A stretch of DNA of 64,000 nucleotides from Strobilurus pachycystidiatus (lineage: Eukaryota > Basidiomycota > Agaricomycetes > Agaricales > Physalacriaceae). A program made the translations under genes and the position numbers. The notes beneath the pieces were generated by a model. That model was not told where the DNA came from and searched no databases. It saw nothing but the letters and a program-made list of their open reading frames with translations. The stretch covers positions 1 to 64,000 of the forward strand of contig JAHLMK010000040.1 in the NCBI GenBank assembly GCA_019915135.1, in the 5' to 3' direction. Below, one piece after another: positions 1 to 64,000 of the stretch (the first letter of the stretch is position 1; each line of letters opens with the position of its first letter).

Positions 1-16
1 ATTTCTGCTCTCATAG

Positions 17-359
17 GAGTTCCAGGAGACGCGCTTCCGTGCCGCAGGAAATTGAAGACTACGCCGCGCACCGAGCCGCACAGAATCGGTACGCCGCTGC
101 CTACCGCGCTTCTCGCCGGGCAATGCTACGATCCAAGAGCCAGCAGCTGCGCTATCAGTGCGTTCTATTTCGATTTTATTCTATAATCGACTTATCTCAA
201 TGATCCAGGGCGAATCCAAAACTCTTACCGCGCAGCGGCTGCCTGCAACACGCTGAAGATTATGACGATTCAGCCTTGCGCGTCCGAGGTTGGAATAACG
301 AGCTGAAGGCGCAGCGTCGTCAGCGCATTCTAGCAGGCGAGGTCTCGGGAGAGGATTAG
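17..359 (+). CDS. Arg/Glu-rich coiled-coil cargo protein, C-terminal part (copy 1)
   Basis: These are the last two exons (17-157 and 209-359) of the gene seen whole at 59859-60531. A 51-nt intron (158-208, GTGCGT...CCAG) separates them, and the stop is TAG at 357-359. The segment is basic, rich in Arg, Ala and Gln, with repeated RR and QR pairs and no membrane segment. The start and first exon are outside the window. I recognise no domain. Its identity to the second copy, and its position between transposase and dioxygenase, make it a regular passenger of this transposon. Confidence 0.6.
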
Positions 360-1473
360 ACCCAGTCAGATGTCATACTAGAACCTAACAAATACAAGAT
401 CCCAACAATACAACATTGCATTGCTTTACCTCTTTAATGATATTTGAATGGAGCGGAGGCGACGACAAAAAGACGGGCAACATGCAAATATATATAGTCA
501 AAGATGAGGCGGATTCCAGTTTTTCGTCGAGGGCGCGGAACACTCAACAGAGCGAGCCACATACCCGCGACGAAGGGGGATGTGTAGAAGGAAAGGGGCC
601 TGGGCGAGTATGGTATTGGGTGGAGGGTCCGTGCATCCGCCGCCGCCGCCGCCGTCGATGCGCCGTTATCTCTAGCAGTTGCCCTCGTCGTCGGTATCCC
701 TCGCCAACAGTCAGACGGTGTCATCGTTCGTATCAGTCGTCCGTCGTCCTCGGGCTCTCGCGATTCCCTTCCTCGGCGGTGAAAGCGCGATCCAAATCTT
801 CCAAATCGCGGATGGGTGGTCACAGTGTGGAGATTGGCGCCTGAATGGAGGTGGTCGGGGATGTTTGCTCGATGAGCGTGGGCCCGTGCTTGGTGGCTGT
901 CGTATGTTCGAGGGACGGCCGTCGTCCAGGCAAAGGGAGCGCGGTAGAGGCAAGTGAAAATCTTACCTGCTTGACAGATGCCCCGCGGGCGATCTGCCAA
1001 GCCCCACAACATCCTGCGCGCGCGGGAAATCGCATCTGCAGCGCCATCCTGCCCGTCCTCCTCCTCAATGAGCGTGGAGGCCTCCATTCGAGGGCTTAAA
1101 CGTGTGGCTGCGTCCTCGAGTGACGGCTCACGCGGGTAAAGTCGTCCCAACGTTCTCCACGCCAATTGCGCGACGTGGGGACGGCGTGTGCGTTCAAGTC
1201 CATCCGGGATCGATAGAAGAGAGCCCAAAGAGGGCGCGGGTCAGAGCGTGCGGGTGGATGGCGACTCGTCGACGCGCAGGCGTGGCGGTATGAGGGAGAG
1301 GTGATGAGATCGACTCCCCGGATGATCGGACCGTTGAGTCCGCGCTGGTCCGGTAACGGTAACGGTACGCGCACGTGCGGCGTGTTTGTCTTGTTGTTAT
1401 TTGGCAAGTGTTTGTATATCAGCCTTGTCTCTTGACCTCCACCAACCACCAGACTTGTCTCTCGATTTGTGCC
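360..1473. other. Spacer upstream of the dioxygenase gene, copy 1; possible opposite-strand gene
   Basis: About 1.1 kb separates the coiled-coil gene from the dioxygenase start. The minus strand stays open from about 1228 down to 434, with a plausible short coding stretch (acidic, around LIEEEDGQDG) near 1010-1090 followed by a GTAAGA-type donor. In the other copy a 5-bp insertion (CAAGT near 61373) and a one-base change at a C run break this frame, so a real gene is doubtful. A GCC-triplet run lies near 637-656. Confidence 0.3.
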
Positions 1474-3342
1474 ATGGTGAGTGCAATCTTTTCTTTTTCT
1501 ACCTTCCTTTCGTCGGTCTTTCTTCGAGCATGGATGGGTGGGGTCTGTCGACTCCACCACGGGACGCGCCCACTCATCCATGCCCGTCGGGGACCTTTGT
1601 TAGCTACAGTTGTCTAGAATTTCTCTTTGTGCCCCCATACTCATGCACGGGGTAGATGTCTCGCACGACGCGCTCCGGCGCATCGTTCAGCCCCTTCGCG
1701 ATGGGCGACGCTCTTGTCTTCGACGTCGACGCGGAAGATCTCCTTAAACGTCGCTTCGCCGAGCTCGACGCGTCAGGAGACGCAGATGTAGAGGAGCGGG
1801 AAGAGGAACTCGAGACTGATGAAGAGGAGTCCCCAGAAGAAATTAAGGTGTGTTGCATTCCCTTTTCTTGGGCTGTGGGCTGAAAGGTCTCCATTACCTA
1901 GAGACCTCATGCGTCGGCGGCGGCCACCACTGCGGGACTAACGATTGCCGCGCGACGTGCGCGGCCTCCTCCCTCACCCCTCAACGTTTCTGCCCTTCCA
2001 CCAACATTGCCACAGTGTCACTCCTTGTCACCCCTTACGCCGCTATCGCCTTCTCCCACGTCCCCATGTCAGCCATCTACGCGAGGGGACGGCCCCGGCT
2101 CCGCAGATCAACTCCTTCGTGGCAAGGCTGCGCGTCAAGCCGCCGCCCATCGTCGCCGCCGCACCAAGAAACAACGCATTCGGGAAGCCGGCGGGGATTC
2201 TTTCGTCAAGGAGAGCACCGCCCGGCACGTCGCCGACGCCATGGAGAACATCCAGGAGTTTGACCTGGATGCAGAGGATCTGGCTGTCAACTCCTCCGGC
2301 TTTGGGGGGCTGCGGCGCTCGTTCGCCAAGGATAGGCGCGATGCGGACGCGCTTTGCGCCCAACCTGGCTGGCGGCATCTGCGCTACAATGAAGGGGACC
2401 CCAGCGTTCCTCTCGTTGATCGCAAGCGGCGGCTGCTGGCCTGCGTCGGTGGTCTTCCCCAGGACGTGTGGCTTGGAAGGCTGAAGTCGTCGAGCCTTTG
2501 GCGGACGCTATAGCGTCAGGATCACGCGGCGTCCGCTTCTCCAAGAAGGAGCGGTATCACAAGCGGGGCCCTTTCCCTGCCACGGCGATTGGCATCTCTC
2601 ATGGAGGCGGGGAGACAGTGAGTGTTTATCTTTATTGTCTTACTTGCCATGCTCAAAACAGCTTCTAGCGCCCGGGTAATCGACGTCTCTCAGCCAGTGC
2701 AAAACGGTTTATGGAAGGTCTACTGCTTAATCCCGCGATGCAGCGCGCATCTGGCTTCATGAATAGTAAGTAACTCTACCCTCCCGTTGACGTGCTAATG
2801 CTCACTTGCTGTTGGCTCTAGGTCTCTTTCAGGCCTACAATCCCCCAATGTACCGTGTCTACGCCGAACATCAATCGATTCTCCTCGCCTCCAATGCGCG
2901 ACTGCGGCGCAATTTTCAGAATAGCGTCTTTTCGTGCCTCACCGTCAATAGTGGCCCACAAAGCACAACCAACCCCCACGCCGACGCTGCCAACAAGCCG
3001 GACGGGTGGTGTGGTATCCTTTGTGCCGGTCCCTTTGATTACAAGCGTGGCGGGCAGCTGGTCCTCTGGGACCTCAAACTTGTGATTGATTTCCCCCCAG
3101 GTTGTGTCATCTTCATCCCCTCCGCACTACTTGTTCACTCCAACTGCCCTATACAACCTGGAGAACGCCGCTACTCGATCACTCAATACACTGCGGGCGG
3201 TTTATTCCGATGGGTGGCGAATGACTTTAAGACGCAGGAGGCTTTTCTTCGTGATGCCACGGAGGAGCGGCTCACTCAGTGGTGGCACGATCGCGAGACG
3301 CGCTGGCAGCGCGGTCTCGAACTGTTTCCTGTACTTCCGTAG
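1474..3342 (+). pseudogene. TET/JBP-family 2OG-Fe(II) dioxygenase, copy 1, one frameshift
   Basis: The gene encodes a TET/JBP-type dioxygenase of the kind expanded in basidiomycetes; the family oxidises 5-methylpyrimidines in DNA using Fe(II) and 2-oxoglutarate in the nucleus. The catalytic double-stranded beta-helix is in the last exon. It shows the HxD iron motif (His codon 2977, Asp 2983), the distal iron His (3136) in LLVHSN and the 2OG-binding Arg (3169) in RRYSITQY. Exons follow the layout of the second copy: ATG at 1474 directly before an intron, ATG 1656, then introns near 1848-2072, 2619-2668 and 2766-2821. Here the catalytic exon is open to its stop at 3340-3342. A single-base deletion near 2466 (GACGTGTGG versus GACGTTGTGG in copy 2) shifts the frame in the exon before it. 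It is either a real lesion or a sequence error. Confidence 0.85.
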
Positions 3343-3676
3343 GTGTCCTTTCAAACGTTCTTCCTATATCATTTTGTATGTCTTGTGAACGTATCTACCT
3401 CTTGTAAGTTGTATATAGTGTATTGTACACGTGTAATGAACCTGAAGATGTGTGAGTGCTCAGCCAACAACCGGTCTCAACTCAGTTGAGACCGGTTGCA
3501 ACTCTCGGGGTCTCAACCGGTTTCAACCCCCGGTTGTACTGAAAGAAAAATTGTCAACCGCACAACCGGTTGTGGTTGCCAGTTGCAAGAAATTGTGGTA
3601 TTTAGACAACCGGTTGGGTTGGGGTTTTTGCCCCACAGGGGCAAAAAACCCAACCCGACTCGACTTTAAAACCCTA
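3343..3676. repeat. Right subterminal and terminal region of hAT copy 1
   Basis: After the dioxygenase stop come about 100 bp of AT-rich 3' sequence and then a dense cluster of CAACCGG/CCGGTTG motifs. A perfect inverted repeat at 3468-3498 has 15-bp arms around one base. A second, G/C-run hairpin (GGGTTTTTGCCCC against GGGGCAAAAAACCC) lies just before the end. The last 19 bp read, in reverse complement, TAGGGTTTTAAAGTCGAGT. Such subterminal motif clusters are where hAT transposases usually bind; that role is inferred here. Confidence 0.75.
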
Positions 3677-5014
3677 GTTGCCCTTGTGCTGCGAGTAGAC
3701 TGACATTTCGTCCTCAGAGCCAACCGAAGCCTTGCCGACAGACGGTGATGCGACGCGAGGACCTTTACAGCACCGTCAATGGGTGTCAGCAAGACGGTCG
3801 TTTGGGCGCACCGTGTTTGTCTTCATTCATCAACGGGCTCTCATAACCGCCTGCGTTGCCCTCGTCCTGCGAGTAGACGGACATTTCGCCGTCGGAATCA
3901 ACCGAAGCCTCGTCGAATGATGGCGACGCGACGCGAGGACCTTTACAGCACCGTCAATGGGTGTCAGCAAGACGGTCGTTTGGGCGCACCGTGTTTGTCT
4001 TCATTCATCAACGGGCTCTCATAACCGCCTGCGTTGCCCTCGTCCTGCGAGTAGACGGACATTTCGCCGTCGGAATCAACCGAAGCCTCGTCGAATGATG
4101 GCGACGCGACGCGAGGACCTTTACAGCACCGTCAATGGTTGTTAACAAGACGGTCATTTGGGCGCACCATGTTCATCTTCACTCATCAACGGGCTCTCAT
4201 AACCACCTGCGTTGCCCTCGTCCTGCGAGTAGACGGACATTTCGCCGTCGGAGTCAACCGAAGCCTCGTCGAATGATGGCGACGCGACGCGAGGACCTTT
4301 ACAGCACCGTCAATGGTTGTTAACAAGACGGTCATTTGGGCGCACCATGTTCATCTTCACTCATCAACGGGCTCTCATAACCACCTGCGCCGCCCTCGTC
4401 CTGCGAGTAGACTGACATTTCGTCCTCAGAGCCAACCGAAGCCTCGCCAACAGACGGTGATGCGACGCGAGGACCTTTACAGCGCCGTCAATGGTTGTTA
4501 ACAAGACGGTCATTTGGGCGCACCATGTTCATCTTCACTCATCAACGGGCTCTCATAACCACCTGCGCCGCCCTCGTCCTGCGAGTAGACTGACATTTCG
4601 TCCTCAGAGCCAACCGAAGCCTCGCCAACAGACGGTGATGCGACGCGAGGACCTTTACAGCGCCGTCAATGGTTGTTAACAAGACGGTCATGTGGGCGCA
4701 CCATGTTCATCTTCACTCATCAACGGGCTCTCATAACCACCTGCGCCGCCCTCGTCCTGCGAGTAGACTGACATTTCGTCCTCAGAGCCAACCGAAGCCT
4801 CGCCAACAGACGGTGATGCGACGCGAGGACCTTTACAGCGCCGTCAATGGGTGTCAGCAAGACGGTCGTTTGGGCGCACCGTGTTCGTCTTCACTCATCA
4901 ACGGGCTCTCATAACCACCTGCGCCGCCCTCGTCCTGCGAGTAGACTGACATTTCGTCCTCAGAGCCAACCGAAGCCTCGCCAACAGACGGTGATGCGAC
5001 GCGAGGACCTTTAC
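3677..5014 (-). repeat. 178-bp tandem array made of duplicated exon-intron units
   Basis: About seven and a half units repeat with an exact 178-bp period (for example at 3779, 3957, 4135, 4313, 4491, 4669 and 4847). Three sub-variants differ by scattered substitutions. On the minus strand every unit reads as a 129-nt open exon followed by a 49-nt intron with donor GTGCGC, a branch site CTGAC or TTAAC and acceptor TAAAG. The intron is phase 1 and joins as His-Gly between exons. The 43-residue product per unit is acidic and serine-rich, with a core SVYSQDEG and a conserved YESPLM. Substitutions between variants keep the frame and mostly the charge. See the gene entry at 3677-6017. Confidence 0.8.
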
Positions 5015-6017
5015 AACGCAATCAGCCAGAGCGTCTGGGAAGGAGACGGTTACAATTCACAGTATTGTGCATTGTCGCTTGAGTATGCTGGCATCTCTTC
5101 TGGCGGATCAACGGAATCCTCGCCAACTGGCTGTGAAGCAAAGCGGCTGCCTAGGAAGTGTGATCAGAGAAACGTACAAGGAGATATATATAGCGCCTAC
5201 TGTGCTTCTTGCCAGATGCCCCAGAGTCGCCATGCATATTGAACATCCCATCCGCAAAACGAGCAGAGCCGCCGGCTATAGAAGATGGAGAGTACGTACT
5301 GCGTTCGTCGTCGCTGACAACCGGGCTGCGGAACACTTCGTTGGGCGCCGCCAGTGGAGCAGAAGAGCCGCCTAGTGAGGGGCGGCTTTCCAGTTCAACT
5401 TTGTTCAATTGCGCCTTATCAGTCAGGCCCAAAAGGGTTTTGTTTCCATCAGGAGGCGCCTGACGAGAGACCTGGCCGCGAGGATTGCGTGAACTCCGCC
5501 GTCCGTACGTTCCTAGAAACATCACGAAATAAGACATCCGTACTGAGGCAAGGGATGGGCAAAATAACTCACGATGTGAGCGATGAAGTGGGGACGTAGG
5601 AGGGGAAAGAAAGACTCGAGCCTTCTTTGCAGCCGGTGCTTTCGATTTCGATTTCGAGGAGATCCGAGTTACTGCTGTTTCTTCAGCTTCTTCGTCACTG
5701 CTCAGTTGCGCGACAGCTCGAATGCGTTTGGACGTCCTCCGGGGTTCCTTACTGCCAGAGCTTGGTCCGCCACCAACGCCTGCCGAGACTCGAAACGGTG
5801 TTCCATTTTGCGGGATAGAGAGCCCGGGAGCCGTCCTCGCATGCTTATGAGCTAGATCCAAGCAAGGCGACTCAGCAGAATGTTCAGTCAGTGGCATTGT
5901 TGACGCACCTTTGTATTTTTGAGAAGTCTTTGGAGGGGTGGGAAGTAAGTAAGGATGGGTGCTTCCGTACCGCGGGCGTTCGAGATACTCGGCGTCGCTG
6001 GGGCGCTGTCGCGGCAT
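3677..6017 (-). CDS. Acidic Ser/Asp-rich protein with amplified exons, 3' end cut by hAT copy 1
   Basis: The gene starts at ATG 6015-6017 with a Pro-rich N-terminus and a basic patch (SKSKSKAPAAKKARV near 5650) that could act as a nuclear localisation signal. Likely introns are a 60-nt one at about 5509-5568 (GTGAGT...TTCTAG) and a 50-nt one at about 5152-5201 (GTAGGC...TCCTAG). Then comes an exon ending TAC T before a 52-nt intron (GTGAAT...TAAAG), which leads in frame into the tandem array. The two exons before the array (cores STYSPSSIAGG and PAYSSDN) resemble the array repeat, so the repeat family began inside this gene. The last visible exon is broken at 3676 by the transposon, and the true C-terminus is not in the window. 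Function is unknown; I recognise no domain. Expression has not been shown, and the splice model is by eye. Confidence 0.6.
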
Positions 6018-6299
6018 GATATCGACGCGTTGGAAGCAGTTGGAGAGGGTGTGAGTGGCTCGAAGACCTGTATGAAGGCGGAGGAGGATGCTCCTATCCT
6101 ACAAAGAAACGAGTGACCCATTCCAAAGGCGCCTTTCAGACCTGCTGAAGTCATGCGAGAAAAGGAAAGGAAAGGTTTCGTCCCTTGATCGGGAATCATG
6201 CGATCTCTCTCGAGCGAGCCCGGGCCCCCAGGCCACTGACGCGACCGGGCTTAACAAATACTACCGCCCTCACCAAACGCCACTCCAGCAAATTGCGCC

Positions 6300-7249
6300 A
6301 TGACTTCCTCGGATGAGACTTGCGTGTCCACCGACTTATTCACAGAGCGTCTGCGAGGTCCACCGCGCGGCCCGTCTTCATCATACAAGGTGCAGTCTCA
6401 CAAACACTGCTAACCGATAATGACTTAACATACAGGTCAAGTACTACATGCGCCTTACCGTGGCCGTTGCTCTTGCTATCTCTTTGTTGGGCGTTTACTT
6501 TCAAGACCTCACGTACGTTCTTATTTCAGCATCACCGCCTGCGAGTCTTACCTTCAAGAAATTGAAATTGCAGAACCGTAGCGGAGTTTATCCAGAACCA
6601 TTGGAATTCCTTTGAGGCCAAGCCATCTCCGGGAATATGGGACGCCCGTCTTGACGCTCGCAGCTACTCTGAAATCACAACAGGCGGCCAGATCATTCCG
6701 GCATTGACCACCCAATCTTCTACCTACGAGCAGCCCTCATTGCTTGGGAACTTGGCAGTCCGTTTCTGGCTTGGGTTTGATGTCAAAACCTTTAGTCATG
6801 TTGAGGCTGCAGAGCTTGTCTTCCGCAGTCGTTCGCGTGAAGATGGGCTATGCTGGAGAGTACCGGGCTCACGCGGAACGATCGCGGTCGCACTTTCGGA
6901 AGCCGCCTGCCCCCGTCACCTCGTCATCTACCAACCGCTCCAGCATCAACTCTTTGAGCATTCCCGCAGAGAGGCTCCGCGTCGTGTAGTTATTTGGGGT
7001 ATCCCGGTTCAGAGCCGCTTCCGCGACCTGTCGCAACTGCGGAATGGGCAAAGTCTCCGCGATTACGCAGAAGAGTCGGCTGAGGAGGAAGTCCTCCAGA
7101 TAGGGGACCTAGAGTTTGAAGAGAGGTCTGGGCAAATGCGCCAGATTTTTCCGCTCAACGCCCGCGCTCCGTTGAGAGCGGTCATCCTAGAGATACTGGA
7201 TAATTGGGGTGCCAACGAAACGTGCCTTCACGGCGCAGATGTTCTTTAG
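6300..7249 (+). CDS. SUN-domain protein, single membrane span
   Basis: Three exons join in frame: 6300-6389, 6436-6512 and 6574-7249, with introns of 46 nt (GTGCAG...TACAG) and 61 nt (GTACGT...TTGCAG). The product is about 280 residues. A short N-terminal segment (about 35 residues) is followed by a hydrophobic span (about LTVAVALAISLLGVYF) and then a C-terminal SUN-type fold. The fold is recognised by the order CWRVPGSRGT, an APRRVVIWGI strand, and the closing ILDNWGANETCL. SUN proteins sit in the inner nuclear membrane with the SUN domain in the perinuclear space and bind KASH partners. This one is short and lacks a clear coiled coil, so it may be a divergent or SUN-like member. The start is the first ATG in frame. 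It runs divergently from the acidic-repeat gene, with about 280 bp between the two starts. Confidence 0.75.
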
Positions 7250-7655
7250 AATCTAGATACACGATATACATATTCTCTAGATTCAACTGGCAATTATTTG
7301 ACCTTGTTGACTCTTTATGTGGTGAGTATCGAGACGTAAACAAACGAATGATACCGCAATAAATGAGATAACACGGCGGCAGGACGATCTGAGCTGATTG
7401 ACGCGGTCCTAGTCTCCAGTATACAGACTCTCTATACTACACGTTGACAAACAATGGGGGGAGGTATCAAGCGTATAGAAGCTGGGCCTGGGATGGGCGG
7501 CCCTTTCGTACGCGCCCCAAATTTTGCCAGTCAACTCAACCAAATGCAACGCGTATGCCGTGGTTGCCTGAGACGAAAGGAGAGACTGAATACACGGAAC
7601 GCCGCACAAGTGTGGAGAGGGACGTTGGCTGAATATTGAGGGAGATCCCTTGCCG
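7250..7655. other. 3' flank of the SUN gene, no gene seen
   Basis: AT-rich sequence follows the SUN stop, including a short palindrome (ATTCTAGAT-like at about 7248-7285) and AATAAATGAG near 7359 that could serve as a polyadenylation signal. No conserved coding frame is apparent on either strand. Confidence 0.4.
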
Positions 7656-7659
7656 CCGA

Positions 7660-8175
7660 CTTCAGTATCGAATCCGGAGCAACCGCCCGGCGTACTTCGA
7701 AAATGTCCCAACCACAAAGCTCTCTAAGACATAGACGCTTTCTTGTGCAAACGATAGCATCGCGCCAATGGCACTGGCGGCGCACAGGGCAACGGTGAGG
7801 GTGACCATGAGGAGACAAATGCATGTCGGCGTGAAATCGGGCAAGATTTGATTTTGCCAAGAGGACGTCAGTCATGAATTGGTTTCCTGGTTCAAGATGT
7901 GACACAAACACACCTTCTGCACATTCTCCAGGAGGCCTGTGGCAACGACATCTACGTCAGACGTGACTTCGCCAGACCGCGACCGGCTCAGCAGCGGGCG
8001 CCACGCTCGAGATGTGACGCAAACTGCCGCCGGTACGGCCTATCTGCAGCCCCGATTCCGCAGCAAGACTCAGTGCTCTGCTCACAGACTTACGCACTAG
8101 CTGGCGTTGTGCACCAGTAGCGGCGTATTTGCCTGACAGGTTCATGAGGCGGAGCTCGACGGCTATGAGTTTCAA
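7660..8175 (-). pseudogene. Possible hypothetical membrane-protein gene or relic
   Basis: On the minus strand an ATG at 8173-8175 opens a stretch (AVELRLMNLSGKYAATG) that runs to a possible donor GTGCGT near 8110. Further down, an open segment ends at TGA 7662-7664 and contains a convincing hydrophobic helix (CICLLMVTLTVALCAASAIG). The segments can be linked only through introns I cannot place with confidence, and one junction lacks a good acceptor. It may be a small single-span protein or its remains. I do not recognise the family. Confidence 0.3.
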
Positions 8176-9484
8176 GGTACTTGCAGTGAAGTCCAGGCAT
8201 CAGACGCTGGAGGTTTGTTACTGAAAATCAAACAGTCTGTTTCAATGGTTTTCCTCCCAGGAGGATGGCAGGACTGTATCGATGTTGACAGAGAACTTGA
8301 TGATTGGTTCGCGTGAATCCTCCATCATTCCTCTTCAGCACTGTCGACCTTGTAGATAGATTGACAATGGATTGGGAATATTAGTTGAAGCTGGATCGGA
8401 TGGAACACGACGCCTGGAGTGATGCTGCATAGCGCGTCAACTTTTGGGAACGAATGAACTGCCTCAAATGCCGTCCGAGTCGATATCGCGTCTTGAGGAC
8501 GTCAGTCTCGTTCGAGCACGGATCGCGCCAACGAGATATAGCTGCCTAATGGACGAGCGGTGCGCTAAGGCGGCCTATATATCACATATTTGATGATCCG
8601 TTCAAGCACGAGCAGCGCAGAGGCGGCATTGGCGGCCGCGGTAGCGGCGTGGGACTGCGGAGTAAGAGCGAGTTGATGGAATCGAACTCGCGACGGCCTA
8701 TTGGGGCCAGTCTGCTACTAGAGATCTGTACTTCCCGTTAAACAATTTGTTGCATTGTTCAGAGAATTTATAAAAATACCGGAAATTCATAGACTGCTCC
8801 AAATGCCTGCCAAATGAGCTTTGAATAAGCCTCAAAATTTCCAAGGTGGCACGCCCAGTGGGTACTCCATACCGTGCTAAATTCGACAGGCGCTGCATAT
8901 AAAGGACAACGATATCTGGTTGATCAACCTCCGTTAGATGCTGCTCAACTGCGAGGAGATACCGATGCTCGTACTTACCTAATTCAAAACCTGTCGCTGA
9001 GATCTATAGTATATACGAGCCGACTTCCGAAGCCTTCGGCGTTCTACCCATTCCGCCTGCTGTTCAGATATTGAGCGATATAATCGCTTTCAATGACGCG
9101 GACCCCTCAAAGAAATATTCATATCTTGCACATAGAGAAGGCGGGCCGGCTGCCGTTCCAGTCCTTCAGGCTACAGTTCCCGGGCCTCCTTCAGCTGGAC
9201 TCAGGAGACCGAGTGCTACAAATCACTCCCCGTCATTGCCGTTGTCGAAGATTTTGTTTCCCAGCACGTCGAGAGACCCTCAGTTTCACCTCCGAGTCAA
9301 ATCAGCTGCTGAAGTCGAGACGGCGGGTAGTGCGCACGGCATGGCCACTTCCGTGCACCAGCCTGAGTCCAGCCTACGCCTGCCCACATCGAAGACGCGT
9401 CGTTGGCCGGCGCAGGCGAAACAATGGAAGAGACAACCCCTCAAATCGCGGCGTCCGCCATAGAATCGTCAAGGCGCAGCCGCA
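8176..9484. other. 1.3 kb without a supportable gene
   Basis: Open frames here are short and overlap on both strands, with no motif I recognise. The stretch near 8580-8640 is rich in GGC/GCG triplets. Nothing tRNA-like folds convincingly. Confidence 0.4.
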
Positions 9485-9628
9485 ATGCCACAGCGGAAGG
9501 TACCGGGGCTTAGAAGTCGAACATGCCTCAAGTGCGGCGCACTAGCCGCTCGATGCAACGGTGACAGTGGATCTCATAGTTGTCCCAACCCCTGCAAGGA
9601 CTGCGGACGCGTCGTGTGTCGGACGTAA
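9485..9628 (+). CDS. 47-residue Cys-rich small ORF, possible zinc-binding peptide or relic
   Basis: An uninterrupted ATG-to-TAA frame encodes 47 residues with seven cysteines spaced C-x2-C-x6-C, then C-x3-C-x2-C and a final C. A basic lead (MPQRKVPGLRSRT) comes before the first Cys. The first half recalls the Cys spacing of fungal Zn2Cys6 DNA-binding clusters (CLKCGALAARC), but the middle loop is too long and the usual Lys/Arg run between Cys 2 and Cys 3 is missing. It could be the remaining N-terminal exon of a transcription factor or chance. No downstream exon was found. Confidence 0.25.
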   Translation: MPQRKVPGLRSRTCLKCGALAARCNGDSGSHSCPNPCKDCGRVVCRT

Positions 9629-10495
9629 CAGTCGTAACAGAACAAAAGTCTTTCCGACTCAGCAGGCGGCGGTCGTCAGAGAAATGGGAAGGCAGAGAAG
9701 CCGCGTGTCTTCCAAAGGAAGTCAGACCCGTCAAGCCGACCCGATGTCGATGGAAGAAATAATCTTAGAGAATGCTTGCTATTCGGGTAGTACTAGTAGT
9801 TGCTGCCTTGGGATGCATTTCTGTTGAGGATCTTGTGGCAGTAACAATCAGCGTGCCAAATGACAGTTAGAGATTAATAACGAGCGCACCACTCGTGACA
9901 GTTGGTGCCTATCGGCAATATTATTATATATCGGTGATTGAGCGTTGACACTGTATGTGCGCAGGATGATTCGCAAGAATACTGGGTCCACCGCTGTACA
10001 TGGTAGGGACAAGGGGTGAGGACGACGTACGTAGGGAAGACACGGTAACACGTCGGAATAATAGCATATTTTTGCACGCTCCGGGGGCCAGTCTTGAGAG
10101 CGCATCAGGGGGATCTAGTCGTTGCATGCATACCAACTCAAGTCAGTAGTTCATGTACAACGTACATATGGCGGACACGTACCGAGAGACCTAAGCCATC
10201 AGTAATGCAGCATCCAGAGTCAGAGAAGCGGTATCGGGGCCATTCAGTATTCGTTTGAGGGCAGGTATGCGAGCCGCCGTCCACGATGGTGAGGGCAAGG
10301 GCGAACAGGTGTTTACGCGCACTTACTGATTTGGACACGAATTCAAACTCCGAAGTTAGAATTCGCGCAAGAATTTGAATCTGGCGCTCACTACAAAATC
10401 TGAACAAATCCTGAGAGCTCAGAATCACATTCTGCGAGTGTTCTTCTGTCTGAGAATTTTCTCCGGGCAGGGTGTTCCTTGTAGGGACCGTACCG
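9629..10495. other. 870 bp without a supportable gene
   Basis: Low-complexity and AT-rich patches are present; no open frame has a recognisable motif. The sequence changes to a C/T-rich, GC-rich repeat at about 10500. Confidence 0.4.
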
Positions 10496-10499
10496 AGTA

Positions 10500-11095
10500 A
10501 TTTCCTTCCTTTCCTTCCTTGCTCCTTCCTAAAGCAGCGCAGGGGTCCGTGCCGAGTTCATTAATTCACCTTCCTTTGCACCTTCGCCCAGTTGGCTGCT
10601 GACGCGTTCCGAACTTGGATCAGCGAACGCTAACAGCTCTTGCTCTTGTTGCCCTTGACGCGCTCCGACTTCGGACACTGCGAAAGCGCGCACCGGCGAA
10701 GCCTTCCCTCCCTCCTTTTTCTGCACCTTCGGCCCGTTTCTTGCGATTGCGTTTCCTCTAGCTTTCCTCTGCGCCCTATTTGCCCTGTTCCCTTTGCGCG
10801 TTGACTGGCCGTGGCCTTGTACGCCGCAAACGCTCGCGCTGGCGAGGCTATCGGGCTGCGGTCTTCTCCCTTCATTGTCAATGCAAGTTTCACATTCTTT
10901 CTACTCTGGCTGCGTTCTAATCGTCTCTACGGCCTCAGTCTACCTCCGACCCTCTGACCGCGCGCCCCGCGGCTCGCGTCCCCTCGTCCCCTTTTCTTCC
11001 CTTGGCCTCCCCCCCACCCCCGTGTTTGCCAGTTTGCGCTGCGCTGCCAAGTGCTTGGCCTCGCCCTCCTTTGAGGCTGCGGCTACATAAACACC
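10500..11095 (+). repeat. Dispersed GC-rich repeat, member C
   Basis: Several blocks here match, in inverted orientation, blocks at about 32040-32330. Examples are GCTGACGCGTTCCGAACTTG (10599-10618), GCGCTGGCGAGGCTATCGGG and GCGCCCCGCGGCTC. Between blocks the two copies differ by insertions, so it is an old or mosaic family. A TTCCTTCC run opens it. No coding frame is conserved between copies. Confidence 0.6.
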
Positions 11096-11290
11096 TTGCA
11101 GCTCCGATGGCCCAAGACTGGTTGAAGTATTTTACACCAAGTTTACGGCCAAATTTGATTGATTTATGTTGCAAACAGTTCATAAACTTGGCTCAGCCAT
11201 ACGTGTTCTTGTATACATTTCTCACATATTCTGACTAATTCAAAACCCATTCCGCACAGAGCCTTGGCGGACAACGTATGTAGCCCTTAG

Positions 11291-11439
11291 TTTGGCTCAG
11301 AGCTTTAATTTAAACTGTTTCAAGTTACGCTTTTGAATCACATATGATATATCTACACGCAACTCTTTGGCTCAGAGCTTTAATTTATCTGTTCTAAGTT
11401 ACGCTTTTGAATCACATATGATATATCTACACGCAACTC
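11291..11439. repeat. Two direct copies of a 75-bp unit
   Basis: The unit beginning TTTGGCTCAGAGCTTTAATT occurs at 11291 and again at 11366 with only a few substitutions in its middle third. It is a simple local duplication with no terminal inverted repeats or coding content. Confidence 0.85.
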
Positions 11440-12184
11440 TCGTCCCTCGAACGACTCTGCTACGCCATAACGCACGCCTGGGAGGAAGGAAGAAATTACT
11501 CGGCACAGTCCCTCCGACTCTCTTACAAGGGAGAACCCCAATCAGTTTCCCTGATGTTCTCAATCACATATGCCTCGCGGGCTGTTTCATTTTGCCGAAG
11601 CGCTCCCCTCTCAGGCTCCCACACGCCTTCGATGCGCCCGGCCCTTGTAACATGCGGCAGCCCGTCTCATGGCAGATGGCTGCTCGAACGACTGCTAAGT
11701 TGCAACTCAACTGCCACTGTAACTCAAGCTCACCCTTGAATGCGCGCAGCTCTAAAAGACCGAATGACGCATATATTGGACTGTGGGTCCCAAGTCTATC
11801 CGTTAGAATGTGCACGTGTATTTCAAATCAGCGGTCGCTTACTAGTAATCAGCTGTCGCCACTGGCAATTGGAGGGGGCGCCAGAGACTTTGCTTCTCAA
11901 GTTGAATGCGCTAGCTTGCCTAGGATTGTGCGGGTGACCGGGGTAGTAGCCGGCGGCTGGAGGCCAACGCCTTACGGCTGACAGTGACAATTCACGCAGG
12001 AGGGAAACCCAAAATTCAGACGACGTGCATTCATGACGGAGTTTGTGGGTCGAACACTATACCGCCGCTCTATTCGAAGGGGTGAAGTCGGCACTGCGCA
12101 TTTGGCAGTCCTCATTTCGGCAATTTCCGGCGCGCACATTCGCGCGGCCAGGCTACACGCGGCGGCTTCTTCTCCATCTATAAC
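11440..12184. other. 745 bp upstream of the coiled-coil gene, no gene seen
   Basis: One plus-strand frame stays open from the 75-bp repeats to about 11981, but it shows no recognised motif and begins inside the repeats. I treat it as chance. The last 100 bp before 12185 may hold the promoter of the next gene; no clear TATA box is present. Confidence 0.35.
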
Positions 12185-13036
12185 ATGTCTCAGGCCATAA
12201 GAGCTCGCTTCCCATACTTGTTCTCAGGCTACCTCCCTCGAAAACCAGGCAGAATGGCTATACCAATAGAACGCACCGCGTCGGAGGGGTTTGTCCAGTT
12301 TGTTGAATGTTACGCATCGTCGCTCATGTCGTCAGAACCCAGAACTCCTTTGGATGCCCTTCAATCGAGGCTGAGATTCGAGCGGAGAGGTCTAGGGTCC
12401 ATCCAGAAGGTACGTCAGCACTTTTTGACTCTCCCAGGGGTGTCCTGACCAGCGTTCTCGTTCCCTTAGGAGAATGCTCCTCTCTGCCTCCATCTCCGGT
12501 GAATTCCCCGGACCAGTGCGTAACATCCGCTCTCCAATCCGATTTTCTCATCCTGTCCTCAGATCAGAAATGTGGGCTTTGTCTCCTTGTATGTCGCGTC
12601 AATTGCCTCTAACCACGCCAGAGCTAGTGCTGATTTTCATTTGGCAAAGAGGTGCGTCTCGTGATATATCCCAAGTTACAGTATTCATGCGTCGACTACA
12701 GCTGGGGTACCGCGAGCATCGGTGCGTTTGGTGGCAATCTCTTGCGGCTTCTTTCCTAATTGCCCGCTGCGTGCCGTAGCGTCTTCGACGAGCGACGCTC
12801 GACAAATCCAGGCCCTGGAGGAGAAACTCAAAGAAAGGGACCGCCAACACGTTGCGCTCGCCGAGGCGCTTGACGATTTGAGATTCAACCTGGACACCAG
12901 GCTGGAAGACCAGCGCGTCGCACTCACCAATTCGCTCGACGCGAAGTTGGAAAGCAGGCTGGATGAATTCGAGACCAAGCTCATGGGTGCTTTACGTGCT
13001 CTTATCGAGAGTCTGACGCGAAGTAGCACTGTGTAA
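12185..13036 (+). CDS. Small coiled-coil protein, five exons
   Basis: Five exons join in one frame: 12185-12409, 12470-12498, 12568-12651, 12702-12721 and 12780-13036. All introns are GT/AG and 50-69 nt long, giving about 204 residues. The C-terminal 75 residues form a heptad-rich coiled coil (RQIQALEEKLKERDRQH onward), rich in Leu, Glu, Arg and Asp. No membrane span or signal peptide is visible. The start ATG has A at -3. Two tiny exons (29 and 20 nt) make the splice model sensitive to error, but it is the only one found that keeps the frame open. Function is unknown; a structural or scaffold role is only a guess from the coiled coil. Confidence 0.6.
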
Positions 13037-13379
13037 TAGGTACATGGGTGGAAGATTAGACCGCCCCATTTGTGATCGGGAATTGGGACGCCCGCGCTAG
13101 CCGCATGACACGCCCGTATTGAACGTAACATATATTGAACTGCCGGCCAAAGCATCTTTGTTTTTGTATCAGCTTCGCTATAACACTTTCAATGTTTCAT
13201 CTACATGTACAATGACTGTTACAATTACTTGCTGTTACAATTGCTTGCTAACTGTCCTTGCGCTAGGCGGTCAAGGCGCGACTCAGATCTCACATTCCCG
13301 ATCCGGACGCAAACTCGTGAGGAACACATGGAAGACTCTCGATCAAATACTATATTAGGAAGGTGTGTTATGCCTGCCA
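13037..13379. other. 3' flank of the coiled-coil gene, no gene seen
   Basis: This is mixed-composition sequence with a short TTACAATTRCTTGCT repeat near 13219-13245. I see no supportable gene or RNA. Confidence 0.35.
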
Positions 13380-13446
13380 ATTTCTCGACGAGAAATCCCA
13401 GACCGTATATGATCTTCTCATATACGGTCGGTAACGAGACTAACTT
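13380..13446. repeat. Two hairpins followed by a transposon-end-like sequence
   Basis: A short palindrome (ATTTCTCG/CGAGAAAT around one base, about 13380-13397) is followed by a perfect 12-bp inverted repeat, GACCGTATATGA, at 13401-13412 and 13418-13429. Directly after it comes GGTAACGAGACTAA, which resembles the right end of the TIR element at 45739 (GGGAACGAGACTA). It could be a decayed terminus of a related element. No matching left end was found. Confidence 0.4.
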
Positions 13447-13530
13447 GTCGCATTATAGGGTTCGGTTACAGGACTAATAAGCTTTTGGGAAGGAGTTGCA
13501 TATCTCGAGCCATATGGTCTAGGCAGAGGT

Positions 13531-13722
13531 TGTCCGGCCCGAGCGCAGACTTGCTCGGCCCGAGCGCAGACTTGCTCGGCCCTAGGGGAGTCCTACTCAG
13601 TCAAGTTGGAGGCTTGTCTAGAGACCTGCGCCCTGTGCGAGCGCAGACCAGCGCAGGTCTGCGCAGTGCCCAGAGCGAGCGCAGGTCTGCGCAGTGCCCA
13701 GAGCGAGCGCAGGTCTGTGGGT
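13531..13722 (+). repeat. Two short minisatellites
   Basis: Two to three copies of a roughly 21-bp unit (GGCCCGAGCGCAGACTTGCTC) occupy about 13535-13588. Two and a half copies of a 31-bp unit (containing GAGCGCAGGTCTGCGCAG) occupy about 13643-13722. Both share the GAGCGCAG word, so they probably have a common origin. No coding meaning is apparent. Confidence 0.75.
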
Positions 13723-14166
13723 AACATGTCTGTGAATTTGATGAAGGCCTCCCAGATACAAAGCAAACACTGGCATCTTCATCCGCATAGCAGCTGGACT
13801 GGCAAGACATACTTACGAGTTGCATACGAGTGCGCACTGCGCACTCTGGGTTTCAAACTCGGACGAATGGGTCGGTCCGGACTCCGGAGCAGATGACCCG
13901 ACGGTCGGCGACGGAGGCTTTCCATTTCCCCGCGGCAGAAGGCGGCATCTCTTGCTTTGTTCCCATTCCTTTGTTTCTACGTGTTGGGGTTTCTTTCAGC
14001 TCTGTCTCTATAATATGCGCAAAGCACTTCCTCCAAGCGATAGAAACTCTTCTAACACCACTACTTGTAGGACTACCGATGGCGTACGAACGCAGATTTG
14101 GCCAGTGGTCAGCACTAGGCCGCTTCTTCCTCAACGTTAATTGACATATGTAGGAGCCGTATAGTT
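13723..14166. other. Upstream region of the nucleoplasmin-like gene, no gene seen
   Basis: Overlapping short frames on both strands lack motifs. The region probably contains the promoter of the gene at 14167, but I see no distinct signal. Confidence 0.35.
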
Positions 14167-14985
14167 ATGCCAGGGCAAGAATTACCGTGGAACGTGGGCG
14201 GGACTGATATCCTTGTCACCAATGTCGCCCTTCCCGCTCAACTGTCGGATAACGAGCGCACGACGCTCAATCTTTGCCACGGGCTTACCTTCGCTCAAGA
14301 CGAGGACAAGCCAAACATCGCCGCCGTCACCTTGGCCTCGTTAACTCCTGGAAATGCGCGCTCATTCATTGCCTTTATTTATTGTAGTCTGATTGCGGGG
14401 CAGGTGGAGAACGTTCCCGTAAACATTATGCTGTCGGCCAAGGAAAATGTTTCTTTTCGGGTCATTGGGCGCAAGTGCGTATTTCTATATGCCTTTCAAA
14501 TCCCAACTCATCATTCTTGATCCCCTTTAGTGAGTTGCATCTGGCTGGAACCTTCATGTGTTGGTCACGCTGTCTTCCTTGTCTGCGCCTCGCTGACGGG
14601 CCGATTTTTAGCAATGAAAACACTCAAAACCTCCCCCGATCTGGTACGCGAGATAGCCTAGCACGTCTACCCGCTCTAACCAGATCTCTCCAATCAGAGT
14701 GTCTTCACGGCGGCGCCGCGGGGAGACTTTCAGCCAAAGTTCTCCTCCATCAGCCGCGCTTCTGTGCGAGGAAATGTGGAGGTAAGCTGGCCCGTTTCGT
14801 TTGCGCTCAGCGTGAATTGATCGCCCTTGCAGCCTCGTTCCGTTGCAGGTTCGTCGAAATGGAAAGCCTCTAGAAGGCGTAAGCAGCCGGAAGAGGAGGA
14901 GCAACAGGAGGAGGATCAGGAGGAGGAGGAGGAGGAGGAGGAGGAGCCAGCTTTGCCGCGGGCAAAGAGGATCCGCAAAACGTAG
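14167..14985 (+). CDS. Stand-alone nucleoplasmin-like (FKBP39-type) domain protein with poly-Glu tail
   Basis: Six exons join in frame: 14167-14474, 14531-14557, 14612-14643, 14698-14781 and 14849-14985, plus a possible further intron near 14357-14400. The N-terminal part matches the nucleoplasmin-like fold found at the start of fungal nuclear FK506-binding proteins. It has VTNVALPAQLSDNERTTL, then LASLTPG, then VNIMLSAKENVSFRVIGR, and the closing NELHLAGTF, which corresponds to the family's hallmark after the intron at 14475. Such domains form pentamers that bind histones. No prolyl isomerase domain follows. Instead the gene ends in a long Glu run (about nine consecutive) and a basic tail, PRAKRIRK, likely a nuclear localisation signal. 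It may be a truncated FKBP descendant working as a small histone chaperone. The possible intron inside the first exon would lack a GT donor, so I left it as coding. Confidence 0.65.
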
Positions 14986-15547
14986 ACGTTGAGGCCTCCG
15001 GGCTTCAGGCTCAGCCGTCAATATCTTTTAGTCCACCTGACCTCCACTTATACTTGCATGGATCCTTCTCACGCCTTCAGATTCAATACAATAAATTGAG
15101 CCCATTGATATTGCCAACATTTAGCGCCGACCCGCCGCAAACATTTGTCGCAAGCCTAAGAGTTGCCTGGGGAAGTTCCTCTTAAGTTGATCAGAGAGTT
15201 ATCGAGTTGCCGCAGCAGCGATGAGGCGCCCTGGCCCTATCTAATATCCTTCAAGAGTCTTCTTCGGCAAGATCGTGACTGATGCCTGGATCCGCGCAGT
15301 GACTACGAGGCTTGTTACACGTCGACTGCGCCAGTCACCCGGCCTCGCTATTGGGCTATTGGCACGTATGTCTTGTTCCTCGAGTCTGGTCTCAATTTGT
15401 TTATCTTCTGTCGGTGGTTTGGGCTACTACTTCATGATTAAGAGTCCCGCGAACACTCCACTCACAGTACCCAAGTTGAATTGCAGTGCTGGGGGAATAC
15501 GATGTTGAACAACGAATATATATTGGCATAATGCATGAAAGGCAAAG
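14986..15547. other. 560 bp without a supportable gene
   Basis: A short plus-strand frame at 15275-15508 contains a hydrophobic run but no recognisable family. AATAAATTGAG near 15089 may be a polyadenylation signal of the preceding gene. Confidence 0.35.
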
Positions 15548-17150
15548 TTAAGCTCTGCGAGTATGAGCAGTTTGTTGAATCCATTTGTCCCTCACAAAGT
15601 CAGTGGACCGAACGCTATCCGGAGCCACAATAGCTAGGCTGTTCAACGTCAGAACCGGCGCATCTTCCAACCTCCATTGGCTGAGTAACAGATTAGCATA
15701 GTGTCGCCAACTGTCATTCAATCGAGCACATGGGAGAGTTTTCTCCAACAACTTGAAGCCTCCTGCATATAAGTCGTGATGCATGGGCAATATGCCGATA
15801 CTCAGCATATAACGATTGGCGGCACTCTATAATAACATAATAAGATATAGCAATTTGAAAGGTTTAAGACATTACGCACCGTTACAACTAATGCCTTCTT
15901 GAACGCGGTTGATATTTCTGCCTGTAGGGATTGATAGTATGAAGGCGGTTCTGTGGCCGGAAACAGAACAACTTGGCGAAGTTGATTCTGATCGTCATTG
16001 GAAAGAGCAGCGAGAGGCGCCAGTCTCCACGCTAAATATTGATCCAGTATAGCAAAAAAAATGCTATCAGGCATGCTGCTGAAGGCCTCCAACGAGGGAA
16101 GATCTGTTCGCCCTGATTGAGTAAATTCGGGATAAGCTAGAATTTCGCCGTATAAGCGAAATTTAGCTTCAAAGGCTGCACGCTCAATAATCTCAGGCTC
16201 CACAATTTCTTTAAATTCCAACCAGCGCCCGTTGAAAAGTGTCTATTAAGTTATAGTTAATTATCAATCTTCAAGATCAGAAAAATAGAAATATTACCCA
16301 GTTGTCTAGATTCTTCTCAATAACAACCAAATCGGAAAATGTGAGGATAGCAGTAGTTGCGTTCCAAAATTGTGACGGTCCATCCAAGAAGTTGAACATG
16401 TTGTTTGAAAAAGAAATTCGGAAAGAATTCAAAAAAGCTCTCAAATAGAGCGCCGTCTGTTGCACGGAGGCGCTCCATTGAGTCCAGAATGCAGGATCAA
16501 AAGGATGAGGAGGAAGGGACGTTGATGGACAGAAAGCGGCCAATGCATTCTAGAAATATGTTAAATTGTAACACGATGGGTGTTATTATCTTACCAAGAT
16601 TCCGACAAGACGCTGAAAGAGGCCTTTGATATCCTTGTGGACTGCAGGATTGCCTAGTCCGTAGGAAATTACAAGGTCACTCTGCTCCAAGTAGGCTTTA
16701 AGAGCAAAAACAGGATTAGGACCGGGTCTGATGAATCTGGCCACAGTCCACGTTATGACTGTAACGACCAAAGCCATGGGGTATTGCTGTACTGCCCAGT
16801 ACTGAGGCTTGGGTCTACCCAGCCAAATTGGCTGCAGCTGGGACCGCACGGAAGCGGGCAAATCGGTGAGCAAGTTCTCTGTCCGCTCGTCGATAGCATC
16901 AAGCTGGCGATAGGGGAGCGGAACAAGTATATCCAAGCGCTGAGCAATGATGTGCCCTCGATAAAGCGCGTCGACGGTCTTTGGTCTCATACCTGACGAG
17001 GACGTTGGCGGTTTGGTAAAAAGGCAAAGCGTGAGAGACAAAGACCGAGGACATTCTCACCTCATGTCCGCGTGATCCTAGTCTCGAAACCAAATTCAAT
17101 AGAGTATGAAGATAACATAAGGTCATTCACACCGTAACGTTGATTGCCAT
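15548..17150 (-). CDS. Hypothetical protein, about 400 residues, multi-exon
   Basis: The minus strand carries a good multi-exon gene. The start ATG is at 17148-17150, followed by two short exons (MAINVT and DHADM) that splice to an exon beginning RPKTVDALYRGH. Long open exons lie at about 16995-16600, 16540-16310, 16218-15885 and 15825-15548. They are separated by 45-60-nt introns whose minus-strand donors read GTAATA-, GTAAT- or GTGCGT-like. The protein is mostly helical, Leu/Pro-rich, with one hydrophobic stretch (MALVVTVITWTVA) that may span a membrane. I recognise no domain. Codon use and clean exon borders argue that it is functional. The neighbours give no functional hint. Confidence 0.5.
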
Positions 17151-17461
17151 TCTGCTCCCCCAAGCCGCCAGAGCCCAAAAATTAGATCTCGTCCTAGGCT
17201 TGATTGGTCATTTTCTGTCCCGGGACGCTGCTAAGCGACCTCCCCCCAGTCAGTCCCCGTTGCACCTTCTCGTTTGTTGTGGCTGCTTTGTACGCAGGTA
17301 CTGCCGTAGATGACGCGTGGTAGATGGCGCGTGTGAGAGTCCTCGTCAAGAAGGAAGTCGTAAGTCACTCACATGAGAACATGCTTAGGCACGGAGCTTC
17401 TCTCCAACGTACGCGACTGGATTTGCGCCTGAACAGCCTTATCAAGCGATGGCGGATCCAG
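17151..17461. other. Intergenic, about 310 bp
   Basis: The sequence between two minus-strand genes probably includes the promoter of the gene ending at 15548. I see no TATA box or other distinct signal. Confidence 0.35.
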
Positions 17462-18680
17462 TTAGTGACGTTTAAGGTCTAAAAGCTCGGGATTGAGCTT
17501 CTCGCAAGCATATACACCGCCGCAGCAAAGACGACTGCGACGACAGATCACGGAAGTATCACCAAAGACGTTCTGAACGGTAGCAGACGAATCGTTTCCG
17601 CCAATACCACCGAGCAAAGAGTCCTGACACTGGGAAACACGATAAGTAAGTCATAATGGGGTCTTTGGAAAGATCAGACATACCTTGTCTAGTTTGATCA
17701 GTGCGTCGGGGCTCATAACCTTGCCCTTCCTGTCAACAAGTCAAAACTTGTCAGCACTCAGGTCAAGAAGGTAAGCGGTGGCGACTCGAGGAACAGGCCA
17801 GTATGATGGGAGCCCGTTGACCTTCTCTAGACGGTCGACCTTCAGGCTGCGCGTATTACGAGTTGAGTCGGAGTCCAAGGCTTCGGAAGTCACACTTCAT
17901 CCAGCCAGACTGAGCCAGACCGTGTCAGATTCTCGCCAGCCGGGCATGGTCAGGTTGCCGGGAACTGCCTCAACTTTGATTTTGGACAGGTTGTCGTAAT
18001 CCAAGTCGTCGACGTCGATGATTTTAGCGCCACCCGCGCCGGTAGCTGCAGCAGGGCTAGGTTCCGGCAAACCAGAGTCGCCAACACCGGGGCCAAAATC
18101 GGACGCGGTATCCATCTCGTCATCAGAGATCTCGACAGCGGGGGGTTGAGGGTGGGAATGGAATGGGACATGATTGGGGAGGAGTAAGAGAAGCTCGAGC
18201 CGCGGTCAAGGTCGTATTGGGAGGTGTCGTCATCAAAATCAAGAGTGTTGATGGTCTCGTGTCCGTTCTCGAATATAGTACGCGTTCGGACAGGCGAGTC
18301 GGACGCGATAAAATCGTCAGACACGTCCAAAAGATCTTCCTGCTTGATGATAGACGGTTGCGAGCCGGGAGCTGTCCGATACACCGAGCGTGAGACGCAT
18401 GATTGCAGAAATAGGCAGCAAGCACGTCACGACCATTGCCGTTCAATTCATTGTCGCGTGCCAGCTCGCCAAAAAGGACGTTCCAGTCCATATCATGCAT
18501 GTCTTCCCATGGCTGCCCATTGGGGAGATGAACTAGGCGCGCGAGCTGCGCGAGAACGCCGTCAGAACGCGTCCACAGTGACTCATGCCCAATGGGAAAG
18601 AAACACACCTGCTCATCGGGCAACAGATTTTGACGCAGTGAAATGCCCAAAAGGACAGCAATATCGAGATTGCGGTCCAT
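17462..18680 (-). CDS. Hypothetical acidic protein with Cys-rich C-terminal part
   Basis: The start is ATG 18678-18680 (MDRNLDIAVLLGISL) and the end is TAA at 17462-17464. The N-terminal exon runs to about 18390. A shift of frame at the GTGTATCGGACAG stretch suggests a small intron or splice there. The next part is acidic and Ser-rich (SIIKQEDLLDVSDDF, DVDDLDYDNL). Downstream segments read NGLPSYWPVPRVATAYLLDL, then KGKVMSPDALIKLDK before a donor GTATGT, then CQDSLLGG and a terminal stretch with CRRSRLCCGGVYACEKL. The last segment has cysteines spaced like a small zinc-binding module. I do not recognise the family by name. Exon borders in the middle are uncertain. Confidence 0.45.
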
Positions 18681-19119
18681 CGAGTACGTTCTACGGCGTG
18701 TCGGGTGGTGGTGGTCAGAAGGAAAGGGTGGGACGGGGGTCACTCACGATGCGTCAGTCACGCTTGTAACTTGAATCTGACGCAGCGGACCTCAAAAGCT
18801 TGGACCGCTGGCAAACGCCTCTACGACCCCTCAAAGCTTCTCAAAAGCAAAACAGTCCCATTATGACTGGGGACTCGACAGTCTCAGAAAGATACGTAGT
18901 GTTCAAGTAGAAACGGGGTTGATTCATGCGAGTGAGGGCCTGAGGGTTGTAACAATGAATTGGCACTCATGGGGCAAGAGTCGCGGCTACAATTCCTTAT
19001 AACAAACGATGTAGCGGTAGGTATTCTAATCTCATGGCTTAAACACGACACGCCACCAATTTCTCAACAATCCTGAAGCTTCTGTCAGTTCATCAAGAAC
19101 TAGAGTATGGAAGAAGGCC
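18681..19119. other. Intergenic, about 440 bp
   Basis: I see no supportable gene. Sequence near 19030-19120 may hold a last exon of the next minus-strand gene if the GTGAGG donor at its stop codon is used. Confidence 0.35.
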
Positions 19120-19535
19120 TCACTTGCTGAAGTTATTGTCAACAAGTAAGACGACAAACGTGAACAGCATAGCCATAAGCACCCCAAGAGCCGCGCCAAC
19201 GAGGGTGCTCAAGAAGATGGCGGAAGGGGGGATGTAGCTTGTCGCAGGGAAGATTAGGTCCCAATCCCAGGGAGAAAGCGCGATTTCCTGGCCCTCGTAT
19301 CCCGGAAGGTTTCTGGTCATAATCTTTTGCCCCTCAAGCACCCCTGCCGCATATGCAAGGATGGCTTCCTGAGACAAAAGTTGTTAGTTTATGAATTCCC
19401 CGGGCTCAAGAAAATATTTACCTCAGCAGCTGCTAGGTCCACTTCGGCTTGGGAGGCAAAGTGGCTGTAGGGCACTGCTACGTATTGCTTGCCGGCAACT
19501 TGCCGTTGGACGACAACGTAGGGATAAGTGGCCAT
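19120..19535 (-). CDS. Small hypothetical protein with C-terminal membrane span
   Basis: Two exons, 19422-19535 (38 codons from ATG) and 19120-19368, join across a 53-nt intron (GTAAAT...CTCAG) to give 120 residues. The C-terminal third is strongly hydrophobic (AIFLSTLVGAALGVLMAMLF and on) and ends shortly after, in DNNFSK, the layout of a tail-anchored or single-span protein. An alternative last exon is possible because the stop sits inside a GTGAGG donor-like sequence (AGCAAGTGAGG). Splicing there would replace the stop with a 17-residue tail ending at a TAA near 19050. I do not recognise the family. Confidence 0.5.
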
Positions 19536-22150
19536 TCTCACAGGAGGTATGAGGTCTTAGAAGTTGGTATTGACAAGTCTGAATGTATCTGCTCCTTATA
19601 TACCATGTCGCCCTTTCAAACAGTAGTGCAAGGAAGAGTGCCACACCAGACGCCTTTTGCCTTACAAAACAGTACAAAAGGGCTTTGACGTTGCTATCAC
19701 TCAGCCCTAGAAGTTATTCAAAAGACAGCAACAGTCTTTTGAAGGACCAGGCATACGACCGTTGACATGATTCCAACTGGGCCTATCAACATGCTATCAA
19801 CAAAGAGTTGCAGCAAATGTGCGATCCGAGGGCCGCGGATTAGGTCATTCGTGCGCCAATTAGTCAAAAAGTACAAAGCTAGCCAAAAAGCACAACGCGT
19901 TTCCAGCCATAGAGTGGACGAGTCGATAGCAAACAGGTATCTCGTGCGTCTAGCGCAAGAGCCGCAACACGGATCTGGCCTGATACAGTAGGGGCTCGGC
20001 CCGAAAGGACTCTCGAAAGATTCAGGCCCGGCACGCCGATCATAAACTGGGCCCTGACTATCAATCAATCAATAGATAAGTTACTACACGGCACGGACCC
20101 AAATAAACAGTCTACCAGTCGAAGCAGCACAGAGAGTATAAATGATAGCATCAGTCCAACAGTGCAGGAGCACAGTGAAATCTTCCCATGCAAGAACGCT
20201 CCCGCAAAATCCTTCTGGAAACGCCCGAGATACGCCCGAAGCTCCTCGTCCGGTAGCAACGAATGGCCAAGCGCTTGATTGAGGTTCATTCACAAGTAAC
20301 GTCCCATAGGTTAGTAGAATGCGCAAACGCGTTCCATGACAAAAGGATCAGTAGCCCAAGCAACCAAGAGCGAGACCATGGGTGCAGGAGGCAACAAAGG
20401 CGTACCTATCAAATGCGCCTTCCGCCTCAGAGCAACCTGAATGCCTCTACTATTTGCCTCGTTCCGAAGTCCTCCGGCAAGTCAGCGAAGCGCGAGTTCG
20501 AGACCTACCATGAGATGAGCGAACTCGACGACAAGATTGGACTGGTACAAACCATAGCTTTCAGATCTGGAAGAGAACAAAGAAGGAGTCGCAAACCAAC
20601 GCACGCGTACTAGAACGTCACCCCAAAGTTCGCCTCAGTAGGCCGAGACTTGTATTCCAGTGGGTTGAACATCACAAGTTGTAGAGAAACAGAACCAAAG
20701 AGGATAGACCTGTACAGAAAGATAGAGGTTACATCGAACCACTGGTCAAAGACAAAGATAGAGACACATACTTGACAACAGTAGCCCTCCTCAAAAGCGT
20801 AGCGCTCAGCTCCCCGAGATATCTGGGCGTAGGATTCGTATCAATTGATCAGCAAATGCATGGAACACGCCGCGTACGTCGCGAAGAACACGGAAACCTG
20901 CATCCAAACTTCGATCAATGAACTGGTTTTGGTCAGCGCGAGACTAAACCCACCTTCTGTGTGTTCAAGACCTCCGCAATCGCACGCGATGTCTCCACGC
21001 CCTCACTGGGCGATGTCCCGCGTCCGAGTTCGGCTATAGGTATCAGTGTGTTTGGCGTTGGCAGACCTACGCCTCATTCAGTCTTCCGAAGACAGAAGAG
21101 AAGTCTCAAACGAACCTATAATCATGGCAGACGTCGCCATCTCACTCGCAAACTTGCTCAAGCTTTTCTTTGAATTGTCGTCGTTCGACAGACGCGTCAG
21201 CAAGGCGTCGTGGATGCTAGAAGGATAATGGCAAAACTCTGCTCTGGAACAAAATACGATACCTACCCAAGCTAGCATGTTCCGCCGGAACGAAACACCA
21301 ACACATGGCCATAACCAGAGTCGTCGCAATACATATCATTCGGCGGCAACGTTGCCGCCGAGCTCACGTTCTCCAGCACAGGATGGCGCCCCGCTTTGGT
21401 AGCGAGACTTCCCCCGGCCCCGAGATGCGTATTGAGTTTGGTCTCGGCGCCTTTGAGTAGTGCAGATGCGGGGAGATACCCACTTATTGGCAACGGAAAC
21501 CAAGGTCCCAGCTCGTTCGTCATCCTCCACGCAAAGTTGCTGCACGAGGCCTATGTAGATCAGCCAGATATACGCGCGTCAAATATGGGCTGCGTGCCAT
21601 TGGCCTCATTCCAATCGCCCAGAGATTTTTCACTGATAAGTCCGATGCGTTCGCCGACCGCTTCCAGACGGTAACACTGATGTGTCGCTCGCCGGCAAAC
21701 GAGCATGACGCGACCCGTATCCTTATCCAAGGCAGCCATGCCAAGTTCGTGCGAAATGCCGCATCCTTCCAAGATGGCGACGGCGTAGCTTGCATTGTGA
21801 TGGGTCGACGCGGCCGTTCCTGGTCGCCCAGTAGCTGGACGCGACTGCCCAGTCCTTTGGTCTGTACCTGCATGGTTGGTTCAAATAGGATTGTGGCCGC
21901 GTTTCGGGCGCTGGCATCGCGAGGAAATGGGGGAGGGAGGGAGGCGTGTCAGAGTCAGAGTCAGTCAGACGTGTCGGTGCGCGTGCCAAGTCACTAGTCA
22001 TCCTTTGGGTCCGTGCCGTGTATTGATTGATTGATTGATTGAGTCACAGAGTGATGAGTCAGCAGGAGTTGGCGCCTGCACGACGGGGGAAATTCGGGGA
22101 AACTCCCGCAAGTGACAACCAGGACCGAGGACGCCCTCAGTCGAACTTGG
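19536..22150. other. 2.6 kb with only short open frames
   Basis: Several short minus-strand frames (for example 20065-20289, with a hydrophobic stretch) and plus-strand frames occur, but none joins into a convincing gene or shows a known motif. A TGATTGAT simple repeat lies at about 22021-22043. The region may hold degraded genes; I cannot support any one. Confidence 0.35.
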
Positions 22151-22154
22151 GAAA

Positions 22155-23073
22155 GCCAAGCCGAACTATTATGCGCTACTGTCCGCCCTCAATCAGGTTC
22201 TGGACGGCCTGATCCTCAAGGCCTCAACGCTTGACGTCGAGAATCTGGTCACGCAAGTCTCTCCGACTTTGCTCAGTCCAAGCCATCTGTCAGCGACCAT
22301 GTCCTCTCTGGGCTCGTCGAAACACTCCATTTCGGACAGCCTGTCGTCGACGTCAACGAGCAAGCGTCTCCCGTCTCTTCCTTTCCTACCATATACGCCG
22401 CCGCATGTTTCGGCGGAGTTACCTTCTGGCAGCACGAGCCAAAGCGGCTCCCGAGCCAAAGCTGACCAGAGGTCCGGACAACCGAATGCCACCCAAACCA
22501 ACGACGCCGACCTACGTTCGTCGACCGTTTCCGGTCGCTGCTCGGACAAATCAGTAAGAAGACGGACGATGCAGCTGGTTACGCAACTGAAGACGATTCT
22601 GATACTCATCCCGGTAACATAAGTATCCAGCACCCCGCCGAGCAAGTCACATACCTTGGCCTCCTGGGTCAGTTCTTCCACTGGTTCTCCTTCTTATCAA
22701 ACTCCCGTCCCGTTCCCTCCGCCTCCATGGGCCGTCCATTCCCCACCAGAGACAGACGCCGACATACTCGCACGAAACCACACCCTCCGTATCCCGGTTC
22801 GACGGAAATGGACGTTCGACGAATCCAATTTTCGATCCGAGGTACGACCCCGGTGAAAGCGAAACTGGATCGAATACGCACAACCCATATGCCCACCCGT
22901 CGCTTTCACCTTACTACGATCCCTACGCGCCTGCTCCTACCGGCGACAATGACTCTAATGGCGCTGTTTTTGATCCTGACATCATGGCGAGCATTATGTA
23001 CGACAAGTTTGGCCGGCCGTACCCGCCAGAGGAGCACCTGGCTTTCTTACTCGTAACGGATGCCAGCGATTGA
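22155..23073 (+). pseudogene. Ser/Pro-rich hypothetical protein, probably decayed
   Basis: An open plus-strand stretch from about 22155 reads as a Ser/Thr-rich protein (DVENLVTQVSPTLLSPSHL, LPFLPYTPPHVSAELPSG). A possible donor GTAAGA sits near 22553. After about 22670 the coding signal continues in two other frames: a Pro-rich stretch (TPVPFPPPPW), then a stretch ending YDKFGRPYPPEEHLAFLL before TGA at 23071-23073. The frame changes are not explained by clear introns, so I call it a likely pseudogene or a gene with sequence errors. Composition suggests a disordered protein. Confidence 0.35.
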
Positions 23074-23760
23074 GAGCATTGAAAGCCGCGAGGTCAGAGG
23101 CGTTGCATGTGAGTATATCAGTCTTGTGACTTGCGATGCTCCTCAGTTATCTTGATATCTTGATCATTCTATAATCCCTCGTACTTACACCTCGCTTTCT
23201 TTCTTGATTCTGTTGTTGTAATGTTTTTCACTGACAAATGTCCCTGTAGTGAGTTGATCGAACGCCACGAGCACCACTGGCAGGCTTTCTTTGCGAGGAA
23301 ACAGATAATACATACCTGCGGCGTATGCAGCTTGGGAGGTCGGAGTACTAGGAGTGCGTGCGTTGGCCCCGATGAGCGACCGAGTGTAACTGAGCTAGGG
23401 GGTTCAGACAAACGCAGTGGGAACGGGAGCGGAGGAAGCTCTGGGACTGGATGAATGGATGGCTGGCTCCTGTTTAACGTGGCGTTTAGGCCGCCAAGCA
23501 GCCTATGCGTCCACGGTACTGTATGTACTGCTACATAGCAACTAGCAACTCTATACTTAACAGTAGATAGCCAATGGAAGTACGTGTTATCAGACAGAGA
23601 AGAAAACATCCTTGAAGGTTGTTGGGTTCAATGAGCTTTGAGTATGTGATATTTGCATTTGGTCTCGGTATCATTTGCGTATCTACCGGATTCTGCCGCG
23701 CGAAGCGGTGGCCCATACCGTTCATAAGTGGAGCCGTAAGTATTGCGACTTGGCGTACTA
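23074..23760. other. 690 bp without a supportable gene
   Basis: The stretch lies between the decayed plus-strand frame and the 3' end of the MYND gene. No motif or coding frame stands out. Confidence 0.35.
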
Positions 23761-25749
23761 TTAGTTGCTGCGGTCCAACTCTAAAACCGTCACGCCGCCG
23801 TTACTCTTTCCATCGACCCAAAGTATCTTCCAGGCAATTACTAGGCCACCTTTCCTTCTATTCTTGAGAAACTGTTCCTTGATGGACTGATCACTGATAC
23901 TGGCCCCCATGACGACTTTAGTTTGGCGCGGCAGCGAGGAGTAATCCCAGATCCAGATCAGGGCATCGTCAGAGGCCTGGGGACATCTATCATTGGCCTG
24001 TCGACGAAATTCGGATAAGAAGGCGTAAGCCTTTCTGGTGAAGAAATCGCAGAAAAATCCATATTCCCAATGACGCTGCTGGTCAAGGGAAGGTTCGCCT
24101 GTGTTGTGATGGGAATCAGGCTCACAAGTTCGAGTGGAGATTTCACACTTGCCAGAAAGACTTTGAACGGTTTCAAAACACAACAATCTATGTTCCGCCC
24201 AGTCAAGGGATTGGCATTTGCGATCGCAGTACACCTCTATTTGACAACGGCTGCACTGTCGGCCAGCACCTAGCGCACCGCACTAGTGTCAAATTCATTA
24301 AGACTATGATGACAACTCAAGGAAAGAGTCTACGCACCGATGATAGCTTGCAGACCCTCAGTCCACTGACATTCATCTGGCGTCGGATTTGTTCCGTAGC
24401 ACAAAGCTCTACGCGTAATTCCTCTACGCGTTCGATTAGGCCCGTACTTGTCAATGGGAGCTGAAAGTCGACGCATAAAGCGCCCTTCCAGAGCCAAACG
24501 GATTTGAAAACAGCCGGGTGGATGACGTTGATGCCAATCTTGTTGAAGATTTGGGAGATACAGCCGTGAAGTCCTCGAAGCCCGTTTCCAGGAAATAGAG
24601 CGGGATATTCGTCAAATCGCATAAGTGCAGCCATGGCTGAGGATCGCACCACCTCCGCCACCCAGCGCGGGCCGCAAGAGCAAGATTCTGCGATGTAATG
24701 CAGGCATTCCAGCAAAGCAGCAGCAATCGCGAAAGGTTGCGTATGCCACGCAGCGTCATTTGAGCGCATGGCTGCAGAGTTTCTGCGCTCTGCTATGCCC
24801 ACCAATTCAGGTACGAGCCAGCACACCCAATACAAGACCCGACGGGCCAAGAATATTCGGCGGATCCTGGCGGAGGCTTTGGTTACGTGCCTCGTATAGG
24901 TCAAGACCCACATGGCAGCGGGCGTGCGCGTCTGAATTGTCCTGACAGTGGATTCAAGACTCGGGAGTATGGCGGCGTCCTCTAGACCCTCAAGGATGGT
25001 GGCCAAGGGGTCATCGTAGGCTGGCAGTCCGGCCTTCTCAATGGGACTGAACCAGTCAGGATGTAGGCCGATAATTACCTGTGTCAGGACGAAGAACATG
25101 CTGGATGCTGCACTCCCTTGTTGGTATATCCCGTCTGAGGCAGTTTTGATCCAGGCCTTGTAAAGCGTGCGGTGAAGGTTGGGTGTCTGGATGACCCGGC
25201 AAAATATCCACATCTTCATGGAAGAGTCGGCGGCTCGGACTACGGAAAGGAAGTGACATATCTCCTTGAACATCCGATCGATGTCAGGCGTGACCATGGT
25301 GCACTGGGAGTCTAGAAATCGCAGGAGAAAGCGATGAATGTAGGCGAAGACAGAAGAGGATGCAGCACTCAGGCTGCCAGATGAAATTAAAGAACTCTGC
25401 AGCTGCTGGAGCTCAAGAAGACCGTGTAGGCATGTATACTGCATTCGCAAGACGGCGCTGTCCTGCCTGAGTTGTGTGGCGACATCGCGGTCCATCCAGT
25501 ACCGCAACACTCGTAAGAAGATAGGAAGCACGATTGGATCGTCTTTGGAGATGGTGACAAGTTCTTCCAGTACAGAAACGCCTTGTGAGTCGGCAATTTT
25601 TCCTGCGAGCTAGCGAAGCCGTAAGTTCATTGCGTTATCTTCAGAGTGGCTCCCTAGACGCAATTGGCAGTACTTACCTCCATGTGACGGTAGGCCCTAC
25701 TCTCTGCTGATGCAATGATGGCCTGAATTAATCCGAAAGCGTCTGCCAT
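23761..25749 (-). CDS. MYND zinc-finger protein, with an apparent frame break before the finger
   Basis: Exon 1 (25678-25749, MADAFGLIQAIIASAES) joins across a 68-nt intron to a long exon running to about 24330. This body is helical and Leu-rich, with no recognised fold. The C-terminal MYND finger is clear on the minus strand near 24390-24190: CYGTNPTPDEC in one exon, then an intron (GTGCGT...CGCTAG), then CSRCQIEVYC, CQSLDWAEH and RLLC. MYND fingers bind Pro-rich partner peptides. A 120-residue tail follows and the stop is at 23761-23763. The finger's first exon is in a different frame from the 404-codon body, and the switch occurs around GTAGAGCTTTGTGCTACGG near 24405. No intron fits, so one base may be gained, or two lost, in reality or by error. 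About 660 residues if continuous. Confidence 0.7.
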
Positions 25750-26727
25750 GCTGGCTGAAAGCGGCTGGGGTTAGAAGGAGGTGACTTTCTGACTCGCTGA
25801 GATGAAAGGCAACGCGGAGTCAGGACCGGGGTGGCGATTGCATTCGTTCATTCATTCTTTCCTCGTGACCGCGTGACCTCTCCAATTCATCAGAATCATC
25901 ATTCCGGAATCGGATGTTTTGAGCTGAACCCTCCCTGTGAGCCCGCTATCCCTCGCGGCTCCTCACCGTCTACTATAGATGATCGTTGTAACTTCATCAC
26001 CGTAGAGGATGGGTACATCCGTAGCGCTTGAGCGGCCCTTTTCCTGGTTTACGAGACTATCCTCACCGCAGGAAGCGCAGGCGCCGCCAATCGCCACCCA
26101 GCCATTCTACCCAACATTCTATCCGCAAAAACCCGCGGCCAGCCCTAGCAGCAGGCATAGTCACTTCAGCCCGCGCCGTCCTTTGAGAAGCGCTCCGAAC
26201 TCTGCTGCGCAAAGCGGCGGCCCGTGCTGTTCATATACGCAGTTCTGCAGGATGTCCATCCCCGCATGCCTGCAGACGTGGCCAGGCTCTTGACCCCTTC
26301 CTCCACCCCTCCTGTGTCTGTAGATGGACATTGCTTGACTCATTGTTGACTTGGATGCTTCGTCAAACAGAACTCATTCAAGCGGGCCGCGGATTGACCA
26401 GGTGAGCTTGGGCATTGCGGGATGCGTCCGTTCATGGTTGCGTTCATGGCCTGGGCCAGCATGGTTGGAGAGAGAGCGCTCGCGTCCGTCCTCGTCGCAG
26501 TGGAGTCGGGGCTGCCTTCGTTGTTGCCGGCTAACAATTCCAGATTCGTGCGAAGCGCGCATTGGCACTGGCCTTCTTCTCGACTTCAGGCTCATTCGCG
26601 TCAGAGTCACTGGCTCGGCGCTGTTTGACAAATGGCATGGGTACAAAGGTAAGCGTTGAACGTTGAAATCTCAACTTGCCGAAAATGATGCTGACCGTCG
26701 CGTTTGGCAGACTTACGCCGCAAACTC
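25750..26727. other. 980 bp without a supportable gene
   Basis: The region upstream of the MYND gene probably includes its promoter (25750-25900). Farther on, short frames on both strands show no motif. Confidence 0.35.
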
Positions 26728-27106
26728 TTAGTTTAAGATCTGCTTTGCGTCCTTCAAATCCATGACTTTGAGAAGATGGTCATTTACCCGTTTGCTGGTC
26801 TTGTCGCGTCGAAGAGAGGCGGGATTGGTTGGCGCTGCGGCAGCGGCAGGCGCTTTCACGTCAGCTGCCGCATGATTTGACAGCAAGGTGAATACAGTGT
26901 GTAGCAAAATATTGTGCGTATTGGATTGGATTGGAGGGGGCAAATGCCTGGAAAAACCCCTTCTCGAGACGACGGAAGCCGGTTTGAAGGAGAAGATGAA
27001 CGCAAACGCGTACGGCGCCTGGAGCTAGGCGCGCGACTCTGTATTTGCTCTGTAAGTTACTGGCCAGCTCTCCCCCCATCTCCTCTATTGATTGCGTCTA
27101 CGTCAC
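26728..27106 (-). CDS. Small hypothetical protein, minus strand
   Basis: The last segment (TAA at 26728-26730) reads as real protein: an Ala/Pro-rich stretch (KAPAAAAAPTNPASLRRD) followed by a charged end (NDHLLKVMDLKDAKQILN). A minus-strand ATG near 27077-27079 (MGGELAS) followed by GTAACT could be its first exon, but the middle exons are not resolved. It may be a protein of about 80-110 residues. No family recognised. Confidence 0.35.
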
Positions 27107-27488
27107 CCAAACCGACGTCTCCTACCTACCCTCGCTGCGTGTGAGACTCTGAGTGTGTCGCAGATCTTCGCGTTCCATCGTTGCTCAACCTCACGGCGCA
27201 GAGTTTGCAGCCGAGTGGGTAACGGCTTTATCAATCGAGCGGGTGTTCTGACCCATGATATTTGGCAATGTGACATTGTTGTTGTGAGTTCAACCCTCTT
27301 TCGGGCATGGCCGAAGGTCTCCCGGAGTACGAAGCCGCATAGAGTCCCGTATCAATCTCCTACGACTCTCGACGGAGAAGACAACCAGGCGGAAAATTCC
27401 AACGGCGAGAACGAGCAATTGAGTTGGTGCAGAAATCTATGCGGTTGCAGCCTTCAACATATGTTGTCTTTGTTTGAAATACGTCTGT
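27107..27488. other. About 380 bp without a supportable gene
   Basis: A plus-strand open frame of about 155 codons (27092-27559) overlaps the 3' end of the next minus-strand gene and has no motif; I treat it as chance. Confidence 0.35.
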
Positions 27489-28886
27489 CTATCTACGCGT
27501 CCTCCGAAGTAACTGACGCCGCATGGCTTTGGGATCCACCTTCCTGGGTACAAATATGAATAGAAAGAAGAAACAACCGAGACCTATACAAATGATGATT
27601 CTGGTCTTGGTAAGTCCCGCAGTAGGATTTCCGCCAAAGCCGACGCCCGCAGAGCCGCTCGTGCTCAGGCCGTCTTTCCGAAAAGCAAGACGCCCTTGTC
27701 CCTCCTCCGCGTTGTACCCCAACTCAGGAGTCTTCTTGTCCCCTCCTTCCCCGTCAGGCTTATGATCAGCAGCCTCAACCGCCGCATTCTTGCCTGTGCG
27801 GGTTTCCTGCGCAATCGTAAGCGCCGCCTCATCCGCCGCATTGATTGGTACGGCAGATTTGTCGGCTTCGATTGAAGCGTCGCCTTGGGACGCTTTCTTT
27901 TCCACGCGACCGTTTACATGAGCCGCCTGCGATGAGCCGCCTGCTGCCGCTCGCGGTATGCCGTTGGCGTTGACGCGCTCGGACGCAGCCTCTTCTGCAG
28001 CGCCGCACGCTTGAGCGGCCTGCGAGCCTGCGGCCTCTACAGAGTCATAGTTTGGGCATGCGAGGTGATCGTCTATCTGCGTCTCGAATGACGGGCGTTC
28101 TTTGAGGAAAGAATACGGATGGGTCTGTTCCGGGGGGGTCTGTTCGAGCTCGTCCGCTGAAGGAAGAGGGTGGCATTTTAGCTCGTCCGATAGAGAGCGA
28201 GATTGGGTGCCAGAAAAGGTTGCGTCTGTAACGTCAGACTGTGGGCTTGGGCTGCGTCTATAGGAAGACTCCCGAGCGATATTCTCAAGGTCATGGGAAA
28301 CGCGGTCAAGCTGCGTCTGGAGACTTTCTATCTGGCTGTTCACCTTCTGATTGTCTTGAGCACGATGGGAGTCTAGCGTTATACTCAGTCAGAATTGAGA
28401 TCGGGTCATACATGAGGCAAGGGAGAACCAACCCATGCGACTAAACTTGATATCGTCCAGCCGGGCTTGCTCAGCAATCTTTCGGCTCGTATGTTTCTTG
28501 AGTTCTGCCTCAGCTACGGCAATACTTTGCTCAATAGCAACGCATCTCTCCGACTGCTTGGCCGACGCGCTCGAGAGCTTTGAGTCCACAAGCTTGAAAG
28601 ACTTGGCAGTAGCCTCATTACGGCTGTCTTGAGCGGCAGTATATTCGGAGAATTCGAGAACTGATACACAATCACTCTGCCAGGCAAGTGCGTCAGACGT
28701 AGACGAAAGATTGATAATGAAGCTGAAACTGATGCCTGCCTTGTAGCGCGCCAAATCCTCGCCAAGTCTTTTGACCTTGTCTTGAATGGGGTCATTCGCG
28801 ACGGCCGCCGCTGCGGCCTCAGAAGACACACGTCCCACGTACGCATCATCATTCGTACAATTATGTGGGCGAAAGTCGGTGTTCAT
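27489..28886 (-). CDS. Coiled-coil protein with C-terminal membrane anchor
   Basis: The start is ATG 28884-28886 (MNTDFRPHNCTNDD). A 63-nt segment at about 28678-28740 has the layout of a GC/AG intron (AAG-GCAGGC, branch CTGAC, TGGCAG), but its length keeps the frame either way. A second intron near 28365-28433 (GTTGGT...CGCTAG) joins the N-terminal coiled coil to a second one (NSQIESLQTQLDRVSHDLEN). A long Ala/Glu-rich disordered region follows. The last 35 residues hold a strong transmembrane helix (IIICIGLGCFFFLFIFV) and a basic end (RRQLLRRTRR). That is the architecture of a tail-anchored protein with a large cytosolic part, perhaps a tether or SNARE-like organiser at an organelle membrane. 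I do not recognise a specific family. Confidence 0.6.
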
Positions 28887-29224
28887 CGGTGTAAAAGATG
28901 AGGAGTGGCGACGGGAGCTAGTGGTGCTACTAGTATGAGTAGAGATCTAGAGATGAAAGCTGGCCCTGCGCACGTGCTGCGCTCAAACGGGGTTTGTGAC
29001 CCTTTCAATTTGTCAATCGCAACGGGCTTTGTTCACCCCCTCACGATCATGAGTTGACGCAACACTTGAAGTTCAAGTTGCAACTTCCAACGCTCTTTCT
29101 GGATATGCCGCTCTCCCTGGATGCGCCGATCGATACGTGATTGGACCCGCTGCCTACCCCTTTGTGGCTCTTGAGGTCAAAGATGTTTGCGTCAAAGGGT
29201 ATGCCGCATCTCAGCCGCGCCAGA

Positions 29225-29233
29225 CTATATAAA
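29225..29233 (+). promoter_or_regulatory. TATA box of the F-box gene
   Basis: TATATAAAG lies about 40 bp before the ATG at 29270, so transcription would begin just upstream of that codon. This favours 29270 over earlier in-frame codons that lie before the TATA box. Confidence 0.5.
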
Positions 29234-29269
29234 GATGAACCAGAGGCGCGGCGCACTAGGATATACCCA

Positions 29270-30319
29270 ATGGCACCCGCAAAACGCAAGAGATCTGGCG
29301 ACGACGACGATTACGACGCGGCTTCCGACGCCTACGATCCTGCTTTCCCGTTCCGGCGACGTTCTGCCCGGCGCAGGCGAACGGAACCGCCTCGACCTTT
29401 GCAGGGCAAGAAGACGGCGCCAGAAGATGGACTTTTTGACCTACCGGAGGACATCGTCCGCGAGGTATGCTCTTGTTGTCTACGGCTTCATACCGCGACT
29501 TTTGATAAAATTTGACAACAGATACTTGGCTACCTCTCGCCTCCCGATATTCTCAGTCTGTCGCGCACCAAGTCTTATATCTGGACCTTCCTTGCTTGTC
29601 CGGGCAGCGACTCTATATGGGAACAGGGCCTAGAAAATGCAGTTGATATTCCCCCGCGTCTTCCCGGCCTGAACGCACGAGAGTTCACCTTCCTTCTGTT
29701 CGGTACGCATTGTGAGGTCTGTCTTTGATTCGTAGCCCTATATTTCTCGGTCCAATCTTGCCCTTTTTGCGATAGAGCTGCGGCTGTAGCACTCCCTCTT
29801 GCCAATTGGCCTATAAGTTCCGGCGATGCCAAAGATGTTTCGAGGGGTTTCTCAGGTATGCGCGCCTCTCCCAAGGCTGGCGCATTCACTTACGCTGCTC
29901 CTAGAAACACGCACAGCTATGGGCCCCATACATATCTCACCCCAGCGGAAGTCGAATGTCAAACTTGGTTACGCGAACGCCGTGCTGCTCGCCGAGCGCA
30001 GCTTCAAGCATTGAGGCGGGAAAGGCACGCAAGGTGGGACCTAGGGTTCATGCTGTTTCCTCTAGACCTTATGATGGCTTGATGTATGCAGAATTGTGCA
30101 ACGCTTGAGGGATTTGGGTCTTGAAAGAGAGCTGGCCTTGATCCCGCCTGGTCTCTTTGCCAATCAGCCTGCCGTTTGCGCCCCGCGTCCGCTCACTGAT
30201 CGCTGTGAGTGGAACAATTTGCTCCGTTTGGGCTCGCCGTTAAAGCCAGAGCAGCATGGAACCGCATGAAGGAAAAACTGGTAACATATGTGGCCAATTG
30301 GGCGGCAGAGCGCGGATAG
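29270..30319 (+). CDS. F-box protein with Cys-rich motif
   Basis: The start ATG 29270 gives a basic, acidic-patched N-terminus (MAPAKRKRSGDDDD). The F-box follows across a 57-nt intron: FDLPEDIVRE then ILGYLSPPDILSLSRT. After it come a variable middle and a Cys cluster (CESCGCSTPSC and RRCQRCFEG) across another intron. Then come a basic helical part and a C-terminal exon ERELALIPPG. The last small exon, after a 41-nt intron (GTGAGT...TAAAG), reads AAWNRMKEKLVTYVANW and stops at TAG 30317-30319. The layout matches a large agaricomycete family of F-box proteins. They act as substrate receptors of SCF ubiquitin ligases through Skp1; the substrate is unknown. The product is about 250 residues, short for the family. 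Six exons, all with GT/AG introns. Confidence 0.75.
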
Positions 30320-31560
30320 CAAGCTATGGCATAAGTCGGAATGCTTTAGTACGTATAGATACCGCACATTCTTTTGGGACCAGAAATTCCTGTGCACGCC
30401 CTGTGTTTTGTCAACGCCGCGAGGGATATGATCTGGAATTTCAAGGCCGTACTCTTCCTCCCAACCTGCTCCCAACTTCGGAACAATCGAATTGACTATT
30501 TGCCGAGGACTTGCGAAATTCTGGTAGTGTTCATTCCCTTAGCGATATTGAACCCCTATTCCAGCAAGTCATGACGTTCACACTTGGGATTGTGGCGACG
30601 TTAACAGCTCATCGCGAGTAGACCGCGGTACGTGTCGGCGTTGGACGGCGGAGGGACCCGGAGAATGCATATGTACTTGGCCATGGTGCTGGAGAGGTTG
30701 CCAGTGAAGCAAAATACAATTGACTTCATATACATCTACTGCATATCTACTATGTCTACTATACTCAAGACACAAACGCCACACACGTTGCCTGCGTGCT
30801 CTATGTTCCTTGGGCACTTTTTCATTCGATACTACCATTACTACAGTGACGTATTCACCTGCCGTACCCGTACTTATCATTGATCTATTTGCACTCCAGT
30901 AGCAACGCGGTACCTCAACGTTCTCCACGGGTGGCGCCTGGGTGGCGCCTATAGTGTACTGTGCATAGCGAGGGGTGTTGCGCAGGCAGGTAGCCGGGGT
31001 AATAACACAATTATGGTTGCCTTATACGTCTGACTTCTAGTCGCAGATCCGGCGGTTTGGCGCCGTGCGACATAGGCAACATACGGCAACCGCCGAATTT
31101 GGCCGGCCAAACATCAAAACGAACGCACACGCATTGCTGCGCACGGGGTCCGGCAACTTTGCTTCTCGAGAGTCGACAACGCCTAACGCAGCAAGACACG
31201 TCACAGCGACAACTTGCACAGTCTCCTGGCCGTCCTTACTTGTTACTCAAAGTCATCGCTGGATGCCGTCCTTTCCGCCGTGTTTCCGCCCCTGTTGTCT
31301 CAGAATACGCCCGCGAAAGCCTGCGGCGTGTGTTTCGGCGCCGCGTGCGTTGGGGTACGCTTGCAGTTGCCGCCAGCTCTGCCCAAAAGCTAGCATGCCA
31401 GGCCACCCGGGCTAGATGATGGAAGCATTGCCATTAGCATGCGGTGGCAACAGCTGCGCGGGTAGCTACTTTGGCAAACTCATCAGCTGATTTTGTCGAA
31501 TTGTATTTGCGACGCAATCATAAAGCTGAGGGATTATGAAAGTAGATAAAGGGTGTAGAT
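30320..31560. other. 1.2 kb without a supportable gene
   Basis: Overlapping frames at 31057-31419 on plus and 31011-31219 on minus have no motif. A pair of GTGGCGCCT repeats lies near 30931-30951. Confidence 0.35.
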
Positions 31561-31739
31561 ACGATAGTATACAACCCGGCGGAGGATCTGCGCGGCCGGG
31601 CCTGCCCGTGCGCGACTCCGAACGCGGTGGCGGCGTTCCGCGTCACCCTGCGCCGCGACCGGCAACGAGCGCGGAAACTGGGGGCGGGTTGGGGGACAGA
31701 GAGTAGAGGTAGGAAGCAGGAGGGCGTGACGCTCGTCGA

Positions 31740-32335
31740 AGATTAAGACTACGCGGCGGTCCTGTCCGTATGGAGCAGCAAGTCCGTCCGTTTGGAGCGG
31801 AAACCGAAGGCCAAGCCAAGCATCGCAGACCCATCAGCCCACGCCTGTCCGTTTGGAGCAGCGAGCGAGTCCGTTTGGAGCTCGACGTGGGTAGAGGGGC
31901 GCTGAGAGGGAATGAACCAGCTGCTGGGCAGCGCGGCGCAGAGCCGCCTTGCCACGCCTGTCCGTTTGGAGCAGCGAGCGAGTCCGTTTGGAGCTCGACG
32001 TGGGCAAGGCCGGCTGTGTGGAGAGGGGAGACGGACAAAGGGAAGAAGGAACGGGAGCCGCGGGGCGCATTGCCGGGAGCTGGAGCTGGAACAAGACGGA
32101 TGGAAAGCTCACCGGACAGATGAAAAAAAAAACCACAGCCCGATAGCCTCGCCAGCGCTCACAATTGCGACATCCAAGGCCGGAACCAGTCAACGGCACG
32201 ATAGCAGAGCAGGTGGGCGCAAGACCAGCCGGCAGCATTCGCTGCTCCAAGTTCGGAACGCGTCAGCTGCCCGCTGGGCGAAGGCGCAAAGGAAGAGGGA
32301 GGACGAAGGAATGCGGCGGCCCCCGGCGGCCTATT
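31740..32335. repeat. Dispersed GC-rich repeat, member A, with internal minisatellite
   Basis: The left part contains three copies of a roughly 50-bp unit built from CTGTCCGTTTGGAGCAGC and GTCCGTTTGGAGCTCGACG (about 31759, 31846 and 31959). These match, inverted, two copies at 47278-47431. The right part (about 32040-32330) matches, inverted, the repeat at 10500-11095. This copy therefore links two repeat modules that occur separately elsewhere in the window. Open frames through it follow the repeats and are not taken as genes. Confidence 0.65.
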
Positions 32336-33617
32336 TGAGGCTGAAAATTTATCACGTTACCTGGTCCAGACCCGGCACACCGGCCCACCGTGTTTGATGA
32401 TTGATCGGAGCCGGTCGGCCGATGAATGCAACCGCCGCAATTTGAATTCGGTTGTAAAGAACGCGTCCAGGCATATGTTTCCTTGACGGCCTGGCTATCG
32501 GAGAGCACTATACATAGCGAACGTTCACCATCGCCCGCCATCGCCATCGTCGCGTTCAGCGCGCGGCGTCCGTCGGACCCCATTGACAGCATGGTCTGCC
32601 GCCTTTGGCGTTCCCGCCAGTATGCCGCCGCCTTTGCTCATATTATTGTGGGTCTTGCGACGTTGGGTATCAGAGTGCGCATCCCACATCGCCGCCCGCC
32701 TTGTGATTGTGCTGTATCGCCGCTGCCACGGAGGTCGCCGTGCCGCTGCGACTGTACAGCATATCTCGGGCGCTGTGTTGCCAGATGCGTTGCTTCCTTA
32801 TCTTCTCTTGCTTGCGCTAATTGTCACTTTCAGAAGATAGTGACGCCCTCATTTACGTTTTCCGATGCCTTCACTGTGTCCTCGGTATGCCTGCTTCCAA
32901 CACCTCATGCTCGTCTCGCGTCCTCTTAGCTTCCAGGGTTTGTCATTCGCAAGGAATTTGTTCTTGTTCACATCATGCCATGTAGGCTTCCGGTACATGT
33001 TGGTACTCGTGTCTCCTACCAGAATTTATTTCGATTCGTACTGCTATGCTTGAAAAGAAACTGTACTGTTACATAGTGTCATAAGAGATCCACAGCTTCG
33101 TATATCTGAGAATACTTTGTAAGTCTTACAAGTCGTTTTGACGCATATACAGCTATTTGCAGGCATATGGACGACTGCGTATATCCTCTTACATGCCCAC
33201 ACATACAGTATACGTAGTAACAGACGCCTTAACGCAGGTGAAGATGGCATAGCAGGCTAGTCTGGTTAACCCGGCTCTAGTACGAGCGAAGACAGTCGTT
33301 CTCTCGTATAATAGAATAGCAGGCGTACGGGGCCATATCAAGGCACGTGCTCGCGTATACACGTGCGTAAGATCTTGTCAACTTTTGCGACGCGGTTCAG
33401 TTGCTATCACGATTGACGTGTGCTTACTGTTTGTAGCAATAACAAGCCCAGTGCTGCTCAGTGTTCAGTGAATTGTTTGGGTAGAAATTCTACTCATATC
33501 TAGGCACAATCTAATTTGAAGCATCCGATTTCATGTCGGCGACCGCCGCTGGCATCAGAGACTTCATCACCCTACCAGACCGGGTCAGATTATAAGAGAT
33601 AGCACATTTTGACAGGC
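32336..33617. other. 1.3 kb without a supportable gene
   Basis: A plus-strand frame near 32543-32929 is open but compositionally odd (Cys/Arg/Pro-rich) and unrecognised. The stretch after 33050 is AT-rich and repeat-poor. Confidence 0.35.
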
Positions 33618-34332
33618 TTACGGCAGTCTCCCCGCAATGTTGTTCTTGGACAGGTAGAGAGACATCGCCACCACAGTTGCTTGTAATGCAGCTTTGAGCT
33701 CCTTACCTAGCGAGGTCCACAAGTCTGTCAGCATCTTCTCAGACTCCAAATTGGAAGTGAGACGTTGCAGGAAGTGACGAGTTACTTGTGTTACTTTGGA
33801 GGCGTGTATTTGTGCAGATTCGTACTGCCACATGTCGAGCAGCATATGTAGCTGGTAAGGACTGGCGCGTCTCACTGGGCTAGAGCTATGCATCCGAATC
33901 AGCCGAACGAACCTCGAGCAAAAGCCACGAAAACTTGCCAGCCGGTGAGCAGCATGAGTAGCTGGCAAGTACCGATGCGTCTGACGGGGCCAGAGCTACG
34001 AATCCGATTCAGCCGAGCAGACCTCGCGCAAACGATATGGAAACTCGCCACTGGGATTTGCACTGCAAGAGCCACTCGTCTGAGACCTTGAGATAAGTCT
34101 GGAAGGCCTCCAGGGTTACCTGCGGTCCAAGGGGAAAGAGAAATTCCCCATCAATTGCGTCACAGTCTAGAGCACTGTCAATGGCGGCCCCACGGGCTGC
34201 CAGTAATTCATTTGGCGCCGCCGACCAGAAAACGTCTTCGCATGGCCTGGATGTTGACGGTGGCGGGAGATAATCGTCGACTGGACGATTACCAGCACGG
34301 CGACCCTCGTCCGAGCCCTTGGCGCGAGGCAT
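33618..34332 (-). CDS. Hypothetical helical protein with a duplicated small exon
   Basis: The minus-strand start is ATG 34330-34332 (MPRAKGSDEGRRAG). The first exon runs to about 34040 (VTLEAFQTYLKVSDEWLLQ, QWR). The final exon (about 33849-33618) reads LHMLLDMWQYESAQIHASK onward to TAG. Between them lies an imperfect 114-bp tandem duplication (about 33835-33948 and 33949-34062). A phase-0 model gives each unit a 27-nt exon (LLMLLTGWQ) and an 87-nt intron with donor GTTTTC or GTTTCC and acceptor CCAG, and keeps the frame. No known domain is visible. The splice model is tentative because the donors are weak. Confidence 0.4.
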
Positions 34333-35229
34333 GGGAGGGTGGGAGTGGCGCCGGCGCCTGCATCGGCAAAGCAAAGGACACAGCTATGAGTGCAAACGTC
34401 TGTCAGATGCATGTTACAGCTGCAGAGGAAGATATGCGGCTCGCCATGGTTGTGGTAGGTCGGTGCAAAGTGAGTCTTAGAACATGGCCATCAGCTTCAG
34501 CCCACAATGTCTACCGCGAGGTCACCACCTGTTGCGAATTGCGTCTTAAGTCCACCAAAGCTTGAGTTCAAGATTTCGAAGAACAAATAAAACAGAAATC
34601 GCCTGCCTGATTGAGTTTGCCCCGGAGCTTGATTTGACTCATCAAGTCGCTGACGCCGGAGTGCAGCAGAGCGAGTAGCGCATACATTCAAGATATCCGC
34701 TGGCGAACCTTCTCCGCGGGAGTCTATCACAAGAAAAGAACCTGATGGAGCCAGCGGTAGGCGTCTCGCTCTAGTATGTAAAAGGTCGCATGTACACGCT
34801 GTATAGACTATGAAAATGCGTTTGTCAATTGAATAGGACATTCCCATATTATGATCGGCCGCGAGAGACGTTCGGCGTCCAGGGAGCCGCAGATGACAAT
34901 GACGGCCAAACTAGGTAGCAGATTGCTCAAGATGATAGAGACCGTAGGTAACGAAAAGTCGTCTGGCTGGGGGCTGAAAGGAATGAAACAGATAACAAGT
35001 CAGCATGACCAGAGATAGTAAACGGGACGCGCCTTATCATGAGCGCTACAGCGCGCTGTTCTGTCCCAGAGATCCGGTCAATTGCCCCTTCTGCGAGGTG
35101 CTGTACGATAAGACAGTGAGATTTGGTTCTATTTTGTATATTGTACCTCGTATATATCTACCCTCGAACAAGTTACCTGTTTTGAATATCTACCCGTCAA
35201 ACGAGCTACCGCTACCAGCACGGTCTCGT
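34333..35229. other. 900 bp without a supportable gene
   Basis: Open frames on both strands are short. A plus-strand one near 35005-35120 (CPRDPVNCPFCEVLYD) has two Cys pairs but no continuation. Confidence 0.35.
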
Positions 35230-37300
35230 CAAGCCTCTACAGGCGCTCGGTAGACTGGACGAGAATGTCGACCTGGCGGTTTTTCCTTCGGCTCGAGAAC
35301 TTCGCGCTTGACTTGCACTCCACTAAGGCGGATGAATTGGCGGAGAGTTTGGGCGTCTTCCTGCATCTGCACTTCTATCGGATGCCTAGGGCCTAGTATA
35401 GACTGACGCCTCGGGAGGGGAAACAACATCACACTCCAAGGGACTGCAGAGATGGCCACAAGACTTGCGGTGATTAAGCATTCGTACGCTTGGTTTGAAT
35501 ATCGTCTTCCTCCACGCTGCCCCGCTGCTCCCGCGAACAGTCCATTGACTCCACCGCGGGCGTCGGCAGAACCGCCAGAGCAGACCCAACGGCCAGGAAA
35601 GGCGGCTACGATCTTCGAGCGGCCGTCTCTTTCCTGATGGTAGTAGGATCGGCACTCGGGCCAAACAGAGTGGCGCAAGCGTGTTTGGATCCAGTCGTTA
35701 TACTGATCGCATACGTTGCCTTTAATATCGAACGAAGTGATCTTGCCACAGGTTTGATCAACTTCAAGACGTATCTAGAGCGCCTCAGCTTCGATTTGCT
35801 ATGAACACAGCATTAGCGTGACTACCTGCAACTCTTCGGAAAAGATAGCTGAACCATGACCTGTCGCGACGTTTGGACCCAGCAACGCGATAATATTCGG
35901 GAACTCAGGCATATAGAACCCTGAATAGGCCTTCAAACCGCCCTGTGTTCTCCAATACTCGTCTAAATGACTTTGGCGGCTCGTACATGGAAATTCACGG
36001 GGACCTACACAGGACGTTGATCATGATCCCGACACAAGAAATACGCACCTACGAGGGAGTATCCTGTGCCGAAAATGATAACATCGAGAGGAAGTACTTC
36101 CCCAGATTGGAGCTTGATGCCTTGTTCGAAGATTGAGTCAACGGCAGCCCGCCGTAGAGATACGTTTTTCTGGTTGAGGCTAGCGAAATACCCCGGATCG
36201 AAGGTGATCCGTTTACAACCCGGTGCGGATTCTGGGATAGGACAGTCGGCGTATTGCTGTTTCATGCACACGCCCAGCCGCTGCCATATATATTCAAGGC
36301 CTCGAACGTCGAGGCGGGGCGTTCGCTGGCCTTACGCGTCGCGTTCAAGAGCCATTTTCGATCTTTGTCGAATATGACGTACCCCATATTGCTCTAGGGG
36401 CGCGATGTCAGCCAAACAATCATGCCTCGGAAGATCTATGTAGATCGTACGGGGATCCGTACCCTAGCCATGATACATGCGCGCCATGTTCTCTGAACAC
36501 CCGGGATATGGCTGAAGATCCATTCCAAAGAGAGTACACAATATTGGTCTTTCAATGCATGAGCGCCGAATCACGAAAAAGAACCTCAGTGCGTACCATA
36601 GGCAAGAACCATTGCGGCGTCCAACAAAAGTTGATCACCTCTGTGCTCGGCTCGCGACCGAGCCGAGGGACAGATGGCGCTGCCGAACATCCGTTCCCAA
36701 TGACGCCGACACGTGTCCCTCGTAAAACGACACCGTGACGCCACAACGCGGAACGCCATAGCCGACTTTTGAAAGCATCCATCCCTTGAGGTCTTGCGGC
36801 CACATGCGACTCGCGAACGCCTATCGCGTAGAATAGGATCGCAGTGTCTCTTCGCCCTCCCGAAAGAGGCCAGATAATCCATCGCTGGAGGTCTTTGTCC
36901 CATTCGGACATAAGCGCAGTTGCTGAACCCTGTGTGATCTCGGAGCGCGTGTTTGTCGAATACAGCGCCCCCAGTACGCATACAGGTCGCGTTAGGAGGC
37001 ATAATGGCGGTCTCAGGACGGATTCAGCTCCGTGGAGAGACTGTACCAGAGGGCTGGGACGTCGCAACCGCATCCCAGATAGGTGCTGTCCCGGGGAATA
37101 CATGACAGTCTTCAACGGCTTGTCATCATTGGCATGACCCGCGTACCCGCGGTCGTCAAAGGAGAAATCAAGCTCGCCTCCGTGGCCGTCGAAAAAATTG
37201 TGCCACTGTCATCAGTGGAGAGAGCTTGTTGTTCCTCCAAGTCTTGACGGCTGTAAGGAATTCGAAGAAAGAGGACAAGGAGGGACTCTGGGTCTTTCAA
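35230..37300 (-). pseudogene. FAD-dependent Baeyer-Villiger-type monooxygenase, broken
   Basis: Several minus-strand segments match, in order, the family of flavin monooxygenases that use NADPH and oxygen to insert oxygen next to ketones. From N to C they are a stretch with MSEWDKDLQRWI (near 36900) and the NADPH-binding loop GTRVGVIGNGCSAAPSV followed by TPQWFLP (near 36720-36650). Next are PGCKRITFDPGYFASLN and DVIIFGTGYS (near 36210-36040), and then FPNIIALLGPNVATGHGS (near 35910-35850). The closing region (SVWPECRSYYHQERDGRSK, near 35690-35620) belongs to the C-terminal part. The N-terminal FAD loop is not intact, and neighbouring segments around 36280-36380 and 36560-36900 lie in different frames without fitting introns. 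It is most likely a pseudogene; sequence error could explain single shifts but not all of them. Confidence 0.65.
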
Positions 37301-38400
37301 CTTTGTTCGTATATGGAAGACTATGACGTACGATTTGATGGCACCTTCCTAAAGGGTTTCTTGCTTGACTTTCGTTTGCTTGACTTTCGTTTGCACCGCA
37401 GAAGACCGCAGAGCCTGGCAGAGCTGCGCGACGAAAGACGATATATCAAATCGGAATACCGCAGAGCCTGGCACAGCTGCCCGATGAAAGACGATATATC
37501 AAATCGTATTCTGATTGGTTCGTAACTTTTTGCCTACAAAATGCGCCAGTCTAATTTCTTGCTTCGATTATTTGAATATTTGTAACCTGAACAGTTCCCT
37601 ATTCTTCTGAGGGCGCATCAATCTCAACCAACCTATCCTGGACCTATACTACAAAGGGCTATTGTGACGCGAGGCTTACCTCACGCCACAGCACCCGCCC
37701 GAGTCAGCGCAAGTCAGCGCGTCGAAGGTAGTAGAAGAGTAGACGCGTTTTAAAGAGCGGCAGTGCGGCGCGTCAGCGGCTTTAGCGCTGCATTTTACAC
37801 GCAGTACATGTACAGTGGCACTTATCTTTGCTCATGAGAGCGGCACGTGAGCGAGTCGCGGACCCTGGCTGCCATGAGAGACGCCTTGTGCCAAGAGCCT
37901 TTGTAGGATGGCGTAGACGAGCCCTGAACACGGCCCAGACATGGCCTATGCGTCGCCAGAAATCCTTTCGGCCCCCTGGTCCTTTCCTGATCAGACTGGT
38001 ATCCTTGACAACCTTGGTCTAAAGGATCTTTGACACACTCAACGCTTCAAATACATGCATAGAAATTCAACTATCCTGCAACATCTGATATGGCGCTTGT
38101 CGCCACCCTCAGCATTATGCTTCTCCCCGTGCTCTTAGTGATATGCCGTTGTCAACGACGTTAGTCCCGATGTGCTCAGTCGACACGCATTCCTTGATCT
38201 ATAACATTTTTAGCGCGCGCTCACCGAGTCTGCTCTGGCACCCACCCGCCGCTGGAAGCACGGCCGCTGCCAGCTGGGCCAGCCCCGTTAGGGCATACTT
38301 CAAACGAACTTCTTGCCAAAGCTTCCAAGCACACCAGGACCAACGGTCTGATCTTGCTTCTTCTACACTTTGTGTTTGATCTGATGTTAGATTACAGCGC
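37301..38400. other. 1.1 kb mostly empty, with a small tandem repeat
   Basis: Two copies of a unit of about 57 bp (CCGCAGAGCCTGGCAGAGCT, then GACGATATATCAAATCG) lie at about 37406-37507. A short duplication, TTGCTTGACTTTCG, comes just before them. No gene is supported. Confidence 0.5.
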
Positions 38401-38851
38401 CAACCTTGAAGGATGTAGAGCGCGCGGTAGGAATACGTGAATCAAAGCTCAAGGCGCCACAGAAACTAGGTGTGTCTACCGGTATCTTCCATACATGTCA
38501 TATACTTAGACGTTTGTAGAGAGCCTGTTGTCTCCCAATACGAGTGTCGATACTTGGTATGAAGCGAGCCCTTTGGGTCCCAAACGCACCGCCTCGTTTC
38601 CACCTCCATTTTCGACGCCGGCCAAAGCCGCCGCGTTCCCGTACCCTGCCTTCACAGACACTGTTGCTGCAGAGACAGCCTTCTGGGTTGTACTGACAGG
38701 AGACAAGCCTGGGTGCTACCGAGGCCGTCGCGCTGCAATGAAGGGCAATCCAAACATGGGAAGCCGGGCTCCAATTCCCACTTGGACGGAGGCAGAGGGC
38801 AACAAGATCTTGAGCTTGGCAGTCTCGAGAGGCTTTGTCAAGCGCGGATAG
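38401..38851 (+). CDS. Possible RNase H1 N-terminal (viroplasmin-like) domain protein or fragment
   Basis: The final segment from about 38528 to the TAG at 38849-38851 is open. It contains WVVLTGDKPGCYRGRRAAM and ends with KILSLAVSRGFVKRG. This resembles the small RNA/DNA-hybrid-binding domain found at the N-terminus of RNase H1 and in many fungal proteins (VV-x-G-x-x-PG-x-Y). An upstream exon ending before a GTGTGT...ACTTAG intron (about 38470-38519) may precede it. No catalytic RNase H domain follows. It may be a stand-alone domain protein or a leftover; the start is not established. Confidence 0.4.
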
Positions 38852-39225
38852 TCAATATGATTTGGCTCCATCCTACTACTTATAAGACGCGGTGCGCGGG
38901 CAACCGTCTGCAAGATTTACGTGTGTATAGACGGTAACTAAGATTTATAGCGAGGGCAATGGGAATATCTGAGGGAAAACATAGGGGGGAGGCGGGGGTA
39001 GCATGCCGTATATATATAGACAGACGATAAGTTTGTTAAGCGAACCTTAGAGCTACTAAGTAGCAAGAAGAAAAGAAAGAGAGGGAGAGGTGAGGAAGGG
39101 AAAAAATGGAGAGAGATGTGTAGAGACGGGGAGAGAGGAGTGATGGGGCAAGCTGCTTTGGCGGTGAGCCCGCTGAGTCTACGGAGCTGATGTTCACTTA
39201 CATAGCTCCGCGGTCGACGCGCCGC
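38852..39225. other. 3' flank between two convergent genes
   Basis: Purine-rich sequence (GAAGAAAAGAAAGAGAGGG near 39067-39085) and an A/T-rich TATATATATAG stretch lie between the plus-strand small gene and the transposase stop. I looked here for the left end (CACTA) of the CACTA element and did not find it. Confidence 0.4.
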
Positions 39226-42200
39226 TCAAAAATCATTGCCAGCGGTTTCGCCGTCGTCCTTGTTCTCATAAATCTGAAAGGATATATTTAGTCATCTAAC
39301 CTTACTGCAGAATAAAGACGCACCTCTTCGCAAACCACAGGCAGAGCGTGGATCACCTCCGCGTCAATGCCATTAACTTTGATTTGGGTAAGCGTACAAT
39401 GCCCAAGCTCAGTAAGGCTGTACACGGCGGGTTTGACCCTGTTGTAAACCAGACGACCGCTAGCAAGAGGAGAAATGCGAAAGTCGTCAAGGGCTGCGTC
39501 GGCAGGGGAAAGTTCCTTGTAGCGATGAACCAAGAGGAACACGTTCTTCGAGATCTTCTTGCCTTCCTTCTGCGTATGCAGGAAGATTTCTCTGATGAGG
39601 CCAACTCTGCCGCCGTCGGTTGCAACCGCCTGGTGCGGGTCCAACGTTTTTCCAGCGCCCCCTTGCTTTCGAGCAATGAATGTAGTCTTGCCCGTAGTAA
39701 CGCTGTTCACGTACTGGCCGGTTGTGATAGTCAACGAGCGCCCGTTGCGTCGCATCCAGCGACGGAGCCCGTCAGACGCAGCCTTGGACAGCTCCTCCAC
39801 GTTCCCAGTGCTGTAAAAGTCATACGACGTCTCCGTAGAGTTTACGTCCCCTGTCCAGGTTCCCCGGGCGTCGAAGTGGAGATATCGCAAGAATGCGTCC
39901 TGCGCAGGAGCCAGAGCGGGGGGGAGGATGCCTGGCGAGTATAAAGTAGCAATGTTCTGGCGGCGACAAAAAGTTCTGCACATGGTGGCTTCCAATTCGC
40001 CTAAAATAGCCTTAAACCGATGCAGAATTGTACACATTGAACGAGCTACATACCGAACTTCCGGTTGGTTGGAATTTTCTGGAGAAGTCCGTTGTAGCGT
40101 TCAAAAGCAAAACACCGCCAAGCGTGATTGGGGCCCCAGCGCCTAAGATGGTCTCCAAAATGCATCATGAGATGTTGGTAACTTTCGATCTGAGTCCCAG
40201 GATATAGCTCCAACAGGCCGCGTAAGTATGCAGTGTAGTCTTTTTTGAATTGAGCAACGGTGTCCAAGGTGATGGTTTTGGCCATGGCTAACTTGACTGC
40301 GCTGACAAGGAGGAGAAAGTTCTGCAACATGGAGTACTTCTCCTGTTCAACTGGGTCGTTACTTTGGCGATAGCCGCCCCACAGACGAGTAAGTGTGTAA
40401 GGAAGGTGTAGGATGCAGAACGCCTTCCATTGATCAGCTGTGAATTTGCCCCCTGCGGCGTCGCCAGGCTTCGACGGCGGACGCCCAACGTAACCTGGCA
40501 TCCTTCGCCGGCGCATATCTTTGCGAACCTCTGACAATATCGTTGCTCCAAGAAGCACGGTAGGGGTTGATTTCTTCCCCGGGCGTCGCTGATTCGGAAC
40601 GCTGAGCAATCGGCCATGTTCATTCACAAGTCCCCGAGCCTTCCGCTGAGAATACATGAGATATGAAACGGGTAGCATAAATCGAACCTTACCTCATCCT
40701 GAAGTGCAGAAACCAGTTTCTTAACGCCCATTGCTAAATATTGCTCCTCTGTGTGCTTTTGGAGAATCTCAAAACACAGTTCCGCGAGGAACTTAAGACC
40801 GCGGGTTTTCAAGGATTTGAGGGTTTCAGTCTCGAAAGCCGCCTGTGCTTGACTCAGATCCTTTTCCGCGGAAGGAAAGGAGTCCGGTGCCGCCGCTGTT
40901 GTGTACTCTTGAGGCATGGGATGCTTTTGGTACTAGGCCCACGCTGATCAACGAGAGATAGGGAGGGATATATGAAGCACATACATAAGCCGCCAGCCTC
41001 CTATAAAGTTTGCCCTTCGAGGCTGCGTATCGTAGCCCAGCGTCGCGAGACATTGAGATCAGAACAGCTTGATCAAGGTTTTTGTGATCGCCGCCTTTCC
41101 TGATACGATCAAAAACAACCGCTGCCTCGTCCTCGGTGGCGGCGTACGCGCTCCGTTGCGACGAAAGATCGGGGCCTTCCTCCAAGGTCACGTCCATCCC
41201 CCATATCTTGCGGACATGGCGTTGGAACAGGCCAAGGTAGAAACCGTGCATCGAGTCAATAGTGATGAACTTTGTTGGGTCCCAGTAGGGAAGGCGTAGA
41301 AATTCTGAATGGCGAATGTGATGAGCCTCCCAGAGTTCCTCCTGCGCTTGTGCATCCGCAGCGGCCTGCCAGGCTCGTGCCCGTTCGAGATGAGCCTCCC
41401 TATCGCGCGGAGTCCAAGTTGATTGATCCAGGTTGTCGCAGTCCTGTATGGTCTGTTTGCATTCAGAGCACCAGTGAGAGCTGCGTGCCGAGCCAAGGCC
41501 TGAAAGAAGGCGCATGGCAGGCAAATCGGCGATCAAAGGAACTAAAGCACACCGCACGCGTCGTCCGAGTGGATGCCGAGAAGTCCGGCTGAGGTAGAAA
41601 CCGTGAGCCCATGACTCTTCGAGATCATCTACAAGAGGGCGGAGCAGGTGGTTGACCTCTGCGCCGGACGGCTCCCTGGGCCCGGGAATGACGCCGACAA
41701 GAAAAATGTTCTCAACACGATACCGCAGCTCAGGAGGCAGATTTAGGCAGACCATGTACGTGGGGCTGACGGAAACCTTTGGGCCAGCGATACGATTACC
41801 GTAGGGATTCATCCCATCCTGATTCAGCCCAAAAACAAGTCTTCCCTCCCCATTGCCGTCCAAAAAATGCCGGACGCCGTCAGGCCCCTTGAACTCTTGG
41901 AGTATTGACCCGTCCCAAATGTCCTTCATCGTGCCAGACCCAATGGAGGACAGTTCATCGAGATTTCTGTCTAGCATGTCCTCAATATCGGGGCGCGAAT
42001 AAAGCCTGCCTAGCCATTGCTTGAAATCATGGTAGACATACTGGCGCGTTGGTATCCAAGTGTTTTGAACTGTACGCTTCAGCAACGTCCGTCCGCACAC
42101 TTTTTCTCCTGGAGCAGGCGCGTGCGAGCACTTGAGGCCTTCGGATGGGTCGGGAGGGATGTCATAGATGGCATAACAGCGGGGACAGCAAATGAAGGAC

Positions 42201-43328
42201 TTCGTAACAGGTTCGGCGTCCAGACGCCTCATAGCGGTGCGAACGTCAGAAGGCACGCCGCCCAAGACGGCGTCGCGGCGGTCATCTGGAATCTCGAACG
42301 CCGATGCTGCAGCGTAGAGAAGGAGGCGAAGTTGGAATAATAGGAATGCTGCCCGGTTAACAGACAGGCTTCCAAAGGCACTCAGCGTCGAGACCGTTAG
42401 GAGACACAGGAAAGGGATGGGATTCCACAGCCGAGACCCCATCGTTGAGGTATAACGACCTGCAGAGTATCGTCAAGAGCGAATTCACCGCAACAACAAA
42501 GAGCTTACTGGTATCTACAGCATGACTGTCTATGCTGATCTTGTATTTCGCCCGCTTTATCTCTTCGATCCGCGACAGAGCTTTGTCAACATCTCTTGCC
42601 ATGGCCTCCCCAACCAGTCGATGACGCACATCGCGGCTGCGCATCGCTTCCTCGGCATAGGAGCGACATTGTCCCAGGTACTGGATATACCGAATGATGG
42701 GAGTGTCGGCTGTTTCATCCAGCGGAGGGACTGGCCCATGGTCTTCCAAAAATGGGACCGATGGGGCGTCGGTGCCTTCGGAAACGGTCTCGGCGGCGGA
42801 CGTAGGACTTGGGGGTGTCGAAGTTGTGGCGGGATGCGGAGAGGGTAGAAAGACAAACGCGGTATGTGTCGCAATCTCCTCCAAGGCCTCCGGCCACTGG
42901 GCTAGCTTCTTCTTCATGAACTGCAGCGTGACAAGGCCAGGGTCGGACGCCGGCTCGTTGCGAGCTGGGGAGCGCGTCTGTGGTTGAGGCGAGTTTGCTT
43001 CAGTAGAGGATGGAGGAGGCGGGCCAACTTCGACGTCCGACTCTCTTCCGCTCGCGACGTCAGACCAGTCTCCACTCGCGTCGTCGTCTTCCTCAGCATC
43101 TATAGATTCCCATATTGACTGTGCGTTTGCGCGATAATCCATGTCTGCTTTGGAGGGATGGTTGCTACGTTCATCATCAGATAACAAGCGCCCCCGAACA
43201 GGTAGGTGAGTCCTGGGATCGATGTAGTATTGTTCCGCACAAGATGAACAGTGACATGGATGCTGAACAAAGGCCTCCGCGCGCTTTGGCGAGCGCACTG
43301 GTCGACCTTTCTTGAGGCGAGGTTTCAT
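39226..43328 (-). CDS. CACTA-type (Tnp2/Transposase_21) transposase gene
   Basis: The gene starts at ATG 43326-43328 (MKPRLKKGRPVRSPKR) with a Cys cluster CHCSSC and a disordered acidic part. It splices near 42506-42458 (GTAAGC...CTGCAG) into the catalytic exon, about 42457-40980. Landmarks of the Tnp2 family follow: a Cys knuckle (CCPRCYAIYD ... KCSH), LNQDGMNPYGN, CSECKQTIQDCD, and DSMHGFYLGLFQRHVRKIWG. Later exons are separated by a 51-nt intron at about 40978-40929, one at 40690-40644 and one at about 40050-39996. They contain LPYTLTRLWGG, SYQHLMMHFGDHLRRWGP and TNRKF-GELEATMC. A last small exon (EIYENKDDGETAGNDF) ends at TGA 39226-39228. The product is about 1160 residues. No disabling stop was noticed, so the gene may be intact. 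Its role is cutting and moving CACTA elements. Confidence 0.8.
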
Positions 43329-43544
43329 GGGTCTTGGGAGTCTGAGGGAGAGCAAGTGCGAAAATTGATCGATCGGCCGCCCCTCGATAATCAATCATCG
43401 ATAAATACATCTCCAGGATCGCCGGACGCTATTTCTGCGTACCAAATCGGCGTTCATGGGCATTCAGAGCGCTGGAATGGCGATGTTGATAAAAAGACGA
43501 TATACTATAAGGTGTGCGCTCAAAATCGTGTAAATCGTCGTAGT
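39226..43544 (-). mobile_element. CACTA-like DNA transposon, one candidate end
   Basis: Beyond the transposase start, the sequence ends at a TAGTG (43540-43544), whose reverse complement CACTACGACGATTTACACG has the form of a CACTA terminus. GCG follows and would be the 3-bp target copy. A matching CACTAC end was not found on the other side between 38 and 39.2 kb, so the element may be truncated, or its left end lies farther away or has diverged. Confidence 0.4.
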
Positions 43545-43598
43545 GGCGCCAGGCATAGGATCAGGCACCAGCAACATTTAAGTAATATTAATAGTTTT

Positions 43599-45739
43599 TA
43601 GTCTCATTCCAACTTCCCGACCGACGTTCGGGGCTCACCGGGACTTTCGGACCGATGGAATTCGAATTTTTAGCGAGAGTGGCTCGATTCGTATGCTGGT
43701 GTTTTGTTATCTTGAATTGCTATCGTCGGAGCTCTAAATGCCGTGTCATCGGCTTGATTCACCACCCCGCTGCTGAGCTGTGAGCTGGCTGCCAGTGCCG
43801 CGGTAGTCCATTGTATATACTTGCAGACACACGCAAAGGTTGACATGCATATTTCCAGTAGTAAATGAGACACATCGCGAGACGCTACCCCCGAGCGGCT
43901 CGCTGCCTGATCCGAGTTCAAACTCCGCAGATAGCAACTTGTCAACTGCCGGAATGCTAAGTTCTTTTTCACGCTCACGTAGGCCTCTCCAAAAAGCTCT
44001 GGAAAATCAGGTAATACCTCAGATATGTATATCCAGCCTCTCTAAAATTTTCAGACCCAGACACCCACTCGGAGCCTCACAGTGCTTTGATTTTACGATC
44101 CCGACATCTGTGGCTGTGCCGTGCATGCCCCTGCCTTCATCGCGCCTCACCGAGATCCGACTGATCTCACAGTGAGGCACTCAGCACTTGCGCGAATGGT
44201 GCACGGGTGGTTTGCAAGGTGATTCTCTCTTTCTCCTCTCTCTCTCTTCTTTCTTTTCTTTTTCTTTTCTTTTCTTTTTATTTATTTTGGTTACGTCAGG
44301 CACCAGCATCATTACCGAGCCGAGAGTGGCTCGATTCGTATGCTGGTGTTTTGTTATCTTGAATTGCTATCGTCGGAGCTCTAAATGCCGTGTCATCGGC
44401 TTGATTCACCACCCCGCTGCTGAGCTGTGAGCTGGCTGCCAGTGCCGCGGTAGTCCATTGTATATACTTGCAGACACACGCAAAGGTTGACATGCATATT
44501 TCCAGTAGTAAATGAGACACATCGCGAGACGCTACCCCCGAGCGGCTCGCTGCCTGATCCGAGTTCAAACTCCGCAGATAGCAACTTGTCAACTGCCGGA
44601 ATGCTAAGTTCTTTTTCACGCTCACGTAGGCCTCTCCAAAAAGCTCTGGAAAATCAGGTAATACCTCAGATATGTATATCCAGCCTCTCTAAAATTTTCA
44701 GACCCAGACACCCACTCGGAGCCTCACAGTGCTTTGATTTTACGATCCCGACATCTGTGGCTGTGCCGTGCATGCCCCTGCCTTCATCGCGCCTCACCGA
44801 GATCCGACTGATCTCACAGTGAGGCACTCAGCACTTGCGCGAATGGTGCACGGGTGGTTTGCAAGGTGATTCTCTCTTTCTCCTCTCTCTCTCTTCTTTC
44901 TTTTCTTTTTCTTTTCTTTTCTTTTTATTTATTTTGGTTACGTCAGGCACCAGCATCATTACCGAGCCGAGAGTGGCTCGATTCGTATGCTGGTGTTTTG
45001 TTATCTTGAATTGCTATCGTCGGAGCTCTAAATGCCGTGTCATCGGCTTGATTCACCACCCCGCTGCTGAGCTGTGAGCTGGCTGCCAGTGCCGCGGTAG
45101 TCCATTGTATATACTTGCAGACACACGCAAAGGTTGACATGCATATTTCCAGTAGTAAATGAGACACATCGCGAGACGCTACCCCCGAGCGGCTCGCTGC
45201 CTGATCCGAGTTCAAACTCCGCAGATAGCAACTTGTCAACTGCCGGAATGCTAAGTTCTTTTTCACGCTCACGTAGGCCTCTCCAAAAAGCTCTGGAAAA
45301 TCAGGTAATACCTCAGATATGTATATCCAGCCTCTCTAAAATTTTCAGACCCAGACACCCACTCGGAGCCTCACAGTGCTTTGATTTTACGATCCCGACA
45401 TCTGTGGCTGTGCCGTGCATGCCCCTGCCTTCATCGCGCCTCACCGAGATCCGACTGATCTCACAGTGAGGCACTCAGCACTTGCGCGAATGGTGCACGG
45501 GTGGTTTGCAAGGTGATTCTCTCTTTCTCCTCTCTCTCTCTTCTTTCTTTTCTTTTTCTTTTCTTTTCTTTTTATTTATTTTGGTTACGTCAGGCACCAG
45601 CATCATTACCGAGCCGCGAGAGTTCGAGTTTTGGTGATATCTCGCGCCCAAAAATTCAACTCCAATCGGTCCGATATCCGAGTACCGAGCACCGAGCTCG
45701 AGGTGGGGAGATATCACCAAAACGTCGGGAACGAGACTA
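43599..45739. mobile_element. TIR-flanked non-autonomous element with three 647-bp tandem units
   Basis: The left end TAGTCTCATTCC and the right end (reverse complement TAGTCTCGTTCC) begin imperfect terminal inverted repeats. About 60-80 bp in, they share a second block: TCGGACCGAT then GAATTTTT then GCGAGA on both sides. The flanking 8 bp are ATAGTTTT and ATAGTCCT, a possible decayed 8-bp target copy (6 of 8 match), which would suit a hAT-type element. Between the ends are three tandem units and no transposase. Confidence 0.55.
43675..45615. repeat. Three tandem 647-bp units
   Basis: Units begin at 43675, 44322 and 44969 and appear identical over their shared length. Each ends with a polypyrimidine run (CTCTCTCTCTTCTTTCTTTT) and then TCAGGCACCAGCA. 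The same TCAGGCACCAGCA word also occurs just outside the left end, at 43561. Open frames in the units are repeated with them and have no motif. Confidence 0.9.
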
Positions 45740-46091
45740 ATAGTCCTTTTCAGTCGGACTCCTTAGTTCCTGGACCCGGTGCTGACATCGTGAGATTTGC
45801 TCATCTATTGTGTGCCTACGATGAGGCCCGAGGGTCCTACAGACCTGCCTTTCACTGCTACTAATACAGTAGGGGAGCCAACTGTCTATCACAGAACCCA
45901 CTATCGCAGGTGAGCGCGGCCGGCCGGATCAGTCTAGTGCGGCCAGCCAGGACACTTTAGGTCGGCAGAGCAGCTTCGACTTAGGTATATCAATATCCGC
46001 CCGGACCGTGACGGACCCCGCTAATCACGCGTCACGAGACGCCTTTGTTTCCCTGCAAACACTGACAGTACTCTCCCTACTAGCTTGAAAT
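45740..46091. other. Intergenic, about 350 bp
   Basis: Right flank of the TIR element and upstream region of the next gene; nothing further is recognised. Confidence 0.35.
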
Positions 46092-46975
46092 ATGCCACTC
46101 ATGGCCGCGCAAGATACTTTCATTCCGGGCAGCGAGTCCTTTGAAGTAAGCTACGATCTGCTTCTTGATGCTGCTTACGCTCGCTTGCCTTCTTTCCATC
46201 GGCCTTCGGCAAACGCGAACGCGACCTCTCAGCAGAGCCGGCCGACAACTGACCTGGAAAGGCAGGAAAGGTTGGCCTCCTTCTTGCAACCACAGCTGAA
46301 ATCTGATCATGGTCACTAGTATCAACGTCGTTCCAAGTATGGCTACCTCTGTAGTTGCTTCAACTAGCCGTTTCAGCCCCGCCCCAGCAAGACTGGCGAC
46401 GCCTGCTCCAGCGGCAAGGGGAGTTCAATCCTCCACATCTGTGCCATCAGGATACAATGGACTCGCAGCACTGGCTCGTCGAAGCATGTCTGTTGTCCGC
46501 GCCCCGTCTGAGCTCTTTTCACAAACGCCTAAGAGGGAAGAGAACAAAGAAGAGACCCGGGTTCTTAGGCATGTTCCCGACGCTGCTGCAGCTGGTTCTT
46601 CTCTAACAGTGTTGCAGCGCTGCCGGTTATAAATTCACGTTTATTCGGAATACTACTGATTACGTCCTTACGCTCGTCGCCCAAACTCCACCCAACCATG
46701 CCGCCCATCCGCCTGACTTGACAACGCCCCAAGGACGACCTCCCCTCATGATTTTTTTGCTTCTCAACGCACCCAACCCTGATGATACAAAGATATGGCA
46801 ATATCATGCAGGCGACGGGCTCCGCTGGGTCGAGGTAGCCAACGGCGACGCATACGACTCGAAATCTGGCTGGGAAAGCTCTATCAACGGCAACTACATA
46901 CTGAACCTCAAGCAGGGCGGTATCCAGTTGATCTCCAAGACTTATGCACTCAGAAATAACATCATTGCCCGATAG
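46092..46975 (+). CDS. Hypothetical protein, exons uncertain
   Basis: An ATG at 46092 opens 75 codons (MPLMAAQDTFIPGSESFEV and on) ending near a possible donor GTCACT at 46310. A middle part is open in two frames, one of them Ser/Ala/Pro-rich (SRFSPAPARLATPAPAARG). A last segment (46718-46975) reads DDTKIWQYHAGDGLRWVEV and later SGWESSINGNYIL before TAG. The last segment looks the most protein-like. I could not find one splice model linking all three parts, so this may be two genes or a decayed one. No family recognised. Confidence 0.3.
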
Positions 46976-47129
46976 ACTCAGTACGTTGCATGTGTATATA
47001 CAGTTTGGCGGGTTTGTCTAATGCTCCTGTGCAGCGGTCGCTCTCAACTTGATAATAATATAACTGGCGTAGAGAATTGTATTATTTGGATGCGACTCTG
47101 ATTTTGAGTGATATACATCAATCTGTACT

Positions 47130-47545
47130 CTTACTCAGCGACGGCGGCGGCCGCGGGCGCCCTTCTTGTGAACCCAACATGAAAATCGAGGTGGAGCAGC
47201 AGAATGCGGCGACGACGGGCGGCAGCCTGCGTTGGCCGCCTTCGCCCCCGCCTTCGCCCAACCTCCCTCTGCCCGCGTCGAGCTCCAAACGGACTCGCTT
47301 GCTGCTCCAAAAGGACAGGCGTGGGAGGACGGCTCTGGGCCGCGTTTAGTCGCTGCTTTCTCTTCCCTCTCAGCCTCTCTCTGCCCGCGTCGAGCTCCAA
47401 ACGGACTGGCTTGCTGCTCCAAAAGGACAGGCGCGGGCGAATGGATCCGGGTTGCGCTCAACCGCCGGATTTGGCAGCAAAGTGGCCGCTCGCCGGCGTT
47501 CTGCCAGGCTGCCAATCTATTGTTTACACACCTTCGCATCCGTAG
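47130..47545 (-). repeat. Dispersed GC-rich repeat, member B
   Basis: Two copies of the TCCGTTTGGAGC-type unit, in inverse orientation to those at 31759-32012, lie at 47278-47322 and 47388-47431. They are separated by about 65 bp of related GC-rich sequence. GGCGGC triplets precede them. Frames through it mirror the repeat and are not taken as genes. Confidence 0.6.
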
Positions 47546-49099
47546 TCGACTTCAATTTCGCTATCTAGAAATATAATTTTGTGCTTCTCGAAATGTGACT
47601 GCGTCTAGGCCGCAGCTTGGTAGTACCGGACTAGGCGTGGCGGCGGTGATTATTCGTAATGTTTCCCGCCACTCTCTATGTATCGGTTCAGTTGTCCTCA
47701 TATGAAAGGTAGTATCGTGTCGAATACTTAGCGCTTAGCGTCAAACTTGGACAATAATGCAATTTATTTCTCTCCCCAAATTTCAACCCATCCCGCGGCG
47801 ACGCAAAGCAAACGCTGCAATTCAATTCCTAGGCCAAGTCGCAGGCAGAGAAAACAGTAATAGCGGCTAAGTGCAGACCGCGAAAGCCTTCGAATTCGTA
47901 CGAGAAATGCGCATGTGAAAGATCCAAGCTTAATCAAGAAACTGGCGGGGACGCATGACAATGAGGGGGTGGCGTCCTTCGGGCTAGATCTGGGCCAAGA
48001 CGCGTTGAACTGTCCTATCTAGTCGTCTGGACCGTCAATTAGCTGCGGTACTGTGCCGAAAAGCATGGAAAGCAGTCGCGAGTACCTAAAACGTGCCAAG
48101 CAGAAAGAGAGACAGACGGACATGTCTCATTTAGGCGTGTTCTTCATTACCGAAAACTACCGTGACGATAGGCCATCAAGACGCCGATGATGCCTGCAAA
48201 AAAATCAACAGGTTCCCGCAAGCGTGTACAGAAATCTCAGAACGCGTTGCGTTGTGCGTCGAGGCAAACTGGAGAGTATCAACTACCTACCTACCTACCC
48301 AATTACCTACCTACCTACCCAATCCAGCGACAACTTTCCTTTTCCATCCTTACCTTTTCACGATCACAACCTCGGATCTGTCACCCCCGTCTGCCTCTGT
48401 ATCGAGCTCAACACTCCTTCAGCTAATTCACAGTCCGTCCTCGGACTTTGTTCGCGACAAAGCAGGGAACTAATCACGATCACGAACATCGGACGGCATC
48501 TGAATGCAAAGAACTTTAACCTAGCTGTCGCCGCCCTCAACGTTCCTTCTATTCATAGTTATAACTGTTATGACTCCGTCTGGCACACTTTCTCGTTATT
48601 GCAAATGATCCGACCGCATGTTTCCATTAACGTGATTTTTTTTACCTTCCAGTGTTCCACTGGTGACTGACCATGTAACAGTCCGAATCGGGTTTATTCA
48701 GCGCCTTGTCCTCGTTTCCCCCGCGGCAAAAGAAGATATATAATGGGCGCCATCCAAGCCTCTGGCCAAGCCACTCGACTCCTCTACGTTCCTCGTGTCA
48801 CAGCCATCTACATCGCGCCGCCACTTTGACCTGGTTAGCGTTGGCCGCCCCTCTTCTCACTATCACTGACGACAATACCAGCCCTAAAAGCATGGGCCAA
48901 ATGATCCATTTTGACGCGATTCTTTTCCCATCCGATGGTTCGTCGCTCACACCCCCGAGGGCGCTGAACTATGCTTGTTTTACAGCTATGTAACCCATAG
49001 GTCGACCGCCGTCGCTCGTACAGCTCATGACTAGGTTCGTTTCTCTCCGAGGCTAGCGGAGGCGGGTCGCGTATACTAATTGAATTCGATTCCAGTCCA
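47546..49099. other. 1.55 kb without a supportable gene
   Basis: A TACC simple repeat (TACCTACCTACCTACCCAAT, two copies) lies at about 48283-48323. A short frame at 48890-48993 (MGQMIHFDAILFPSDGS) could be a 5' exon of the gene at 49100, but no good junction was found. Confidence 0.35.
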
Positions 49100-49670
49100 A
49101 TGGCGATATCGACGCCCCACTCTTCGTACACTGCGTCCCCGTCGCGTATGCCTCATCCTGAAATTCATATGGATTATGTACGTCGTTCTTCGCGCGGCTA
49201 TCTTATCCTCGGCCGGCCTAAAACTCTGAATCTCGCATCTTCCATAGATCGCGGACAGCATTGGGCCACGCGCCTGGAAATATCAGGTAAATCTGCATGA
49301 GAACCAGCGGCGTCCTCTGGCACTGCTCACGCGTTTGCTCTCACAGCTCGTGGAAGCGCTTGACGGCATGAATCGAAAATTCACCAATCCCTACGTCGTT
49401 TTCTACCCTGTCGTGTCGCGCGATGGAATGCCGTTCCCCGTCAACAAGAGCATAAAGGAGATCCAAGGAAGATCCTTCAGAGACGACATCGCCTGGCGGG
49501 GGAACATCATCGTTGCCAAATACCGCGACAACCCCTTCTCATCGATGATGAACGCCTCCATGGCTGACTTTCCACTCCTGAAGAACTACCTTTTTACCCA
49601 CGGATCACCGTCGGAGGTCTGTCTACTTTGCTTGCTTTTTGACTCTTTCAACTTGACTTCTCGACAGTGA
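49100..49670 (+). CDS. Small conserved-looking protein, 129 residues
   Basis: Three exons, 49100-49177, 49248-49286 and 49347-49616, plus a terminal TGA at 49668-49670 after a 51-nt intron, join in phase 0 throughout. The protein has a Ser-rich start, then a compact region: VEALDGMNRKF, VVSRDGMPFPVNKSIKEIQG, RDDIAWRGNIIVAKYRD and ASMADFPLLKNYLF. This pattern resembles a family of short hypothetical proteins I have seen in Agaricomycetes, but I cannot name a function. Clean borders and phase support it. Placing the stop codon after a last intron is unusual; reading on past the donor GTCTGT gives a tail of about 18 residues ending at the same TGA. Confidence 0.6.
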
Positions 49671-50299
49671 ATACTGCTGGAGATCGCCGATCAGCCTCAC
49701 TGGCAGTCACGGCGCACATGTTCATTTATCCGCATCCCGCTTCATACCTTCTTATTTATTTGGACACTTGTATATAGTATATATATGTTGTATACCATCG
49801 GTACATGAGAAGTATCGTACGTGTCTTGTTTCTGTATATAAATTGGCTTGTACTTATCTTATCTTTTCCTGCTAACTTACTTCCCAATGGCTCTCAGACT
49901 ATGGGCCCCGTTCGTGCTTATTCTGCGTTTCTACAATCTGATGTGCGCCTGCCAGAGTGCAGGGAAGATGGTGCCAATTAGGTCCTGTGCCGAAATCGCT
50001 GTTGTACGTTCCCAGCAGAGGCGCCTCTTGAACCACCTTGGCCGAAGGCGCCGATCAAGGACGAGAGCAGCCCAAGAGACGTGGCAGACCGCAAACCGAG
50101 CGTGGAGCCTTTACTCTAGAACGTCTGTGAAATAGCGGCCTGCTAGTAGCATCACCTCAAACCTTGAACCATCGCCTTCAGGTTGAACCAGGAGCGTCTA
50201 TGATCTCCATCAAATTTCTTTCACTGCTGACACAAGGTGCTGAAAACCACAGACGAAGAACTAAACACGAACGTCAGCGATGATCACGAGACTTGAAAA
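49671..50299. other. 3' flank and junction to the retrotransposon
   Basis: AT-rich sequence with TATATAGTATATATATG near 49772-49788 may contain the 3' end of the preceding transcript. No gene is supported. The base composition changes to the CCTT/AAGG-rich style of the gypsy element between 50.2 and 50.4 kb. Confidence 0.35.
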
Positions 50300-51202
50300 G
50301 TGAGCCTTTGGCCCAAGCATCACCGAGCAGCGCTTGTCTCACTTCTTCGCGGTGATACGCAGGGTACTATTCCAGTACTAGAAACGGGGAATTTTGCGAT
50401 TCCTGAATAGCCCAAAGACCTTAGGAACCTCCAGTCAAGTACTTAGGATAGAGCACGCAGGAGTTACTGCCTTGACGCGGGCAAGCCTCCAGGACAAGGT
50501 CCAGGCGCCTTAACAAGTCCTTTAGGACAGGCGCGATCGAAACCTTCGATCACCTTCATCCGAATATCCTTATCCGCGCGTTGGATCCCTTTCAAGATCC
50601 CGTACCTTTGCGTGTACCTTGTACTACAGACGATGTGCTATAACCATTCGCACCCAAGGAGGGTCCAAGGTCTCCAGGCGGTTCAGTTCGAGCGACCCAA
50701 GACCTGCGCACCTCAACCCAAAGACCTGGAAGGTCCCGAAATAGTTCAAGGACGTCACAACCCTTTTGGGGAAACAATCTTCGGAGCTGTCAAGGACTCC
50801 GAACCAACGCCTTCCGCTATGCCGATCGATCATGATCCACGATCAAGGACCACCCCAAAAGCAGGGTGTATTACCACTTTAAGAAAGCACTCCCCTGTAG
50901 TGTCTGCGCTCGAAAGGACGTTCTTAACGATCTCCATCCAACCTATCCACAAGAAAGCAGGTATCCGTAGGACCTTGCATCGTAAAGATACCTAAGGATC
51001 GAAGTCCTTATCAGACCTCGATCTCCTGGGCCCAAGGATTATACCATACCGCCAAGGTGGCGTATATGGCTAAAGGACCAAGCGGCCTGTCCGCAGTTGT
51101 TTCGACCAGGGATAGCCAATAAGAATCCAGCACTTGTATGACTCAAAAGTCCGATGTATCCGATCCTAGAATAGATGCTTACTCAGTAGGAACCCACCAG
51201 TA

Positions 51203-51209
51203 GTATAAA
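51203..51209 (+). promoter_or_regulatory. Probable LTR promoter TATA box
   Basis: TATAAAAG in GTAGTATAAAAGGGCCC lies about 1.3 kb before the gag frame, where an LTR U3/R promoter is expected. Confidence 0.45.
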
Positions 51210-52492
51210 AGGGCCCAAAGGACCCATATTTCGGTAGCTTAGAGCCCCCTCCAGTAGCCGCTAGTCAGACGCAGCCATTGTAGTGAATCTATCTCGAGTT
51301 TCGACTCATTTCTGCAAAGAACCCAAAGACCCCAAAGACCCCAAGACCTTTCCAAGATTTAAAGACATCAGGTGTTGCCAAGCTCCTTGAAAGACTCAAA
51401 AGAACCTTATTCCGACGTACCAAGTCGAGTACCAACGAATCTACTTGGTGTTAGAACCTTGTATTCGCAAGAAGGCCGGTTTGCAAGTGGTTCTGCCCTG
51501 CATTCACGCTATTTCGTGAAGTACTTTCCTTTGAGGAATAAGTTGAGTTTGAACGAGTGTTGTCAACGTCTGAGACACCTTTCGGAACCTTTGGTCCCGG
51601 TGCAAGACACTAGAAGTTTGGTTTAAGTGCAAGAAGGAGTCCTTATCGTTAGCAGTCCAGTGGCGTAAAACCTGCGGTAGCGGCCTGACGATTCCAAGAC
51701 AAAGTCCTTGTACACCAGAGCACTTGATAGGTAGAAGCTACATTGCCTCGCGCTGTTTAAGGTCTTCATACGTCAAGAGGTTCGGCCTACGACTTCAAGG
51801 TTTTCTTGTGTCATTTTGATCAGAATCCCTACACCCCCAAAAACAACTCGTAGTTTAACTACAGCGATTCGGAATACATCTCTATTTCTCCATTACCCAA
51901 AAGCACCTTGTTCTCTCGAACCTTTGTGCACCCCATCTCCCTTACAAGGAGTGTTAGTTGTGATAAGGATTGATAGTGTGGTTAGACGATAGCTTCTTTT
52001 TCAGAGGTCTATTCCGAACTTGCACATCATATTTTGGAGCCCACCGCGAGGGGGTGTAAATTTTGATTTCGAAAGAGACTTCTAAGTCAACCTTGAGATC
52101 AGAATCTCCATAAACAAAAGACACTGGCTGCAAGGAACTCTGGTCGTTACACCAACAGCCAGAACCGCGCAAATCCACAACCCCCAAAAGGAGACCCAGT
52201 TATTGCCGGATCTTCAAATCCAGCAACCTCTGGTATCACTAGTCGCCTAAGAAGCAATCGCCCAATCGCCGGCTCACTTTACAACGGTTTACCTAGTGAA
52301 GTAGCTCAAGCACAGCGACGCTTTGCAGACCCGACTACTCCCAAGAACCAAAAGAAGAAACGTACGCAAGTACCACCTTCAACACCTACTGCCTCTAGGA
52401 TCAGATCTTCTTCAGATCCTGAATCACCTTCGAGAACTCCAACCAGTATCCGAAGACATTCGGACTCTAGAACTTCGCCTAGTCCCGCATTT

Positions 52493-53965
52493 GTGACACC
52501 TTTCGGAAGTCCTTTGACTGACCTTGAAGACCCCGAAAGTCCAGAACCTATTACCCCCTTCATTGACTTTAACCCGTCTACCCAAAACACGATACCAGTT
52601 CCAGTAATGGCAGTACGAGCAATTGTACCTTCCGAGGAACTTAGCGCTGAAGCTAGAGGCGAGATCCAAGGCAAGAAGATCCCGATACCATTCTCAAGGG
52701 ATGCCCCAAAGTTCAAGGGACACTCTGGAGACGATGTGAGGGAATTCTTCACGATGTGCAACTGGATCTTTGACCAGACAGGAATCACCGAACAAGGTAC
52801 TAAGTTGGAAGTAGCGGCGCTATACGCCGGCCACGAACAACGCCTAAGGTGGCACAAAAACCCAGACTACCTGAAAGGTGTCTGGGCGGACTTCCAAGAA
52901 TCAGTTCTTTCCTCATACTCAAAGGGAAAGAACGATCCTACGTACGTCCCGGCCGACCTAAAGGATGCCTTGGACCCGTACCTGGCTAGGCCCGTAGCCA
53001 ACAAGCAGAAATGGGAAAGCTTTCAGCGCGAAGTGCTCCATATCATGGGACATCTTATCACGTCGGGAGAACTTACCAATAAGGGTGCTATAGAAGATAT
53101 CAAGTCCTCTATCACAGAGGGAGTTTGGCATAATGTCCTTGGGGACCTCAGGCGCGATGCGAAAGCTAATGCAACAGCCGGGACAACCCCCACCTATGAC
53201 TTCACGTTGTCAGAGGTCGAGGCAGCGATCTCCAACTACTTCTTGACCGATAAATGGATGAGCAAGAGTGCGAAGGATAGTCCTTATAACAGAGAACTTA
53301 TTCCCGCCTCTACCACCCGAATCAAGACAGAGGAGTTGGATGAATACCTGAATAGGGTAGCTAGCCTTCAGGACATTATCCAGAAAGGAGAAAAGGAACG
53401 CGAAGAGGCTCGCAAGGCTGATCAGAAGATGATGGCAGAACTTCTCCATACCTTACAGCGTGGAGGTCCGCAAGGACTCCGCACCCAAGGTTTTGTACAA
53501 GAAGCCTCGCCGATTTATCTACAAACACCTGCTCAAGGTGTCTCAGTCCCGACCAACTTACCGAATGGACTCTACAAAGCTCCTCCGGGCGCGTTCCCAG
53601 GAAACAAGTTCGTAGTTAACGATGGAAGGTGCTACTTCTGTCGTGAGCTAGGACACATTGTAGCAAATTGTCCTACAAAGGAAATGTGCGAAAGCAATGG
53701 TCATATCTACAAGCCTGGCGGTACCAACATATATCATGTAACGAACGGAACTACTAGTCAACCTATTCAAAGGGTTAGTCCCAAGCAGCCTCTCAGCCCT
53801 TGGGAACAAGTTCAGAAGTTTCAACAAGAAAATGCACCTAAGGTATCGGCGTTCCAATCTCAAGAAGATGAGTTCGCACCTGAGGTCGCGATGTATGTTC
53901 AAACCCCAACCCAAGAAGAAGAGTTTGCCCCCGACGCCTATCAGGGTTTCGGCAGGGCTCGATGA
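52493..53965 (+). CDS. gag: gypsy gag polyprotein with CCHC zinc knuckle
   Basis: Gag is the retroelement's RNA-binding structural protein. The frame is open from about 52100 to TGA at 53963-53965, but the first ATG in frame is at 52607 (MAVRAIVPSEEL). The part before it, basic and Ser/Pro-rich, has no ATG, so the true start is unclear. The given start marks where a protein-like acidic stretch begins. A helical capsid-like region (KFKGHSGDDVREFFTMCNW and on) is followed by a zinc knuckle, CYFCRELGHIVANC (from 53629, spacing C-x2-C-x4-H-x4-C), which binds nucleic acid. The stop codon overlaps the ATG of the next frame (ATGA at 53962-53965). Confidence 0.8.
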   Translation: MTPFGSPLTDLEDPESPEPITPFIDFNPSTQNTIPVPVMAVRAIVPSEELSAEARGEIQGKKIPIPFSRDAPKFKGHSGDDVREFFTMCNWIFDQTGITEQGTKLEVAALYAGHEQRLRWHKNPDYLKGVWADFQESVLSSYSKGKNDPTYVPADLKDALDPYLARPVANKQKWESFQREVLHIMGHLITSGELTNKGAIEDIKSSITEGVWHNVLGDLRRDAKANATAGTTPTYDFTLSEVEAAISNYFLTDKWMSKSAKDSPYNRELIPASTTRIKTEELDEYLNRVASLQDIIQKGEKEREEARKADQKMMAELLHTLQRGGPQGLRTQGFVQEASPIYLQTPAQGVSVPTNLPNGLYKAPPGAFPGNKFVVNDGRCYFCRELGHIVANCPTKEMCESNGHIYKPGGTNIYHVTNGTTSQPIQRVSPKQPLSPWEQVQKFQQENAPKVSAFQSQEDEFAPEVAMYVQTPTQEEEFAPDAYQGFGRAR

Positions 53966-55130
53966 AGGAAGGAGTGCAGTTAGCACATACTCCTCCGGAG
54001 AGCCAGTTCACTGTAGAAACTCGTCAGACTCGTCAGAGCGCAAAAGCACCTAGTGCACCTGTGGATTCCACTCCACAAAACAAGGTAACCTCATGGCCTA
54101 AGGACCGGGTGTCCGTGGTCATTCCAAAAGCAGCGCCGCCTAAGGTATCATTCTCCAAGCCGGAAGTCACTCAAGAAGTAGAACCTGTTGACCAGGACCT
54201 TCTTGACGAAGTCCTGGCGATGGAAGAACCCGACCCGGTGCCGCAACCAAAAGCAGATTCAACTCTGCCAGAAAAGAACCAACCAAAGGTTCAACCTAAG
54301 GAACCTAAGGTCAAGAGTTTCCAACGTCGTAGCCTGGCAGAAGAACTCTTGCACAAGAATCCCAGTTGGCGTGAAGCCTGGAAGTTCTTGTTACCCGAAG
54401 CCCTACTAGCTACCAACCCCCCTTGGCAGCAGAGCATTTCGGACTTCATCAGGAAACGCAACACGCCTGTGGCTGTATTCAAGACGGAAGTAGTGGCCGA
54501 TACGGTCCAAGATCACTTCCAACCCGAGCTATATTCAGTCAACTTTCATGAGCAAGGTGATTTACCTATTGGTGGAATTATAGTCCACGATGCGGTAGAA
54601 CAGTTTGTAAACCTTTCCGGAGGTCACTATACTGGTCCCTTTCAAATGATAAGTGGCAATATGGCGCCGGAAAATGCCGATCTACGAACCTTTTGGCCCT
54701 TGATCAACAAGAATGGTAAAAAGGAGAGTTTAGTGGATGGTGGGTCGCAGATCGCCTCCATTTCGCTCAAGGCGGCATTGGAACTAGGAATAGCCTATGA
54801 TCCCACTTTCACCATTACTATGGAAAGTGCGGACAAGGGACGAACCAGTACCTTGGGATTGGCTCGTAACATACCTTTTGACTTTGAAGGAATTGTCTAT
54901 TACCTTCAGTTGCATGTGTTGCAGGATCCCGCCTATGAGGTCCTACTGGGACGACCTTTCGAGATCGTTTCAAACCTGGTCATCACCAACCTTCCCAACG
55001 GGAACGCAATCGGAACCCTTACGGATAACACCAATGGGAAGAAGTTATCGCTACCTTCTTACCGTCGAGGACAGATCCCAAGACATATGATTCCAGGGGG
55101 ACAAACGGGTTTTCACGGGAACCTAAGGAC
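53962..55130 (+). CDS. gypsy protease frame, overlapping gag
   Basis: This frame starts at the ATG inside ATGA at the gag stop and stays open to the hAT insertion. Its first half is Pro/Lys-rich linker. The retropepsin part starts near 54700: the active-site loop reads LVDGGSQIASIS (54730 on), a D-x-G-S form where many families have DTG or DSG. The flap and the family motif VLLGRPF (54940-54960) follow. It would process the element's polyprotein as a dimer. The reverse transcriptase is not visible. Bridging the insertion, the frame would meet TAG right after it (63865-63867), while another frame stays open from 63864 on, so pol probably needs a frameshift or its own start. Confidence 0.75.
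55123..55130 (+). repeat. Left target-site duplication of hAT copy 2
   Basis: CTAAGGAC here equals 63856-63863 exactly. It has T at position 2 and A at position 7, the usual hAT preference. Confidence 0.95.
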
Positions 55131-55547
55131 TAGGGTTTTGAAGTCGAGTTGCCACAACCGGTTGTAATCTACAACTCAACCCAACCTAAGTTGAGGTTTG
55201 TGTCAGGAAAGAAAAAAAAAACAACCACACAACCAGTTGAGGTTGCAGTTGCGCAAGATTACTAGCTTATTGACAACCCTTGAAAGACCGGCTCAACCGG
55301 TTGCAACTCTTCAAAGTTGGAATAAAATGGACCCACCAGGAATTGATCCCGGGAGTCCTAACCAGAAATTACGAGAATTTCAAGCACCTTAACCAGTGGG
55401 CCAAATGGTCACATTCGTTCCCCGTCTGACACGCCTACAGCCCCACACACATTGACACATGACATGTATATATGACAACACAGAGGAATCTCGGAATAAG
55501 ATAGAATCTATTTCCAACACTGGCAACCCCGCCCGTTTCCTCCCTCC
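55131..55547. repeat. Left terminal and subterminal region of hAT copy 2
   Basis: After the TAGGGTTTT end there are several AACCGGTTG-like and CAACTCAACC motifs up to about 55310, mirroring the right end. The remaining 230 bp lead to the transposase ATG and probably include its promoter (ATGTATATATGAC near 55463). Confidence 0.7.
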
Positions 55548-58500
55548 ATGGCCAAGACCAAGACTAAGCAAAAGCCTCAGGACGACAACACCCGTACCAC
55601 TCGTTCCAGTACAAAGGCAACTACCAAAAAGGCCCCGCCTCCACCCCGAAAATCTCGTAAAAAGAATGCGGAACCGTCGTCGTCTAAGTCCGGGTCATCA
55701 AACTTGTCAGCATGGGTCCAACCAAAGAAGAAGTCCAAGGCTACAGCAGAGAGCTCCGGCTCAGAGTCGGAAGACGACGAGACTCTACGACCGCGGAAGA
55801 AACAGAGGACAACCACGGAAGAGGTCGAAATTGATGACGAAGCCCCTGCAGTCCAAACGATCACGATAGACGACTCTGACGAGGAAGGACGGGTGAGTTT
55901 GCTTAAAATGCAATAGACCATTCACTCACCAAATACCAGGTATTCGAAGACCGCCATGATCACACTGTTGTAGCCAAAAAGGTGGTCAAGAAACGCCCCG
56001 ACGACCTTCTCACCATCTTCTCCGATATTACCGAAGTCGTCTTCAAAGATAAAACGGGCGCCGCCGAGAAATATAAAGGCCGTTGGTGTCTAATCTGCAA
56101 GTGAGTTCGTCGTATGCCGCTATAGTAGAGCAACACTCACATGCAATAGGGAGACAGCGGAGAAAGGGAAGGGTTCCGGTATTCGCAAAGCATTCCTACT
56201 CGGGAGTAGACATGACCACGAATAAGGAGTAAAGGAGAATATTCATGAATATATTCCTAATCTTATTCATGAATATGAATATGATGAATATATTATATTC
56301 ATGAATAAGAATAAGTTGACGAATATAGAATATGAACCTTCAAGTTCACATAATCCTCAACTCATTCATGAGTGTCTGACAATACTGAATTCTCAGTACT
56401 GAAGACAAGTTTATGATAAATTTAGATGCTGTTTGAATGATTTATAGTTCATTCAATAACTTTAACTGTGATTTTGAGTGACATTGAGATGATTATACTT
56501 GTATATTCGTGAATATTCATGAATAAAAGCGAAATATTCGCAGTGAAGATTAAGTTGACGAATAAGATTAAGAGTATATTCATGAATAACAATTATGACC
56601 CTTGGAGGGGGGATTATTCGTGTGCATGAATAAGAATATACTCGAATATATATTCGTGGACATCTCTACTCGGGAGCACCACAACATGCCGCGGCCACAT
56701 TGCGTCCGCTCACTACGCCGAATATCAGAAGCGTTGTAAGGCAAAAGGCATTGAGGAGGAGGATCGTGCCGTTCCGAAAGAGATCCTTGAACAGAGAAAG
56801 GCCGTTGTTGCTGCAAAGGATCCTAATGCCGGTACATTGCTTGCCATGGGATTCACAGACCGTGTAGGACCGACGGAGTTTTCGAGAGAGAGTATCTTGG
56901 AGCATGCGTCGAAATTTATCGTCTGTCACAATCAGGTGAGTGATCCCCGATGAACTGTGTATGCCACGTACCAATAAGTTGCAGTCCTTCGCCACCGCCG
57001 GTAACCTCTTCTACCGAAACTCTCTCTTCGCCATGCGTCCCAAGACCGTTGCATCCGAGCTGCCCTCGCCTCATCAAGTGACGACATATATCCACAACGA
57101 ATATGTGGACGCTGTTGAGGAGGATCGAAAGGATTTTGCAGTAAGCACACCATCCAATGCCAGCAGAACGGTACTTACAATAGTAATAGAAAGCACTCGG
57201 TGATGTGTGCAACACCGCAGATACGTGGTCGTCCGATGTTAACAAGGCACAATTCCTGGGAGGAACAAGTACGTGGGTGGTCGTCCGAAAGGTGAAAGGA
57301 AAGCGCATCTGGCGGCTCAAGACGCGGGTGATCGGGTTCAAGGCCCTCGAGGGAAAACATGACGGTGATAATCTTGGTCGTTATTTTGTCAGCATGTGTG
57401 TGCGAGTTGGAATCATCGATCTTGAGCGCAAGATCTCGAAGGTAAGAGGTCAACCGGTTTGTTTGTGCGCGTTGACTGATGCCTTGTGTGCGGCTTTAGC
57501 TAGGCCCATCAACGTTCGACAACGCATCCAACAACAGCACCCTCTCAGAATGTGTCGAGGATCTCCATCACCGCCTAGGCCTGCGCCCTTGGAACGCCAA
57601 CGAGAATCAACTGATGTAAGTCATTCTTTACTCTGGTACCACACCTATTGACAGTAATGTATGCTTAGGTGTATGGCACACGTCCTCAACCTAGCAGTCG
57701 GCGACTTTATGGCCGCTATCACACAGGTTGCCGTCGTGGAGACAACTCAAGCTATCTGGGATTACGATCCAAACGATCCGGACAACCATGTACTTGGTGG
57801 CACACTAGATGTCATTGCAATGCTTCGTACTTTGGCAGTCAAGGTACGTAGACTGTGCAGGATTGATGCGTCTTCTCATCAAACACACTCTGCAGCTCCA
57901 ATGTTCTGGCCAGCGTATTGACGAGTTCCAACGCCTGCAGCGTGAATGTGGCCACACATCGGTCCTTAGTCTGGTTATACACGGAAACACTCGGTGGGGC
58001 ACGGCTCACGGCATGATGGACCGCGGGTATACGTTGCGCAAGGTACGAGATCTCAGTCTCTCCTTTCACTACCTCTAACAACTGCTAGCCCGTGAATCGG
58101 TTCATTTCTGTTGCAGATGACACTTTCGGACCCATTACTACGTTGCGCAACAAGGGCCGGCTTGTTAAGCACATCCCTTGGACCGCCTTCCGAATCGACC
58201 ACGATGGCTGGCAGCGCATTCTTGACTGCCGCGACATTCTTGCCGTGTGTTCGGTCTGTGTGTCTGCGAACAGCACTGACGAAGTTTATAGGATGCTAAT
58301 GAGATACAACAAGTGTTTTCGTCTTCCGCGTACCCCACAATCTCCAGTGTCCTCCCAAAGATCGAGAACTTTATCTCTAAATGGGAGAAGAAGCGGACCA
58401 TGGTGCGGTACATTCTTTTCTGGCCCGCCATCGACGCCGGACTGGCCAAGATGCGAAAGTACTATCACAAATTTGACGGGAAGCCGGTTTACATCCTCGG

Positions 58501-59449
58501 AATGTGTACGTGCTCGCCTATACCATCGTGTTAACCTAACTTACATGGTCAGTCATTCACCCCTTCTATAAGCTTACCTGGATCGAGCACCACTGGGGTG
58601 GTGCAGCGGAGCAGCAAGCAGAAATTGCGGCCGGTAACAAGAAAGCCAAGAATTGGATTGCAGAGGCAGAGAGGATTGTTGACAAAGCCGTACGCCTCAC
58701 TGTTTCCCGTTTGTTCAATTATCCAGCTCATCCCACCACAGATGGAAGACGCCTGGCCGAAGCGTCTCCTCTTTGACGACGACGACGAGGACGACGAGAG
58801 CAACGACGAATCCTCCGGTGACTCAGAGGATGACTCCGACTCTGATGTCGATGTGACCGGCACAGCCCCTCCTCCTTCTCCATCTGCCGCAACCTCTGCA
58901 CCAAGCAATGACAACGACGCCGAAGACGACGACGATGACCCCGCGACTTCCTTCATCAAGCATCGAGCCAGCTTATTGAAAGCGTCAACAACCAGCTACT
59001 CGGGCTGGGAGGCTGAACTTCGTGCCTACAAGCGCGACATCCCCCGAAATGTAACACCGGACACCGACCTTTGCAAGTACTGGGAGGTACGTGCTTGTTG
59101 GATTGCCGTTTCTCGTCCCTAACGCGAACTTCAGAAACATTACCGAAAATATCCCACTGTTGCCAGAATTGCGCTTGACGTGATTCCCGTGCAAGCGTCG
59201 TCCGTTCCTTGTGAACGGTTATTCTCTGCCAGCAAGCCCGACGCTAATCAGCACCGTGCACGTATCGGGCCCCTACGCTTCGAGCAGGTTCAAGTCTTGA
59301 AGGCGCGGTGGAGGGAGGATGCAGTAGATTTCGCCAAAGTCAACCAGAAATTTGTGGAAGTGTATTCGATTGGGGAGTACGAGGCCCGGCTAGAAGAAGA
59401 CCAGGAAATGGCCATGCTAGATAAATTTATGGTACCCGCTGCGTTGTAG
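55548..59449 (+). pseudogene. hAT transposase, interrupted by a MITE
   Basis: The first exon (55548-55892) is a basic and acidic disordered lead with AKTKTKQK and DDSDEEGR. A BED zinc finger begins with WCLIC (about 56086) and resumes after the MITE with CRGHIASAH (about 56688). Then come hAT catalytic landmarks: DTWSSDVNKAQFLGG (57220), FDNASNN (57507), CMAHVLNLAV (57667) and NTRW (57986). The C-terminal dimerisation domain has CKYWEKHYRKYPTVAR across an intron and CERLFSASK (about 59207), which contains the catalytic Glu. About a dozen introns of 45-60 nt, all GT/AG, separate the exons. The stop is at 59447-59449. The MITE at 56207-56668 introduces TAA at 56223, so this copy cannot make the whole protein unless the insert is spliced out. 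Everything else looks intact, so the disruption is recent. Confidence 0.9.
56207..56668. mobile_element. 462-bp AT-rich hAT-like MITE inside the transposase gene
   Basis: The ends are inverted repeats, TAGACATGACCACGAATA against TAGAGATGTCCACGAATA (16 of 18 match). The 8-bp target copies CTCGGGAG lie at 56199-56206 and 56669-56676. The interior is very AT-rich and full of ATTCATGAATA-type palindromes, with no coding capacity. Size, ends and duplication length fit a hAT-type miniature element, moved by a transposase other than its host's, since the ends differ. Confidence 0.9.
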
Positions 59450-59858
59450 CTTCAATGCAATTCTATTCTATTTCATGCATGCAAAGGACCGTGTGGATTC
59501 TAAAGGTACACGAATGGTAGAAAGTAGATCTATATTCCGGTTGACATTAGCAGCACAAATGAACTGTGGACTTCACCACGTAATGTTTCTGTCCATCCTT
59601 TGTGATACGGGCTGCCCACAAAGCCGTCGTGTCGAGTCCTGAGCTCTATCCGACGGCGTACTAGCAATGTGGTGTGTATCAGTCGAGGGGTTGTGCAAGT
59701 CTAAGCTCGGCAAGTGGGTTAGTCCTAGGTGTGGAACTCACCATGTAGGCCGGTGACTGCTAGATCACCATTCGTCACAGCGATCACATCTTGCCTTGCA
59801 CCATCCGAGTCGACCTCACTTGCCCGTGCACACCCATACCCGACGACGCCCAAACCCC
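59450..59858. other. Spacer between transposase and coiled-coil gene
   Basis: About 400 bp hold the 3' end of the transposase gene and presumably the promoter of the next; no distinct signal is seen. Confidence 0.35.
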
Positions 59859-60531
59859 ATGGCGCGGACAAAGGACGCCGTAATCCTGCGTAAAGAAGGC
59901 TACACTCACGAGGAAGCCGCCCAATATGTCATGCGGTATTATGCGCCAAATCTACCCGTGGAGGAGCGACGGGCACTCGAGCAGGAGCGACAACGCAGAA
60001 AAGAAGCACAGGAGGAAATATTGGCGCGCGAAAGGGAGCAGATGCGGCAGAACGAGGAGGAACGTCTTGCAGAGGAACGCCGTGCAGAGGAACGCCGTGT
60101 CGAGGACAGATTGGAACGGCGTCGAGCAAGCTGGCGCCAGTCCAAGGCAAGGTGAGTGACCCTTCATCTTTCATTTCTGCTCTCATAGGAGTTCCAGGAG
60201 ACGCGCTTCCGTGCCGCAGGAAATTGAAGACTACGCCGCGCACCGAGCCGCACAGAATCGGTACGCCGCTGCCTACCGCGCTTCTCGCCGGGCAATGCTA
60301 CGATCCAAGAGCCAGCAGCTGCGCTATCAGTGCGTTCTATTTCGATTTTATTCTATAATCGACTTATCTCAATGATCCAGGGCGAATCCAAAACTCTTAC
60401 CGCGCAGCGGCTGCCTGCAACACGCTGAAGATTATGACGATTCAGCCTTGCGCGTCCGAGGTTGGAATAACGAGCTGAAGGCGCAGCGTCGTCAGCGCAT
60501 TCTAGCAGGCGAGGTCTCGGGAGAGGATTAG
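59859..60531 (+). CDS. Arg/Glu-rich coiled-coil cargo protein
   Basis: Three exons, 59859-60151, 60189-60329 and 60381-60531, with introns of 37 and 51 nt, encode 194 residues. The start ATG follows CCCC. The N-terminus (MARTKDAVILRKEGYTHEEA) could be a short helical module. It is followed by a long charged helix (ERRALEQERQRRKEAQEE onward) rich in Glu/Arg heptads, and then a basic Ala/Arg-rich tail. No zinc or catalytic motif is present. It is repeated unchanged, as far as visible, in copy 1. It lies between transposase and dioxygenase in the same orientation. A DNA-binding or partner role for either is a guess. Some TET-bearing fungal transposons of other classes carry HMG-box accessory proteins; I do not see an HMG box here. 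Confidence 0.65.
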
Positions 60532-61650
60532 ACCCAGTCAGATGTCATACTAGAACCTAACAAATACAAGATCCCAACAATACAACATTGCATTGCTTTA
60601 CCTCTTTAATGATATTTGAATGGAGCGGAGGCGACGACAAAAAGACGGGCAACATGCAAATATATATAGTCAAAGATGAGGCGGATTCCAGGTTTTTCGT
60701 CGAGGGCGCGGAACACTCAACAGAGCGAGCCACATACCCGCGACGAAGGGGGATGTGTAGAAGGAAAGGGGCCTGGGCGAGTATGGTATTGGGTGGAGGG
60801 TCCGTGCATCCGCCGCCGCCGCCGCCGTCGATGCGCCGTTATCTCTAGCAGTTGCCCTCGTCGTCGGTATCCCTCGCCAACAGTCAGACGGTGTCATCGT
60901 TCGTATCAGTCGTCCGTCGTCCTCGGGCTCTCGCGATTCCCTTCCTCGGCGGTGAAAGCGCGATCCAAATCTTCCAAATCGCGGATGGGTGGTCACAGTG
61001 TGGAGATTGGCGCCTGAATGGAGGTGGTCGGGGATGTTTGCTCGATGAGCGTGGGCCCGTGCTTGGTGGCTGTCGTATGTTCGAGGGACGGCCGTCGTCC
61101 AGGCAAAGGGAGCGCGGTAGAGGCAAGTGAAAATCTTACCTGCTTGACAGATGCCCGCGGGCGATCTGCCAAGCCCCACAACATCCTGCGCGCGCGGGAA
61201 ATCGCATCTGCAGCGCCATCCTGCCCGTCCTCCTCCTCAATGAGCGTGGAGGCCTCCATTCGAGGGCTTAAACGTGTGGCTGCGTCCTCGAGTGACGGCT
61301 CACGCCGGTAAAGTCGTCCCAACGTTCTCCACGCCAATTGCGCGACGTGGGGACGGCGTGTGCGTTCAAGTCAAGTCCATCCGGGATCGATAGAAGAGAG
61401 CCCAAAGAGGGCGCGGGTCAGAGCGTGCGGGTGGATGGCGACTCGTCGACGCGCAGGCGTGGCGGTATGAGGGAGAGGTGATGAGATCGACTCCCCGGAT
61501 GATCGGACCGTTGAGTCCGCGCTGGTCCGGTAACGGTAACGGTACGCGCACGTGCGGCGTGTTTGTCTTGTTGTTATTTGGCAAGTGTTTGTATATCAGC
61601 CTTGTCTCTTGACCTCCACCAACCACCAGACTTGTCTCTCGATTTGTGCC
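60532..61650. other. Spacer upstream of the dioxygenase gene, copy 2
   Basis: This matches 360-1473 of copy 1. A possible minus-strand coding stretch here is not conserved in frame between the copies: a 5-bp insertion near 61373 and a one-base C-run change near 61154. I therefore treat the region mainly as regulatory. No TATA box is obvious ahead of 61651. Confidence 0.35.
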
Positions 61651-63520
61651 ATGGTGAGTGCAATCTTTTCTTTTTCTACCTTCCTTTCGTCGGTCTTTCT
61701 TCGAGCATGGATGGGTGGGGTCTGTCGACTCCACCACGGGACGCGCCCACTCATCCATGCCCGTCGGGGACCTTTGTTAGCTACAGTTGTCTAGAATTTC
61801 TCTTTGTGCCCCCCATACTCATGCACGGGGTAGATGTCTCGCACGACGCGCTCCGGCGCATCGTTCAGCCCCTTCGCGATGGGCGACGCTCTTGTCTTCG
61901 ACGTCGACGCGGAAGATCTCCTTAAACGTCGCTTCGCCGAGCTCGACGCGTCAGGAGACGCAGATGTAGAGGAGCGGGAAGAGGAACTCGAGACTGATGA
62001 AGAGGAGTCCCCAGAAGAAATTAAGGTGTGTTGCATTCCCTTTTCTTGGGCTGTGGGCTGAAAGGTCTCCATTACCTAGAGACCTCATGCGTCGGCGGCG
62101 GCCACCACTGCGGGACTAACGATTGCCGCGCGACGTGCGCGGCCTCCTCCCTCACCCCTCAACGTTTCTGCCCTTCCACCAACATTGCCACAGTGTCACT
62201 CCTTGTCACCCCTTACGCCGCTATCGCCTTCTCCCACGTCCCCATGTCAGCCATCTACGCGAGGGGACGGCCCCGGCTCCGCAGATCAACTCCTTCGTGG
62301 CAAGGCTGCGCGTCAAGCCGCCGCCCATCGTCGCCGCCGCACCAAGAAACAACGCATTCGGGAAGCCGGCGGGGATTCTTTCGTCAAGGAGAGCACCGCC
62401 CGGCACGTCGCCGACGCCATGGAGAACATCCAGGAGTTTGACCTGGATGCAGAGGATCTGGCTGTCAACTCCTCCGGCTTTGGGGGGCTGCGGCGCTCGT
62501 TCGCCAAGGATAGGCGCGATGCGGACGCGCTTTGCGCCCAACCTGGCTGGCGGCATCTGCGCTACAATGAAGGGGACCCCAGCGTTCCTCTCGTTGATCG
62601 CAAGCGGCGGCTGCTGGCCTGCGTCGGTGGTCTTCCCCAGGACGTTGTGGCTTGGAAGGCTGAAGTCGTCGAGCCTTTGGCGGACGCTATAGCGTCAGGA
62701 TCACGCGGCGTCCGCTTCTCCAAGAAGGAGCGGTATCACAAGCGGGGCCCTTTCCCTGCCACGGCGATTGGCATCTCTCATGGAGGCGGGGAGACAGTGA
62801 GTGTTTATCTTTATTGTCTTACTTGCCATGCTCAAAACAGCTTCTAGCGCCCGGGTAATCGACGTCTCTCAGCCAGTGCAAAACGGTTTATGGAAGGTCT
62901 ACTGCTTAATCCCGCGATGCAGCGCGCATCTGGCTTCATGAATAGTAAGTAACTCTACCCTCCCGTTGACGTGCTAATGCTCACTTGCTGTTGGCTCTAG
63001 GTCTCTTTCAGGCCTACAATCCCCCAATGTACCGTGTCTACGCCGAACATCAATCGATTCTCCTCGCCTCCAATGCGCGACTGCGGCGCAATTTTCAGAA
63101 TAGCGTCTTTTCGTGCCTCACCGTCAATAGTGGCCCACAAAGCACAACCAACCCCCACGCCGACGCTGCCAACAAGCCGGACGGGTGGTGTGGTATCCTT
63201 TGTGCCGGTCCCTTTGATTACAAGCGTGGCGGGCAGCTGGTCCTCTGGGACCTCAAACTTGTGATTGATTTCCCCCAGGTTGTGTCATCTTCATCCCCTC
63301 CGCACTACTTGTTCACTCCAACTGCCCTATACAACCTGGAGAACGCCGCTACTCGATCACTCAATACACTGCGGGCGGTTTATTCCGATGGGTGGCGAAT
63401 GACTTTAAGACGCAGGAGGCTTTTCTTCGTGATGCCACGGAGGAGCGGCTCACTCAGTGGTGGCACGATCGCGAGACGCGCTGGCAGCGCGGTCTCGAAC
63501 TGTTTCCTGTACTTCCGTAG
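61651..63520 (+). pseudogene. TET/JBP-family 2OG-Fe(II) dioxygenase, copy 2, one frameshift
   Basis: Exon borders are clear: ATG 61651-61653 followed at once by a 180-nt intron (GTGAGT...GGGTAG) to ATG 61834. Then come 61834-62025, 62251-62796, 62848-62944 and 63001-63520. The full length would be about 450 residues. The N-terminus is acidic (DADVEEREEELETDEEE), the middle has a basic patch (AHRRRRTKKQR), and the last exon holds the catalytic beta-helix with the HxD (NPHADAANKPDG). Unlike copy 1, the second exon is intact here (GLPQDVVAWKAEV). However, a C run before the distal iron His has five C instead of six (63272-63276), which shifts the frame and removes the His and the 2OG-binding Arg. 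A lesion in a homopolymer may be a sequence error. As read, neither copy in the window is fully open. Confidence 0.85.
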
Positions 63521-63855
63521 GTGTCCTTTCAAACGTTCTTCCTATATCATTTTGTATGTCTTGTGAACGTATCTACCTCTTGTAAGTTGTATATAGTGTA
63601 TTGTACACGTGTAATGAACCTGAAGATGTGTGAGTGCTCAGCCAACAACCGGTCTCAACTCAGTTGAGACCGGTTGCAACTCTCGGGGGTCTCAACCGGT
63701 TTCAACCCCCGGTTGTACTGAAAGAAAAATTGTCAACCGCACAACCGGTTGTGGTTGCCAGTTGCAAGAAATTGTGGTATTTAGACAACCGGTTGGGTTG
63801 GGGTTTTTGCCCCACAGGGGCAAAAAACCCAACCCGACTCGACTTTAAAACCCTA
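63521..63855. repeat. Right subterminal and terminal region of hAT copy 2
   Basis: This is the same as 3343-3676: CCGGTTG cluster, perfect 15-bp-arm inverted repeat at 63646-63676, G/C-run hairpin, and end CCCTA at 63851-63855. Confidence 0.85.
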
Positions 63856-63863
63856 CTAAGGAC
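63856..63863 (+). repeat. Right target-site duplication of hAT copy 2
   Basis: CTAAGGAC, identical to 55123-55130. Confidence 0.95.
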
Positions 63864-64000
63864 GTAGGAAACTCCTATGAAGAAGCTGTGTTGATCCTTG
63901 AAAGGTCACCAGAAGGAAACATCGAAGTAAAGCAAAGTTGGATACCTGGTGATAACAGGGAGACCTTCGGGGAAGGGGACTTAACGTCCTTATACATGAA
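63864..64000 (+). mobile_element. gypsy retrotransposon, continuation after the hAT insertion
   Basis: One plus-strand frame is open through the window end (SYEEAVLILERSPEGNIEV, FGEGDLTSLYM). It is in a different frame from the protease upstream. The reverse transcriptase would lie beyond 64000. Confidence 0.7.

Follow-up and report, generated by a model that had tools for sequence, protein, structure and literature searches.

A hAT transposon of the agaric Strobilurus pachycystidiatus carries a TET/JBP-type dioxygenase inside its borders

Does a hAT transposon of an agaric own a TET/JBP-type DNA dioxygenase, or do two elements lie side by side by chance? The question is raised by the first 64,000 nucleotides of contig JAHLMK010000040.1 of Strobilurus pachycystidiatus (hereafter the window), near the end of which the original prediction, made from the sequence alone, placed such a transposon with the enzyme as its cargo. 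Iyer in 2014 reportedly described TET/JBP genes on KDZ transposons of Agaricomycetes. In this work we have analyzed the borders of the element, its relatives in the same genome and the enzyme that it encodes (Table 1).

Table 1 Features of the window relevant to the hAT element
Feature	Position	Strand	Remarks
Truncated C6 hAT-TET insertion (right side)	1..3676	+	holds the dioxygenase, the right end and some of ORF2; truncated at contig start
Retrotransposon holding the hAT insertion	50354..64000	+	continues to ~C40:70399
Left target-site duplication CTAAGGAC	55123..55130	.	single copy at empty sites
Whole hAT-TET element	55131..63855	+	8725 bp
Left terminal inverted repeat	55131..55148	+	
hAT transposase gene	55548..59449	+	13 exons; interrupted in window copy; PF05699
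AT-rich repeat, MITE-like, 470 bp	56196..56665	.	inside transposase exon; C6 copy without it
ORF2, 191 aa, basic, Glu/Arg-rich	59859..60531	+	3 exons
TET/JBP-type dioxygenase gene	61834..63520	+	4 exons; last exon frameshifted in window copy
Right terminal inverted repeat	63838..63855	-	
Right target-site duplication CTAAGGAC	63856..63863	.	

The region is one hAT element carrying a TET/JBP-type dioxygenase inside its borders. The predicted terminal inverted repeats (TIRs) match at 17 of 18 bases and the duplication CTAAGGAC, predicted to be perfect, agrees between the two sides at 8 of 8. The insertion lies in an LTR retrotransposon which we assign to the Gypsy type; Pfam gave only weak zinc-knuckle and protease matches on it, and it has no counterpart at the matching C6 locus. 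In all 29 other copies of this retrotransposon examined the site is uninterrupted and holds one CTAAGGAC (40 matches were listed, 40 of 82 candidates having been scored, and 30 were extracted, the thirtieth being the window copy itself). Both genes lie between the ends and their duplications, within what is missing from the empty site, as had been claimed for the dioxygenase; no border belonging to the dioxygenase alone was noticed along the way.

The second copy, at the start of the window, had been read as a sign that enzyme and element move together. It does hold the same cargo in an independent insertion, flanked by a different duplication, GTTGCCCT, but it is the copy of C6:1184023-1192273 met again: its flank is the same, which rules out a third insertion, and positions 3677-9000 and 45600-50353 of the window are 100% identical to C6. 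Aligned over 3685 columns with the copy at 55131, it has a single mismatch and 11 gap columns. Because it is independent of the latter and has another duplication, the inference of co-movement stands, on two insertions. The overlap of C40 with C6 and the small indels in the first C40 copy might point to an assembly artefact or to a chance juxtaposition of two elements; this is refuted by the two insertions with different duplications, five more bordered elements and the 29 empty sites. The structure of the element and the co-mobility of its transposase and dioxygenase are almost certain.

Both genes are intact in the C6 copy and damaged in the copy at 55131; the last-exon frameshift of the latter's dioxygenase was judged against the C6 copy. 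Decay is seen in other dioxygenases too, that of C6b matching in the C-terminal part only, with three stops, and that at C9:1238573 having two stops and a changed Arg. Exon models built in this analysis for the C6 copy give a transposase of 944 amino acids and a dioxygenase of 508 amino acids. The assignment of the former to the hAT class is upheld by PF05699 (Dimer_Tnp_hAT; E 2.9e-11, 43.4 bits against a cut-off of 21.4), but the gene predicted in the window is split by the MITE-like repeat, of which 40 further copies span 435-446 of the 446 bp searched. No other Pfam domain matched the transposase up to E 5, the BED zinc finger included, and membership of the KDZ class is ruled out, since the hAT domain is the sole match. 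What we take to be motifs bearing on a D-D-E catalytic triad and a BED finger (DTWSS, TFDNASNN, NTRW, CERLF and a Cys/His cluster) were picked out by eye. Two proteins of other species related to the transposase fell below the E threshold of 1e-20. The middle ORF2 had no match in Pfam; relatives of it were found in the C26 and C2 regions, and the C1, C5c and C6b elements have at its position a different basic, low-complexity ORF, the best Pfam match of which in C1 is CENP-B_dimeris (E 0.014, under the cut-off).

A count of the elements that carry the dioxygenase had been proposed together with the original prediction; seven are bordered on both sides. They belong to at least four diverged lineages, and all have both ends, related to the window TIRs, and the transposase upstream of the dioxygenase; 8-bp duplications are present in 7/7 of the elements with both ends read. 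Three further dioxygenase regions had no two-ended borders within the stretches examined: no ends were found at C26, one lay within the stretch at C5c, and at C2 there were two small pairs of TIRs, their duplications imperfect. The C5 and C4 elements appear to hold nested insertions in their middle part. Seen from the other gene, the dioxygenase follows downstream at 10 of the 11 transposase loci of the clade, the sole exception (C38) having none among the listed matches. As to the proposed co-descent, the distances among transposases agree with those among dioxygenases (Mantel r 0.84). The hAT-linked dioxygenase copies fall in one clade (18 tips, support 98; the dioxygenase trees label C26 as hAT-linked, though no transposase of its own was found there). 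The two genes very probably descend as a unit. Instead of a single fresh cargo, the dioxygenase has to be seen as a standing gene of a hAT lineage that has diverged.

Linkage was also counted over 64 of 78 dioxygenase rows, the 14 omitted being second pieces and the weakest matches. A hAT domain was located within 30 kb upstream in 11 of 18 close rows (one of the 18, C40:2824, duplicates C6) and was missing there from 7; among the 11, C5 has the domain at 21.8 kb and C26 is included through one 25 kb away that lies outside this transposase clade. None of the 46 distant rows, at most 48% identical, had a hAT domain upstream within 30 kb, one having it within that distance on the opposite strand. 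The boundary between close and distant rows (64% vs 48%) was set after viewing the gap among the 64, and second pieces of close loci go down to 57% identity. When the 14 omitted rows were checked, a hAT domain was upstream for two only, both second pieces of counted loci.

TIR pairs that lack the dioxygenase, named beforehand as speaking against the reading, do exist in the genome, but the five that were read with two ends (5 of 8 single ends could be resolved to both) are all MITEs whose 470-708 bp could hold neither gene, and stand beside the near-constant pairing at transposase loci described above. MITEs that have ends of this kind but no room for the gene are widespread in the genome.

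The nature of the enzyme was approached through sequence and predicted fold. Pfam Tet_JBP matched the dioxygenase at E 7.6e-7 but with 28.9 bits, under the cut-off of 34.9, which none of the 27 matches listed genome-wide reaches. The 508-aa protein matched no PDB chain at E up to 1, and a search with its relative P0002 found CcTet at E 0.18. Searching the PDB with alignment A1 gave eight matches, all weak, with a best E of 0.11 and no dioxygenase among them. The fold was predicted for the relative P0001, 48% identical, and not for the element's own dioxygenase; the top 26 Foldseek rows and the top 16 VIA-align rows for this model were CcTet, TET2, NgTet or CMD1. Going by the P0001 model, CcTet, TET2 and NgTet come nearest among solved folds; the identity of the dioxygenase to CcTet in the structural alignment is 17-18%, and the fold ranking rules out an ordinary prolyl hydroxylase. 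The C6 copy retains HxD, the second His and the Arg, so that the claim of an HxD in a TET/JBP-like enzyme holds. After removal of rows with too few aligned residues, the H and D of the iron triad were conserved in 105/105 aligned family sequences, the second H in 73/75 and the 2OG Arg in 72/75. The two specificity positions, placed via the P0002-CcTet match, are Asn in 105/105 and Cys in 103/105, the invariant Asn occupying the position of the 5mC-contacting Asn of TET2. Mucidula mucida proteins are 67-82% identical to the dioxygenase over the domain, and the named relatives in protein searches belong, as we assume, to Agaricomycetes.

It is very improbable that the element carries the enzyme for the benefit of the host, be it in a host role or in acting on protein or RNA. 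Such a role would suit the 46 distant family rows without an upstream hAT domain, and the wider fold is shared with FTO, AlkB-type enzymes and prolyl hydroxylases; against it stand the single, well-supported clade of hAT-linked copies and the DNA-acting TETs, which are the closest solved folds by a wide margin.

A dioxygenase of the host or of another transposon might also have been caught by chance and carried as a passenger without benefit. In C10 and C5, which are mosaic elements, the transposase halves are 98.7% alike and the dioxygenase halves 90%, so the halves of the element can recombine and the dioxygenase half is exchangeable; Kojima 2025 (PMC12730594) argues for passive passage of TET genes between transposons. 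The passenger explanation is nevertheless improbable, given the purifying selection acting on the dioxygenase, the identical gene order in the seven bordered elements, the agreement of transposase and dioxygenase distances, and the joint retention of HxD, second His and Arg in 27 of 28 aligned genomic copies, counted after the same removal of short rows.

We prefer to see here an autonomous-type hAT family with the dioxygenase as its standing second gene, putatively countering silencing, a reading which is probable. Weighing against it are the mosaic build of C10 and C5, the C38 locus, the seven close rows with no upstream hAT domain, the broken copies, and the sub-threshold Pfam match of an enzyme so distant from CcTet. 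That transposase and dioxygenase seem to have moved and evolved jointly suggests that the element brings its own means of countering silencing. The transposase would cut and paste the element and its MITEs through their TAGGGTTTT ends; the host may lay 5-methylcytosine on the copies, which the dioxygenase would oxidise, and the promoter and ends of the element could then stay usable. Anti-silencing through 5mC oxidation is the likeliest selected function, somewhat better than an even guess. The CpG observed/expected ratio of the element is 1.06, and this absence of CpG depletion fits an unmethylated element or mere youth.

The enzyme could instead serve transposition itself, modifying bases of the ends or target site, or a base other than 5mC, and so aid excision, targeting or repair. 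This we hold to be unlikely: the class can do more than demethylate (CMD1, JBP; Kojima 2025, PMC12730594) and both specificity positions of the pocket differ from CcTet, but the invariant Asn is found as in the 5mC-preferring hTet2, and the MITEs have spread widely without room for the gene, though the enzyme could act on them in trans. For the favoured anti-silencing function, the near-identical copies, the allele without the insertion and the gene-less MITEs offer a natural test of protection from silencing, in cis or in trans. The borders, the empty sites and the agreement of the two gene histories, all within a single genome, show that a hAT transposon can keep a DNA-oxidising enzyme as a lasting component rather than as cargo in passing.

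The original prediction knew of no described hAT host for a TET/JBP gene; this has been overtaken, since TET-carrying hAT7 transposons of rusts (Puccinia) are already in print, according to Kojima 2025 (PMC12730594), on which the hAT7, KDZ and PE-type comparisons below draw. Like the present element, hAT7 holds a hAT transposase and a TET/JBP dioxygenase within hAT ends, and it has several TET-bearing families per genus, as there are several lineages here. It differs in its 7-bp duplications, in its host order and enzyme (Pucciniales, PU-type TET, in contrast to dioxygenase relatives named as Agaricomycetes) and in gene order, the TET lying upstream of the transposase in the three families with stated order and downstream here. 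Going by the names of the matches, none from a rust was present among 49 and 78 (7992 candidates scored each). The Kyakuja and Zisupton (KDZ) elements of Agaricomycetes are likewise DNA transposons with a TET/JBP gene, of another transposase class, and carry AG-type TET. This type is CcTet-like, with Gly/Ser331 and Asp337 at the specificity positions where Asn and Cys stand here; CcTet of Coprinopsis cinerea (7vpn, 7w5p, 8jkk) acts on 5mC and 6mA through Gly331/Asp337. The pocket residues and the lack of a PDB match for the 508-aa protein rule out an AG-type TET. PE-type TET, a distant lineage that also rides transposons (Plavaka, EnSpm, Zisupton, IS3EU and Helitron elements, some in Agaricales), has HxE as its hallmark and is ruled out by HxD in 105/105. 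A literature search, mostly at abstract level, found no agaric hAT carrying TET. New, accordingly, are an 8-bp-duplication hAT of an agaric and a dioxygenase lineage of neither AG nor PE type. We propose tentatively, at slightly less than even chance, that a TET2-like (Asn-pocket), 5mC-specific enzyme forms a fourth transposon-borne TET lineage of Agaricomycetes, long fixed in this hAT lineage, captured independently of rust hAT7, whose action in trans would leave both the element and its many MITEs free of silencing. To the TET-bearing transposons set out in the consulted part of PMC12730594, namely rust hAT7 and agaric KDZ, Plavaka, EnSpm and Helitron elements, the present work adds a hAT lineage of an agaric in which the active site of the enzyme is built differently.

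The hAT element with a TET/JBP-type dioxygenase in the window is a single unit whose inverted ends are alike at 17 of 18 bases and which is flanked by a perfect 8-bp duplication, CTAAGGAC. It is hosted by an LTR retrotransposon of many copies, which we take to be Gypsy-type and which gave weak zinc-knuckle and protease matches (Pfam). The best 40 of 82 candidate matches to the left flank were listed and 30 of these excised; the site was uninterrupted with a single CTAAGGAC in 29, the thirtieth being the window copy itself. This fixes the borders of the element exactly; both genes lie within them, as originally predicted for the ends, the duplication and the enclosed transposase and dioxygenase. 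CpG observed/expected is 1.06 in the element (55131-63855), 0.79 in the retrotransposon part (50354-55130) and 1.03 in 3677-50350.

Coordinates of mobile elements and repeats (window positions unless a contig is named)
Feature	Position	Strand	Details
Window hAT copy	55131-63855		duplication CTAAGGAC
C6 hAT copy	C6:1184023-1192273		duplication GTTGCCCT
Host retrotransposon	50354 to about C40:70399		C40, contig of the window
Mosaic element on C10	C10:705832-715340		
Mosaic element on C5	C5:567104-593678		
Plavaka/tnp2-type transposase ORF	40826-42442	-	within 40826-43394; PF02992 E 5.7e-17, PF18759 E 1.7e-10
Second ORF beside it	within 40826-43394	-	without clear match
Tandem copies of 647-bp unit	43674-45267		three 300-nt blocks at 647-bp spacing, 100% identical
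Satellite-like 178-bp repeats	3680-5047		7 copies; adjoin right end of C6/C40 hAT copy

A second insertion, on contig C6 of the same genome, is separated from the window copy by three indels alone, without any substitution, and both genes are open in it. Exon models predict a transposase of 944 aa (13 exons, GT-AG introns of 46-58 bp) matching the hAT dimerisation domain PF05699 (E 2.9e-11) and a dioxygenase of 508 aa (4 exons) matching Tet_JBP at E 7.6e-7, under the curated cut-off; a basic ORF of 191 aa (ORF2) lies between them. Both genes are broken in the window copy: a 470-bp repeat, with at least 40 further copies spanning 435-446 of the 446 bp searched (best 40 of 92 candidates), splits a transposase exon, and the final dioxygenase exon is frameshifted. 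The C1, C5c and C6b elements contain a conserved basic low-complexity ORF of 365-410 aa between the two genes, unlike ORF2 of the window.

The second cargo copy noted at window 1-3676 is present, but judged by its flank it is the same insertion as on C6, window 3677-9000 being 100% identical to that contig. Window 45600-50353 is identical likewise, and from both stretches C40 appears to be either an allele or a duplicate of contig C6. The retrotransposon is missing from the matching C6 place, a 5-bp overlap representing its duplication, and its LTRs show 0 mismatches in 1349 columns and one gap over the stretch compared; by its sequence it is young. These observations argue that the window hAT copy is young too, if it entered after the retrotransposon's own insertion. 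Two C1 copies, compared over 2228 bp reaching to the right end, are 100% identical there; beyond it their flanks differ.

Reading covered ten regions that hold a close dioxygenase relative (window, C6, C6b, C10, C5, C4, C1, C5c, C26 and C2). In seven of them both ends are present, the 8-bp duplication is perfect and the transposase lies upstream of the dioxygenase on one strand. The C5 and C4 elements span 26.6 and 29.8 kb, the reading covering parts outside their middles; the C6b dioxygenase matches in its C-terminal part only and has three stops. Linkage to a hAT domain upstream, on the same strand and within 30 kb, was counted for 64 of the 78 dioxygenase-domain matches listed genome-wide. 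Such a domain was found for 11 of 18 matches of at least 64% identity (nine of them no more than 5.5 kb away, C5 at a distance of 21.8 kb, and C26 at 25 kb with a domain outside this transposase clade) and for 0 of 46 at or below 48%. Those 46 are 26-48% identical. The remaining 14 showed no hAT linkage beyond second pieces of loci already counted. Conversely, of the 11 transposase loci in this clade, 10 are followed downstream by the dioxygenase (at C9 a 42-aa piece matched), C38 having none among the matches listed; a C19 fragment (42%) was left out of this count. By its sequence context, the dioxygenase belongs to a hAT lineage and is not one-off cargo. Elsewhere in the genome, at C38:96059, C10:584586, C39:63255 and C22:417987, lie Tet_JBP-like genes of other types, whose metal site reads HTDSHD or HCDDND.

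The proposed co-descent is supported in seven elements: the distances between transposases track those between dioxygenases (r 0.84, as high in 12 of 5040 permutations) and the two trees are concordant except within the trio C1, C5c and C6b. In a midpoint-rooted tree of the dioxygenase domain the linked copies fall in one clade of 18 tips (support 98), which includes three Mucidula mucida proteins and three further proteins. Mosaicism in the C10 and C5 elements, which are 98.7% alike in the transposase half, 90% in the dioxygenase half and 76% in a stretch between, counts against strict co-descent and suggests an exchange of halves.

Short elements with related ends (MITEs) also occur. The right end of one of about 700 bp gave 52 matches listed, some few being ends of large elements, and its reversed control gave 0; ten pairs of related ends stand at about 470 bp spacing. 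Of eight single ends examined, five proved to belong to elements of 699-708 bp (four) or 470 bp (one), complete at both ends and flanked by a perfect 8-bp duplication. Paired ends without the dioxygenase, which the original prediction had set against its reading, do exist, yet these five lack room for either gene; they could be served in trans.

TET-carrying hAT7 elements with 7-bp duplications have been described in Puccinia (Kojima 2025, PMC12730594); the same study reports Kyakuja and Zisupton as carriers of AG-type TET and gives HxE for the PE type. The text consulted contains no agaric hAT that makes 8-bp duplications and carries a non-AG, non-PE dioxygenase, and a literature search, mostly at abstract level, gave no earlier account of one among the records listed. 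The elements described here, probably of an agaric host to judge by the relatives of the dioxygenase, differ from Puccinia hAT7 in their 8-bp rather than 7-bp duplications, and their dioxygenase falls outside both the AG- and PE-type definitions as worded there.
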